From contig OX393549.1 in NCBI GenBank assembly GCA_947650365.1, positions 22,531,572 to 22,595,571 on the forward strand: DNA of 64,000 nucleotides, written 5' to 3'. Below are positions 1 to 64,000 of the stretch, piece by piece. The notes below the pieces were generated by a model. It saw only the letters and a program-made list of their open reading frames with translations, did not search any database and was not told the DNA's origin. The stretch's first letter is position 1. Every line of letters starts with the position of its first letter. The stretch is from Chamaelirium japonicum (lineage: Eukaryota > Streptophyta > Magnoliopsida > Liliales > Melanthiaceae). The position numbers and the translations under genes are program-made.

Positions 1-960
1 TTAACCATAGTTAGTCTACCTCTGATTGATAAGCTTTTGATTTTCCAGTATGCAAGCTTCAGTCTGAACTTCTCCACCAAGGGATGGAAGAAACTCAGCA
101 TTTTTCTAGCAGAAAACAAAGGGAAGCTGGGATACTACACTGGAAATCTACCCAAAGAGATACCCAATTATGCTGCCAACTCATTACGCTGGGTGACTGA
201 CTTTGGAACATATATGGTACTATTCTCCTTGCTCACCTACAATCCCGTCTCCCTTCCAAACTCTTTCAAGATGAGAGCAATTTCTTGAATAGATTTCTTG
301 GAAGCCATAGAAAAGATCATAAGGTCACCTAGAAACATTAAGTGAGAGAAGCATGGAGCTACTCCAATACTAAAGCTTTTCCATCTGCTAGTCTATAATC
401 CTTCCTCCAAGGCTAATGTTAAACTTTCTACAATAATAGAGAACAAATAAGGTGATAATGGGTAACCTTGCCATAGGCCTCTGATAGACTTAATAAACCC
501 TTGAGGGACACCATTCAGAAAAATAGAGAAACATGGAGAGAATAGGCACTCCTTGACCCATCCTATCATTTTCATCGGGAAGCCAAGACTAGCCAAAGCA
601 TGAAGAATGAATTCCCGGCTGACCTTGTCATAAGCTTTTGCAAAATCAACATTCATACAACCTCTTTTGGGTCTTCTCTTCACCTCGAACCCTCTCAGCA
701 ACTCATGAGCCAAGAGTATATTATCAGTGATCCGTCTACCAGGGATAAAAGCTGATTAATTAGCTGAGATGAGTTCACCCATCAAAATCTACAATCTATT
801 AGCCATAATCTTAGAAATAAATTTATATAAACTGTTGCAAAGAGATATAGATCTAAAGTTCTTAAGGTGATTAGCATTTTGGACTTTGGGAATTAGGGCA
901 ACAAATGTATGATTGATATCTTTAAGCACAAGATTGTCTTGTTGTTAGAGAGAGATCATG
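1..960 (-). pseudogene. LINE (L1-type) ORF2 reverse transcriptase fragment, copy A
   Basis: Minus-strand translation gives L1-type reverse transcriptase in order: a segment like FRSISLCNSLYKFISKIM (about 780-890), then NVDFAKAYDKVSREFI (about 610-660), then GYPLSPYLFSIIVESL (about 400-470), where families usually have GDPLSPYLF. Reading then continues with scattered stops towards base 1, with a segment resembling the region after the catalytic FADD box. Only 321 bases (393-713) stay open in one piece. The element runs off the left edge. A diverged copy lies at 18,250-18,955. It is a dead LINE fragment, not a host gene. Confidence 0.85.
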
Positions 961-1925
961 AGATCATCTGGTGTTCCTTGAGCATATAAGCACAAGATTA
1001 ACGATTGTGGAACCATTAACGAAGGCATTGGCGGCTACCTTGTATAAAGAACATGTACTATATGGGACTTCTTAACTCTTTTCATGTATGATGTAAAGAT
1101 ATCATTCAGTTATTATATGTGATCATATTTTTTAATAATGATGATCTTGTGGTTTATTTTTCTATATTTTCATGATATTGTATACATAAAAGTTGGATGT
1201 TTGACAAAATATTTGTTTTTAACATAATTGTTTGTATCAAGAAAGACATTTGAATTATTCATAAAGTCAATTGGCTATATAAAGTTTCTTGGTTAGAGGT
1301 GTTCACTGATAATGTGATATATGGAAGGTCGTATATCGTTAAATGATGTATTAACCACCATGATCCATACCATTAAATTTCTTCTAACAAAGATTTATGG
1401 AATAAGATTTTGTAGACAAGATGGGCCAAGTGGGAGAATGTTGGATACAACCCATTTAATTGGACCAACCCATTTGATGTAGCACATATTGCCACTAGAG
1501 TTGGGATAGCTCTTCGTAGACAGAAGGTTGTATCTCTTCATTGAGGGTTGTGACTTTTCACGATTGAAGGTTGTGTCCCTCAATGGATGAAGAGTTGTGC
1601 CCCTTTATCGTGTCTCCTTGATGGGTTAGAAGATTCTATAAATAGAGGTTCTAGGTCCACAAATCCACTATCAGAATTGTTTATGAAATTCCATAGCAGT
1701 TTCACACACACGGACTAAGGACAGTGAGGAAGATCAATCATTGGGCAAGGAAACATACATTCTCGTTGCATTTATAATTTGATTTTTTGTCCCAAGGAAT
1801 GATATCAACGCTTCCGATTCTATCAAGCATGACCAACATTATATACCACTTACAAAGTGTGTGATCACCTACGGACGAGAATACCACTCCGAGATAGATA
1901 TACAACTACCCCCCAACTGATATAA
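961..1925 (+). mobile_element. Ty1/copia 3' end with LTR fragment, copy A
   Basis: A polypurine tract (CCAAGTGGGAGAA, about 1,426-1,438) is followed at once by TGTTGGATAC at 1,439, the usual arrangement at the start of a copia 3' LTR. A TATA motif (TATAAATAG) lies about 200 bp into the LTR near 1,636. The 480 bp before the tract has no usable reading frame and is presumably degraded internal sequence. The LTR 3' end was not resolved. The same structure recurs at 18,956-19,930 in block B. Confidence 0.6.
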
Positions 1926-2701
1926 AGTATAAACTAACATCAGTTTGGCTACAAAAGAAAGGAAATTTTTTATCCAATATCCACTCAAAGTGTAAATTTA
2001 CACATAATAGTTTGCAGAGGAGGAAACCATAAGTGTCAGGTTAATATGCAAACAAGTTGTTCAGGGAATCCGATTAACTTGCAAGCAGAACAACCGGAAA
2101 AACCCGACAACCAGCAAGCAAGCCGACCAAGAAACTGATGGGTCACTGCAGACCGGAGCGAAGAAAACCGACGATGATCGAGGCCAACAATAGAGGAGAA
2201 TGGAAGGGGAGTGACTAGCCGAGAGAATCGTGAGACTTCGAAGGAGGTAAGCACTAAGCCGAAGCAAGTACACGATACCTCCTGGGTGATCTCGATCGTC
2301 ATAGAGGAAGAAGAGACGAAAGAGACGCAGCTCTGATAGGGTTACACGATTGGAGAGAGAGGATCCGAGAGCCGGCACAAATATGAAATGTGTTATTCAT
2401 GTTGCGAGTGGACATGAAGACGAAGCATAGTTCCGAGGGTCAAGTTGTTCAAAAAGATTACTACCAATGTGAAATCAGGTGCATAGGTTGGAGAGGTATT
2501 TGCAATTCTCCCAACAAACTATTGTTAGCATAACGTTGCGTGGGGGCCCGGAATCCCTCTACAAGACAAATTTGACTTTCCATGAACCTGGTATGGACTT
2601 TGCCTGAGTTCTTCGATTCGCATGGTCCCCAACTTCCTACTGTGATCAACACATATAAACAAATGTTCATTACTTCAATCCAACAAATACTCTCCAACTC
2701 C
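1926..2701. other. Upstream region of defensin 1, no gene seen
   Basis: No convincing gene. Two short overlapping minus-strand ORFs occur (2,036-2,378) but have no recognisable domain, and the copy at 20.0-20.5 kb has the same kind of shadow frames. The stretch ends in the proximal promoter of the defensin gene. B carries a SINE-like insertion in the matching place (20,095), and A shows the unoccupied site near 2,087. Confidence 0.5.
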
Positions 2702-2708
2702 TATATAA
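2702..2708 (+). promoter_or_regulatory. TATA box of defensin 1
   Basis: TATATAA lies 47 bases before the start codon and is followed by a pyrimidine-rich leader. The same motif and spacing occur in defensin 2, and a similar one in defensins 4 and 7. Confidence 0.7.
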
Positions 2709-2754
2709 GGAACAACCACCCCTCTCCTTCGCTCCGTGTGTGTACTAGCAATCG

Positions 2755-3084
2755 ATGGATCCTTCTCGGCGTATGCTTCCGGCTATCTTCATGTTCTTGT
2801 TGCTTCTGATCACTACATCTGGTTCTTCTCTCAACTCATTTCCTCGGTTTTTACCGTATTTCCTCGGTTTTTACCGTATTTCATCGCATATATTGTTTTT
2901 CTCATTTACAGAAATGGGGATGAACACGGTGGAGGCGAGGAGGACTTGTGAGTCACTGAGCCATAAATTCAAGGGCCCATGTCTACGTGCTAACAACTGC
3001 GCCACCGTCTGTTCGACAGAAGGTTTCACTGGAGGCGAGTGCCGTGGACTCCGCCGTCGATGCTTCTGCACCAAGAACTGTTGA
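2755..3084 (+). CDS. Plant defensin 1 (class I, secreted), two exons
   Basis: Predicted secreted antimicrobial peptide. Exon 1 (2,755-2,821) encodes a start and hydrophobic signal segment ([13 protein letters not shown]). A 90 bp GT-AG intron (2,822-2,911, phase 1) follows, then exon 2 (2,912-3,084). The preprotein is 79 residues. The mature domain of 47 residues starts at RTCES and has eight cysteines at positions 3, 14, 20, 24, 34, 41, 43 and 47, with the gamma-core [11 protein letters not shown], as in class I defensins without a C-terminal propeptide. Net charge is about +6. The donor is CTG/GTTCTT. The intron is a multiple of three without a stop, so an unspliced message also reads through as 109 residues; the other copies show the intron is real. 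It contains a 20 bp tandem duplication (2,839-2,878). A TATA box lies 47 bp upstream and AATAAA at 3,289. Expression is unknown. Confidence 0.92.
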
Positions 3085-3409
3085 GGGACTCCTCACTCCA
3101 AGTTGTGATGAAGAATATGCTGATGGTGTGCTTGTTGTCTTGCTTTCGGTGTGCCACTTAAAAATATTATGTGCCTCTGGTGTTGGGCTAGTGTATGTCC
3201 CATGCTTGGTTGTTACCTACTGTGTTCCCGCTTTCGATTGTCAAGCATCTGATGCTTTATGATTTATAGTGTTTTCTACTATTGTCTTAATAAATTCAGT
3301 TCTACCTTTTATTAACCTTTGTTTAGACCTGTTTTTCATGCTTTTCAAACATCAAGGATGCATTTTTTCACTGATAAAAATATAGTGGATGCTCTGAAGA
3401 ATCTGTTGT
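3085..3409 (+). other. Defensin 1 3' untranslated region and downstream flank
   Basis: No gene. The first 200 bases align with the sequence after defensin 2 and after defensin 3, so they are conserved 3' UTR. AATAAA at 3,289-3,294 is the likely poly(A) signal. The flank then meets the minus-strand copia LTR. Confidence 0.6.
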
Positions 3410-3940
3410 GACTTTAGGGTTCACCACAATAGAAGCGAATTGACAACCAGAAGATTAGTGTAGAAGATCTACCGCGTCACAAAATAAATATTAATATGAC
3501 AAAAATAATCAAGTGAGAATAAAAGGAAAGATAACACAGATTTAACGTGGTTCATCCAAATCAGGACTAATCTACAAAATGGAAAGAGAGATTTTTTCTA
3601 TTAACACCAAACAAGAACATGCTTATAGAGATTACAAAGGCTTCATAATGATCCAACGATGACGAGGTGACTCATGAAGAATATAGGCATGAGAATTGAG
3701 GCAAATTAAAAGTGCCACGCTCTTCCTCCACCGGAATCGACGTTCTTCAATCTCTTTGATCTTACTCTAAACAGGTATTGATCCAATCCCAAGCCAATCT
3801 CCACAAGGCATAAGAACGGTGACACAAAATTTTCCTCTCCAGAAGACATTCACAAGTCAAAATACACATGATGGCTCAAGGTGTCCTTAAATAACTAGCC
3901 CAACCGAAAACCCTAATCCCAAGTCCAAAATGTGTATAGA

Positions 3941-4930
3941 CTTTCTGGTTCGCTCGTCGCCTATTATGTTCACCCAGGCGCTAGCAACCTAGGGCCGAGC
4001 CCTCTGAGTCTGCCCTAGAGTTCGCTCGGGCACCGGCTACCCAGCAAGCCCCCCACAAAATCCTTTGCCACAGATTTTGTGCAAGCACCGACCAAACTTG
4101 TGCTTCTAGCATGAGTTTGGCCCACTGCACGAACCACAATCCAACCGATCCTTGAGATCCGGGGTGTCGATTTAAATGAGGCAAAAGGTCACCGAGATGT
4201 TAACATACGTAGAACAAATGATCAATCGACAAACAAACCAAACACACCAGTGACAAATAAGAAAAGATACAACAGTATGACCCCTCTTAGAAATGGTACT
4301 CTTTATATTTTGGCCACACATACAAGTCTTAAACCAATCCTTTGACAAATAGATGTACCCCCATGATGTCGGGGGGTGGGGGGGTGGGTACACTTGGATT
4401 CCTATCATAATCTGTTACATAAATAATGTTTCCACAATCGGGGGATCTCTCCTAGCGATAAGACCCTTTATATTTTAGCTACATACATACTGATGTTAAA
4501 GCTACCCCTTTAATACATAAATATACCCCTCAATGATGTAGTCTTGGGGGGGGGGGGGGCGGGGGGTATGTGGGTACATCTATTTGTCAAAGGATTGGTT
4601 TAAGACTTTCTGGTTCGCTCGTCGCCTATTATGTTCACCCAGGCGCTAGCAACCAAGGGCCGAGCCCTCCGACTTTGCCCTAGAGTTCGCTCGGGCACCG
4701 GCTACCCAGCAAGCCCCCCACAAAATCCTTTGCCACAGATTTTGCCCAAGCACTGACCAAACTTGTGCTTCCAGCATGAGTTTGGCCCGCTGCACATGAT
4801 ACAATCCAACCGATCCTTGAGATCCGGGGTGTCGATTTAAATGAGGCAAAAGGTCACCGAGATGTTAACATACATAGAACAAATGATCGATCGACAAATA
4901 AACCAAACACACCAGTGACAAATAAGAAAA
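3941..4930. repeat. Direct duplication of about 325 bp with a 340 bp array-derived filler
   Basis: 3,941-4,263 and 4,604-4,930 are near-identical direct repeats (compare the segment starting GACTTTCTGGTTCGCTCG in both). The filler 4,264-4,603 matches the end of the tandem array at 10,160-10,283 plus 13,254-13,430, joined as if the 2,970 bp LTR were absent. Block B has a single copy of the repeat and no filler. Confidence 0.85.
4324..4608. repeat. Perfect 37 bp inverted repeat inside the filler
   Basis: 4,324-4,360 is the exact reverse complement of 4,572-4,608. The right arm ends in AGACTT, also present at the start of the following direct repeat, so the junction has microhomology. Confidence 0.85.
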
Positions 4931-5497
4931 GAAAAAGCAAAGTTCAAATCACAAATTGCAAGAGAGAGAGATTCTTTGGGGTTCGATAATACTTAGCTAC
5001 GTCCCCACTTCATGCCTGATACCACTATGCTTCAATACAATGGAGCAATTGCCCGATTACAAGAGTATCCCCTTTCTAACTGACACAAGCCCTCAAGGTT
5101 CTTCACAAACCGTAATCCAAAGAATTATGATCTCTCCTCGTTTTTACACCTCTACAACCCTTTATATATTTTGGTGTTACAATAGTTATAAGATCAAAAC
5201 CCACAACAATTAAGATTCCTGAAACAATTAAAGCAATCAGGCAGATGAGAATTCTGATCTGTCAATTAATTAATATAATCCTAACTGCATCGATGTGAGT
5301 AGTCAAGTTCGATCAGTCTATGAAGATTTGATCAGTCTTCTAGAGACTTGATTTCTATCCATGGACTTATAATATCATAAAATTTTCCAATACAATTGGT
5401 TAGCCAAAAAATTATAACAACTTAACTTTTTGGGTTATAGGCTTTCAATCCTGGGCTTTCCTATGATTCCTTGTGCTCACGCTTTACACATAACAAT

Positions 5498-5800
5498 CTC
5501 CCACTTGGAGACTAAGGGCAATGCTCAATCAAACATTGCTCTCCCCCTACATTTGGAAATCAATGAGACCCTCGATCTTCAAGCATGAAGACCAATATAA
5601 GCTTAACAAGCCTTCAGTTTCTCCACTGTAACAACTTTTTTCAGCAAATCTGTAGGATTCTTATAAGTGTGGATCTTCTCTAGGTTTATCAGCTTCTTCT
5701 TCAACAACATTCTTATGAAGTCCATACATATATCGAAATACTTGTATTTTCATGATAAGCTGAGTTTTTCACAAGATGAATTGGACTCATAATGTTGTGG
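5498..5800 (-). pseudogene. Ty1/copia RNase H C-terminal remnant, copy A
   Basis: The minus strand encodes a broken version of the copia RNase H C-terminus that is open in block B (23,313-23,501: motifs like TKHFDICIDFIR and KIHTYQNPTDLLKKV). It sits just upstream, in element orientation, of the polypurine tract and 3' LTR, as expected. Confidence 0.65.
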
Positions 5801-7899
5801 GTGGGTACTTTTCAACACTAACACCCCCAACATGGTACAAGTTCCTCACCTGGATTCAGCTTCGGTACCTGCAACAAAGACCGAGGCTCTCTTTGAGAGT
5901 CAAAAGAAGATCCTACAAAAGAAAATAGGAGCTTTAGTACCAAGAGAATTCTATGATGCAAGAACTCTCACCTACCGAAAAAAGTTGCATGTGTATATAT
6001 ATAGTGCTCATGGATCGATCCTTAACAGTTATAGCGGATTCAGTTTTGGTAATCCCTAAAATTATGCCAAGGATATTATAGGCGCCTTGTGCCTTTGTAT
6101 ATAATCGTCCTAGCCTTTCATCCCTTGCCATAGTCATCGAATCATATCCCTTGATTGCGGTGGATATGGCTTTATAATCTTAAAGATTACATCAGGCATT
6201 ACCCGCATCGTTGTGCCCTAGCTCACCTTTTATCCCATACCTTAATGGCGATATGTATCCTGCTCATCCGAGGTTTTGGCTGTGCTTGCCGAGCCTGAGA
6301 GGAAAAATCTTACTTGTGATACTTAGAGATTCATCTCCCACGTGCGCTATACGTGCATGAATACTCCAATGATACACATTTCCTCAAGCTATTAAGCTCA
6401 TCTCGACGGTGAGTTTGCAAGGTAGTACTTGAGTACTTACGCAACCCATACATTTACCCGCATTCCTCTGTGACCTCACGTAAGTTGTGGTAGCTCAGGT
6501 CTGTTGGCATTGATTGTGTTCTACATGCCAATCCATGAATTTTGACATAGGATAAAGATAAGTAAAACACTTTTGCACCTATTACAAAGAACTCTTTATT
6601 ATCGCACTACATGAGATGCATAAACCATCACTTCACTTGGGTGTATCCTAGGCAACTCAATTATGTGGATGAGATGCATGTGCATGATATATGTGTGCAT
6701 CATACACACCTAACGCAATCAGTAATCAGATTGGATAGTTGGTTTGTAAAGAGGTAACACCATAGTTTTCTCATGAGAGAGATGGTCTATCTCGGCTATT
6801 GGATACGTTAAATTTAAGCCAGGAGTGTTGGTGTGCTTATAGTGCACTGAATAGAATCGAGAGAGAGGACCTTGTCTAAATAACTGTCACCCAAGATTAC
6901 GATTCCTTTACGTACTGCTAATTAACTAACCCTAAATCTGAAAATATTATATGGAATCTGGGTGCAATGCGTGAAGGCTATTTACAGGGCCAAAACTGAG
7001 TAGATTGGGTGGCTTTTGTTAGATGATGGAAAACACTTACATGCATGGAAATTCTTACTCCCCATGGGGAGCTGCGTGTTTTCTTAAGCAACCTCCATGA
7101 AAGGGTATCACTATGTTTGGCCAGGTATATCTAAAAATAAAATGGTGATCACAAGGATTTAGAGAGTTGTGACTCTAGTCGGACGCTATGCTGAGAGGTA
7201 CAATCTTAGATCTCAGATATCATACATGGACACTGGAAGCATGAGGGGTTCTAGTACAACATAGTAGGGAAGGGCACTCTCATATTTTATTTGACTTCGA
7301 ATTGCAACTGTGGGTGGATAATGGTTGAAGCAATGATTAATTAGAGGAATGACTTAGTCATAGGATGACATGTTCATTCCCTAATCAGAGCCAAAGTTAC
7401 TGGAGTCCCAGAAGAATCCAAATAATAGTCACTTCCATTGGCAGTAAAAACCCTAATCCTAGTATAAGTAGAATTTCTAGTCGTGGGGCTCACTTATTAT
7501 GACTAGGACACCCTATGGTTACCTATATTAGGTGTATCACTAATTAGGTTTCCTAATGAAGCCTTCTATATGCTCTATTAGTAGGATCCCTAGTTTGACT
7601 ATGATTTCTAGTTTGACATTACGTGTGCACGAGGTCTGCTAGAGTGATTTAATTGACAAACTTATGAATGAATGTGGAAATCAATCATGTATGATCCCTA
7701 ATCGGAGCAGGATTCAGTAGACCATGATTGATTTGACTAAGTTGACACTCTTGCTTTTTATAAATTATCATAAGTTTCAAATTAGACTAAGTTATTAACT
7801 TTCTCCGAAAAATTCATAAGTATACATCCAAGGTCTCCTAGTGGACTAGATTGGGCTTCCTATAATTTAGGAGAAACCATTAATGTCCATTTTAATGGG
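5801..7899. other. Unclassified repeat sequence, copy A
   Basis: No supported gene. Small ORFs such as 5,832-6,059 have no recognisable domain. The stretch aligns with 23,502-25,259 in block B, except that B lacks about 330 bp (5,989-6,317) with a 3-base TTG overlap at the junction, suggesting an end-joining deletion in B. Position next to the copia RNase H suggests degraded LTR-retrotransposon sequence, but this was not shown. Confidence 0.4.
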
Positions 7900-8160
7900 C
7901 TAAGATTTTTCAATCGTAGAAAATAGGAGAAACGATATGTGTCCTGATAGGAGCATGACTTCAAGTCCCTCTCTAACCGCCAATCCTTTGTGCATAGTGA
8001 CGACATACCTTCTTGGAGTCCCGTTCAATAGAACAGATGTCTGATCTAAGGCAAGTTCCGATCCATTAATTTTATCTACTGCCAAAGTATTTGTCTTGCA
8101 GTGTATGACAGGAAGGACCATTAGATGCTATCAAAGGCCATAGAGAAATCTAGCTTAATA
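7900..8160 (-). pseudogene. LINE reverse transcriptase fragment, copy A
   Basis: The minus strand shows a weak L1-type sequence: a segment like LKLDFSMAFDSI near 8,130-8,160, then SVLLNGTPRRY and a frameshifted version of the box that normally reads GLRQGDPLSP. The 73-codon ORF 7,900-8,121 covers part of it. A copy lies at 25,260-25,510. It ends next to a CACTA-like terminus. Confidence 0.55.
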
Positions 8161-8166
8161 AGCACA

Positions 8167-8350
8167 CACTACACCAAATTAAGGAAAATACCACATAAAT
8201 AAACGACGGTTTTAAACAATAGTTATTTAAACGATGGGTGTAGTGTATAACGATGGTTGAAGACCGTCATATATTATCCATTAAATAGTTTTTAAATAGA
8301 CTCGCTGACGCAGATTAAATGACGGTTATAGACCGTCATTTAATCTAACC
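8167..8350. mobile_element. CACTA-like transposon terminus, copy A
   Basis: CACTACACCAAATTAAGG begins at 8,167, matching the CACTA terminus type, and is followed by repeated and inverted GACGGT / ACCGTC motifs like subterminal binding repeats. A GGTGTAGTG motif in opposite orientation ends near 8,246, but no 3 bp target duplication pairs with it, and no distant right end was found. The copy in B starts at 25,530. Confidence 0.45.
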
Positions 8351-9029
8351 TAAATTACAAGAAATCAGATCTCCCCAATCTTTCGTTTCTCCCTCTTTCT
8401 CCTAGTCATTCTGTTTCCCTCCTCTCTTTCCCTCTCTTTATAGTTTTTGACCGACGTCCAATGTCCAGTGGGTGTGGCATAATTCCAATCGAAGGTACCT
8501 CCCCCTCTCTCTCTCTCCCTACCGCCACCCCCACCACCTCCTTTACCTGTTGCCAGCACCTCCCTTGCCACCGACCGCTACCACCTCCTCCACTTGACTG
8601 CCTACTGCCACATCCACTCTCTCTCTCTCTCTCTCTCTCTTATTTTCTTGTGATCCGATCTGTCTTCCCTCTCTACCAGTCGGTAGCTGAGCTCATCTTT
8701 TAATTCTTCGATCACTTTCTCCTCGAGCTCCTCCGACAAAGCCTTAGGTAAAAGGTCTCCCTCTGGAATGACATATGTGATGATTCATGGCTCTAAACTC
8801 GGAACTGAATGTTGATTCACCCACTAGGTATCTGTATCCATAGCTAGGTATAATTCACCCTTCAATGGTGAGTGCATCTAAGACTGAGAGATATTTATTG
8901 CACCACGTCATCAGCCCCTATAACTGTTTTTTTTTAATCCCCTATAACTATTGAAATAAAAAAATATTGTGATTCGTAAGGTGAGGTAGCACTGAGTTCT
9001 GAAATTTAGGTGAGGGCTCTCACGCAATT
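8351..9029. other. Pyrimidine-rich non-coding stretch with CT microsatellite, copy A
   Basis: Rich in C and T on the plus strand, with a (CT)n run near 8,612-8,640. ORFs on either strand (8,365-8,571 and 8,461-8,703) are low-complexity products of these runs. TCTCTACCAGTCGGTAG near 8,669 is the unoccupied site for the Cassandra element present in B at 26,045. Confidence 0.5.
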
Positions 9030-10283
9030 TGTATTTAATATAGGTGTTAAAGTCACCCCTTTGACACATAGATGTACCCCTCCCCCACCAAGATGTAGTT
9101 GGGGGCGGGGGAGGCGGGTATACATGGACTCCTCTTATAAGCTGCGTCATGAAAAAGGATCCCATAATAGTCGGTCCCTTCCTAGCTATGAGACTCTTTA
9201 TATTTTGGCCACATATATGCGGGTATTAAAAGTCACCCTTATGACACATAGATGTTATCCCCCACCAATGATATAGGGGGGTATACATGGACTCCTCTTA
9301 TAATCTGTTATATAAATAAGGGTCCCACAATAGTGAGACCCCTCCTACCTATTAGACTCTTTATATTTTGACCACACACATGTGGGTGTTAAAGTCACCC
9401 ATTTGATACAGAAAATATACCCCTTTATGATGTAGTCGAGGAGAGGGGTACGCTTGGACCCCTTTTACAATCTGCTTTATGAATAAGGATCCCATAATAA
9501 TAGGGCCCGTTCTAGCTATGAGACTCTTTATATTTGGCCACACAAATACGGGTGTTAAAATCACCCCTTTAACACATAGATGTACCCCCTAATGTTATAG
9601 TCGAAGGGGGTATATTTGGACTCCTCTCATAATTTGCTACATGAATAAGGATCCTATAATAGTGGGACCTTTCCTACCTATGGAACTCCTTATATTTTGG
9701 CCACACACATACGAGGGTTAAAGTTACCCTTTTGACACAAAGATATACCCCCATGATATAGTCATAGAGGGGGTTACACTTGGACTCTATTGGTAATAAT
9801 CTGCTTCTTTAATAAGGATCATACATGTAATATGGGGGCCAACTATGAGACTTTATAATTTGCCACACTCAATCAGATGTAAAAGTTACTCCTTTGATAT
9901 ATAGACATACCCCCCATTATGTAGGCTAGAGGGACACACTTGGATTGCTCTCATAATCTGGTATATGAATAACGATCCCACAATAATGAGACCCCTTCTA
10001 GTTATGAGAATCTTTATATTTTGCCCAAACACATGTAGGTGTTAAAGTCACCCCTTTGATACATAAATTTATCACATATGATGTAGTGGGCGGGGGGGGG
10101 GGGGGGGGTACACTTGGACTTCTCTCATAATCTTGCTACATGAATAATGATCCCACAATAGTATGACCCCTCTTAGAAATGGTACTCTTTATATTTTGGC
10201 CACACATACAAGTCTTAAACCAATCCTTTGACAAATAGATGTACCCCCATGATGTCGGGGGGTGGGTACACTTGGATTCCTAT
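9030..10283. repeat. Tandem array of 160-180 bp units, copy A
   Basis: About eight diverged units, each with TTATATTTTGGCCACACA, then GTTAAAGTCACCCCTTTGAC, ATAGATGTACCCCC, a G run, TACACTTGGACTCC and a GGATCCCACAATAGT-like segment. Unit marks fall near 9,046, 9,225, 9,389, 9,556, 9,718, 9,880, 10,041 and 10,215. The C run and following G run make each unit foldable. The last unit is split by the LTR at 10,284. B holds the same array at 27,131-28,555. Small ORFs here are frame noise. Confidence 0.85.
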
Positions 10284-13253
10284 TGTTAAGTGTCCAAATT
10301 AGTATTATTGTCTTTTCTTTTTCATGCATATCTCATCATTCTCTTTCGTAAAACATTCATATTACACATAAAGTGCATAAATTTTTTTTCATCGTTGCAG
10401 AGTACAATGTTGTACGAAAACATCGGAGTATTGCTTTGCATTCATATATTATCTGAATGGAAATTACAAAGACCGATAATCAATTATTATTTTTACTATG
10501 TTTCACTATAAGGACCTGATGGGTATTATTTTATGTTTGTTTTGCAGTAAATGGGAATTGTCATCATTGCATGTAGCTACTGTGGAGCGTGACTATACGG
10601 TGGGTATCATCACAATGCTTTGGTGGCGGACTTAAGGCGCTCGCCAATGATCGACAAGCGAAGGAACTAGCTTAGAAGAAGATGCAAATTATCGGAGTTC
10701 ACAAAGGAGATTCTTTGCAAGACCGGAACACACAGCTCAAAAGTCAAGTACTAAAAGACAAGGCCCGAACTCGAATACACCTAAATTTGCCACCTTTTCT
10801 CTCTCCTCTCTTCCCTTCTTTCTCCTTTCTATTGGTCATTCTTAAATCCATCTCATCCAACCTGATCAAACGTCTCAAAGCCATACACGTACTAACCCAC
10901 CTGATCTCAATCACTCAAGACCCATGCATACACCTCTCTCTCACTCTAAATAAATCTCTCATATTATCCCATCACACCCTTCGATAGCCATGCATGGAAA
11001 CCTAACCCATCAAAACCATTATGTATTCACTTCTCTCTATTCTATCTTTTTCTCTCTCTTCTTTCCAATCTCCACTGTCCAAACCCGGCCAATAGCAATG
11101 CATTCAAATGACCCATGCATACGGCCACATCATTCACGTGACCCCATCTCTTAAGCACTATCAGATCTTTTTCTCTCATTTCTATTGCATCCGACAAAAC
11201 CAATCATAACCCTACATTACATGCAAACCTATCATAGCCATCCCTTGCATTCTAAAGAAACCCATGCATGCATGCATTATTTAAACCTGATCCTCTCCTT
11301 CCCACTTAATCACAACCGTCTCTAGCATCAGTCCCCGACCCGATCGCCAGATCCGAATGCGCTCTCCCGTTTCTTTCTCTCTCTTCTCTTTCCTTTTTAG
11401 CCGTCCGATCGTATGCGATCTTCTCTCTCTTGGATTCTCCGATCCGATCAGATTTCTCTCTTTATCTCTTCCTAAAACTGATCCTCTACTAACCGAATCC
11501 CCCTAGCCCCGAGATCCCATCTCCCACTCTCTTTCCTTTCTTTCTCTATCTATCCGATTCTCTCTCTTAAACCAAAACCCATCTCGACCGTCCATGATCC
11601 CAGTTGTACCCAGCTTATGCATGCAAACCAACCGAGCCAGCTCTACCCAGCATCCATTCCGAACCTTTCTCTATCTAGCTTTCCTTATTTCTCTTCTTTT
11701 CTTTCCTTCCACCAACTCCATCACAGCCACCCGATCCTCCCTTAATTCTCTCTTTCTCCTTAATTCTCTCTCTTTTCATATCTTTCTCTCTCTAAATCTC
11801 TTTTGATTTCTCTCTTTTAACTAAACCCAATCACAACCGTTCCCCTTCCTTCCTAATTCGGATGAGGCCGGATCGTAGCCATCCACAAACCTCAGCCATG
11901 CATGCCTGATCCCACTCCGAGAATCCCCTCGCGAACTCGTCCATGCACGATCTCCTCTCCCGATTTTCTCTCTCTTTCATACCCGAGATCCCATTCCGAA
12001 CTTTTCTCTCTCCATCTTTCTCATTTTTCTCTTTCCTTTTTATTTCCCTTAATCACAACCGTCCGTGAACCCATTCACATCTCATATTCCCTGGGTCCCG
12101 ATCTCTCTCTCTCTAATCCGACCCCCTCTCTCTCTCCTTGCCTTCAAGAATTCTTCCCCTTTATTCTCCCTTCACTTCATACCAATTGAAAACCACCTAC
12201 CAAATTCTATGCCATGGGGTGCAAGTTGCAAATGGCTATAAGTAAAGGGGCTTGGCATAAGAAGGACGGGACAGACCCACCCCTCCCTCTAGGGAGGGGC
12301 ATCCATTTTCCACATAGCTTTCATCAGTTTTTGTTTGTAGAGTGGGTGCGAAGAGAGTGTATTGTAGTCGTTCATTTATATTATGATATGATGTTCTAAG
12401 CAGTTGGGTGTAATCGTAGTTTTTAATTCAATAAAAGTTCTTTTGTCATCTTTTTATTATGAGCTCTATTTGTTTTCGCAATGTTTTACTTTAATGACTT
12501 TTTTCGTTCTTGCATCATGCCCGACAAAATTCCCTCCCGCTAGGTAGAGGGATCCGATGCCATGATAAATAGTTAATTTCTCTTGTAAATTGCTCTCTAT
12601 TGCGCTAAATGTTAACACCTCTCAATTAATTGATTTTAATTATGGAGAGCTATCTCTCCCGTGTTTCCATTCAATTGGGATTCGGGTGATACTTCACACT
12701 CCAATAGTTAATCATTGGTTAAGTAGGCAAACGATTAAATTTATTCTTATCTAATTTTCATTATATAAATTCTCACAATTGAATTAGTTTTACTTCTTCA
12801 CTATAAGAAGAATTATATTCATAATATTGTGAGAATATTATATAATAAAAGTAGATAAAGTGGGCTTTAACTCTAAATCTTTCGCTTGGGACGGTAAAAC
12901 TTTCGTTCTCAAGTGTGGATAAACGAGAGTGACATTGCAAGAGAAGTGACACTATACTATGGTTTATCAACCCCTCCTAGGCGGGATATTTCTTCTGTTT
13001 TATTTTAATTTTAATTATTAGTTTCATGTTTCTACTTTCTAAAATTAATGAATCATTTGCAAAACAACAAAAATCCAAACTCCCTTCAATTTAATTTAGC
13101 TTCACTTGTGATCTCTTCTCTAGGCATCAAATTACGTGTGGTTCGATCCTTACTTGCCCTATACTTTCAAAATTCTCTAAGTTATAATTGCAGGTATTGG
13201 TTTTTTGATAAATAGCTTTCATACAACGACAATACGCAAAAAGCTTTCTATCA
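10284..13253 (+). mobile_element. Solo LTR (probable), 2,970 bp, with 5 bp target duplication
   Basis: Insertion beginning TGTTAAGTG and ending TTTCTATCA, flanked by CCTAT at 10,279-10,283 and 13,254-13,258. Removing it with one CCTAT restores continuity with block B (28,374) and with the filler at about 4,400. No internal duplication of its ends and no gag or pol was seen, so it looks like a single long LTR left after recombination rather than a full element. It contains long CT-rich stretches (10.8-12.2 kb), AATAAA near 12,430 and an end region like those of large gypsy LTRs. Orientation is inferred from the poly(A) signal. ORFs inside (for example 11,902-12,189) are low-complexity. Confidence 0.75.
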
Positions 13254-13735
13254 CCTATCATAATCTGTTACATAAATAATGTTTCCACAATCGGGGGATC
13301 TCTCCTAGCGATAAGACCCTTTATATTTTAGCTACATACATACTGGTGTTAAAGCTACCCCTTTAATACATAAATATACCCCTCAATGATGTAGTCTTGG
13401 GTGGGGGGGGGGGTATGTGGGTACAAATATTGTACCGGACCATACCCACATTGGCCCGCGCAACAGCCCAAGAAGGCAAACCTAGCCCATAGAATGAATT
13501 TATAGGGCCCACAAGTCAAGCCCCCCCTATTGGGCCCAGGCAACGACCCGATAAGGGCCCAACGAGGAGGCGCCGGATCAGTGCCACCTCAGCACTACCA
13601 TCTCATCATTACCATATCAGCACAGGCTTCAGCTATAATAGGACCCATATGGAATTCAGTAAAAGGGGTGGATCACTCGATCAGAGGAGAAAAGGATTCC
13701 TGAGCCAAAGCTCACGTCTCCCATTCTTATGTAAA
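13254..13735. repeat. Remainder of the array plus LTR-like segment, copy A
   Basis: The split array unit resumes after the LTR, ends at a G run near 13,415, and is followed by about 300 bp also found in B at 28,556-28,842. B has TATAAAAGG near 28,755, while A has TATAATAGG. The segment looks like part of an LTR, but no ends were found. Homology with B stops near 13,725. Confidence 0.55.
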
Positions 13736-13736
13736 C

Positions 13737-14575
13737 TAATGAAACGCATATATGGACTTAAACAATTAAGCCGTACGTCAATGATATATAAAGTTCAATA
13801 ATGGTATTACTTCATTTGATTTCATGAAGAATATTGTTGACCAATATATATACTTTAAGGTTAGTGGGAGCAAGTTTATCTTTTAGTTGTATATGTGGAT
13901 GATGTCGTACTTGCTAGTAGCGATTTGGGATTTTATGTGAAACTGAGAAATTCATAGAGACAGATTCTTAGGGGTTCTTGGTTTGTCTCAAAAGTCTTAC
14001 ATCAAAAATTTTCTTGATAGATTCAATATGCTAACTTGCTCTCCTGGCCCAACACCAAGTAAAGACGATGAACTTTGTAAAGCTCAATGTCCGAGAAAAG
14101 ATTTAGAGATGACAGTTAGAAGTAATTGCTTATGCATCCTTAGTTGGGACCTTTATGTATGCACAAACATGTACTGAGAATTTGTTATGCTATTGGGATG
14201 TTCGGTATATACCAGAGTGATCCAGTGTTGAATTATTGGAAGGCTGCAAAGAAAGTATTGAGATACTTATAAGGAATGAAGGGCTACATGCTTACATATA
14301 AACAGTCTGATCATTTCAAAGTGATTGGATATTATGAGTCAAATTTTGTTAGGTGTCTTGATAGCCGAAAATTTACAGTGGGATATATATTCCTACTTGC
14401 TGGAGGTGCCATTTCGTAGAAGAGCGACAAGTAGGCATTGACTGCTCCTTCCACCATGGATGCTGAGTTTGTTGTTTGCTATGAGGTTACTTCATAAAAG
14501 GTTATAGTTCCAGAATTTATCATAGGACTTTAGGTTGTACATTCTATCTTGAGACCATTACGAATTTTTTATGAT
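13737..14575 (+). pseudogene. Ty1/copia reverse transcriptase-RNase H remnant
   Basis: Plus-strand translation, with frameshifts, gives copia RT motifs: RIYGLKQ near 13,745, NIVDQYIYFKVSGSKFIF near 13,830-13,885, the catalytic YVDD at 13,892-13,903, then SQKSYIKNFLDRFNM (13,983 on) and, after frame breaks, RNase H-like sequence to about 14,560. No frame exceeds 65 codons, and the flanking LTRs are not here. It lies just outside the duplicated block. Confidence 0.8.
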
Positions 14576-15297
14576 AATTTTACTTCTGTATTTTTCTTTA
14601 AAAACAACAAAAGTTCTGGTCTAAACATATTAACATAAATCATCTTATTTTTTAGTGGTAAATAAATGATTAAATTCAAAGAAAAAACCAAAAGAAAAGG
14701 GTAAGGACCGTGGGTAAGATCCCAATAGTAGCATACCAACATGGTTGCTATCAAAGGAGTCTAGTCCAACACTGCAAAAAACTAAAATCCTAAACTGAAC
14801 AAGCACTACAGAAGCTAGCAAAAGTAATTGATAGCAACCCCAAAATTAAAAGACTACCAATAGATAGACGAAGGAAAAGATTACCTCTCATTGTCTAGGA
14901 AGAATATAAGAGGAACCAAAGGATGACTTCCGTTCTACCAGGGCAAGAATCAGCACTAACATCCAAGGATCTAGAAGGACTTGGACCCTCTGAGCTAAGT
15001 GAATATCTTCTCGCTATCTAGGAAGATTTTTGGAGGATCAAAGAAGAAAACTTCTTTCCTACCAAAGCAATAAACAGCTGTAGCAACCGACCAAGCAGCA
15101 ATCGAGGAACAAGAAGGGCTTCGGCCCTTCGAAGTAAATTACCTGTCTTTCAATTAACAACTAGAAACAATGTTGCAATCGAGGAACTAAAAGGGCTAGG
15201 ACCCTCCAAACAGATAGTCAAAAGGCAAGAAATGATCAACTAACACTCAAACAACAAAAACCCCACAAACAATTTGGCAGGAACTACAAATAAGGCT
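14576..15297. other. Probable LINE 3' region, no gene
   Basis: Nothing coding is supported. The stretch lies downstream, on the minus strand, of the LINE ORF2 C-terminal sequence and is presumably its degraded tail. A run of stops occurs in all frames. Confidence 0.35.
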
Positions 15298-16520
15298 TCA
15301 AGAAGGATCAGATAAGGGGTCAGATAAATGGGCCAAAGGACTAAAAACCTCTGCACTAGGGGCGCAATCTGTAACCAACAAAAGAACAATATGGGCTATT
15401 TTTCTACACTCTACAGTCTGAAGAATCTCCACATACCTGTAGGCCACCTTGGAAAAAACCTCTTTCTTAGTGGATATATCCCCATTATGAGCCGTGCTAT
15501 TCCTTTCAAACCATAGGGGAAAATCAAAGTGGTCAACAATATTTCCCAATTAAGCGTATTGCTTTATCAAGCAAAAGTAAGATAATTTTGCAAGCTTTTT
15601 TTAAGGAGGACCCTACGGCTAAGGGAACCCATCACATTCTCTCACAGCTATTAGCCCATACATGTTGAGCAAAGAGACATTTAAAGAACAAATGCTTTAC
15701 GGTTTCTTCTTCTTGACAACAAAGGAAGCATCTAATGGCAAGGAAGATTCCATTCCTTTGAACCTAAGGGATAGTGAGAAGTCTATTCCTGATGGCCCTC
15801 CAAGAACAAAAGCTATGATTTGAGGGTGAGTAAGAATTTCATAGGACTTTTTCCCAAGCTTTCGGATCTCCTACTGACCTCACAGAATCCCAAGCATGTG
15901 CGTAAAGAAAAAAGTCCATTACTTGTTTTACTCTAGCTGATAGAGTCTTCCAACAAGTTAGAAGCAATAGGGACTTTTTTAATAGTAGAGAACATATCTG
16001 ATAAGTCCTAGCTCGTAGGATGAGAAAGTCTCTAATTGCCATTAACAATCTAGGTGCTGAGTTTAGGCCATCCCAAATGGAGATCAACCAAAGAGTGCAT
16101 CCCTATCATCTAAATCAGACTTCTACCATTAATCAATGGATCCCTCCATCTGTCAATCTTGCTTCCATCAACTATCAAAAAATTAAAATTCTGAGCTAGA
16201 ACCTCTCTACTTTGAAGGATGCCTTTCCAAACACTAGAGGCATAATGTGTAGGGGAGAGTTTCCAAAAAGAGTGGGGTCCTAAATACCTAGCTTTCATCC
16301 AAGATGATCAAAGGTCATTATCATGAGTAAGAAAAATCTAGCCACGTTTAAGGTAGCTAGCTCTACTTATATCTGCTATAGTCCGGATCCCAAGCCCACC
16401 TTCTTTCTTAGGTTTACAATCCTCATTCCATCAAACATGTACAGAAGAGTTCTCCCAATGAAATTTCCTAATCCACTTCTCCAGTGTAATTTGAATACAT
16501 GTCAAAATCGTAAAAACTAC
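15298..16520 (-). pseudogene. LINE ORF2 C-terminal remnant (zinc-binding RT region)
   Basis: The minus strand encodes, with stops and frame changes, the end of an L1-type ORF2: a segment like KKEGGLGIRTIADISRA near 16,330-16,400, KARYLGPHSFWKLSP and DGSKIDRWRDPLI (16,110-16,298), then a C-terminal segment containing FDFPLWFERNSTAHN (15,298-15,549). This order is that of the region after the RT core. It is probably the same LINE as 18,250-18,955, split by the plus-strand LINE between them; about 150 residues are missing at the split. Confidence 0.75.
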
Positions 16521-18249
16521 CGCCATGGCATTTTCAAGGAAGACCCATTATACTCAGGCAATGAGTTAGTGATTAAGAGTATGGGCGAGAGTTCTTGTCA
16601 AAAGTTCCTCTGTGGATCAAATTTCCAAATCTTCCAGAGAAATTCTGGTCATTTGATGCTTTAAGTCGACTGGGAAGTGTGTTGGGTACACTGGCCGGGA
16701 TGGATGCCCCTACGACCGCAGCGGTAGCGCACAAAGAATGTGGACGGATGAGCTACGCCCGGATTTGTGTGGAAATCAATATCGAGGATGCTCACCGGGA
16801 TGAAGTCGAAGCACGGAATGAGGTAGGTTCCTTCCTCTCCATGCAAAGGGTTGAGTATGATTGGAAGCCTACTCGATGCCGAGCCTATCAGTCATTTTTC
16901 CACCACGAAGATGCTTGTGCTGCCCATTCTAAGATCTCCACCAAATGGAAAAGTTATACTTGGCCTAGGTCTAGGCCTGCCAAGCAAGGTTGGATGCCAA
17001 CTGGGAAGATCCTAAATGATAGTGGGACTAAAAATGCTCCAACTGGGGGTCTGTATGATCACTTGAAGGCAAATTCATGGACTCGGGTCACAAAAATCAA
17101 TAAGGGTAAAGCCTCCTTAGCCCACAATGATCCTATTCGGGCTAGCGGATCAAGGTATGTTGTTTTAGCTGAAGAAGGGGTTGAGGTCTTGGGGAGTCAG
17201 GAGGATGAAGTAGCTGAGCAAGTTCGAGGGCTTGATGGTGCACCTACTATTACACAAGCCGATCCTAATGTTTCGCAATCTGGGTCTACCTTTATAGGAG
17301 TTGTTGTAACACATGCTGGTGTCAATGTTACACAGGCCGATGCTAGTGCAAACTCTGCAAATGTTACGCAGTCTGTTGTTGCTGAACCTGATGCTGGTGT
17401 TACACTACCAGGGGCTGATATAGTTAATGATGTTACGCAAGGTTCTGCTGGAGCTGCTGCAGATATGCAGACTGTTTGTGCTGATGTTTCACAAGGTTCT
17501 GATGCAGATTTACAGGCTGAGTGTGCTGCATTAGCTGACGTGGGCTTTGTTAGAAGTGTTGTTGGGGGAGTAGGTGCTGGAGTTGATGAAGGTACTATTT
17601 CTGAGGTTATCGAGGCAAGGGATGATAAGCTTACACTGGAGGATCAGGCTATTGTGGTTGCGGTAGTAGCCGATGTATTGCAGAATGTTGGCGAGGGTGT
17701 TGTGAGCGGTACAACCCCTGCGAGGGTTGTGCCAGAGCCACGTCGTTACCCTCGCCTAGCAAACCTTGGGACAGACTCGATCGAAACTAGGGCTGCACTT
17801 CGAGCCAAATCTCATGCTCTTGAATCAAGCGCGCGCAACCGCTTTTCCCGTCCAAAGCATGGAGATTCTCTGATTGCGAAGATTCTGGATCAATTAGCAC
17901 CGTTTGATGGAGCGGCGACGATACTATCTTTGAATTCGATGGAGGACAGAACACTTCTCGATTTAGCTTCAGCTATGGGGTTCTCTATCAAAGGAGGGAA
18001 TTCAAAGTCCTTTTTAGAACAGATCCATGAGCTAGAAAGGTCGAGTGCTTCAGAGTCATGAGACCTTGGTGTTTTTTGTTATAATTGGGCCTCCGGGCCT
18101 TCTAGTTGGAACGCCTTGGTCGGGTTTCTAGCATGTGTATCCTATGCCTTTGGGCATAAATTGTACCTTTCCTTATTTTATTAAATCGGTAGGGGTCTAG
18201 GCCGAACACCCCCCTAACTTAGAGAGGGATTTCTCAAAAAAAAAAAAAT
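16521..18249 (+). mobile_element. 5'-truncated LINE with ORF1 and poly(A) tail, no ORF2
   Basis: Begins inside ORF1 (a GRPIIL-like segment at about 16,540, with two in-frame stops before 16,595) and runs through ORF1 to a 187 bp tail ending in GAGAGGGATTTCTC followed by an A run (18,237-18,248). This tail type is shared with other LINE ends in the window. No ORF2 lies between ORF1 and the tail, so this is a half-LINE derivative or an internally deleted copy. It interrupts a minus-strand LINE. A clear target duplication was not found. Confidence 0.7.
16595..18061 (+). CDS. LINE ORF1 (gag-like, DUF4283-type) protein, 488 codons
   Basis: The longest uninterrupted frame in the window apart from pieces of the gypsy element. 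The N-terminus (VPLWIKFPNLPEKFW, then LSRLGSVLGTLAGMD and RMSYARICVEI at residues about 5-60) has the pattern of the DUF4283 region of plant LINE ORF1 proteins, which bind the element RNA. A Cys/His knuckle is not evident; the C-terminal 300 residues are Ala/Val/Asp-rich with repeated VTQ motifs (about residues 215-300). The reading frame continues upstream of 16,595 with two stops, so the chosen ATG is internal to the original protein. It is a transposon gene, open but N-terminally truncated; function today is doubtful. Confidence 0.7.
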   Translation: MSKVPLWIKFPNLPEKFWSFDALSRLGSVLGTLAGMDAPTTAAVAHKECGRMSYARICVEINIEDAHRDEVEARNEVGSFLSMQRVEYDWKPTRCRAYQSFFHHEDACAAHSKISTKWKSYTWPRSRPAKQGWMPTGKILNDSGTKNAPTGGLYDHLKANSWTRVTKINKGKASLAHNDPIRASGSRYVVLAEEGVEVLGSQEDEVAEQVRGLDGAPTITQADPNVSQSGSTFIGVVVTHAGVNVTQADASANSANVTQSVVAEPDAGVTLPGADIVNDVTQGSAGAAADMQTVCADVSQGSDADLQAECAALADVGFVRSVVGGVGAGVDEGTISEVIEARDDKLTLEDQAIVVAVVADVLQNVGEGVVSGTTPARVVPEPRRYPRLANLGTDSIETRAALRAKSHALESSARNRFSRPKHGDSLIAKILDQLAPFDGAATILSLNSMEDRTLLDLASAMGFSIKGGNSKSFLEQIHELERSSASES

Positions 18250-18955
18250 CTTTGAAAAGATTTCTTGGAAGCCATAAAAAAGATCATAAGGTCATCAGGA
18301 AACACGAAGTGAGAGATGCACGGAGCTGCTCCAATACTAAAGCTTTTCCTTCTGCTAGTCTGTAATCCTTCCTCCAAGGCTAATGTTAAGCTTTCTACAA
18401 TAATAGAGAACAAATAAGGTGGTAATGGGTAACCTTGCCCTAGGCCTTGATAGACTTGATAAACCCTTGAGGGACACCATTCAGAAGAATAGAGAAACAT
18501 GGAGAGAATAGGCCCTCCTTGACCCATCCTATCCATCTCATCGGGAAGCCAAGATTAGCCAAAGCATGAAGAATGAATTCCCGGCTGACCTTGTCATAAG
18601 CTTTTGCAAAATCAACATTCATACAACCTCTTTTGGGGCTTCTCTTCACCTTGAACCCTCCCACCAACTCATGGCCCAAGAGTATATTATTAGTGACCCG
18701 TCTACCAGGGATAAAAGCTGATTAATTAGCTGAGATGAGTTCACCCATGAAAATCTACAATCTATTAGTCATAATCTTAGCAATAAATTTATATAAACTG
18801 TTGCAAAGAGATATAGATCTAAAGTTCTTAAGGTGATTAGCATTTTGGACTTTGGGAATCAGGGCAACAAATGTATGATTGATCTCTTTAAGAACATGAC
18901 TGTCTTGTTATTAAAGGGAGGTCATGAGATCATCAGGTGTTTATTGAGCATATAA
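18250..18955 (-). pseudogene. LINE ORF2 reverse transcriptase fragment, copy B
   Basis: The minus strand repeats the RT sequence of copy A: NVDFAKAYDKVSREFI (about 18,575-18,625), then GYPLPPYLFSIIVESL, then a catalytic box that reads FPDDLMIFF instead of the usual FADD type, cut off at the poly(A) tail of the inserted plus-strand LINE. A frameshift separates the two open pieces (18,440-18,679 and 18,234-18,536). Confidence 0.8.
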
Positions 18956-19930
18956 GCACAAGATTAACGATTGTGAAACCATTAACAAAGGCATTGGCAG
19001 CTACCTTGTATAAGGAACATGTACCATATGGGAGTTGTTAGCTCTTTTCATGTATGATGTAATGATACCATTCAGTTATTATATGTGATCATATTTTTTA
19101 ATGATGATGATCTTGTGGTTTATTTTCTATATTTTCAAGATATTGTATGTATAAAGGTTGGATGCTTGACATAATATTTATTTTTGACATAATAGTTTGT
19201 ATCAAGAAAGGCATTTGAATTTATTCATAAAGTCAATTGGCTATATAAAGTTTCTTGGTTAGAGGTGTTCAATGATAATGTGATATATGGAAGGTTGTAT
19301 ATCGTTAAATGATGTATTAACTGCCATGATCCATACCATTAAATTTTTTCTAATAAAGATTTATGGAATAAGATTTTGTAGACAAGATAGGCCAAGTGGG
19401 AGAATGTTGGATCCAACCCATTTGATTGGATCGACCCATTTGATGTAGCCCATATTGGCACTAGAGTTGGGATATCTTTTCGTTGACAGTTGTGACCTTT
19501 TACAAATAAAAGGTTGTATTTCTTCATTGAGGGTTGTGACTTTTCACGAATGAAGGGTTGTGTCCCTCCATGGATGAAAAGTTGTGCCCCTTTATCGTGT
19601 CTCCTTGATGGGTTAGAAGATTCTATAAATAGAAGTTCTTGGTCCACAAATCCACCATCTGAATTGTTTATAAAGTTCCATAGCAGTTTCACACACAAGG
19701 ACTAAGGATAGTGAGGAAGATCAATGATTGGGCAAAGAAACATACATTCTCGTTGCATTTATAGTTTGATTTTCTGGCCCAAGGTATGATATCAACGCTT
19801 CCGATTCTATCAAGTATGACCAACATTATATACCACTTACAAAGTGGGTGATCACCTACGAACGAGAATACCACACCGAGATAGATAGAGTTACAACTAC
19901 CCCCCAACTAATGTAGAGTATAAACTAACA
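18956..19930 (+). mobile_element. Ty1/copia 3' end with LTR fragment, copy B
   Basis: Counterpart of 961-1,925: polypurine tract CCAAGTGGGAGAA just before TGTTGGATCC at about 19,406, with TATAAATAG near 19,624. No coding frame. The 119-codon minus-strand ORF at 19,339-19,698 is antisense to the LTR and has no recognisable domain. Confidence 0.6.
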
Positions 19931-20942
19931 TCAGTTTGGCTACAAAAGAAAGAAATTTTTTTATCCAATATCCACACAAAGTGTAAATTTACACATAATA
20001 GTTTGCAGAGGAGGAAACCATAAGTGTCAGGCTAATCTACAAACAAGTTGTTCAGGGAATCCGATTAACCTACAATCAGAACAACCGGGGAAACTGAAGT
20101 GGGAATTGCCGAGTGGGTCGGGCTTCACTCCCGGAGGGATTAGTCCGAGCCTGAAGTGGGTCATTGCCCGAAAGATTTCGGGACACCCGCCGATGTCAAA
20201 AAAAAAAAAAAAAGAACAACCGGGGAAACCCGACAACTAACAAGCAAGCCGACCATGAAACAGATGGGTCACTGCAGACCGGAGCGGAGAAAAACGACGA
20301 TGATGGAGGCCGGCAATAGAGGAGAATAGAAGGGGAGTGACTAGCCGAGAGAATCGTGAGACTTCGAAGGAGGTAAGCACTAAGCCAAAGCAAGTACACG
20401 AGACCTCCTAGGAGATCTCGATCGTCATAGAGGAAGAAGAGATGAAAGAGGCGCAGCTCTGATAGGGTTACGCGATTGGAGAGAGAGGATCCGAGAGCCG
20501 GCACAAATGTGAAATGTGTTATTCATGTTCCGAGTGGATATGCAGATGAAGCATAGTTCCAAGGGTCAAGTTGTTCAAAAAGATTACTACCAATGTGAAA
20601 TCAGGTGCATAGGTTGGAGAGGTATTTGCAATTCTCCCAACCAACTATTGTTAGCATAACGTTGCGTGGGAGACCGGAATCCCTCTACAAGACAAATTTC
20701 ACTTTCCATGTTTTTTTAGCATTGTGTCTCTCCAAAATTGGAGCTACATTCTTGTGGATTTCTCTCTGAATTGATGTTCAGTATTTGGCCTTTCTCATAA
20801 ACCTGATATGGACTTAGCCTGAGGTCTTCGATTGGCATGGTCCCCAACTTCCTGCTGTGATCAACACATATAAACAAATTTTCATTACTTCAATCCAACA
20901 AATATTCAATGTTTTATATGTTCTAAAATACTCTCCAACTCC
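19931..20942. other. Upstream region of defensin 2
   Basis: Non-coding; aligns with 1,926-2,701 apart from the SINE-like insertion and about 120 bp near 20,705-20,820 that A lacks. No gene is supported. Confidence 0.5.
20095..20213 (+). mobile_element. SINE-like insertion with 16 bp target duplication
   Basis: A 119 bp insert ending in an A run (20,198-20,213) and flanked by perfect GAACAACCGGGGAAAC repeats at 20,079-20,094 and 20,214-20,229. Copy A has the single unoccupied site near 2,087. A related copy in the other orientation lies at 51,226-51,343 and begins at the same internal base. The family was not identified. Confidence 0.85.
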
Positions 20943-20949
20943 TATATAA
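20943..20949 (+). promoter_or_regulatory. TATA box of defensin 2
   Basis: TATATAA, 47 bases before the start codon, same context as in defensin 1. Confidence 0.7.
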
Positions 20950-20995
20950 GGAACAACCACCCCTCTCCTTCGCTCCGTGTGTGTGCTAACGATCG

Positions 20996-21378
20996 ATGGA
21001 TCGTTCTCGGCATATGCTTCCGGCTATCTTCATGTTCTTGTTGCTTCTGATTCCTCTCTCTACGCACTTCCCCGGTTTTTACCTTATTTTATCGGATATA
21101 CGACTTATCGCAGCACGTCTAGTCATGAGTTGTACTAACATGAATCTGTGTAGGATATTTGAGCGTCGGCGATATAACTGCGTATATTATTTTTCTCTTT
21201 TACAGAAATGGGGATGACCATGGTGGAGGCGCGGAGGACTTGCGAGTCACTGAGCCATAAATTCAAGGGCCCATGTCTAAGGGCCAGCAATTGCGCCAAC
21301 GTCTGCTCGACGGAAGGTTTCACTGGAGGCGAGTGCCGTGGGCTCCGCCGTCGATGCTTCTGCACCAAGAACTGTTGA
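20996..21378 (+). CDS. Plant defensin 2 (class I, secreted), two exons, altered donor
   Basis: Direct duplicate of defensin 1. Exon 2 (21,206-21,378) encodes the tail of the signal region and a 47-residue mature domain with all eight cysteines and the gamma-core [11 protein letters not shown]; it differs from defensin 1 at two mature positions. Exon 1 starts at 20,996 with the same hydrophobic segment. About 14 bp containing the ancestral donor is deleted, so the predicted donor moves downstream to CCG/GTTTTT (exon 1 20,996-21,074, intron 21,075-21,205), which keeps phase 1 and gives an 83-residue preprotein with a slightly longer signal region. If that donor is not used the gene would be defective. 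Net charge of the mature peptide is about +6. AATAAA lies at 21,511. The splice choice is inference; the domain is clear. Confidence 0.82.
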
Positions 21379-21639
21379 GGGACTCCTCACTCCAATTGGT
21401 GATGAAGAAAATGCTGATGGTGTGCTTGGTTGTTACCTAATGTGTTCCTGCTTTCGATTGTGAAGCATCTGATGCTTTATGATTTCTAGTGTTTTCTACT
21501 ATTTTGTCTTAATAAATTCAGTTCTACCTTTTATTAACCTTTGTTTAGACTTGTTTTCCATACTTTTCAAACATCAAGGATGCATTTTTGCACTGATAAA
21601 AATATAGTGGATGCTCTGAAGAACCTGTTGTGAATTTAG
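21379..21639 (+). other. Defensin 2 3' untranslated region and flank
   Basis: Aligns with the 3' UTR of defensin 1, with about 60 bp lost after the stop codon. The poly(A) signal AATAAA is at 21,511-21,516. No gene. Confidence 0.55.
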
Positions 21640-21942
21640 GGCTCACCACAAGAGAAGCGGATTGACAACCAGAAGGTTAGTGTGGAAGATCTACCGCGTC
21701 ACAAAATAAATATTAATACGACAAAAATAAGCAAGTGAGAGGAAAAGCACAAATAACACTGATGCATTTTTGCACTGATAAAAATATAGTGGATGCTCTG
21801 AAGAACCTGTTGTGAATTTAGGGCTCACCACAAGAGAAGCGGATTTACAACCAGAAGGTTAGTGTGGAAGATCTACCGCGTCACAAAATAAATATTAATA
21901 CGACAAAAATAAGCAAGTGAGAAGAAAAGCACAGATAACACA
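21579..21942 (+). repeat. Tandem duplication, 2 x 182 bp
   Basis: 21,579-21,760 and 21,761-21,942 both begin GATGCATTTTTGCACTGATA and stay nearly identical. Copy A has one unit (from about 3,357). Confidence 0.85.
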
Positions 21943-23213
21943 GATTTAACGTGGTTCATCCAAATCAGGACTAATATACAAAAAGAAAAGTAAGATTTTT
22001 TCTATTAACACCAAACAAGAACATGCTTATAGGGATTACAAAGGCTTCATAATGAACCAACAATGACAAGGTGACTCATGAAGAATATAGGCATGAGAAT
22101 TGAGACAAAGTGTCACGCTCTTCCTCCACCGGAATCGGCGTTCTTCAATCTCTTTGATCCTCCTCTGAACAAGTATTGATCCAATCCCAGCCAATCTCCA
22201 CAAGGCATAAGAACGGTGAAACAAAATTTTCCTCTGCAGAAAACCTTCACAAATCAAAATACACATGATGGCTCAAGGTGTCCTTAAATAACTAGCCCAA
22301 TCGAAAACCCTAATCCCAAGTCCAAAATGTGTATAGATTTTCTAGTTCGCTCGTCGCCAATTATGTTCACCTAGGCGCTAGAAACCTAGGGCCGAGCCCT
22401 CCGACTCTGCCCTAGAGTTCGCTCGAGCACCGGCTACTCAGCAAGCCCCCCACAAAATCCTCTGCCACAGATTTTGCGTAGGCACTGACCAAACTTGTGC
22501 TTCTAGCACTTTGGCCCGCTACACGAGCTCCAATCCAACTGATCCTTGAGATCCGGGGTGTTGATTTAAATGAGGCAAAAGGTCACTGAGAAATTAACAT
22601 ATGTAGAACAAATGATCGATTGACAAACAAACCAAACACACCAGTGACATATAAGAAAAGAAACAACCAAGTTCAAATCACAAACCGCAAAAGAGAGAAA
22701 GATTCATTGGGGTTCAATAAAACTTAGCTACATCCCCACTTCATGCCCGATGCCACTATGCTTCCATACAATGGAGCAATTGCCCGATTTAAGAGTACCC
22801 CCATTCTATCTGACACAAGCCCTCAAGGTTCTTCACAAACCCTAATCCAAAGAGTTATGATCTCTCCTCGTTTTTACACCTCTACAACCCTTTATATATT
22901 TTGGGGTTACAATAGTTATAAGATCAAAACCCACAACAAATAAGAATCCTGAAACAATTAAACTTATCAGGCAGATGAGAATTCTAATCCGTCGATTAAT
23001 TAATATGATCCTGTCAAGTTCGATCAGTCTGCGAAGATTTGATCAGTCTTCTAGAGACTTGATTTCTATCCATGGACTAATAATATCATTAATTTTTCCA
23101 ATCCAATTGGTTAGCCAGTAAGTTACAACAACTTGACTTTTTGGGTTATAGGCTTTCAATCTAGGGCTTTCCTATGATTCCTTGTGCTCACGCTTTACAC
23201 ATAACAATCTCCC
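21640..23213 (-). mobile_element. Ty1/copia 3' LTR (minus strand), copy B
   Basis: Counterpart of 3,410-5,497 without the extra duplication. The minus strand has the polypurine tract CAAGTGGGAGA next to TGTTATGTG near 23,207. ORFs inside (22,036-22,266 and 22,743-22,943) are LTR sequence. Confidence 0.55.
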
Positions 23214-23312
23214 ACTTGGAGACTAAGGGCAATGGTTTATCAAACATTACTCTCCCCCTACATTTGAAATCAATGAGACCCTTGATCTTCAAGCATGAAG
23301 ACCAATATAAAC

Positions 23313-23501
23313 TTAACAAGCCTTCAGTTTCTCCACTTTAACTACTTTTTTCAGCAAATCTGTAGGATTCTGATAAGTGTGGATCTTCTCTAGGTTTATC
23401 AGCATCTTCTTCAACAACATTCTTATGAAGTCTATACATATATCGAAATGCTTTGTCTTTTCATGATAAGCTGAGTTTTTCACAAGATGAATTGGACTCA
23501 T
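23313..23501 (-). pseudogene. Ty1/copia RNase H C-terminal fragment, copy B
   Basis: A 62-codon open piece with the copia RNase H tail motifs TKHFDICIDFIRMLLKK and KIHTYQNPTDLLKKV. The usual family form has a basic and acidic pattern at the same places. It lies directly before the 3' LTR in element orientation. The rest of pol is absent. Confidence 0.75.
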
Positions 23502-25259
23502 AATGTTGTGGGTGGGTACTTTTCAACACTAACACCCCCAACATGGTACAAGTTCCTCTCTTGGATTCATCTTCGCTACCTGCAACAAAGACCGAGGCTC
23601 TCTTCGAGAGTCAAAAGAAGATCCTACAAAAGAAAATAGGAGCTTTAGTACCAAGAAAATTCTATGATACAAGAACTCTCACCTACCGAAAAAAGTTGTG
23701 ATACTTAGAGATTCATCTCCCACGTGCACTCTACGTGCATGAATACTCCAATGATACACATTTCCTCAAGCTATTACGCTCATCTCGACGGTGAGTTTGC
23801 ATGGTAGTACTTGAGTACTTACGCAACCCACACGTTTCCCCGCATTCCTCTGTGACCTAACTTAAGTGGTGGTAGCTTAGGTCTGTTGGCATTGATTGTG
23901 TTCTACATGCCAATCCACGAATTTTGTATAGGATAAAGATAAGTAAAACACTTTTGCACCTATTACAGATAACTCTTTATTGTCGAAGTACATAAGATGC
24001 ATAAACCATCACTTCACTTGGGTGTATCCTAGGTAACTCAATTATGTGGATGAGATGCATGTACATGAGATATGAGTGCATCATACACACCTAACGCAAT
24101 TAGTAATCAGATTGGACAGTTGGTTTGTAAAGACTGTAATACCCTAGTTTTCTCATTAGAGAGATGGTCTTCTCAGCTATTGGACTAGTTAAATTTAAGC
24201 CTCGAGTGTTGGTGTGCTAATAGTACACTGAACAGAATAGAGAGAGAGGACCTTGTCTAAATAACTGTTACCCAATATTACGGTTCCTTTACTGCTAGTT
24301 AACTAACCCTAAATCTGAACATATCATATGGAATCTAGGTGCAATCCTTGAGGACTATTATAGGGCCAAAACTGAGTAGATTGGGTGGCTTGTGTTAGAT
24401 GATAGAAAACACATACATGCATGGAAATTCTTACTCCCCATAGGGAGCTAGGTGTTTTCTTAAGCAACCTCCTTGAAAGGGTATCACTATGTTTTGCCAT
24501 GTATATCTAAAAATAAAATGGTGATCACAAGGATTTGGAGAGTTGTGACTCTAGTCGGTCGCTATGCTGAGAGGTACAATCTTAGATCTTAGATAGCATA
24601 CACGGACACTAGAAGCATGAGGGTTCTAGTACAACATAGTAGGGAAGGGCACTCTTGTATTTTATTTGACTTCGAATTGCAACTATGGCTGGATGATTCA
24701 AGTAATGATTCATTAGAGGAATGACTTAGTCATAGGATGACATGTTCATTCCCTAATTAGAGCCAAAGTTACTGGAGTCCCAGAAGAATCCAAATAATAG
24801 TTACTTCCATTGGCAGTAAAAACCCTAATCCTAGTATAAGTAGAATTTCTAGTCGTGGGGCTCACCCATTATAACTAGGACCCCCTATGGTTACCTATTT
24901 TAGGTGTATCACTAATTAGGTTTCCTAATGAAGCCTTCTATATGCTTATTAGTAGGAGCCCTAGTTTGACTACGATTTCTAGTTTGACATTACGTATGCA
25001 CGAGGTCTGCTAAAGTGATTTAATTGACAAACTTATGAATGAATGTGGAAATCAATCATGTATGATCCCTAATTGGACCAGGATTTAGTAGACCATGATT
25101 GAGTTGACTAAGTTGACACTCTTGCTTTTTATAAATTATCATAAGTGTCAAATTAGACTAAGTTAACTTTCTCCGAAAAATTCATAAGTATACATCCAGG
25201 GTCTCCTAGTGGACTAGATTGGGCTTCCTATAATTTTGGAGAAACCATTAATGTCCATT
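23502..25259. other. Unclassified repeat sequence, copy B
   Basis: Aligns with 5,801-7,899 but lacks the 330 bp present there. No supported gene on either strand. Confidence 0.4.
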
Positions 25260-25510
25260 TTAATGGGCTAAGATTTCATTCGTAGAAAATAGGAGAAGCA
25301 ATATGTGTCCTAATAGGAGCATGACTTCAAGTCCCTCTCTAACCGCCAATCCTTTGTGCATACTGACATACCTTCTTGGATTCCTGTTCAATAGAACAGA
25401 TGTTTGATCTAAGGCAAGTTCCGATCCATTAATTTCATCTACTGCCAAAGTATTTCTCTTGCAGTGTATGATAGGAAGGACCATTAGATGCTATCAAAGG
25501 CCTTAGAGAA
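25260..25510 (-). pseudogene. LINE reverse transcriptase fragment, copy B
   Basis: Copy of 7,900-8,160 on the minus strand, with the motif SVLLNRNPRRY and a frameshift relative to A. It is bounded by the CACTA-like terminus. Confidence 0.5.
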
Positions 25511-25529
25511 ATCTAGCTTAATAAGTACA

Positions 25530-25700
25530 CACTACACCAAATTAAGGAAAATACCATATAAATAAACGACGGTTTTAAACAGTAGTTATTTAAACGATGA
25601 GCGTAGTATATAACGATAGTCGAAGACTGTCATATATTATCCATTAAATAGTTTTAAAATAGACTCGCTGACGCAGATTAAATGGTTATAGACCATCGTT
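25530..25700. mobile_element. CACTA-like transposon terminus, copy B
   Basis: CACTACACCAAATTAAGG at 25,530 with degraded subterminal GACGGT-type motifs. Counterpart of 8,167. No right-hand end recognised. Confidence 0.4.
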
Positions 25701-26044
25701 TAATCTAACCTAAAGTATAAGAAATCAAATCTCCCCAATCTTTCATTTCTAACTCTTTCTCCTAGTCGTTGTGTTTCCCTCCTCTCTTTCCCTCTCTCTG
25801 TGATTTTTGATCGACGTCCAATATCCAATAGGTATGGCACGATTCCAATCAAAGGTACCCCCCCTCTCTCTCTCTCTCCCCCTACCGCCACCCCCACCAC
25901 TTCCTTCACCTGTTGCCAGCACCTCCCTTGCCACCGACCGCCACCGACTCCTCCACTTGACCGCCTACTGCCATAGCCGCTTTCTCTATCTCTTTCTCTC
26001 TCTCTTTTATTCTCTTGTGATCTGATCTGTCTTCCGTCTCTACC
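25701..26044. other. Pyrimidine-rich non-coding stretch, copy B
   Basis: Counterpart of 8,351-8,680 with several CT runs. The overlapping ORFs on both strands are low-complexity artefacts. It ends at CTACC, the left target duplication of the Cassandra element. Confidence 0.5.
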
Positions 26045-26784
26045 TGTAACATCCGCTTCAAGCACACAAGATATTGTTCGCTTTGCCCGTGCCAGCACGA
26101 GAACTTACCAGGGTGGTCACCCATCCTAGTACTACTCTCGTCCAAGCACGCTTAACTACGGAGTTCTTACGAATTCTGTAGCGGCTCACGGTTATAAAAC
26201 ACGTCTACTTTGTTTGGGAGAGAAAATTATATAAGTAGCTCAGTATCTCCTTCTCTCCAGGCGATGTGGGGCTAACTTATAGCCTTGTACACCTCACCTC
26301 ACCTCATCCATCTTGACATTCTAGTCTCAGGAGTCTTGACTCTTGGCTATTGGCTTATTGGATCTTGGTTGTCACAATCCACCCCCCTTAAGGGCTACAC
26401 GTCCTCGTGCAGGGTTAGACCCCCCTATTGCGAGGAGAACTGGCTCTGATACCATTTTGTAACATCAAGATTTTGTCCACTTTGCTCGTGCTCGCACGAG
26501 AACTTCCCAGGGGGTCACCTATCCTGGTACTACTCTCATCCGAGCACGCTTAACTACGGAGTTCTTACGAAATCCGTAACGGCGCATGGTTTTAAAACGC
26601 ATCTACTATGTTTGGGCTGAAAAATTATATAAGTAGCTCAGGATCTCCTTCTCTCCAAACGATGTGGGGCTAACTTATAGCCTTGTACACCTCACCTCAC
26701 CTCACCTCACCTCATTCATCTTGGCATCCTAGCCTCAGGAGTCTTGGCTCTTGGCTATTGGCTTATTGGATCTTGGTCGTCACA
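26045..26784 (-). mobile_element. Cassandra TRIM retrotransposon 1 (complete)
   Basis: Short non-autonomous LTR element read on the minus strand. LTRs are 26,045-26,376 and 26,458-26,784 (332 and 327 bp), with TGTAACA and TGT(C)ACA-type ends. The internal domain is about 81 bp: a primer-binding site TGGTATCAGAGCC (complement at 26,442-26,454), matching the 3' end of initiator methionine tRNA, and a purine-rich tract next to the left LTR. Both LTRs carry 5S rRNA-like sequence (antisense on plus, about 26,105-26,170 and 26,500-26,570). Target duplication CTACC at 26,040-26,044 and 26,785-26,789; block A has the unoccupied site. No coding capacity, as expected for Cassandra. Confidence 0.93.
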
Positions 26785-27130
26785 CTACCAGTTGGCAGCT
26801 GAGTTTCTCCTTTAATTCTTCGATCGCTTTTTCCTCGAGCTCCTCCGGCAAAGCCTTAGGTAAAAGGTCTCTCTCTGGAATGACATATGTGATGATCTGT
26901 GGCCCTAAACTTAGAACTGAATGTTGATTCACCCACTGGGTATCTGTATTTATAGCTAGGTGTGATTCACCCTTCAATGGTGAGTGGATCTAAGGCTGAG
27001 AGATACTTGTTGCACCACATCGTCAACCCCTATAACTATTTTTTTTAATACCCTATAACTATTAAAATAAAAAAAAATTGTAATTCGTAGGGCGAAGTAG
27101 CATCGAGTTTTGAAATTTAGGCGAGGGCTT
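26785..27130. other. Non-coding stretch before the array, copy B
   Basis: Continuation of the stretch interrupted by Cassandra; aligns with 8,672-9,029. No gene is supported. Confidence 0.45.
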
Positions 27131-28555
27131 TCATGCGATTTCTATTTAATATAGGTGTTAAAGTCACCCCTTTAACACATAGATGTACCCCTCCCCCTCC
27201 AAGATGTAGTTGGGGGTGGGGGGTACACTTAGACTCCTCTTATAATCTGCTTCATAATAAAGGATCCTATAATAGTCGATCCCCTCCTAGCAATGAGACT
27301 CATTCTATTTTGGCCACACATATGCGAGTATTAAAAGTCACCCTTATGACACATAGATGTACCTCCCCAATGATGTAGGGGGGTATACATGGACTTCTCT
27401 CATAATCTGTTATATAAATAAGGGTCCCACAATAGTGAGAGCCCTCCTACCTATCAGACTCTTTATATTTGTCCACACACATGTAGGTGTTAAAGTCACC
27501 CATTTGATACAAAAATATACCCCCTATGATGTAGTCGAGGAGAGGGGTATGCTTGGACCCCTTTTATAATTTTCTATATGAATAAGGATCCCACATTAGT
27601 AGGGCCCCTTCTAGCTATGAGACTCTTTATATTTGGCCACACACATGTGGGTACTAAAATCACCCCTTTAACATATAGATGTACCCCCTAATGTTATAGT
27701 CGAAGGGGGTACATTTGGACTCCTCTCATAATTTGCTATATGAATAAGCATCCCATAATAGTGGGATATTTCCTATCTATGGAACTCTTTATATTTTGGC
27801 CACACACATACGAGGGTTAAAGTCACCCCTTTGACACAATGATATACCCCCATGATATAATCATAGGGGGAGTTACACTTGGACTCTCCTGGTAATAATC
27901 TGCTACTTTAATAAGAATCCTATATGCAATAAGGGGGTCAGCTATGAGACTATTTATAATTTGCCACACTCAAGAAGATGTTAAATTTACCTCTTTGATA
28001 TATAGATATACCCCCCATGATGTAGTCTAAAGGGGTACACTTGGATTGCTCTCAGAATCTGCTATATGAATAACGATCCCACAATAATGGGACCCCTCCT
28101 AGCTATGAGACTCTTTATATTTTGCCCACATACATATGGGTGTTAAAGTCACCCTTTTGACACAAAGATTTATCCCCCATGATAAGTGGGGGGTACACTT
28201 GGACTTCTCTCATAATCTTTCTATATGAATAATGATCCCACAATAGTAGGACCCCTCTTAGCAATGGTACTTTTTATATTTTGGCCACACATACGAGTCT
28301 TAAACCAATCATTTGATAAATAGATATACCCCCAGGATGTTTGGGGGGGGGGGGGGTGTTGCACTTGGATTTCTATCATAATCTGCTACATGAATAATGT
28401 TCTCACAATCAGGGGATCCCTCATAGCGATGAGACCCTTTATATTTTAGCCACATACATACCGGTGTTAAAGCTACCCCTTTAACACATAGATGTACCCC
28501 CCAATAATATAGTTTTTTTTTTGGGGGGGGGGGGGTATGTGGGTGCAAATATTGT
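27131..28555. repeat. Tandem array of 160-180 bp units, copy B
   Basis: About nine units homologous to 9,030-10,283 plus 13,254-13,430, without the LTR insertion. Unit marks fall near 27,157, 27,331, 27,488, 27,655, 27,818, 27,976, 28,141, 28,302 and 28,466. Long G runs at 28,344-28,357 and 28,523-28,534 may be assembly-sensitive. Confidence 0.85.
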
Positions 28556-28876
28556 ATCGGACCAGATCCACATGAGCCCGCGCAACGGCCCAAAAAGGCA
28601 AGCCTAGGTCCATAGACCAAATCTATAGGGCCTGCAAGTCAAGCCCCCCTATTGGGCCCAGGCAACGGCCCAATAAGGGCCCAACTAGGAAGCCCAGGAT
28701 TAGTGCCACCTCACTACTGCTATATCATCATTACCATATCAGTACAAGCTTCAGCTATAAAAGGACCCTTATGACATTCAGAAAAAGGGGTGGATCACTC
28801 GATCAGAGGAGAAAAAAATTCTAGAGCCAAAGCTCACGTCTCCCTGTTTTATTTTCTTCTAGCTGCTTTGTATAAC
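28556..28876. other. LTR-like segment after the array, copy B
   Basis: About 290 bp shared with A (13,430-13,722), including TATAAAAGGACC near 28,755, followed by 30 bp unique to this place. Probably a partial LTR; its ends were not identified. No gene. Confidence 0.4.
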
Positions 28877-28881
28877 CCCAC

Positions 28882-29617
28882 TGTGATGACCAAGATCCAA
28901 TAGCCAATAGCCAAGAGCCAACACTCCTGAGGCTGGGATGCTAAGATGGATGAGGTGAGGTAAGGTGTACAAGGCCACGAGTTAGCCCCACATCACCAGG
29001 AGAGAAGAAGATTCTGAGCTACTTATATAATTTTCCCTCCCAAATATAGAAGACGCATTTTAAAACCGTGCACCACTACGGATTTCGTAAGAACTCCGTA
29101 ATTAAGCATGCTCGGGCAAGAGTAGGATGGGTAACCCCTTGGGAAGTTATTGTGCGGGATCGGGAAAAGTGGATAATATATTATGTGTTTGGGACGGATG
29201 TTACAAAATGATATCAGAGCTGGTTCTCCTCAGGATAGGGGGGTCAAACCCTATACGAGGACATATAGCACTAAGGGGGGTGGATTATGATGGCTAATAT
29301 CCAATAGCCAATAGCCACGACTTCTGAGACTGGGATACCAAGATGGATAAGGTGAGGTGAGGTGAGATGAGGTATACAAGGTCACGAATTAGCCCCACAT
29401 CGCTTGGAGAGAAGAAGATTCTGAGATACTAATATAATTTCCCCTCCCAAACATAGAAGAAGCGTTTTAAAATTGTACGTCGCTATGGATTCGTAAGAAC
29501 TCCATAGTTAAGCATGCTTGGGCGAGAGTAGTACCAGGATGGGTGACCCCCTAGAAAGTTCTCGTGCGGGAACGGGCAAAGCGGACAATATCTTGTGTGT
29601 TTAGGGTGAATGTTACA
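28882..29617 (+). mobile_element. Cassandra TRIM retrotransposon 2 (complete)
   Basis: 736 bp, plus orientation. LTRs 28,882-29,205 and 29,286-29,617; target duplication CCCAC at 28,877-28,881 and 29,618-29,622. The primer-binding site is TGATATCAGAGC (29,209-29,220), one base off the initiator tRNA match, and the 3' LTR start has TG changed to TA. 5S-like sequence lies at about 29,090-29,155 and 29,492-29,570. It is more diverged between LTRs than a recent insertion would be, and it ends six bases before the gypsy LTR. Confidence 0.9.
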
Positions 29618-29647
29618 CCCACTTGTAGACACACAAATTGTGTCTAA

Positions 29648-29880
29648 CCCGGACCCGACTTGTGTAAACCAATGCGGATGCAAACCCGACGCACACTTCG
29701 ACCCGGACCCGACTTGCATGCACCAATGCGGATGCAAACCCGACACGGACTCCGACCCGGACCCGACTCGCGTGCACCAATGCGGATGCAAACCCGACGC
29801 GCACTCCGACCCGGACCCGACTTGCGTGCATCAATGCGGATGCAAACCCGACACGCACTCGGACCCGGACCCGACTCGCA
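29648..29880 (+). repeat. 54 bp minisatellite in the LTR
   Basis: Four full units (29,648, 29,702, 29,756, 29,810) and a partial fifth (29,864), each starting CCCGGACCCGACT and containing CAATGCGGATGCAAACCCGA. Since 54 is a multiple of three it yields an 18-residue Cys-rich repeat in translation, which is taken as spurious. Confidence 0.9.
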
Positions 29881-30357
29881 CCCAACAAGAGGCCGGGTGG
29901 GCCTATCCTCAAGTGGAGCCCACTCGGACCCCTACTAAGGATCCGAACCCCCCAGGGGGTGGCCGGCCCTGCAAGGAAAAGAAGGAGAAATAAAAGAAAG
30001 AAAGAAAAGGAAAGAAAAGAAAGAAAGAAAAGGAAAGAAAAGAAAGAAAGAAAAGAAAAGAAATACCGCCATGCGCGAGGGGGGGGGGGGTTGCGCATGA
30101 CGTCTGCTCACACGTGAATCTGCACCGATCCCTCGATCTGACGGACAAGAAGAAGAGTCGGGTCGCCATCGATTTTATCTGCAAGATTCAAGATAAATCC
30201 AAAAAATGATTGGGCCATAATTATCCCGCCAGAAAAGGAAAGCAAATAAAGGTTTATTCCTCTCTTCAATTGAAGAATAAATCTCAGGTAATTATGGGGG
30301 AGATATTAAAGGGATTTAAAATTAAACTTCCCATATCTCTACCTTCCCCCCTTCGCC

Positions 30358-30366
30358 TATAAATAG
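30358..30366 (+). promoter_or_regulatory. TATA box of the gypsy LTR promoter
   Basis: TATAAATAG within an otherwise GC- and purine-rich stretch, about 735 bp into the LTR. Likely core promoter for the genomic transcript. Confidence 0.55.
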
Positions 30367-31679
30367 AGGGGGAGGGGGAAGGCTCAAGAGGTCGAAAAAG
30401 TCGCAAGCTGAAGACGAAGCGAGGAGGCTCTGCAGAAGAGGAGATGCTTCTTCATCGACCCAAGGCTTCACGAGGCATAGGCAAGCCTATCCCTTCAGGA
30501 CCGGCTTAGTCCATTGAAAGCCCTCATCAAACGTGAAGGCCCTTGCACAAGAAGATCAAGCCTTCGACTCCGTGCACGAAGAAGAAATCTCGGAGAAGAA
30601 GACCCTTCGACTTCAAAGACGCCAGAAGCAAAGGCCGAAAAAGAAGATCGGAGCGGCACCACCCTATCATCTCCAATAAGCCTTCGACTTCGATCAAGCC
30701 CAAAAGCCTGGAGAAGAAGAACGAAGTGTCATCACCCATCGCCTTCGACAAAAGTCCACTCCATCCATGAAGAAGAAAGCTTGGAGAAAGACTGCCCGAA
30801 GCGTCGCTACACCCGTCGTCTTCAAAGCAAAGCAGACGCTACAACCATCGCACGTAGATTGGTGCTACCCCCGCCGTCTTCAAAGGAACCCTTCAACTCC
30901 GACCAAGCCAAAGAAGCCTGGAGAAGAAGTAAAGTCTAGCCAACACCTAAACCGTCGTAGAAGCCTGAAGCATTGAAGACGTTGTCACTGTCGTTCGAGA
31001 GGAAGATCGAGTCGACGCCGAAGCAAAATCCCATGCAAGAAGCCAAAGCAAAGCCCTGATAAAGCCCACACCAAAGCAACACAAGTGCCAAAGCCAAGCG
31101 ACTACGCCGGTCACAAGCGAAAGCACCGCACGTTCTAGCCGATACGATGCAAAGTCCGGAAGAACGAAAGCACCGCAAGTCTCCCCCGTCTACATCCAAG
31201 CGCAAGCGCCAAAGCAAAGCAAAAGCCAGAGCCACGCCCAATCCAAGCTAAAGCTGAAAGCCAAAGCCAAAACCGACGCCAAAAGCATGATCGACGCTGC
31301 AAACCGACGATCAAGGACGCCGAGGTCAAGCAAGGAGCGAGGAAGACATGAAGACCGAGGAACGAAGTCGAAAACCCTCTAGCCGAGGAAGCACGAAGCA
31401 CGGAAGGGACCGAAGCAACGGCGGATACTCCTTAGCCTCTCAAAAAACCCTCACCCTGTAAAGACCTCTGTCCTGGGCAACCCCTTCAGAGCTCTCGCAC
31501 GAATACCACGTAGAGACGCGGATCAAAGGGAACCTCCAGAGGATCTCTCCCATAATCTCCTGATCAATATTCGCCGCACCCAGACTCGTCACACCCGAGC
31601 ACCCCGGGTCCCGGCACTCTGTAATCTCGTGTGTTCACAATAAAGACGACCCGTATCTTTTTCTGCGACTACAGATTTC

Positions 31680-31697
31680 TGGCATGCCCGGTGGGAC
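31680..31697 (+). other. Primer-binding site of the gypsy element
   Basis: TGGCATGCCCGGTGGGAC begins with TGG, as a tRNA 3' CCA complement must, and sits just after the inferred LTR end. The priming tRNA was not identified. Confidence 0.55.
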
Positions 31698-31745
31698 ATC
31701 GTCTCCTTTCATCCATACAGCTGAAGAGGTTGCTTCAAGTTTGCA

Positions 31746-34700
31746 ATGGCCGGGACAAGCAGCGATGCGTTTGCTCCAAGCCTTTCACCAATCGCCGAGT
31801 CTCCGCTACTCCGACACGTTGGTCCAGTAAATCCGGAGGGTGATGTTCCCCCAATGGTACGTGTCTATACTCGGCGTACTCGAACTCTTACGGATGTCTT
31901 CACGCCAGAAATTACTGCCGAAGATGCTCGCCAAAGCGCTGACGAGGCCTTGGTACATGAAGAAACGAGCCTCGATCCTGGAATCCATGTCCAAGAGTTT
32001 AGGGAGGACCAGCCCCAACCCCGAGCCCGTTCGGATTCTCCAGCAGATGCTGCACCTCCTCTGCAGGGGGCAAACGTTCGTCATCAAGCAGAAGCAAGTC
32101 ACCGCAACTACATCTCCGACGATGATGGCAAGGATGCAAACGTGCAATATCGGGACGTCCTCCGTCATCATCCTCCGTCCGCTCTTCAACTTCAAGTTAT
32201 GCAAATGGGCGAGCAGATGGCCCAAATCACTCGGCTAATAGAGGAGAAGGATCGTCACATCAACACTTTGCTTTAAAAGCTAAGCGCAAAGGATGTGGCT
32301 ACGAACGATCAACCCATTGCTTCCCCGGTAGCCGCTCCAGCTCTGTCCTTAACCCTCGCGCCTGCAGAGGTTGTTCCAATAATTCAAGCGGTTACTCCAG
32401 CACTCTCGTCAGTTCCCGTCCCGGTGGAAGACGTCTCATCAGCACCAGTCTCGGTGACCACACAACCTCCGGCAACGACAACAATGAATGCCCAGCAAAT
32501 ACAACCGTTGGTAGCCGACATGATGCGCTCCCATGGCAGTGGCCTTCCTCCAATCACGGCGGCATACTCGAAGCCTTATACCGTGAGGATCCAGCAGCTG
32601 CGCTTCCCCATCGGGTTCCAACCACCAAAGTTCCAGCACTTCGACGGGAAGGAAAATCCAAGACAGCACATCGCTCACTTCATCGAAACCTGCAACAATA
32701 CCGGTACGTATGGCGACGAGATGGTGAAGCAGTTCGTTCGCACCCTCAAGGGCAACGCATTCAACTGGTATGTAGATCTTCCTCCAGGATCCATCGACAG
32801 CTGGGACCAGATGGAGAGGGAGTTCCTCAATCGCTTCTACAGCACCAGACGCACCGTCAGCATGACCGAGCTTACTGCCGTCAAGCAAAGGAAGGATGAG
32901 CCGGTAATCGACTACATCAACCGATGGAGGAATCTCATGTTGAATTCACAAGACCGCTTGTCTGAAGACTCGGCCATCGAGATGTGCACCCAAGGTATGT
33001 ATTGGGGCCTGCTCTAAATCCTCAAAGGTATCAAGCCTCGGTCCTTCGAAGAACTCACAACTCGGGCTCATGACATGGAACTCAGTCTAGCAAACCGCCT
33101 AGACTCGAAGAACAAGGATTTTCTAAAGGTGGAGAAGAAGGACAAGCCGCATGCACCAAAACCGAAGCAAGTCAATGTTGCTGACGTTGCTTCAACCTCC
33201 AAGCCGCTCAAGATCGGTGGCAAGCCGGATCAGAAGAAGGAAGTCGCCATACTGCTGCCTCCGCCGCAAAGACAAAGGATGACCCTCGAGGAGCTCGAAG
33301 CCAAAGAATACCCTTTCCCGGACTCAGAAGTCTCCTCCATGTTTGATCAACTGCCGCACGAGAAGATGATAGAGCTCCCTCCTTCAAAGAGGCCCGAGTA
33401 GATGCATCGCGTCGACGACCCTCTCTTCTGCAAATACCACCGGGTGGTAAGTCATCCCATCGAAAGATGCTTCGTCTTCAAGGAAAGAATCATGGCGCTC
33501 ACAAAGCAAGAAAAGATAGAGATCGACTCCGGAGAGGTCACTACGGCCAACATGACATCCATCACCTTCGGCTCCTTCTCGTCGGTACTCGTTGCTGCAC
33601 GACAAAGAACACCCAAATTGCACATCAACCGTCAAAGGCCAACCGCTAAGTCAAGTTCCCAGCTGAAGGTCTCGAAGCGACGCCAATATGCTCCTGCGTT
33701 CACTAAGGAAGAAATGCCGCTGCCCCGGGGGCAATCATCGCTCACACCAGCACCCCTCCCAAGCAATGCTACATCCCAACGAGCGCTCTAAAAGAGATAT
33801 GAGCAAGGAGATCCAGAAGTTGGCCTGCTGAGCCAGCATTCGGGGAAGTTCGACTATTACGTCCTCTACTCAAAGCCTTCGTCCATCTCGATTGAAGAAA
33901 TCAAGCCCACCGACTGGGGATCGGAAGACGAGCTAGTGGAGCTTCAAGAAGAGCAAATCCTTTCCAGTCAAGCTACATCCCAATATGCTCTCCAAAAGAG
34001 ATATGAACAAGGAGATCCAGAAGTTGGTCTGCTGGGCCAACAGTCGGGGAAGTTCGACTATTACGTCCTCTACTCAAAGCTTTTGTCCGTCTCGATTGAA
34101 GAAATCAAGCCCACCGGCTGGGGATCGGAAGACGAGCCAGTAGAGCCTCTAAAAGAACAAGTTCCTCCAATTGATAAGGAACCGGCTGCCACTGCCGAAT
34201 ATCATCTTGACAGGGGAGAATCTACTGACGAAGAGGCATGGGTCATGCTACCCCGATGACGAAGGCCACGGCAGACAAGACAACGTAAGCAAGACCGGGT
34301 AGTGAGGAGATTTCCTGAGCGGAGGACTTACAAGAAGAAAAGCAAGACTCCAGGAAGGAAGGCGTTCAAAGTGCCGCCAGCAAACCCAGATGATCTCCTC
34401 CAGTAAAGCCTTCCAGAACTAGCAACGTTGCAAGAGTTCTTTCTCGATCACTTCCTCCCAGTCGATCAGCACATCAGGGTCTCGTGCTGCATGGTCGAAG
34501 TTCATAAAGCGTCGGAAGGAAAAGGCAAGATCGAGAATTCTGAAGAAGGCGACTCCACCGACGAGGGAGACGACCCCGAAAAAGGGGGCACTGCCTCTCA
34601 TAACGAAGCAATCCTCCACTTGCCGCTTGTAGAAGCTCTGCATCTTCCGAAGAAGGCTCGCCTGGCAATGGCTGCAGCCTTGGCAGACCCGGACAGCTAC

Positions 34701-37700
34701 AAGAGGAAAAGGAAGGGTGGTGAGAAGAGCAAGACTGTGGCCGCATGTGATGTGACGATAACCTTCTTGGACGAGGACTTGCAACTCGGAACACGATTGC
34801 ACAACCGGCCCGTCTACGTTTCGGGATACATTAAAGAGAAGCCGGTGAATCAAATCATGCTAGACTGTGGCTCCGCTATCAACATTATGCCCATCCAGAC
34901 AATGCGACAACTCGGCATCATCAATGACCAACTCTCGCACAGCCAGCTGGTCATTCAAGGGTTTAACCAGGGTGGACAGTCCACTATCGGAATCATCCGC
35001 CTGAAGCTATCCATCAGCCCGCTCGATATAACGGTCCTCTTCCACATCATCGATTGCCAGACATCGTATCGCCTCCTATTGGGCAGGCCATGGCTATATA
35101 AGAACGGCGTTGTAGTATCCACCTGGCACCAGTGCCTCAAGTACTATGAGGAAGGCATAGAGAAGTGCATCACAGCCGATGATAAACCGTTCAATGAAGC
35201 CGAGGCGCATCTGGCCGATGCCAAGTTTTATCAAGCAAAAGACCTAGTCGCGAAAGTCCTTTCAACTAAAGCCCCTCGAGCCCAGAAGGCTGAAGAAATA
35301 AAACAGGACGAGGCTCCTCCACCTGCAAAACCGATGCAACCTTCTGACAAGGCAAGACTTGAGGTCCAAGAAGTGTCAAAATCAAGACAAAGGATGCGCA
35401 TTAGTTCCGAGTCAAGAGCAATGCAACATACCCCGTTGCCCGTCCAAGTGACGCCAGTCCTGCGTCTCGCACCTCAGTGGCTTCATAAATCCGAGCGATC
35501 GCCTTCTACTCCGGCAAGAAAGCTGGCCCCGCCATTATCACAGGCCAATATCGTCACTCTGCAAGAAATGACGTTGCCATAACCTAGTCTGACGCAAGCT
35601 CCGAACCCGAGCAGATCTGCCGAATCCGTCAACCCTAATCAACTCGGATTCAAGCCGAAAGGGAGTTGGGGGCAAAATGCTGCCAAGTTGCTGTTCAAAG
35701 CCGGCTATGACAAAGAAAGCATCATGGGCACACTTCCCCCAACAACAATTCCACATGGGATGACGAGGACTCAAGCTCGCCTCTTCCAAAACAGTGAACA
35801 AATTCTCCCGTATCGTCGAGGTATCGGCTCCAGTCAAACTCCGTTGATCGTCAGGACCGTAGCAAAGAAGACCTTCACATCTAACTACGTCGGGGCAAAG
35901 ATGGTAGACAAAGCAGCTAAAGGATCGATAGTCTCCAATGTGCGCTCTACCTACGCCAGCCATCACGACAGCAAAAGAAGAAGGCGACGAGCCCGATGCC
36001 AAGCCTTACTCCAGGAACAAAACAAAAGCAGTCAAAGCCGGTCGAATCCACAACGCACATCCGTGTTCGAAAGGCTCGGGCCAGTCAAGCAATCAAAGAA
36101 GAAGCCAGTGTTCGACCGTTTGGGAAGGCCAGTCGAGGACGTCGTTTCAACACCCACCCACCCACCCATGGCAGCAGTACACCACATCTCCGTTATGGGT
36201 CCTGGCAACGGTGATACTTCTACTTTGGATGACGAGTTGCAAGATGCCTCGCCGGTCCTCGAAGAAGGGGGGCAGTCCACCGTTGATGACTTGAAGGAAA
36301 TCAACTTGGGCATAGAAACGGAGCCTCGGCCTACATTCATTAGCACACTCTTGACTCCTGAAGAAGAGGCTGCATACATCAAACTGCTCAAAGAATATAG
36401 AGATGTCTTCGCATGGTCCTACAAGGAGATACCAGGTCTCGATCCCAAAATCGCAGTGCACCAGCTTAGCGTCAAACACGGAGCCAGTGCTATCAAGCAA
36501 GGACAAAGACGCTACCGGCCGGAACTGGTACCCCAAATAGAAGGCGAAGTGAACAAGCTAATTGAAGCCGACTTCATCCGGGAGGTCAAGTACCCGACAT
36601 GGATCTCTAGCGTCGTCCCAGTTAAAAAGAAGAATGGCCAAATCTGAGTGTGCGTGGACTTTAGGGACTTGAACAACGCATATCCAAAGGATGACTTCCC
36701 CTTACCAATCACGGAGCTAATGGTGGACGCGATGACAGGCCACGAGGTGCTAACTTTTATGGATGGATCCTCAGGCTACAATCAAATTCAGATGGCACCA
36801 AAGGACGAAGAGCTCACAGCATTCCATACTCCGAAAGGAATCTACTGCTACAAAGTTATGCCGTTCGGCTTGAAGAACGCAGGAGCCACCTACCAATGAG
36901 CTATGCAGAAAATCTTCGACGACATTCTTCATCAAAATGTGGAGTGCTATGTCGACGACCTGGTTGTGAAATCTAAGAAGAAATCGACACATCTACAGGA
37001 TCTCGAACTAATCTTTAAACGGCTTCGAAGGTACTAACTCCGCATGAATCCACTCAAGTGCGCATTCGGAGTCTCCTCAGGCAAGTTCCTCGACTTCGTC
37101 GTACGACATCGAGGCATTAAGATAGATCAATCCAAAATTGATGCTATCGTCAATATGCCCGCACCAAAGACAGTGCGAGAACTCAGAGGCCTCCAAGGGC
37201 ACTTGGCGTATATCCGAATATACATCGCCAACCTAGCTGGGAAGTGCCGCCCGTTTAGTCACCTCATGAAGAAAGGAGTGCCGTTCAAATGGGATGATGC
37301 TTGCCAAGAAGCACTCCAAAGCATCAAAGCCTATCTATTGAAGCCGCCAGTTCTATCAGCACCAGTTCAAGGAAGGCCTCTAATCCTCTACATTAGTGCC
37401 CAGGAGCAATCCTTGGGGGCACTCCTGGCTCAGAATAATGAGCTTGGCAAGGAGACGGCTTGCTACTACTTGAGCCGCACTCTCGTCGGTGCAGAGCTAA
37501 ATTACTCCCCGATTGAGAAGGTCTGCTTAGCACTCATCTTCGCCACGAAAAAGCTACGACACTATATGCTGGCTCATACCGTCAGACTCGTCTCGAAGGC
37601 CGACCCCCTCAAGTTCATCATGTCAAGACCAGTGCTCTCTGGACGTCTGGCAAAGTGGGCACTGCTTCTCCTCGAATTTGATATCACCTTCGTACCACAG

Positions 37701-39575
37701 AAAGCAGTTAAGGGACAAGCTCTCGCGAACTTCCTCGCAGAATATCCCCTCGCAGCAGAATGGGAATTATCAGAAGATCTCCAAGAAGAAGAAGTATTCT
37801 CCATCGACATCGCCCCCTCCTGGAAGATGTTCTTTGACGGCGCAGCAAGACAGGACATAGTGGGAGCCGGAGTCATCTTCGTCACTCCAGACAACGAAAT
37901 ACTCTCCTTCTCATTCCTGCTGTCGGAACCGTGTTCCAATAATGTGGCAGAGTATCAAGCTCTACTCATCGGTCTCGAACTCGCCAACGATATGAAGCTT
38001 CAAGGACTTGAGATTTTTGGTGACTCTCAACTCGTTATCCAGCAAGTCTTGGGGGCATACGAAGTCAACAAAGAAGACCTAGTGCCGTTGCACGCGCGAG
38101 CTTTAGAACTCCTTGGCAAACTCAAGGTTGCTTCCATTCAGCACGTCTCCAGAAACCTCAACCAGCAAGCTGACACACTCGCAAACTTGGCGGCTACACT
38201 TCCGTTTCCAAAAGAACGTCAGCTCAGTGTCTCCGTCTGCAGGAGAATCGTGATCACCAAAGAAGAAGGTCCTAATGAAATTCCAATTCAAACCAACGCG
38301 GTGCACGTCCTCGAAATTGAAGAGCAAGACTGGAGATAACCTTTTGTGAATTATCTCGCCCATGGTAAACTCCCCGAAGATCCAAGGTATAAAATTGACA
38401 TCTGTCGACGATCTCTGAAGTTCTACCACTTCAACAACGAGTTGTACCATCAGAGTTACGATGACACGCTCCTGAGGTGCCTCGCAAAGGAAGAGGCAAA
38501 AGCAGCACTGGAAGAAGTACATGCTGGAATCTGCAGCTCGCACCAGTCCGGTCCAAAGCTCCACTTTCGCGTCAGGAGGATGGGCTATTACTGGCCCACC
38601 ATGGTCAAGGACAGCTTATAGTTCACAAAGAAATGTCATGCATGCCAGCTACACGGAGACTACATCCGTCAACCGCCGGAGCCTCTGCACCCAACAATCG
38701 CGTCTTGGCCCTTCGACGGATGGGGACTCGATATTGTCGGTCCCCTGCCCAAGTCATCCAAGCAACATCTCTATATTCTGGCGGCAACAGACTACTTCTC
38801 CAAGTGGGCTGAAGCAATACCTCTAAGGGAAGTTACAAGGCACTCTGTCATCAGCTTTATCCAGAATGACATCATTTTTCGATACGGAGTCCCTCGATAC
38901 ATCGTAACGGATAACGGAAAGCAATTCAAGAATGTTGCTGTCAGCCAGTTCTGCGCTAGGTATGACATTAAGCAGAAGTGCTCAATGATGTACAACGCTT
39001 CGGCCAATGGTCTGGCAGAGGCCTTCAACAAGACTCTGTGCAAGCTGCTAGAGAGAACTATGTCGAAGACAAAGAAGGACTGGCACGAACGCATGGGCGA
39101 AGCGCTATGGGCCTACCGAACATCTTTTCGCACTCCAACGCAAGCAACTCCGTACTCCCTCGTCTATGGTGTAGAAGTCGTTCTTCCGCTCGAGCTTCAG
39201 ATCCCATCGCTCAGAATAGCAATCCAGGAAGGCCTCACCAGCGACGACAACGCCCAGCTCTGCCTAGCAGAATTAGAGGCATTGGATGAAAGACGCCTCG
39301 AAGCTCAGCAACGTCTGGAGTGTTATCAGGCCAGACTGACTCGCGCCTTCAACAAGAAGATCCATCCTCGATCGTTCCAAATAGGGGAACTGGTGCTGGC
39401 AGTCAAACGCCCCATCATTCTCTTGCATCGAGGAGGGAAGAAATTTGATGCCAAGTGGGATAGCCCGCACTCCGTCAAGGAAGTCTACTCCAACGGCGCC
39501 TATCTCCTCATAACGCCAGAAGGGCTGACACTCGGCCCTATCAACGGCAAGTACCTCAAAAGGTACTATGCCTAA
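31746..39575 (+). pseudogene. Tat-type Ty3/gypsy gag-pol, single frame with twelve stops
   Basis: One continuous reading frame of 2,609 codons without any frameshift, broken by stops at 32,274, 33,015, 33,399, 33,789, 34,257, 34,404, 35,580, 36,645, 36,897, 37,035, 38,337 and 38,619. Domains in order (residues of the frame): gag (about 295-420); aspartic protease with LDCGSAINIM (catalytic Asp about 1,040); reverse transcriptase with YVDD (36,948-36,959, residue 1,735); gypsy RNase H (about 1,845-2,000); a second RNase H starting FFDGAARQDIVGAG (about 2,025-2,150); integrase with a CHAC zinc motif (38,634 on) and D, D, E at 38,730, 38,910 and 39,018, giving 35 residues between the last two. 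A second RNase H marks the Tat lineage. All stops can arise by one C-to-T change from CAA, CAG or CGA. The element cannot make full-length protein. Confidence 0.93.
33768..34175 (+). repeat. Tandem duplication, 2 x 204 bp, in the gag-protease linker
   Basis: Units 33,768-33,971 and 33,972-34,175 both begin GCTACATCCCAA. At 204 bp the duplication is in frame (68 codons). The first unit has CTCTAAAAG where the second has CTCCAAAAG, showing directly that the stop at 33,789 came from CAA. Confidence 0.88.
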
Positions 39576-39814
39576 AGGAAGGCCACACCCCTTGCGAAAA
39601 AAAAAACTATGTGCGACTTGATCCCCCTTAGGGGGGTACGTAGGCAGCCTGAGAAGTCACTTCAGGTTCAGTCCGACCAAAAGAAAAAGTCAACAATGAT
39701 CCATGCAAAAATGCGGCAAAACGAGGTGATATTATTAGATATTCAAGAGAAAGGCAATACATGACATAAGTTTTAAAAGAAAGCTACAATGCAAAACGAC
39801 TAGACGAGGAGCAG
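39576..39814 (+). other. Untranslated stretch after pol
   Basis: Contains an A run, CCCCCTTAGGGGGG and GTACGTAGGCAGCCTGA, a sequence type common after pol in Tat elements. No gene. Confidence 0.5.
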
Positions 39815-41363
39815 CTAAAAGAAGGTATCCAGAGCTCGAAGGCAGCGCATTAACTCCTCTCTAGTAGCCTCCACTCGCTGAAGTTCCACGGGATGTGTGG
39901 CCAAGAGCTCGCGACGGGCTGCCAAGTCTGACTGCTGCTTCAAGTAGCTCACCCTTAAAGCACTCTCTGCGGTCTCAGCTCGCTCCAGACGAGACTCTAC
40001 CTTCCGAAGTGAGGCGTGCACCGATTCTATCTTCTTTTGAGCCTTAGATAGGTTGGAAGCGGCCTCTGCAAGCTGGTGCTCTGACTGACACAAGCTCGCC
40101 TCGGCGACCGCTAGCTCAGAAGGAGTGCTCCCCTCTAGTAAAGCTCGCCGGGAGCGATAAGCCTCGCTGTCAGTCATGAGCAAGTTCATCTGGGTGACGA
40201 AAGAAGAACTGTCCACCTTGAACTCCTCCAGGCTCGCACAAAACTCTGCACCGTCGGTAGACCACCAGTCTTGGAGGGCGGCAAAACTTGCATCTTAAAA
40301 GAGCTCCAGCGTCGACTTGATGTACTGCCAACAACTCGCAAGAAAAAACTCAAAACTCTGCTCCTCGGCCTTAAGCTCGGGCGAGGTGCCTCAGAATAGG
40401 TAGGCAAAACCTTCCCTTCCACTGCGGTCGCCACGGGAGCTGCTTTTGTCGAAGAGGCCGGCAAAACTGGAGAAACCGTCGCCACGGTTGCAACAACTGT
40501 CTCCTCCAACAAGCTTGAGAGCACAGCAGCCGGGGAACGCCGCTTGTCAACGCTCGAAACTTCGGCCTCCTCATGAAAAGATAGAGCGTCGACGTTAATG
40601 CCGTCCAGGTCAATATCGTCGCTAGGGAAGTTCTCCCCGCAAACCCCGAGGAGGTCCAGATTATCCGGAGGAACATCTAGCCCGTATTCCCCAGGCACTT
40701 CCTGCGCGGCCCCAGTAGACGAATGCCCGTGAGATGCCTTCAGAGAGGTCGCCCCACATTCCACCACTATAATGGAATCTGCCCAAAAGAAATACACTAC
40801 TCAGTATAATGGAACCTCCTGAGCAAGGAAAGGAAGTTAGATAAGGAGAACTTCATACCTGCAAGGTTAGACGAAGCCGCCCCAGACGGAGGGATCACCT
40901 CGTCTCTTAGAAGGCCGGGCTCCTCGACATCCTCAACCGGACAAGGAACCCTCGAAGTCATCCCGCGGGGAATGCACACCTTTTGTCTTTTGGGCGGGGC
41001 ACCCTCAATAGCGGCACTAGCAAGGTTGGCTTCTAACATGGGAGCCGAAGAAGGGGCACGACGAGCACTGAAAAGACGGCTGCAACTCTTCTGGGCCCTC
41101 TGAAGCCCCAATCGGAGGCGACGATCTTCCACTCCCGCAGAAGGATCAAAGCAAAAAATTTTAAACTCACTACTCGCCAGAACATCAATCGGGAAACTCA
41201 CAAGCAAGGGGGAAACTCGCTCTTCAATCCACTTGCAGTAGTCTGGAGTGGCGGCATCCCGAAACCCAGACTTGGTCCCAGGGAAGAAGCTGCCGCCAGT
41301 CAATCGAGCATAAAGAGAAGCCCAGAGGCGGTAACCTTCCTGCGGACTGATGCGCCCCTGCAA
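39815..41363 (-). pseudogene. Antisense ORF of the Tat-type gypsy element, spliced and truncated
   Basis: Minus-strand coding sequence between pol and the missing 3' LTR, where Retand-type Tat elements carry an additional antisense ORF of unknown function. Pieces: 41,363-40,859 (GYRLWASLYARLTGG and a basic segment); a predicted 80 bp GT-AG intron (40,858-40,779, acceptor TTTTGGGCAG); 40,778-40,2xx (acidic, then Ala/Pro-rich) with frame breaks near 40,300; and a C-terminal coiled coil 40,216-39,815 with heptad-like Leu/Ala/Glu patterning. Another acceptor-like TTGCAG precedes the first piece at about 41,364, so an upstream exon should lie beyond, where the element is cut off. Exon structure is predicted by eye. 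Confidence 0.6.
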
Positions 41364-41485
41364 CTAATATCCCATGTGTTAAGTTTCATCCGCTAGGGTT
41401 TGCATGGCCAGGAATAGAAGACTTCTTTATCCTATTTGAGCTTCTATGATATAACTGCATATAATATTGTTTTCCTTTTCTATAG
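41364..41485. other. Junction of truncated gypsy element and defensin 3 intron
   Basis: Up to about 41,430 the sequence belongs to neither recognised partner. From CTATTTGAGC (about 41,431) it matches the intron 3' part of defensin 2 (21,157 on), with the acceptor TTTTCTATAG ending at 41,485. The gypsy 3' LTR and the defensin exon 1 are both missing here. Confidence 0.65.
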
Positions 41486-41655
41486 AGATGGGGATGACGA
41501 TGGTGGAGACGAGGACTTGCGAGTCACCGAGCCAGAATTTCAAGGGCCCGTGCTTGAGGTCCAGCAACTGCGCCACTGTCTGCCAAACGAAGCACTTCTC
41601 TAGAGGCGAGTGTCGTGGCTTCCGCCGTTGGTGCTTCTGCACCAACAAGTGCTGA
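41486..41655 (+). pseudogene. Plant defensin 3, exon 2 only (exon 1 lost)
   Basis: Exon 2 alone, with an intact acceptor and stop. It encodes a 47-residue mature-type domain with all eight cysteines at 3, 14, 20, 24, 34, 41, 43 and 47 and a gamma-core variant [11 protein letters not shown]. Net charge is about +7, the highest of the seven. The domain has no disabling change, but the signal-peptide exon is absent: upstream lies the truncated gypsy element, and no exon 1 was found at its other side near 29 kb. The 3' UTR still matches defensins 1 and 2. It could be expressed only if a new upstream exon were acquired, for which there is no evidence. Confidence 0.85.
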
Positions 41656-42532
41656 TGGATTCCTCACCCCAGCTTGGGGATGAAGGAAATGATGATGTTC
41701 TTGTTATCTTGCTTTCGGTGTGCCTCTTAAAAATAATATAGGCCTCAGCTTGTATTGGGCGATAGCTTGTGTGCCATGCCCGGAGGTTACTAATTACGTT
41801 TCACCTTTCATTTGTCAAGCTGTTTATGCTTTAAGAATCAAGTAGTGTTTTCTCGTATATATGTACATAACACTCTCCCATCACCCCATTCAGCTACAGG
41901 TTTCGGTCTGGTGAAATTCATGCTAGTCCAGGTGAAATATGTACATAATTTTCTTTGTTTTCAATTTTGCCCAAACAAAGCTACAGTGGCACCGGGGCGA
42001 AATCGAGCTAGGCTGCACGTGAAAATCCAATTTCGGTTAGGTATTTGGGAGACTTTAAAAGGAAATTCTTTTAGGGTTCGAGGTGGATGCTAATTGCATC
42101 CTTTGACTTCTACTAAGAGGTGCTACTATGGTTTGGGTTTCTTGATGATGGAGGTGGAAAACCTAGACGAGATTGATTGAGGAGGATTGATTGGATTGAA
42201 TGTGAGTCTTTGAAGCTTTCTAGGGTTTTGTTTGTCGAACTCTAAAGGAGGAGAGGCATAGATCTTGTTGGAGAAAGAAGAGTCGGGTTGTACTCGTTGC
42301 TTATTGCCACCATTGTTAAAGAAGCCTTTCTCGAGCTTTTGTTCACAGTGGTTTTCTCTTACAAGGGTTTCCACTTAAAATCATCATGTCAATTATGTGA
42401 TTGTTTATTCTTGTGTATTTGCAATTGTGTGTTCCCATTCGAATCGTCCCATGGAGGGATCATTGGAGTTCGAGTTGATCAATGCGTCCCTATGTCTACA
42501 AACTGCGTTACTGGAGATGAAGATATGATCTA
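41656..42532. other. Defensin 3 3' flank and unclassified sequence
   Basis: The first 200 bases are homologous to the 3' UTR of defensin 1. From about 41,900 to 42,532 no gene or repeat family was recognised; ORF 42,288-42,620 overlaps the next LTR and has no domain. Confidence 0.4.
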
Positions 42533-44950
42533 TATTGAGATTCGAGACCCTCGCGTAGCGGAACACGACAAGCATAGAAGCACCACGGCGGAGACGACCA
42601 CCGACAATATCGAGATATAGAAAGAACAAGCATAACACCCAGAAGTTCCGGCATCGAGCGATCAATGGATTCACTAGTATGGGAAAAACCCAAGATCAAT
42701 TACAATTGTCTTTATCCAATCCCTCATACACCCACAAAGAGATCCCACCTTGCGAGAAGAGAAACCGCAGCCCTACACCCCTTGGAACAAGAAGAAACCC
42801 TTCCTGAAACCCCACCGGTCTTCAATGGTTTCCTCTCCCTCTTTCTTGGTGATGGCTACCTTCTAATCTCTCCGTTAGATCTCTCTTGTGCCTTTGAGAA
42901 AATTCATGATTCCCTAGGTTCGTCGTAGGACCTCCCTTTTATAGGGTTACATTTGTATCCGACTTGGGGAAGGAGTCTCATGAGACCAAAATGCGTCACC
43001 CGTGTGCTGCCAGCCATAGTTGTGCGCATGACCTGGGGAGATCGTGCGCATGACCCGACCCGTGTTCTCGCCTGACTTTTCTGTCGATGCCAGTCATGTG
43101 CACGACTCTTCCTAGCCAACCCTTCCTTGCTCCCGAAGCTCCGTCTTTTGCCATTTCTTTGTGCACGAACCTTGACAATGTCCACCTTGGCTTCATAACA
43201 AGACGTGAGCATCTCTATGGATCTAATCACCATCTTTGCACCATAAATCCATCTCCTGATCATTGTCTCTGCCTTTTCCCCCACACCGGGAGCCCAATCA
43301 CCAAACTTGATGATTGCCCAAGCCTTTTGACTTCGTCGACCTCCTGATCAACCTCGCCCCTGAGCGTGCTCCACCAGCAACCTTGTTTTTTACCGAACAC
43401 CATGCATGCACCGCCGCTCTCCCAACTACTGTCATGATCAAGGAAGCTCCTACTTTCGCCCATCGACGATCCCGTCGTAAACCATGGCCCTTGATTTGCT
43501 TTGTGACACTTCCCACGCCCATCGCTCCCGAGCCATTGCCCGTCGGCCAACGCTCGAATATCTTCTGCACCCTACTGCACCACAGGCATGCCCGCAGCTG
43601 AGTACACCACCACCACGACCGTCGTCACCTTTTTTCCGCCATCAGTCGATAGCCACCGCACCCTGGTAGAACGTAGGTGTGCCCACGGCCGTGCCTGCCG
43701 CTACAGTGCCCACATCGCCCGTCGGCGATCCGCACCGGTTCCCGTCGACACCTCCACCAGTCGCTTATCGGTAACCCATATCAGTCCGCTCGTTGGCGGT
43801 TGAACACGATGCTGTCGGTGACTCCCGTGCCATCAAGGTGCTCCCCCTCGATCCAAGCACCCGCACGTACCGTGCCATTGTGGTCTACCACCACGATCCG
43901 TCAAGCCAGGGAGTAGGTGCCTTGATAGCACCCGCCTTCCGGCTAACGCTTTCGGTATCTCGAACCACCCCGAGGGAGGAGGTACTCAACCGCAACCTCC
44001 CCCTCGAAGTCTCCTTCGAAGACCCGAATCTCCTGGAGAGCACTGGATCGTGCCTCTCCCCATCATGCCCTTCGCCTAAGCACCGACCATCGTTGCGAAC
44101 AAGCCTCCCAGGGGGAGGTGCTATACCGCAACCTCTCCCCGAGCCTTCTGCATCCTTCTTGAGTGTCGCTCTCGAGTCCTCCGTTGCACCGCGTGTCGCG
44201 CGTGCGTCTCGGCTTCCTTTCTCAGTTTACCTTGCTTTACGCCATCAAACTAAAGCCTCCCCAGATCCCCCAACAATAGCTCTAATACCAATTTATTGAA
44301 ATTCGAGGTCCTCGTACAATGGAACACGACGAGGGTAGAAGCACCACAGTAGAGATGACCATCGACAAGACCGAGATTATAGAAAGAACAAGCAGAATAC
44401 CCAAGAAGTTCTGTCAATGACCGATCGATGAATTCACTAGTACGGGAAAAACATTAGATCAATTACAATTGTCTTTACCCAATGCCTCATACACCCACAA
44501 AGAGATCCCACCTTGAGAGAAAAAAAACCACAGCCCTACACCCCTTGGAACAAGAAGAAACCCTTCCCAAAGTCCCACCGGTCTTCGATGATTTCCTCTC
44601 CCTCTCCCTTGATAATGGCTACCTTCTAATCTCACCCTTAGAAAATGTAGGTCAAAGCGTGTCACCCATGTGCTACCAGCCATAGTTGTGCGCACGACCC
44701 GACCCATCTTCTCGCCCGACTTTTCTGTCGATGCCAGTCGTGCGCAAGACTTGACAGTCATGCGCACGACTCTTCCTGGCCGACCCTTCCTTGCTCCCGA
44801 AGCTCTGTCTTCTGCCTGTTTATTCGCGCATGAACATTGGAGTTGTATGTGGCTTGTTTGGAGCCACATACAAAAGATCGTCCTTCATGTCTTCTGAATG
44901 TTTATTCGCGCACGAACATTGGAGTTGTATGTGGCTTGTTTGGAGACACA
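42533..44950 (-). mobile_element. Short non-autonomous LTR element (minus strand)
   Basis: Two LTR-like copies in the same orientation, about 42,533-43,210 and 44,294-44,950, bracket about 1.1 kb. Next to the right copy lies the complement of a primer-binding site of the type TTGG(C/T)ATCAGAGC (near 44,283). The LTRs match the better-preserved copies in the palindrome (54,999-55,709 and 59,842-60,551). The internal sequence has only small, overlapping frames (43,087-44,299) without gag, protease or RT motifs, so the element could not move by itself. The right LTR has a 79 bp tandem duplication (units near 44,817 and 44,896) and is cut by the next element. Confidence 0.65.
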
Positions 44951-45540
44951 AAAAAAATATAGAAATAAGATGAAACAAATGATCATATCCACAAACTAGG
45001 CTGGCTCCTCCTACGTTGGTACACGTGCCATGAGTCCGACTCGAGGTAGATGTCCGCATCATTCTCCCGGGGTGAGAGAACTCGACCCTGTCGAGTAAGG
45101 CTCGGTACGGCTCTCGTATAGCTCCAGCAGGCCTGGGTCCATCTGCTGGGGTCCCTGATGCTTAATCCAAATGTCCTCAGAATGCGGCTTTCCTTTCGAG
45201 CAAACCAGGTACCGTCGGATTCCACCGTCGTCTACCAGAGACAATCTCGTCATCCAGAATATTATCAATGCCTTTTACTGTATATGGTGGGGATATTTCT
45301 GGGAGAGGGGGTAGGGGGGCACTCAGGGGCAGGGTTCAGGGTTAGCTCAACTATCAGCGGATTTCCAGGGTTAAAATATGGGCCATTATAAGCCACTAGA
45401 TCTTTAATATTGAAGGTGGGACTGATGCCAAAACCCTCGGGTAATTCAATAAAATAAGTATTATCATTTATTTCTTTTAGAATCCGAAAAGGACCCGCAC
45501 TGCGCGTATGTAGTTTCTTAACGGCTCCCGAAGGAAGTCG
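44951..45540 (-). pseudogene. Gypsy element 2, pol C-terminal tail
   Basis: Minus-strand sequence following the integrase; open pieces include DPSRWTQACWSYTRA and end DIYLESDSWHVYQRR (44,983-45,225), which recurs at 49,331-49,430. The 3' LTR is missing: the sequence runs directly into the non-autonomous LTR element near 44,950. Confidence 0.6.
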
Positions 45541-46434
45541 TTACGGACGAATCCGGACCATCACATAATCTCCCATGCTGAAAGTCTGAACTCGCTTCCA
45601 GGCATCGGCCCTTAATTTATAGCTCGCATTGCTCTGTTCAATTTTTTTTACTGATTTCCTTATGTAGTTCAAGCACATAAGATGCAAAAGTAGATGCCGA
45701 CTCGGAAATTCTATGATGCTCAGACATGGGAATAAGATCAATTGTTGCCTAGGTTTGAACCCATGCACGACTTCATGAGGACTCATACCGGTGGACCTAT
45801 TGACAGATGTATTATATGCAAACTCGGCTACTGACAGTTTCAGATCCCAAGTCTTAACGTGTTCACCCATCAAGGTACGTACAAGGTTTCCCGGACTCCT
45901 ATTGACAACTTCAGTCTGGTCATCGGTCTGGGAATGGAAGAGCGTGGAGAATTGGAGCCTGGTGCCCAGCTTGTGCCATGGGATTTTCCAACAGAAACTG
46001 GTGATCTTGACATCCTTGTTGGACATAATGATTTCAGGCAATCCGTGTAACTTGATGACGCCATCGGACGTTCTAGAACAAGGGAGGAAATGGGTCACCT
46101 CAGAGAATCGGTCTACAAAGATTAGGACCGAATCATGCTCCTTGAAAATTTTCTTAGATAGGGTTGATTGTTGTTCGGTCGGATTACTCTTTGGTTGGGA
46201 GGGACCCAGTTTGACCTTCTTGTTCTTATGCTCAAATAGGCACATGTTTGAACGGCCATAAATAAGAACATTATTGTCAAACAGACAAGGTCGTCCTTGA
46301 ATGACTTGACCCGCATCCATGGTCAGAATATCACACCATGTTTTATCTGGGTAAACACTGATCCGGGGGACCTGATAGGGTCGAGGGTGGGGGACGGCCT
46401 TGAGGCCAGTCTTAGAGATCACGGTTGATGACAC
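45541..46434 (-). pseudogene. Gypsy element 2, protease fused to integrase by internal deletion
   Basis: A 297-codon frame. The first 100 residues (STVISKTGLKAVPHP, then DILTMDAGQVIQGRPCLFD) are like the pepsin-type protease region of gypsy elements. From about residue 108 (DSVLIFVDRFSEVTHFLPC) it is integrase core, then HPQTD-type sequence (HSQTDDQTEVVNRS) and the C-terminal part ending MGDYVMVRIRP. Reverse transcriptase and RNase H are absent, so an in-frame deletion joined the two. The first integrase Asp lies in the deleted part, and the second appears as Asn in SNKDVKI; a further gap precedes VIKLHGLPE. It is non-functional despite being open. Confidence 0.8.
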
Positions 46435-46521
46435 GGTATTGATGCAACTACTGCTATCAACGATGACCTTACAGTTCTTATCCCTAATCTTTGTGAACGT
46501 GTGGGAAATGGCAGTACGCCT

Positions 46522-47711
46522 CTAGTTATCTTGATCCTTGGGTTGGGACAGGGCGCACCTAACAACTGACATGGAGGGAGATGACATTGGTCTAAGGGAA
46601 GTCAAGATGGCTTCGTCATCGTCATCAAAGTCTCCATATTCTTCTTCAGCTTGATAGACGAATTCTGCCTCTCTGGACTCTATCACTTCAATGAGATTGT
46701 CATCAATAATGTTGACTTTGACATGGCTTGCACAGTTTGCGGCCACATGTCCATAGCATTGGCATTTACAACACATGATGAGGGGACATACTTTGGAGAA
46801 GTCTTTCTCATTGCTTCGACTGATGGAGTCAGCTCTTGGTTGGGATTGGTTGGGGTAGGGCTGACTTAGGTAGTTGTTCGAGAAAGGCCGAGGGACATTG
46901 CTTCGGGAATCTTGACCCCGATGGGAGTGGTTGGACTTAATATTATCGAGGGTCTGAACGAAGGCATAGGCTCTTTCCAACTCTGTAAAATCTCGGGCAA
47001 GGAGCTCACTCCTCAGGTCTTCTCTCAAACCTGATCGAAAACATGCCAGGACCTGGACAGGGGTTTCTGTTCCGAGGACATTGCAGCGAGTTAGGAACTC
47101 GTCGAATTTGGTGACATAGTCCTTGGCTGATTTGTTGCCTTGGGTGAATTGGTGTCATTGGTCCAATAGATGGGCTCGATACGATGGGGGCACATACTTG
47201 CCCTTTAGCTCATTCTTCATGGCGACCCAAGTATCAATGGGGTCCTGAGTTTTAGTGGCTCTCAAGGCTTCTACATTAGTCCAGTATTGGCTGGCAGGTC
47301 CACTAAGCCTCATGGCAGCGAATTGCACTTTTCGCGGTTCGATTAAAGGGTACCAGGCAAAGTATCGGTCCATGGACTGGAGCCAGTCCAAAAAGAAGTG
47401 GGGATCGTGCCTGCCATCGAAAGAGGGCACCTCTAACCTAATGCTCCAGAGATACCATTTATCCGGGTCTTGATTGTTCTGCCAAGTTGGCCAAAAATCT
47501 TGAGGGTCTAGGGTGGTGGAGCTAGAGGTGGAGCTTGGTCCAGACGGTCAAAACGGGCATTGGTGTCACGCTGACAAACGGTGAGGTTCTGTTTCATAGT
47601 TGCTATTCCTTGGGCTAACTCGGCAAGTGCCCTAGTTAAGACCTCGGGGTCGATATTGTCCGACTCACTCGACTCTCCTAACAGATAGGACCTACCTCTA
47701 CGGGTTGGCAT
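46522..47711 (-). pseudogene. Gypsy element 2 gag
   Basis: Begins at 47,711 with MPTRRGRSYLLGES and continues with breaks: a capsid-like piece FDGRHDPHFFLDWLQSMD (47,155-47,430), then a piece with a zinc knuckle CCKCQCYGHVAANC (46,522-47,028), C-x2-C-x4-H-x4-C type. Stops or frame changes separate the pieces at about 47,440-47,508 and 47,030-47,155. Confidence 0.8.
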
Positions 47712-47840
47712 GCAAAGACAAACTCACAACATGATGCATGTTGATTTTTTTTTTTAAATATGACAATCAAATGTAATAACTAAAAGAAAATTTTTCTAGA
47801 TGCAAATATGCAACACAACTGACAGTTCATACCTACAACC

Positions 47841-47854
47841 ATGCTCTGATACCA
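47841..47854 (-). other. Primer-binding site of gypsy element 2
   Basis: On the minus strand TGGTATCAGAGCAT, matching the initiator methionine tRNA 3' end, 130 bases before the gag start and 3 bases after the LTR end CATCA. Confidence 0.8.
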
Positions 47855-47857
47855 AAA

Positions 47858-49330
47858 TGATGCAAAACAAATACAGGTGGACAGGAAATCAGTAGTTTAA
47901 TTGTACTAGCAGTGTTTCGCTATGAATTAAAAGTTTCAGGTAGGAAGTTTTATTCAAGCCATTAGCAGGGAATAATGGGTTTTAAAGAAACTACTCGCAT
48001 CAGGCAGTTCGATCTCAGTTCTAAGAATTACAATGAATAATGCTTAACTTAAACGGCAAGAGTCTATCCCGCAATATCAAATGCTAATGAACTTAACAGG
48101 CAGGTAAGGACGCACAACCTCACGAAGATGGATAGCAGTCGGCACAGATAATATACTGGAGATTTGACTGATGGAACATAAAGGTACCTTGCTGGTAGGG
48201 AAGTCCTTACTGGGGAAGTGATGGCGGTGCGGGGACACCAACGTCACAAGCCACGCGCTCCTCCATGCTCTCTCCTTCGTCCAAGGAAGGGGAAGTTGAT
48301 GTCGAGGTATCCGTCACCGTCTGGGATCAGGTCGTGATCCCCATCGGGGTCAGCCATACATACATAGCGGAGGGTATCGAGAATACGGGTTCGGAGCTAT
48401 GGAGATCGGGTCGGGTCGGGTTGGCTGCGAAGGGAAGAGAGGGGAGGGGCAAAGGGGTCGGGTCGGGTGGCTATGAAGGGAAGAAAGGGAAGAGGCAGGG
48501 GGGGTCAGTTGGGTCGGCTGTGAAGGGGGGGGGGGGAGGGGAGCGGGGAAGGGCAGAGGGGCTGGGCGCAGGTCGGCGGTCGGAGAGGAGGCGAGGGCCA
48601 GTCGCAGTGGCGGCGGGCTGGGATCGGGTCGGCGGGCGGAGAGGGGGCCGGGGGCCGACCGTAGGGTGGCAGCGGGGCTCGTGCCGGCGCAGGAGGAGGG
48701 CGGCAGGGGTGAGGTGGGTCGACGGGCGGAGAGGAGGGTAGGATCGGGCCGGGCTCGGGTCTAGGGCACAACAAAGAGGGGGGGGAGGGAAGAAGGGTGG
48801 GGGATCGGGTAGGGCTCGGGCTGCCGAAAAGAGGGGAGGAGAGGAGAGGGGGAAGGGGCACGGGCTGGTGGCCGACGGAGGGGAAAGAAGGGGAGGCGGG
48901 GCTGGGCGCAGGGGAGAGGAGGAGGGGTCGGGGCGGGTTGGGTCGAGGTAGAGCGCAGGGAGACGGGGGCGGGGCGGGGCCTGGTCGGGGCGGCAGCACA
49001 GGGAGAAGGGACGGGTGGCTGGTCGCAGGGAGGCGACGGGCTGGGCGTGGGGAGAGGAGGGGATGAGGTAAGGGTTGGGCTAGGGTTTCACACGCCTAGT
49101 ACCCACCTAGGGTTTCACACGCCTAGGGCTTGAGATTGGGGCTTCACACACCTCACCCTGGTTTCTCTCAACACGCATGTGGAGGAAAAACAAAATTTTA
49201 TTTCATTATTCAGTGCCTCAAATGAAGAGACAAGGGCCTTTATAAAGGCGTACAACGACAGGTCCACACGGCCAATAGGCGAGGTGGGACTAAACACAAG
49301 TGCAAAAGATAAAGACACAAAAACAACATA
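47858..49330 (-). mobile_element. LTR of gypsy element 2 (probable), containing a G-rich tract
   Basis: Its 3' end (plus-strand TGATGCAAAAC at 47,858) is well placed by the primer-binding site. The other boundary is uncertain, near 49,330 where a second pol end begins. The minus strand has TATAAAGGCCC near 49,240 and AATAAAATTTTG near 49,200, as in an LTR. 48,390-49,070 is strongly G-rich on the plus strand; Pro/Arg/Gly-rich ORFs there (48,265-48,741, 48,505-48,999) are composition artefacts. Confidence 0.5.
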
Positions 49331-49430
49331 GAAATGAGACGAAACAAATGATCACATCCACAAACTAGGCTGGCTCCTCCTGCGTTGGTACACATGCCAC
49401 GGGTCCGACTCGAGGTAGATGTCCGCATCA
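49331..49430 (-). pseudogene. Second copy of the gypsy 2 pol end
   Basis: About 100 bases nearly identical to 44,953-45,060, including the complement of the segment encoding SDSWHVYQ-type sequence. Together with the LTR to its left it implies two elements in tandem sharing one LTR, the right one cut off at 49,430. Confidence 0.65.
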
Positions 49431-50219
49431 GAAGATCAATTCATACTTTTTAGTGCTAAAAAATTGCGGACATTGAAAAACAATAGACTGAAAAACGACG
49501 ACTATTGCTCATCCTTTTTCAACAGTATTGATGTAGTGGTCCTGCCTGAGATTGGGAGGAAGGGGGTATCCGTAGCCGAATGCGCCAGTGGAACACTCCT
49601 CTACTGCAAAGTGCTTGTGATCGGATTGTGCACCCCATGTTGAATGCCAGTGAGTATATATTTGGAAACAACATCTTGAACGAGAGCTCACCTAGCCAGA
49701 ATTTCTCCCAAAATCGGATTTTCTATTTATTGACCAAGACAAGCTTGTTCACATTCCGTTAGAGATCTGTCACCTTCCAGATCATCTTCCAAACGTGCGA
49801 GATTCTACCCAAAGACCTACTATTGGCTTGGAGGGGGGAAATCCTATGGAGTATCTAGAGAGGAGGTTGTTCCTTTAGGAGCCTCCTTCCTCTCTCTGCG
49901 GTCTCCTACTATCATTTACCTAGCATGGAAATGTTTAATCTCCTTAGGTCGATGACCTCCAATCCTCCTAAGGTCGTCGGTAGACACACTTCATCTCCTG
50001 AGATTGTAGGAGCCTCCTGTGCCACCCACTCCTCTCCACAGGAAAGTTTTTCTGATGTTGAAAATGTGCTCTATTACCTAAGACAAGAAACAGAAGAAAG
50101 TCAAGTAGTACGAAGGGATAGAGGATAGCACCGAGTTGACCAAGAACAGTCTCCCCCTGAGAGATAGGAATTTTCCTTGACATCCCTCTAGTCTAGCCTC
50201 GATTCTCTGAATGTGCTCC
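49431..50219. other. Unclassified sequence
   Basis: No gene is supported. Small ORFs (49,419-49,643, 49,925-50,128, 49,968-50,183) lack recognisable domains. It may be part of the LINE that follows. Confidence 0.3.
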
Positions 50220-50950
50220 TCCTAGTCTTCACTCTTGAAGGCCGTGTCACTAACCGAGATCCCCAGCTATTTCATTGGTAGAGTTGCAATTCGACAATTC
50301 AACAACCGAGCAATGGAAGAGCCAAGCTCATCGTCTAACCCCATTAAGTAGATGTTACTCTTCATAATATTTATCTTCAATGCCAATGTTAACTCTAGAC
50401 CATAGAGCAGCACTTTCAGAGTGGTAAGCTTGAACAGGCAGGCCTCACAAAAAAGTAGGGAATCATCAACATAATGTATCGACGTCGTCCACCGTCTATC
50501 GCCGATGCTTTGGAGAACGGCCTCAACATTAGCCTTCTTGATTAAAGCATAAAACAAGTCTACAATTAAGATGAAGTAGTGACAGAGGGTAGCCTTGCTT
50601 CAATCCTCTATAGACTTTGAACTCTTGATCTACCCGATACTCCATTCACCAAATGGGCTATCTAGAAAGAGGTAAGGATGCCTCTCACCCATAATACACA
50701 GGCCAAGGATAAGCCTTTAGTCGCCATGATCTCTAGCAAGAAGTTCCACAATATCTGGTCAAACACCTTTTTAAAATCCAACCTCAAGAGTAGACCGTCT
50801 CTGTTTGATACTTTCAAGAGGAAGATAGTTTCTTGTGCCGCTACCACACTATCTAGAATCATTCTCTCTTTCATAAATGTCATCTCTGTTTGATTATATC
50901 TGGAGCAGATTGTCTCCATTCGATTCTTTCACTATGTGCCGCCACCATAG
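50220..50950 (-). pseudogene. LINE ORF2 reverse transcriptase fragment
   Basis: The minus strand shows MKERMILDSVVAAQE and LLRLDFKKVFDQILWNFL (50,662-50,919), then, after a break, HYVDDSLLFCEA with the catalytic box and KINIMKSNIYLMG (50,267-50,557). This is the L1-type order. The stretch between the two, which should hold the QGDPLSP box, is shifted out of frame. A different LINE subfamily from the one at 1-960. Confidence 0.75.
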
Positions 50951-51591
50951 TGAGAGATTCAAGCCTTTTATTTTGCTACAAACTAAACTTCGATCATCTT
51001 TTTTTTTTTCTCTACATTTTTCTTTGTCTGTTTATTTTTGAGAAATCCCTCTCAGTGAATGGGGGCCGGGGGGGGGGGGTTCAACCTAGACCCCAACTAG
51101 TATATTAATAATAAAAGAATTTATATTGGGAAAAGGATGAAGGAAAAACAAAGACAGACTAGGTACAAAGATCAATTATTTTCCTTTGTTAGTGGATCCA
51201 CTATTTTCTTAAATTTAAAAGTCATTCTTTTTTTATAGATCGGTGGTTGTTTGAAAACCTTCCAATGCAAGTAATGGCCCACTTCAGGCTCGGATTAATC
51301 CCTCTGGGAGTGAAGCCCGACCCACAAGGCAATTCCCACTTCATTTCTGGGTAAATTGAGGGGAGGAAGAGTTTTTTTTAGAGAGAAATTAGCATCCCGC
51401 ATTTTGGGAACGGGTTAGGAGGACCCCTACTAGTGTATAAATATGGCAATAACTCTAAGGTAGAGTTACAAATAAATAGACCCAAGACCACCATCTAAAG
51501 TAGCATCGGCAGACATGTTTGCACCAAGAACATCACCCAAAAACACGTACCACTATACCTACTAGCCAACCTCTAACTAATTAATCGTCTC
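50951..51591 (-). mobile_element. LINE 3' ends and SINE-like copy
   Basis: Near 51,034-51,062 lies the complement of a LINE tail (GAGAGGGATTTCTCAAAAAT), like the one at 18,225. At 51,226-51,343 is a minus-strand copy of the SINE-like element of 20,095 with its A-rich end at the left. A second LINE tail complement sits near 51,375-51,400. No gene; a C/G run near 51,061-51,079. Confidence 0.55.
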
Positions 51592-51905
51592 CCAAGATAT
51601 AGCGAGCCCCCCTAGCAATCAGAAAAAGGTTTCCCACTGGTCTATACTGGTTCCTGAAGACCCGCGCATTTCTCTCCAGCCAAATAGTCCATATCAGGCT
51701 GGAAACACTCTTGTCTCACATGGTCATCTGCAGCTATGGTATATGATCATGTCGCCACACCGTCCACAAAGTCAATGGAAGAACGGAGGGAGGAAGAAAT
51801 CTAAAAAACTGCGAGGAACTTAACCCATAAGATCGTAATATGGTGACACATTAGGAAAATGTGATCAATAGTTTCCGGGAATGAACAGAAAGAGGGGGAG
51901 GAAGA
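51592..51905 (-). pseudogene. LINE ORF2 C-terminal fragment (left arm)
   Basis: The minus strand contains, with frame changes, sequence like the cysteine/histidine C-terminus of L1 ORF2 (IDHIFLICHH, then SSIDFVDGVAT and MDYLAGEKC). Its mirror is at 63,690-64,000. Confidence 0.6.
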
Positions 51906-52178
51906 GTTGAACCCACAACCTCCTCACAAAAGCATCAGTTGCTTTGCCAACTCTCCTATCCTCTGGTGGGTACTCTGCTTTATATCCCCTATTGGGTTGC
52001 AAAAAATCATCCTTAATGTTAGAGAAAATGACCGTCCCCAGGACTTTAGAGAGATGATTGAGTCTTTGGAAGGTCGCTCGGCAAGGAGAGGATCTTCGTG
52101 CTTTGGAAGAAATTATTTGTAAAATATTTGTAGCTTTCCCTCCTCATCTGAGAGATTTCTCATCAAAAAAAAAAAACC
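51906..52178 (+). mobile_element. LINE 3' tail fragment (left arm, outer)
   Basis: Carries a 71-codon frame ending near 52,122, then CTCATCTGAGAGATTTCTCA and an A run at 52,167-52,178, the tail type shared by LINEs in this window. Near-identical copies: 56,170-56,443 in the same arm, and mirrors at 59,108-59,380 and 63,410-63,690. Confidence 0.65.
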
Positions 52179-52414
52179 ATCATTCATGTTTCCAAGTACA
52201 TTGAAAAGAGCTAAACAAAGGCTAACGGAAGATCGAAGTATTAAACTAAATTTATTACGATTAAACTTTTCACTCAGTAGAGATTGGAATCATAAAACAT
52301 AAGTCACAAAAGCCAAGCGCCAAAGGCACTCATTATTTTAAGAAGCACACTAAAAGCAAGATAACAAGCGCATCATCATCATCATCTTCAACAATAAGCT
52401 GGGTGAGGATTCCA

Positions 52415-53129
52415 TCAGCAATCTTTGGTGCAGAAGCATCGGCGGCGGAAGCCATTGCACTCGCCTCCAGTGAAGCCCTCTGTTAAGCACACGGTGGCGC
52501 AATTGGTGGAACTCACGCATGGACCATCGAATCTAGTGCTCAGTGCCTCACAAGTCCTCGCATCCACTGTCCCCATCCCAATCTCTATGCAAGAGAGAAA
52601 CAATATAGCCAGTTAGACTCTAGAATCACAAATATCATATATAGGTTGCTAGTGTAATTTAAACAGGAGGACAAATAGATCTTGCTCCTCCTAAGATGGG
52701 CATGCTGAAGTAAGCTCTTTTTTTTTTTTGCTGAACTAGTTTTTTTGCTAGACTAGTCAAAGGACATGTCGCTAGAGCAAGGGGTGAAGGAGGTCCGGAT
52801 ATCGAAACGGGGAAGGTAGCGTAGTTACTGTTTTATTTAAATTCTATAATCCTGTGGACATGACATCAACGTCCAGGATTTGCATGCACAAACAAGGCAT
52901 ATTGGGCTTGAGAGAAAGTTTGCTCCACAACTAAGTGGGATTTCTCATGAAAAGAAATGAGAGAAAGTTTGCTCCCTAGTGTCCATTCTGGAAGTCAAAC
53001 ATGGAACCTCTACAACATAGTGAAATGCAATAAAAGCTGGGGAGACGAGAGGGGAAAAGAACCAGAGGCGGTGATCAGAAGGAACAAGAGGAAGAAGAAG
53101 GACGGAAGCATGCGCTGAGAAGGCTCCAT
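52415..53129 (-). CDS. Plant defensin 4 (class I, secreted), two exons, left arm outer
   Basis: Exon 1 is 53,129-53,063: start codon then MEPSQRMLP and a hydrophobic run of Phe/Leu. The GT-AG intron is 53,062-52,585 (478 bp, phase 1). Exon 2 is 52,584-52,415. The preprotein is 78 residues; the mature 47-residue domain has the eight class I cysteines at 3, 14, 20, 24, 34, 41, 43 and 47. The gamma-core is [11 protein letters not shown], with Asn where defensins 1-3 have Arg, and an Asp replaces Lys at position 11; net charge is only about +1. A TATA motif lies at 53,183-53,190 (complement) and a poly(A) signal at 52,251-52,256 (complement). Its mirror is defensin 7, which differs at three residues encoded by exon 2. 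The gene reads away from the palindrome axis. Confidence 0.9.
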
Positions 53130-53182
53130 CAATCGCCACCTGAGGTGTGTGGTTGTGGAGAAAAGGAGATGGGTGCTTGTTC

Positions 53183-53190
53183 TTTATATA
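53183..53190 (-). promoter_or_regulatory. TATA box of defensin 4
   Basis: TATATAAA on the minus strand, 53 bases before the start codon. Confidence 0.65.
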
Positions 53191-53873
53191 GAAGACTTGG
53201 AAGGCAGTAGTTCGGAACACATAAAGTACTGAATCTTGATGTAATTAAAGCATTGAAAAATTATTTTTAAGGATAAGACCAAATATATCAGATGGGATAT
53301 AGTGTGCCAGAAATGATAAGTAATCGAGAACACTTGTCGGCTACCCTGTGATCGAGCTAGCACTTGGTGAGGTGGCGTGTAAGGATTGGTGAAGAGCCGG
53401 GCCCAACTTATCAGAACAAAAAAAAACTGTTAAAAGATTTTGACTGCATGGGATACCAAATCATCCTACTTTATCAGGTTTTTTAGTGGGGAAGTTTGAC
53501 ATAAGACATTTTTGAGAAGATGACTTTTAGTTCCGGGACATGTTAATTTTGAAATATAGAAATATAGCTCAAGTCCCTCGAGACGAATATATTTTCTTTA
53601 TCAAGACGAATGGATATTCTTTCTAAAGAAATGAATGTATACTTATGATGCCCTACGGCTAATATTGCAAAATAGTTAAGTATCTATACCTAATTTGTCA
53701 TCCTTTGTTTATAGTGATCTCTCTAATGTACTCACCATTATGGCTGAATTGCACCATGCTTTTGATGCAAGCTGACACGAGCCACTAAAATCTGGACCGA
53801 GTAAGATTCACCCATCAGGGTGTTTCCATTGGAGGCTTGGTGCGAGTCACTGGTTGAATTGGACGGTTATGAT
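53191..53873. other. Defensin 4 upstream region (left arm)
   Basis: No gene or repeat family recognised. Mirror of 61,677-62,396. A net 37 bp of length difference between the arms falls here. Confidence 0.45.
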
Positions 53874-54429
53874 TAGGGGTGGCAATTGGTCGGGTTCTGG
53901 TCGGACCCTACCCCTATCCATACCCATACCCATTCGGGTCTGGTAGGGTCCATACCCTACCCATACCCATTCGGTTAGAAGAGGGTCCATACCCGATCCA
54001 TACCCAATCAGGTTTCGGGTTTCGGGTATGAGTTGGATATAATTTATCTATTTTTTTCATCATATATTTAATTATTTGAGGAGAAAAATCAAGATATCAC
54101 AATGCAATGTTAATAAGTTCTTTTGGTTTCTTATTACAATGGTTTTAGTAGAGTATAGGTTTCGATATAGATATGGGTTCGGTTAGAATTTGGGTATATA
54201 ACAATGAGTTTAGAGTTGAACCGTATTATCTAGTATACACAAGTTAGAGTGACAATCGAGTTTCGGGTACGGGTATTGAGGTACCCATACCCATACCCAA
54301 AAGTTAATCAGGTAGAGTTTTCATATCCATACCCTATCCAAACCATGTTTTGGATACAAAATTTGTACCGATACCTAATGTTTTGGGTCGGGTTTCGGTC
54401 AGGTTTTCAGAGTCCATTGCCACCCCCTA
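53874..54429 (+). mobile_element. hAT-type MITE (left arm)
   Basis: 556 bp with terminal inverted repeats TAGGGGTGGCAAT and ATTGCCACCCCCTA and an 8 bp flanking repeat GTTATGAT / GTTCTGAT (one mismatch), as hAT elements make. Inside are runs of CATACC / GGGTATGGGT-type repeats. No transposase. The ORF at 54,249-54,449 is a product of these repeats. Exact mirror at 61,121-61,676. Confidence 0.8.
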
Positions 54430-54998
54430 GTTCTGATGTTGGGTCGTAGAAGTAAGAAAACTTATTTGTGAGGGTTAAAAATAACTATATGTTTATGTTA
54501 TCTCGTTCTTTAAAATTTAAAACTTTTAACAAGTGATATAAACATTACTTAATCCCACCCAACCCAACCCACTAACTTCCTCTAATAGTACTACCCGAGC
54601 ATGGCAATTTGTTCTCAATTGGGCTCATGTGGCATAGTGCAAGTTAAAGTCAGGTTGAGTGAGGCTAGGGTTTGAGGGTTCTACCATTCGGATTGAGCTT
54701 GGGCTGACCTCTAACCTTACACATTCCTCTTGAGTTACACCCTAAGATTAGGGTGAGAATTTTGAATTCATATTCTTATTCTATAACCTCCTATGTTTGT
54801 CTATGCTATTGTAATTGTTCCATCTTGCTCATCATACTCAACATATCATTTCTTTACAAATTGAAGTTGAGTGGGAGCAACTACAGCAACAAGCTTAAGC
54901 CATACTTTGACATCTGGAGATAAATCAAGAACAAGAAAGCAATGGCGAGAGTCGTCGGATGAATTATGAGCATTGATCAACTCGATTAGAGTTTAGAT
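54430..54998. other. Unclassified sequence (left arm)
   Basis: AT-rich, no gene or repeat family recognised. Mirror of 60,552-61,120. Confidence 0.4.
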
Positions 54999-56160
54999 TG
55001 TTGAAGATGTGGCTCAAAACAAGCTGCATGCAACTCCAATGTTCATGCGCGAAGAAACGGCGGAAGACATAGCTTCGGAAGTAAGGAAGGATCGGCCAGG
55101 AAGAGTCGTGCACATGACTGTCAGGTCGTCCGCTTGATTGGCATCGATAGAAAAGTCGGGTGAGAAGACGGGTTGAGTCGTGCGCATGACCTACCCAGGT
55201 CGTGTGCACAACTGTGGCTGGCAGCACATGGGTGACGCGTTTTGGCATGCGTTTTCTCGTGGGACTCCTTCCCCAAGTCGGATACGAATGTAACCCTATA
55301 AAAGGAAGGTCCTAGGACGAACTTAGGGAATCATGGATTTTCTCAAAGGCACAAGAGAAACCTAAGGGAGAGATTAGAAGATAGTCATTACCAAGAGAGA
55401 GGGAGAGGAAATCATCGGAGACCGGTGGGGCTTCGGGAAGGATTTCTTCTTGTTCCAAGGGATGTAGGGCTGCGGTTTCTCTTCTCTCAAGGTGGGATCT
55501 CTTTGTGGGTGTATGAGGGATTGGCTAGAGACAATTCTAATTGATCTCGAGTTTTCCTCATACTAGTGAATCCATCGATCGATCGTTGCCGAAACTTCTT
55601 GGGTGTTTTGCTTGGTCTTTCTATTATCTCGGTCATGTCAGTGGTCGTCTCCACCGTGGTGCTTCTAACCTTGTCGTGTTCCATTGCGCGAAGGCCTCGG
55701 ATCTCAACAAATTGGCATCAGAGCTATTGTTGGGGGATCCGGAGAGGCACTAGTTCGATGACGAAAGGCAAGGTACAGACCGAGAAAGGAGGCCGAGATG
55801 CACGCACGGAACACGGTGCGATGGAGGACCCGGAAATGGCACTCAAGAAGGAAGCCATAGGCTCGGGGAGAGGTAGCGGTATAGTAGGGCTTATTGGCAA
55901 TAACGGCCGGTGACCTAGGCGAAGGGCACGACGGGGAGAGGCATGGTCCAGTACTCTCCGAACGATTTGGGTTTTCGAAGGAGTCTTTGACGGGGAGGTT
56001 GCGGTCGAGCACCTCCTCCCTCGGGGTGGTTCGAGATACCGAAGGCGTTAGCCGGGAGGCGGGCGCTGTCAAGACACCTACTCCCCGGCTTGACGGATCG
56101 TTGTGGTAGACCGCGATGGCACGGTACGTGCGGGTGCTTGGATCGAGGGGGAGCACCTCA
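54999..56160 (+). mobile_element. Non-autonomous LTR element: LTR plus start of internal region (left arm)
   Basis: LTR 54,999-55,709 (711 bp, TGTTGA...CAACA) followed by a primer-binding site TGGCATCAGAGC at 55,713-55,724. Internal sequence continues to about 56,160 and is then cut, without a second LTR. Same family as 42,533-44,950. A 150-codon minus-strand ORF (55,704-56,156) has no recognisable domain. Confidence 0.75.
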
Positions 56161-56450
56161 ATGGCACGGGAGTTGAACCCACAATCTCCTCACCAAAGCA
56201 TCAGTTGCTTTGCCACCACTCCTATCCTCTGGTGGGTACCCTCTTGTATATCTCCTGTTGGGTTGCAAAAAATCATCCTTAATTTTAGAGAAAATGACAG
56301 TCCCCAGGACTTTATAGAGATGATTGAGTCTTTGGAAGGTCGCTCGGCAAGGAGAGAATCTTCATGCTTTGGAAGAACTTATTTGTTAAATTTTCTGAGC
56401 TTCCCCTCCTCATCTGAGAGATTTCTCACCAAAAAAAAAAAACCATCCTT
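56161..56450 (+). mobile_element. LINE 3' tail fragment (left arm, inner)
   Basis: Second copy of 51,906-52,178, ending in CACC and an A run at 56,430-56,441. It and the following defensin exon are a partial duplicate of the outer gene region. Confidence 0.65.
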
Positions 56451-56683
56451 CATGTTTCCAAGTACAATGAAAAGAGCTGAACAAAGGTTAACAAAAGATC
56501 GAAGTTTTAAACTAAACTTATTACGATTAAACTTCTCACTCAGTAGTAGAGATTGGAATCATAAAACATAAGTCACACAAGCCAAGCGCCAAAGGCACTT
56601 ATTATTTTAAGTAGCACACTAAAAGTAAGATAACAAACGGATCATCATCATCATCTTCAACAATAAGTTGGGTGAGGAATCCA

Positions 56684-56853
56684 TCAGCAATCTTTGGTGC
56701 AGAAGCATCTGCGGCGGAAGCCATTGCACTCGCCTCCAGTGAAGCCCTCTGTCAGGCACATGGTGGCGCAATTGGTGGAACTCACGCATGGGCCATTGAA
56801 TCCACGGCTCAGTGCCTCGCAAGTCCTTGCATCCACTGTCCCCATCCCAATCT
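56684..56853 (-). pseudogene. Plant defensin 5, exon 2 only (left arm, inner)
   Basis: Exon 2 with intact acceptor (CTTGCATAG) and stop; eight cysteines conserved, gamma-core [11 protein letters not shown], net mature charge about +2. The intron is kept for 280 bp (to 57,133) and then breaks off into an LTR-like sequence starting TGTAACATCCC; exon 1 and the promoter are absent. Protein identical to defensin 6 in the other arm. Likely not translated as a secreted peptide. Confidence 0.85.
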
Positions 56854-57133
56854 CTATGCAAGAGAGAAACAATATAGCCAGTTAGACTGTAGAATCACAA
56901 ATATCATATATAGGTTGCTAGTGTAATTTAAATAGGAGGACAAATAGATCTTGCTCCTCCTAAGATGGGCATGCTGAAGTAAGCTCATTTCTTTTTTGCT
57001 AGACTAGTCAAAGGACATGTCACTAGAGCAAGGGGTGAAGGAGGTCCGGATATCGAAACGGAGAAGGTAGCATAGTTACTGTTTTTATTAAATTCTATAA
57101 TCCCGTGGACATGACATCAACGGCCAGGATTTG

Positions 57134-58417
57134 TGTAACATCCCAAAAATACTAATGATTTTAATCTACTATAATAAGAAATTTTTTTATACAAATTTAA
57201 AACAAGAATCAGACTGCGCCATTGCATCCGGCTCGTCGAAATGATCAAAAACCGTATAAAAACTTTTATGTTTTAAGTAAATTTAAAATATTTAAAAATT
57301 AAAGAAATAAAATTAACCAAGGTAGGATTTGAACCATGGACTCATTGGTAAAATCTTATATCCACCCCCTCTAACAAGAAAGTCCTTACAATTGTTCAAT
57401 CTAAACTACAAAAATAAAATATATGTAGTGAGAGGGGGGAGCCCAAGAGACAACCAGCTATAGACCTTTGGGTTCTGACCGGATGAAAACAATCAAACCA
57501 GGGAGGCTCAATTGAAGTAATAAATACAATAATGGACCGATTTTATAATTAAGACCCTGGCCTCTTGGTATTCCGAAAAAGGCCTATTAAAACCCCCCTA
57601 ATCTCTATAGTTCTGCACTCAAACCCATTTAACTCGAAAATCATGCCCTCTCTATCCACTTGACCCAACCTTGCCAGCCCCCTTTCGCCGCCTGTAGCCA
57701 CCTCCGACGCCCGCAGTCGCCGCTGGTCGCCGTCACTCGCCGCTGGTCACCGCCGCTATTGCCGTTGTCGATCACCGCCGGTCGCAGCAGTCACCGTCAG
57801 TCGCCGCCGTCGGTCATCCTTTTTTGGCCAAAAACCGATAGGCCAATAATGTTTAAATTTATTTTATTTTGGGCTTAAGCCCACTAAAAGATGGGTCAGC
57901 CCATTTTGTTATGGGCTGGGCTCACTAAAATAGTTTTGGGCCAAAGCCCATTAAACAAAATAATCATCCATTTTTCGGAATACCAAGAGGCCAGGGTCTT
58001 AATTGTAAAATCGGTCCATTATTGTATTTATTACTTCAATTGAGCCTCCCTGGTTTGATTGTTTTCATCCGGTCAGAACCCAAAGGTCTATAGCTGGTTG
58101 TCTCTTGGTCTCCCCCCTCTCACTACATATATTTTATTTTTGTAGTTTAGATTGAACAATTGTAAGGACTTTCTTGCTAGAGGGGGTGGATATAAGATTT
58201 TACCAATGAGTCCATGGTTCAAATCCTACCTTGGTTAATTTTATTTCTTTAATTTTTAAATATTTTAAATTTACTTAAAACATAAAAGTTTTTATACGGT
58301 TTTTGACTATTTCGACGAGCCGGATGCAATGGCGCAGTCTGATTCTTGTTTTAAATTTGTATAAAAAAATTTCTTATTATAGTAGATTAAAATCATTAGT
58401 ATTTTTGGGATGTTACA
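57134..58417. mobile_element. LTR-like sequence forming the palindrome centre
   Basis: Begins TGTAACATCCCAAAAATACT at 57,134 and ends with its exact complement at 58,417. 57,134-57,580 and 57,971-58,417 are inverted copies; the 390 bp between (57,581-57,970) is unique and holds a GC-rich CGCCG-type stretch (57,670-57,810). TGTAACATCCC is typical of the start of some gypsy LTRs, but no complete LTR, primer site or coding region is present. Both outer ends sit in defensin intron sequence (CAAATCCTGG). Confidence 0.6.
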
Positions 58418-58697
58418 CAAATCCTGGCCGTTGATGTCATGTCCACGGGATTATAGAATTTAATAAAAACAGTAACTATGCTACCTTCTCCGTTTCGATA
58501 TCCGGACCTCCTTCACCCCTTGCTCTAGTGACATGTCCTTTGACTAGTCCAGCAAAAAAGAAATGAGCTTACTTCAGCATGCCCATCTTAGGAGGAGCAA
58601 GATCTATTTGTCCTCCTATTTAAATTACACTAGCAACCTATATATGATATTTGTGATTCTACAGTCTAACTGGCTATATTGTTTCTCTCTTGCATAG

Positions 58698-58867
58698 AGA
58701 TTGGGATGGGGACAGTGGATGCAAGGACTTGCGAGGCACTGAGCCGTGGATTCAATGGCCCATGCGTGAGTTCCACCAATTGCGCCACCATGTGCCTGAC
58801 AGAGGGCTTCACTGGAGGCGAGTGCAATGGCTTCCGCCGCAGATGCTTCTGCACCAAAGATTGCTGA
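58698..58867 (+). pseudogene. Plant defensin 6, exon 2 only (right arm, inner)
   Basis: Mirror image of defensin 5 with an identical protein, intact acceptor and stop, eight cysteines, and no exon 1. The intron breaks at 58,418 against the central LTR-like sequence. Any outward transcript from the centre could in principle splice into this exon, but it would lack the defensin signal peptide. Confidence 0.85.
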
Positions 58868-59107
58868 TGGATTCCTCACCCAGCTTATTGTTGAAGATGA
58901 TGATGATGATCCGTTTGTTATCTTACTTTTAGTGTGCTACTTAAAATAATAAGTGCCTTTGGCGCTTGGCTTGTGTGACTTATGTTTTATGATTCCAATC
59001 TCTACTACTGAGTGAGAAGTTTAATCGTAATAAGTTTAGTTTAAAACTTCGATCTTTTGTTAACCTTTGTTCATCTCTTTTCATTGTACTTGGAAACATG
59101 AAGGATG

Positions 59108-59390
59108 GTTTTTTTTTTGGGTGAGAAATCTCTCAGATGAGGAGGGGAAGCTCAGAAAATTTTACAAATAAGTTCTTCCAAAGCATGAAGATTCTCTCCT
59201 TGCCGAGCGACCTTCCAAAGACTCAATCATCTCTATAAAGTCCTGGGGACTGTCATTTTCTCTAAAATTAAGGATGATTTTTTGCAACCCAACAGGGGAT
59301 ATACAAGAGGGTACCCACCAGAGGATAGGAGTGGTGGCAAAGCAACTGATGCTTTGGTGAGGAGATTGTGGGTTCAACTCCCGTGCCATT
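59108..59390 (-). mobile_element. LINE 3' tail fragment (right arm, inner)
   Basis: Mirror of 56,161-56,450, with the T run at about 59,108-59,118 as the complement of the tail. Confidence 0.6.
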
Positions 59391-60551
59391 GAGGTGCTCC
59401 CCCTCGATCCAAGCACCCGCACGTACCGTGCCATCGCGGTCTACCACAATGATCCGTCAAGCCGGGGAGTAGGTGTCTTGACAGCGCCCGCCTCCCGGCT
59501 AACGCCTTCGGTATCTCGAACCACCCCGAGGGAGGAGGTGCTCGACCGCAACCTCCCCGTCAAAGACTCCTTCGAAAACCCAAATCGTTCGGAGAGTACT
59601 GGACCATGCCTCTCCCCGTCGTGCCCTTCGCCTAGGTCACCGGCCGTTATTGCCAATAAGCCCTACTATACCGCTACCTCTCCCCGAGCCTCTGGCTTCC
59701 TTCTTGAGTGCCATTTCCGGGTCCTCCATCGCACCGCGTTCCGTGCGTGCATCTCGGCCTCCTTTCTCGGTCTATACCTTGCCTTTCGTCATCGAACTAG
59801 AGCCTCTCCGGATCCCCCAACAATAGCTCTGATGCCAATTTGTTGAGATCCGAGGCCCTCGCGCAATGGAACACGACAATGTTAGAAGCACCACGGTGGA
59901 GACGACCACTGACATGACCGAGATAATAGAAAGACCAAGCAAAACACCCAAGAAGTTTCGGCAACGATCGATCGATGGATTCACTAGTATGAGGAAAACT
60001 CGAGATCAATTACAATTGTCTCTATCCAATCCCTCATACACCCACAAAGAGATCCCACCTTGAGAGAAGAGAAACCGCAGCCCTACATCCCTTGGAACAA
60101 GAAGAAATCCTTCCCGAAGCCCCACCGGTCTCCGATGATTTCCTCTCCCTCTCTCTTGGTAATGACTATCTTCTAATCTCTCCCTTAGGTTTCTCTTGTG
60201 CCTTTGAGAAAATCCATGATTCCCTAAGTTCGTCCTAGGACCTTCCTTTTATAGGGTTACATTCGTATCCGACTTGGGGAAGGAGTCCCACGAGAAAACG
60301 CATGCCAAAACGCGTCACCCATGTGCTGCCAGCCACAGTTGTGCACACGACCTGGGTAGGTCATGCGCACGACTCAACCCGTCTTCTCACCCGACTTTTC
60401 TATCGATGCCAATCAAGCGGACGACCTGACAGTCATGTGCACGACTCTTCCTGGCCGATCCTTCCTTACTTCCGAAGCTATGTCTTCCGTCGTTTCTTCG
60501 CGCATGAACATTGGAGTTGCATGCAGCTTGTTTTGAGCCACATCTTCAACA
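59391..60551 (-). mobile_element. Non-autonomous LTR element: LTR plus start of internal region (right arm)
   Basis: Mirror of 54,999-56,160. LTR 59,842-60,551; primer-binding site complement GCTCTGATGCCA at 59,827-59,838. The ORF 59,394-59,846 differs from its mirror at three residues in 150. Confidence 0.75.
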
Positions 60552-61120
60552 ATCTAAACTCTAATCGAGTTGATCAATGCTCATAATTCATCCGACGACT
60601 CTCGCCATTGCTTTCTTGTTCTTGATTTATCTCCAGATGTCAAAGTATGGCTTAAGCTTGTTGCTGTAGTTGCTCCCACTCAACTTCAATTTGTAAAGAA
60701 ATGATATGTTGAGTATGATGAGCAAGATGGAACAATTACAATAGCATAGACAAACATAGGAGGTTATAGAAAAAGAATATGAATTCAAAATTCTCACCCT
60801 AATCTTAGGGTGTAACTCAAGAGGAATGTGTAAGGTTAGAGGTCAGCCCAAGCTCAATCCGAATGGTAGAACCCTCAAACCCTAGCCTCACTCAACCTGA
60901 CTTTAACTTGCACTATGCCACATGAGCCCAATTGAGAACAAATTGCCATGCTCGGGTAGTACTATTAGAGGAAGTTAGTGGGTTGGGTTGGGTGGGATTA
61001 AGTAATGTTTATATCACTTGTTAAAAGTTTTAAATTTTAAAGAACGAGATAACATAAACATATAGTTATTTTTAACCCTCACAAATAAGTTTTCTTACTT
61101 CTACGACCCAACATCAGAAC
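60552..61120. other. Unclassified sequence (right arm)
   Basis: Mirror of 54,430-54,998. No gene seen. Confidence 0.4.
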
Positions 61121-61676
61121 TAGGGGGTGGCAATGGACTCTGAAAACCTGATCGAAACCCGACCCAAAACATTAGGTATCGGTACAGATTTTGTACCCAA
61201 AACATGGTTTGGATAGGGTATGGATATGAAAACTCTACCCGATTAACTTTTGGGTATGGATATGGGTACCTCAATACCCGTACCCGAAACTCGATTGCCA
61301 CTCTAACTTGTGTATACTAGATAATACGGTTCAACTCTAAACTCATTGTCATATACCCAAATTCTAACCGAACCCATATCTATATCGAAACCTATACTCT
61401 ACTAAAACCATTGTAATAAGAAACCAAAAGAACTTATTAACATTGCATTGTGATATCTTGATTTTTCTCCTCAAATAATTAAATATATGATGAAAAAAAT
61501 AGATAAATTATATCCAACTCATACCCGAAACCCGAAACCTGATTGGGTATGGATCGGGTATGGACCCTCTTCTAACCGAATGGGTATGGGTAGGGTATGG
61601 ACCCTACCAGACCCGAATGGGTATGGGTATGGATAGGGGTAGGGTCCGACCAGAACCCGACCAATTGCCACCCCTA
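61121..61676 (-). mobile_element. hAT-type MITE (right arm)
   Basis: Mirror of 53,874-54,429, again 556 bp, flanked by ATCAGAAC and ATCATAAC, the complements of the left-arm target repeats with the same single mismatch. This shows the MITE was present before the arms were duplicated. Confidence 0.8.
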
Positions 61677-62396
61677 ATCATAACCGTCCAATTCAACCAG
61701 TGACTCGCACCAAGCCTCCAATGGAGACACCCTGATGGGTGAATCTTACTCGGTCCAGATTTTAGTGGCTCGTGTCAGCTTGCATCAAAAGCATGGTGCA
61801 ATTCAGCCATAATGGTGAGTACATTAGAGAGATCACTATAAACAAAGGATGACAAATTAGGTATAGATACTTAACTATTTTGCAATATTAGCCGTGGGGC
61901 ATCATAATTTGATATATTAGCTAAGGTCACTACAAGTATACATTCATTTCTTTAGAAAGAATATCCATTCGTCTTGATAAAGAAAATATATTCGTCTCGA
62001 GGGACTTGAGCTATATTTCTATATTTCAAAATTAACATGTCCCGGAACTAAAAGTCATCTTCTCAAAAAGGTCTTATGTCAAATTTCCCCACTAAAAAAC
62101 CTGATAAAGTAGGATGATTTGGTATCCCATGCAGTCAAACTCTTTTAACAGTTTTTTTTTTTTCTGATAAGTTGGGCCCGGCTTTTCACCAATCCTTACA
62201 CGCCACCTCACCAAGTGCTAGCTCGATCTACCATCACACAGGGTAGCCGACAAGTGTTCTCGATTACTTATCATTTCTGGCACACTATATCCCATCTGAT
62301 ATATTTGGTCTTATCCTTAAAAATAATTTTTCAATGCTTTAATTACATCAAGATTCAGTACTTTATGTGTTCCGAACTACTGCCTTCCAAGTCTTC
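61677..62396. other. Defensin 7 upstream region (right arm)
   Basis: Mirror of 53,191-53,873, slightly longer. No gene; ORF 62,215-62,403 has no domain. Confidence 0.45.
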
Positions 62397-62404
62397 TATA
62401 TAAA
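62397..62404 (+). promoter_or_regulatory. TATA box of defensin 7
   Basis: TATATAAA, 53 bases before the start codon, followed by a pyrimidine-rich leader. Confidence 0.65.
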
Positions 62405-62457
62405 GAACAAGCACCCATCTCCTTTTCTCCACAACCACACACCTCAGGTGGTGATTG

Positions 62458-63172
62458 ATGGAGCCTTCTCAGCGCATGCTTCCGTCCTTCTTCTTCCTCT
62501 TGTTCCTTCTGATCACCGCCTCTGGTTCTTTTCCCCTTCTCGTCTCCCCAGCTTTTATTGCATTTCACTATGTTGTAGAGGTTCCATGTTCGACTTCCAG
62601 AATGGACACTAGGGAGCAAACTTTCTCTCATTTCTTTTCATGAGAAATCCCACTTAGTTGTGGAGCAAACTTTCTCTCAAGCCCAATATGCCTTGTTTGT
62701 GCATGCAAATCCTGGACGTTGATGTCATGTCCACAGGATTATAGAATTTAATAAAAACAGTAACTACGCTACCTTCCCCGTTTCGATATCCGGACCTCCT
62801 TCACCCCTTGCTCTAGCGACATGTCCTTTGACTAGTCCAGCAAAAAAACTAGTCCAGCAAAAAAAAAAAAAGCTTACTTCAGCATGCCCATCTTAGGAGA
62901 AGCAAGATCTATTTGTCCTCCTGTTTCAATTACACTAGCAACCTATATATGATATTTGTGATTCTAGAGTCTAACTGGCTATATTGTTTCTCTCTTGCAT
63001 AGATATTGGGATGGGGACAGTGGATGCGAGGACTTGTGAGACACTGAGCACTAGATTTGATGGTCCATGCATGAGTTCCACCAATTGCGCCACCGTGTGC
63101 CTGACAGAGGGCTTCACTGGAGGCGAGTGCAATGGCTTCCGCCGCCGATGCTTCTGCACCAAAGATTGCTGA
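62458..63172 (+). CDS. Plant defensin 7 (class I, secreted), two exons, right arm outer
   Basis: Exon 1 62,458-62,524 (signal segment with [10 protein letters not shown]), GT-AG intron 62,525-63,002 (478 bp, phase 1), exon 2 63,003-63,172; preprotein 78 residues. The mature domain of 47 residues has the eight class I cysteines and the gamma-core [11 protein letters not shown]. Compared with defensin 4 it has Asp for Glu at the splice-spanning codon, Thr for Ala at mature position 5 and Met for Val at 15. Net charge is about +1. Start chosen at the ATG that gives the same N-terminus as defensin 4; a preceding in-frame TTG is not used. Poly(A) signal AATAAA at 63,337-63,342. The gene reads away from the axis. 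Confidence 0.9.
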
Positions 63173-63409
63173 TGGATTCCTCACCCAGCTTATCGTTGAA
63201 GATGATGATGATGATGATGATGCACTTGTTATCTTGCTTTTAGTGTGCTTTTTAAAATAATGAGTGCCTTTGGCACTTGGCTTTTGTGACTTATGTTTTA
63301 TGATTACAATCTCTACTGAGTGAAAAGTTTAACCGTAATAAATTTAGTTTAATACTTCGATCTTTCCTTAGCCTTTGTTCAGCTCTTTTCAATGTACTTG
63401 GAAACATGA

Positions 63410-63690
63410 AGGATGGTTTTCTGTTTTTGGTGAGAAATCTCTCAGATGAGGAGAGGAAGCTACGAATATTTTACAAATAAGTTCCTCCAAAGCACGAAGA
63501 TCCTCTCCTTGTCGAGCGACCTTTCAAAGACTCAATCATCTCTCTAAAGTCCTGGGGACGGTCATTTTCTCTAACATTAAGGATGATTTTTTGCAACCCA
63601 ACAAGGGATATAAAGCAGAGTACCCACCAGAGGATAGGAGAGTTGGCAAAGCAACTGATGCTTTTGTGAGGAGGTTGTGGGTTTAACTCT
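63410..63690 (-). mobile_element. LINE 3' tail fragment (right arm, outer)
   Basis: Mirror of 51,906-52,178; its A run is replaced by TTTTCTGTTTTTGG, so the tail is more eroded here. Confidence 0.6.
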
Positions 63691-64000
63691 TCCTCCCCCT
63701 CTTTCTGTCCATTCCCGGAAACTATTGATCACATTTTCCTAATATGTCACCATATTACGATCGTATGGGTTAAGTTCCTCGTAGTTTTTGAGATTTCTTG
63801 CTCCCTCCATTCTTCCATTGACTTTGTAGACGGTGTGGCGACATAATCATATACCATAGTTGTAGATGACCTTGTGAGACAAGAGTGTTGCTAGCCTGAT
63901 ATGGACTATTTGGCTGGAGAGAAATGCTCGGGTCTTCAGGAACCAGTGTAGCCCAGTGGAAAACCTTTTTCTGATTGCTAGGGGGGCTCGCTATATCTTG
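63691..64000 (+). pseudogene. LINE ORF2 C-terminal fragment (right arm)
   Basis: Mirror of 51,592-51,905, with the same broken L1 ORF2 C-terminal sequence, cut by the window edge. Confidence 0.6.

Follow-up and report, generated by a model that had tools for sequence, protein, structure and literature searches.

The locus examined here raises the question of how two closely matching stretches of opposite orientation came to face each other within a row of plant defensin genes. The window, a stretch of 64,000 nucleotides from Chamaelirium japonicum (GCA_947650365.1, contig OX393549.1, positions 22,531,572 to 22,595,571), had been described in an earlier note as ending in a near-perfect palindrome, which would be either recent, maintained by conversion or an assembly artefact. 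Does the palindrome exist, and which of these histories does it record?

Structure and limits of the palindrome

The assembly does contain the palindrome. BLAST of the window and its flanks confirmed an inverted duplication of about 8 kb per arm, set within a row of plant antimicrobial-peptide (defensin) genes on one chromosome, with two high-identity inverted arms (97.1% over 8,211 columns) flanking a unique spacer. The whole arms differ by 173 substitutions and 13 indels; within the window, the inverted match (51,593–57,580 against 64,000–57,971) has an identity of 97.7% over 6,032 columns, with 92 substitutions and 6 indels. The features of the palindrome, in window coordinates that continue past its end, are as follows.

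49,434–57,580, minus strand: left arm (L), from BLAST of the window and flanks
52,415–52,584, minus strand: left outer defensin exon 2, Pfam PF00304
52,547–52,899, no strand: interval of the step in arm divergence from 4.0% to 0.8% (best point 52,837), in the intron or exon 2 start of the left outer gene
53,063–53,129, minus strand: left outer defensin exon 1, hydrophobic, signal-peptide-like
56,684–56,853, minus strand: left inner defensin fragment, exon 2 only
57,134–57,970, plus strand: first 837 bp of an LTR-like element, a dispersed repeat starting TGTAACATCCC, spanning the left arm end and the spacer
57,581–57,970, no strand: unique spacer between the arms, 390 bp, which other genomic copies of the LTR-like element carry in collinear order with the left arm
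57,971–66,176 (in-window 57,971–64,000), plus strand: right arm (R), from BLAST of the window and flanks
57,971–58,417, minus strand: inverted copy of the first 447 bp of the LTR-like element, in the right arm
58,698–58,867, plus strand: right inner defensin fragment, exon 2 only, with the same sequence as its left counterpart
59,381–60,551, plus strand: LTR-like repeat segment of the right arm, with its mirror at about 54,999–56,169 and relatives at 42,535–44,869 and in unit U3
62,458–62,524, plus strand: right outer defensin exon 1, with TATATAAAG about 60 bp upstream of the ATG
63,003–63,172, plus strand: right outer defensin exon 2, Pfam PF00304

The arms had been put at 6 kb or more, with pairing still continuing at base 64,000 and a separation of 390 bp, and all of this is borne out: the right arm ends 2,176 bases beyond the window, and the spacer has no second match within it. 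The outer limits, which the earlier note had left to be found, lie at 49,434 on the left, adjoining a 118-bp repeat fragment (49,313–49,430), and at 66,176 on the right, beyond which array-type sequence continues, with 61,107–66,812 matching the neighboring unit U3 (102,575–108,236) at 89%. The outer arm ends are joined to unlike sequences on the two sides. The sum of paired coordinates, said to be constant, is 115,551 for 57,134 with 58,417 and for 57,580 with 57,971, and 115,550 for 54,999 with 60,551 and for 53,874 with 61,676, but indels move it to 115,593 at 51,593 with 64,000.

The two outer defensin copies are complete predicted two-exon genes, each composed of a signal-peptide-like exon and a defensin exon. 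An exon 1 was looked for and not found for the two inner copies, so that the claim of four defensin copies holds for two genes, while the other two are headless exon-2 fragments that are, as had been seen, identical to each other over 170 nt. PF00304 (plant defensin, gamma-thionin) scored above cut-off in all seven exon-2 peptides given, and PF01097 (arthropod defensin) also just passed in four of the seven. Among solved sequences, the defensin Egk (PDB 7c2p), which by its name we take to be from oil palm, scored highest against the mature peptide of this cluster. Exchange between inner and outer copies was rejected, the corresponding pattern occurring at 0 of the 88 gap-free variable sites among the four exon-2 units.

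Among the 40 of 3,420 candidates that were scored, five B-defensin units match most of a 3,067-base query from the outer arm part, all on one chromosome. Within this set L is the sole inverted unit, and R is the unit closest to it (95%, compared to 87–89% for the others). Since 40 of the 3,420 candidates were scored, a further outer copy may still exist.

Two levels of divergence between the arms

The description as near-perfect averages two divergence levels. In the outer arm part 135 of 3,399 sites differ (4.0%), compared to 38 of 4,743 (0.8%) in the inner part. For the in-window part, the likelihood gain of a step between the two levels was matched by none of 500 shuffles, and the interval of the step overlaps 52,882, the end of the stretch common to the inner and outer exon-2 units. 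When assigned by comparison to U3, the 135 outer differences fall on the two arms in nearly equal number (63 on L, 65 on R, 5 ambiguous and 2 at a gap in U3). At substitution rates of 6.5e-9 and 1.3e-8 per site per year, the in-window outer part would be about 1.7–3.5 My old and the inner part about 0.3–0.6 My. The inner part appears much younger than the outer, which suggests later copying of the two halves onto each other. The inner 0.8% could reflect one later copying event; its longest identical run is ordinary (P 0.57), but the inner differences are mildly clustered (variance/mean 1.76, P 0.02) and the inner part may therefore stem from more than one event.

Neighboring units of a tandem gene array provide an internal control for mutation rate, which allows exchange or re-copying to be told from mere youth within a single assembly. 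The arms lie 8.2–8.3% from U3 in the outer part (3,325 sites) and 8.1–8.4% in the inner part (1,592 sites), and the ratio of the L–R distance to the U3 distance is 0.48 (0.41–0.56) outer and 0.11 (0.06–0.18) inner. A further 1,684 inner sites carry 10 differences between L and R (0.6%) and 182 between L and U3 (10.8%). This control takes in 3,276 of the 4,743 inner sites, exclusive of the exon-2 unit of the inner part and of the central element. Over the sites compared, the distance to U3 has no step, which speaks against mutation rate or constraint as the source of the two levels. The inner arms are more alike than the outer at equal mutation rate, as exchange between arms would leave them, and a second fold-back would give the same result.

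Histories of the locus

We think it fairly probable, judging from these sequence comparisons, that the locus was built in at least two steps: an older inverted duplication arose in the defensin array, and homogenisation or re-copying between the arms later affected its inner part. In the older step, a B-defensin unit would have been copied in inverted orientation next to its native counterpart, with the right arm native and the left arm the copy. In the younger step, the inner 4.7 kb including the centre would have been homogenised between the arms, either by multi-kilobase gene conversion, accompanied by a crossover through which the spacer was inverted, or by a second fold-back repair. In the latter case the end of the left arm would have reversed direction within the LTR-like element and served as its own template up to the point where homology joined it to the right arm. 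At some stage the inner gene would also have lost its 5′ half, so that two headless exon-2 copies remained in back-to-back position. The identity of the native arm, the order of events, the mechanism of exchange and the timing of exon 1 loss are all points that we infer.

A dispersed LTR-like element contains the palindrome centre. In each of the six other copies examined, the start of the element and the spacer follow one another on a single strand, collinear just as they are in the left arm, and two of these copies give a single unbroken alignment up to the end of the spacer. The spacer is therefore contiguous with the inverted arm and not with the arm in native orientation, as either a second fold-back or a crossover would leave it. 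A short inverted repeat as the seed of a fold-back was rejected, since by eye at most about 3 nt are shared at the junction in comparison to copies L003 and L004. With L003 as query, the rest of the element was not found near the palindrome in 144 kb; other L003 matches in this stretch are 75–86% pieces at 82–88 kb. Elsewhere, C12 carries two element copies 7 kb apart in the same direction, which are about 92% alike over the first 544 columns.

A single recent inverted duplication (0.8%) could give the same picture if the copying strand switched template at about 52.8 kb, for example to another haplotype 4% away, in which case the outer part would be old in appearance only. We regard this as unlikely. 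One switch would leave just such a single sharp step, and the step interval includes the end of the shared exon-2 stretch at 52,882. However, no donor paralogue about 4% away was present among the 40 of 3,420 candidates scored, and a left arm newly copied from a native right arm should have the spacer contiguous with the right arm, whereas it is contiguous with the left.

An assembly artefact, in the form of a chimeric or fold-back read or of two haplotypes joined head to head, seems to us quite unlikely. An arm difference of 0.8% is within the haplotype differences of outcrossing plants. Furthermore, amplified long-read libraries are described as containing many false palindromes (PMC6218980). 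Fold-back of one molecule does not fit: it predicts arms equal within read error and little or no spacer, and is not expected with two divergence levels, the substitutions and indels counted above, a 390-bp spacer and outer ends that join unlike sequences. The fetched 144 kb contain no N, and the contig is 137 Mb long. Against two haplotypes joined together, all of these arguments have less force. Of the three origins first offered, a mix of recent duplication and conversion fits the two levels and the rate control.

It is very improbable that an existing palindrome received its centre (57,134–58,417) through insertion of a foldback transposon whose terminal inverted repeats are 447 bp long. 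The centre does begin with TG, end with CA and have self-complementary ends, but the six other copies match the element start once, collinear with the spacer and without an inverted second end, and no target-site duplication was seen by eye, the mirror aside. As the cause of the whole palindrome such a transposon was rejected, given that the mirror runs 7.7 kb past the element on each side and the other copies have no second end. Finally, selection or a low mutation rate acting without exchange is hardly credible as what keeps the inner part alike, even if exon 1 of the outer genes lies in this part together with their upstream region, since inner and outer distances to U3 are similar (8.4% and 8.2%), the further inner stretch is 10.8% from U3 with 0.6% between the arms, and the control opposes it for all the inner sites that it takes in.

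Comparison to known palindromes and inverted repeats

Palindromes whose arms exchange sequence are already known, most familiarly from sex chromosomes, and the present one is a small, datable plant case. No plant-defensin palindrome appeared among the papers listed in a literature search; its matches to defensins and inverted duplication concerned human chromosome 8 by title. The case suggests how inverted duplication and retroelements can leave members of an array headless.

A regulatory role is improbable, although the anatomy of the locus is consistent with one. Once transcribed, the centre would form a stem about 447 bp long, and LTR-driven transcription through it could produce a long hairpin linked to defensin exon 2, from which small RNAs tune the array, while exchange would keep the hairpin paired.

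The arms of the human Y palindrome P6 are reported to be homogenised by exchange, with tracts of 2,068 bp on average and more than 9 kb at maximum, and with rare inversions (PMC3723533). These tract sizes and inversions would fit a homogenised inner part of 4.7 kb and a flipped spacer, but P6 is far larger and sex-linked, and here the arm is homogenised in part only. The palindromes described from the willow W chromosome lie in a sex-determining region, and their arm segments range from about 14 to 73 kb (PMC7023750). Like the present case they are gene-bearing palindromes of a plant, with fragments of LTRs in the arms as well as the spacer and with conversion confined to part of the arms; conversion was shown there via a second species, whereas here it is inferred from one assembly.

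Inverted repeats of paralogous pairs in Caenorhabditis likewise combine divergent paralogues, a short spacer and high arm identity, and conversion was proposed as one cause (PMC1803023). Their structure is described as conserved between species, whereas ours is known from one assembly and its inner pair has no exon 1. The soybean I locus (CHS1-3-4, GmIRCHS) is also an inverted repeat of clustered family genes, and GmIRCHS includes a truncated copy (PMC13051633, PMC6710647). According to these accounts, GmIRCHS has a tail-to-tail layout, a gap of 78 bp and a foreign promoter, and its dsRNA was detected; siRNA was reported from the 27-kb repeat. In contrast to this tail-to-tail arrangement, the defensin fragments described here lie head-to-head and are known from DNA alone.

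Arms of the palindrome and their defensin genes

An earlier note on this DNA claimed a large inverted match at the right end of the window, and this match is real: 51,593–57,580 pairs with 64,000–57,971 at 97.7% identity over 6,032 columns, with 92 substitutions and 6 indels. The 390-bp spacer between the arms (57,581–57,970) has no other match within the window. The window edge falls inside the right arm. By genome search the window was placed on a 137-Mb contig (C1) of the 1.52-Gb assembly, and 20 kb of left flank and 60 kb of right flank were added; the resulting 144 kb, which contains no N bases, was compared with itself. The full arms span 49,434–57,580 and 57,971–66,176 and are 97.1% identical over 8,211 columns.

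All seven exon-2 peptides given to the search scored above the cut-off for PF00304, identifying them as plant defensins, and their best-scoring solved sequence was 7c2p, Egk. Within the palindrome, signal-peptide-like exons are found only at the two outer copies.

53,129–53,063, minus strand: signal-peptide-like exon 1, left outer copy
62,458–62,524, plus strand: signal-peptide-like exon 1, right outer copy

We read the outer genes as encoding 78-residue precursors with a phase-1 intron, presumably spliced. Of the inner copies exon 2 alone was found, an exon-1 search of the 144 kb having turned up no match next to them. Upstream of exon 2, the inner unit is cut at 57,133/58,418 by TGTAACATCCC, and the outer unit continues at the equivalent position as CATGCACAAAC. 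The inner exon 2 pair is identical across 170 nt. Between the outer coding sequences there are six differences, all of them in exon 2. At 59,380/59,381 (mirror 56,169/56,170), the inner defensin tail abuts a truncated LTR-like segment and the outer copies differ, perhaps reflecting an older deletion common to both arms.

Elsewhere in the window, a direct segmental duplication of ~10 kb (285–10,266 and 18,252–28,352; pieces mostly 88–94% identical, one 84%) carries one defensin per copy, at 2,947 and 21,241. In exon 1 of the latter (20,996–21,100), neither the splice site nor the exon end present at 2,755 is seen, and this copy may be broken. At 41,363–41,640 lies a defensin exon 2 (41,518) whose similarity to other A-type copies starts at 41,363 (A, B, U2 and U3 are names coined in this analysis); no exon 1 was found beside it in the 144 kb searched, and judging by the sequence it also looks headless. 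Arrays of a ~164-bp repeat, with ~7–8 copies each that are ~70% alike, occupy 9,111–10,281 and 27,218–28,501. A weak 5S rRNA match at 26,485–26,602 (41.1 bits, gathering score 38) is perhaps a 5S-derived repeat. The retroelement at 32,277–39,575 matches gag, RNase H and integrase, each in its own frame, and is presumably of the Ty3 type by domain order.

Two levels of divergence between the arms

Over the full arms, left and right differ at 135 of 3,399 sites (4.0%) in the outer part and at 38 of 4,743 (0.8%) in the inner part, which adjoins the spacer. The step between these levels is best placed at 52,837 (interval 52,547–52,899), and none of 500 shuffles of the in-window part matched the observed gain. 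As a rate control we used U3, a neighboring B-defensin unit to the right of the palindrome. The left arm differs from U3 by 8.2% outside the step and 8.4% inside, and from the right arm, across the U3-compared sites, by 4.0% outside and 0.9–1.0% inside. A further inner stretch of 1,684 sites holds 10 differences between the arms and 182 between the left arm and U3. Together these comparisons span 3,276 of the 4,743 inner sites, all of them outside the central element and the exon-2 unit of the inner copies. Because the distance to U3 is no smaller inside the step than outside, the inner likeness, where tested, points to a later shared ancestor rather than slower mutation. When the 135 outer differences were assigned against U3, 63 fell on the left arm and 65 on the right, with 5 unresolved and 2 in U3 gaps. 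Inner-part differences are mildly clustered (P 0.02), and the longest identical run there is ordinary (P 0.57).

The probable native arm, the centre and a proposed history

The array to the right of the palindrome consists of a recurring set of A-type defensin, LTR-like segment and B-type unit. Among the best 40 of 3,420 candidates, at least five units match most of the 3,067-base outer query, all on the palindrome's chromosome; the left arm is the sole inverted one, and the right arm is closest to it (95%; other units 87–89%). Array-type sequence also crosses the right limit of the palindrome (61,107–66,812 versus U3 102,575–108,236, 89%), and a repeat fragment of 118 bp adjoins the left arm where it ends, at 49,434. 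Since only the left arm is inverted, the array crosses the right limit and the left arm stops at a repeat fragment, we take the right arm, on this arrangement of sequence, to be native and the left its inverted copy.

The LTR-like element that starts with TGTAACATCCC at 57,134 has copies scattered through the genome, a 401-bp query giving at least 84 matches including the window's own two (best 40 of 227 candidates). Six further copies were examined, and in every one the start of the element and the spacer are collinear and share a strand, which is also the arrangement in the left arm; two copies (L003 and L004) align unbroken to the spacer end and four (L005–L008) in pieces. By this collinearity, left arm and spacer together form the ordinary element, and 57,971–58,417 is the inverted copy. 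Compared by eye with L003 and L004, the junction has at most ~3 nt of shared sequence.

The orientation of the spacer matches the inverted arm and not the native one. A single event copying the native right arm predicts a spacer contiguous with that arm, which is not what is found, so a second event is needed and an origin of the palindrome in one event is unlikely. That the palindrome is an assembly artefact seems to us slightly less likely still. The history we favor, and consider probable, is one in which an older inverted duplication, now 4.0% diverged, would have been followed by homogenization or re-copying of the inner 4.7 kb and the centre, now at 0.8%. The second event would be either an arm-to-arm crossover that flipped the spacer or a second fold-back of a left arm already inverted.

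Comparison with known palindromes and inverted repeats

Palindromes are described as unstable and prone to secondary rearrangement (PMC10766186). In human palindrome P6, conversion tracts average 2,068 bp, the longest exceeding 9 kb, and inversions occur but are rare (PMC3723533); by those figures, the 4.7-kb inner part is within the known range. In willow palindromes, limited conversion is described, confined to part of the arms (PMC7023750). Inverted repeats of clustered genes, truncated ones too, can trigger RNA silencing, as the soybean I locus shows (PMC13051633, PMC6710647).
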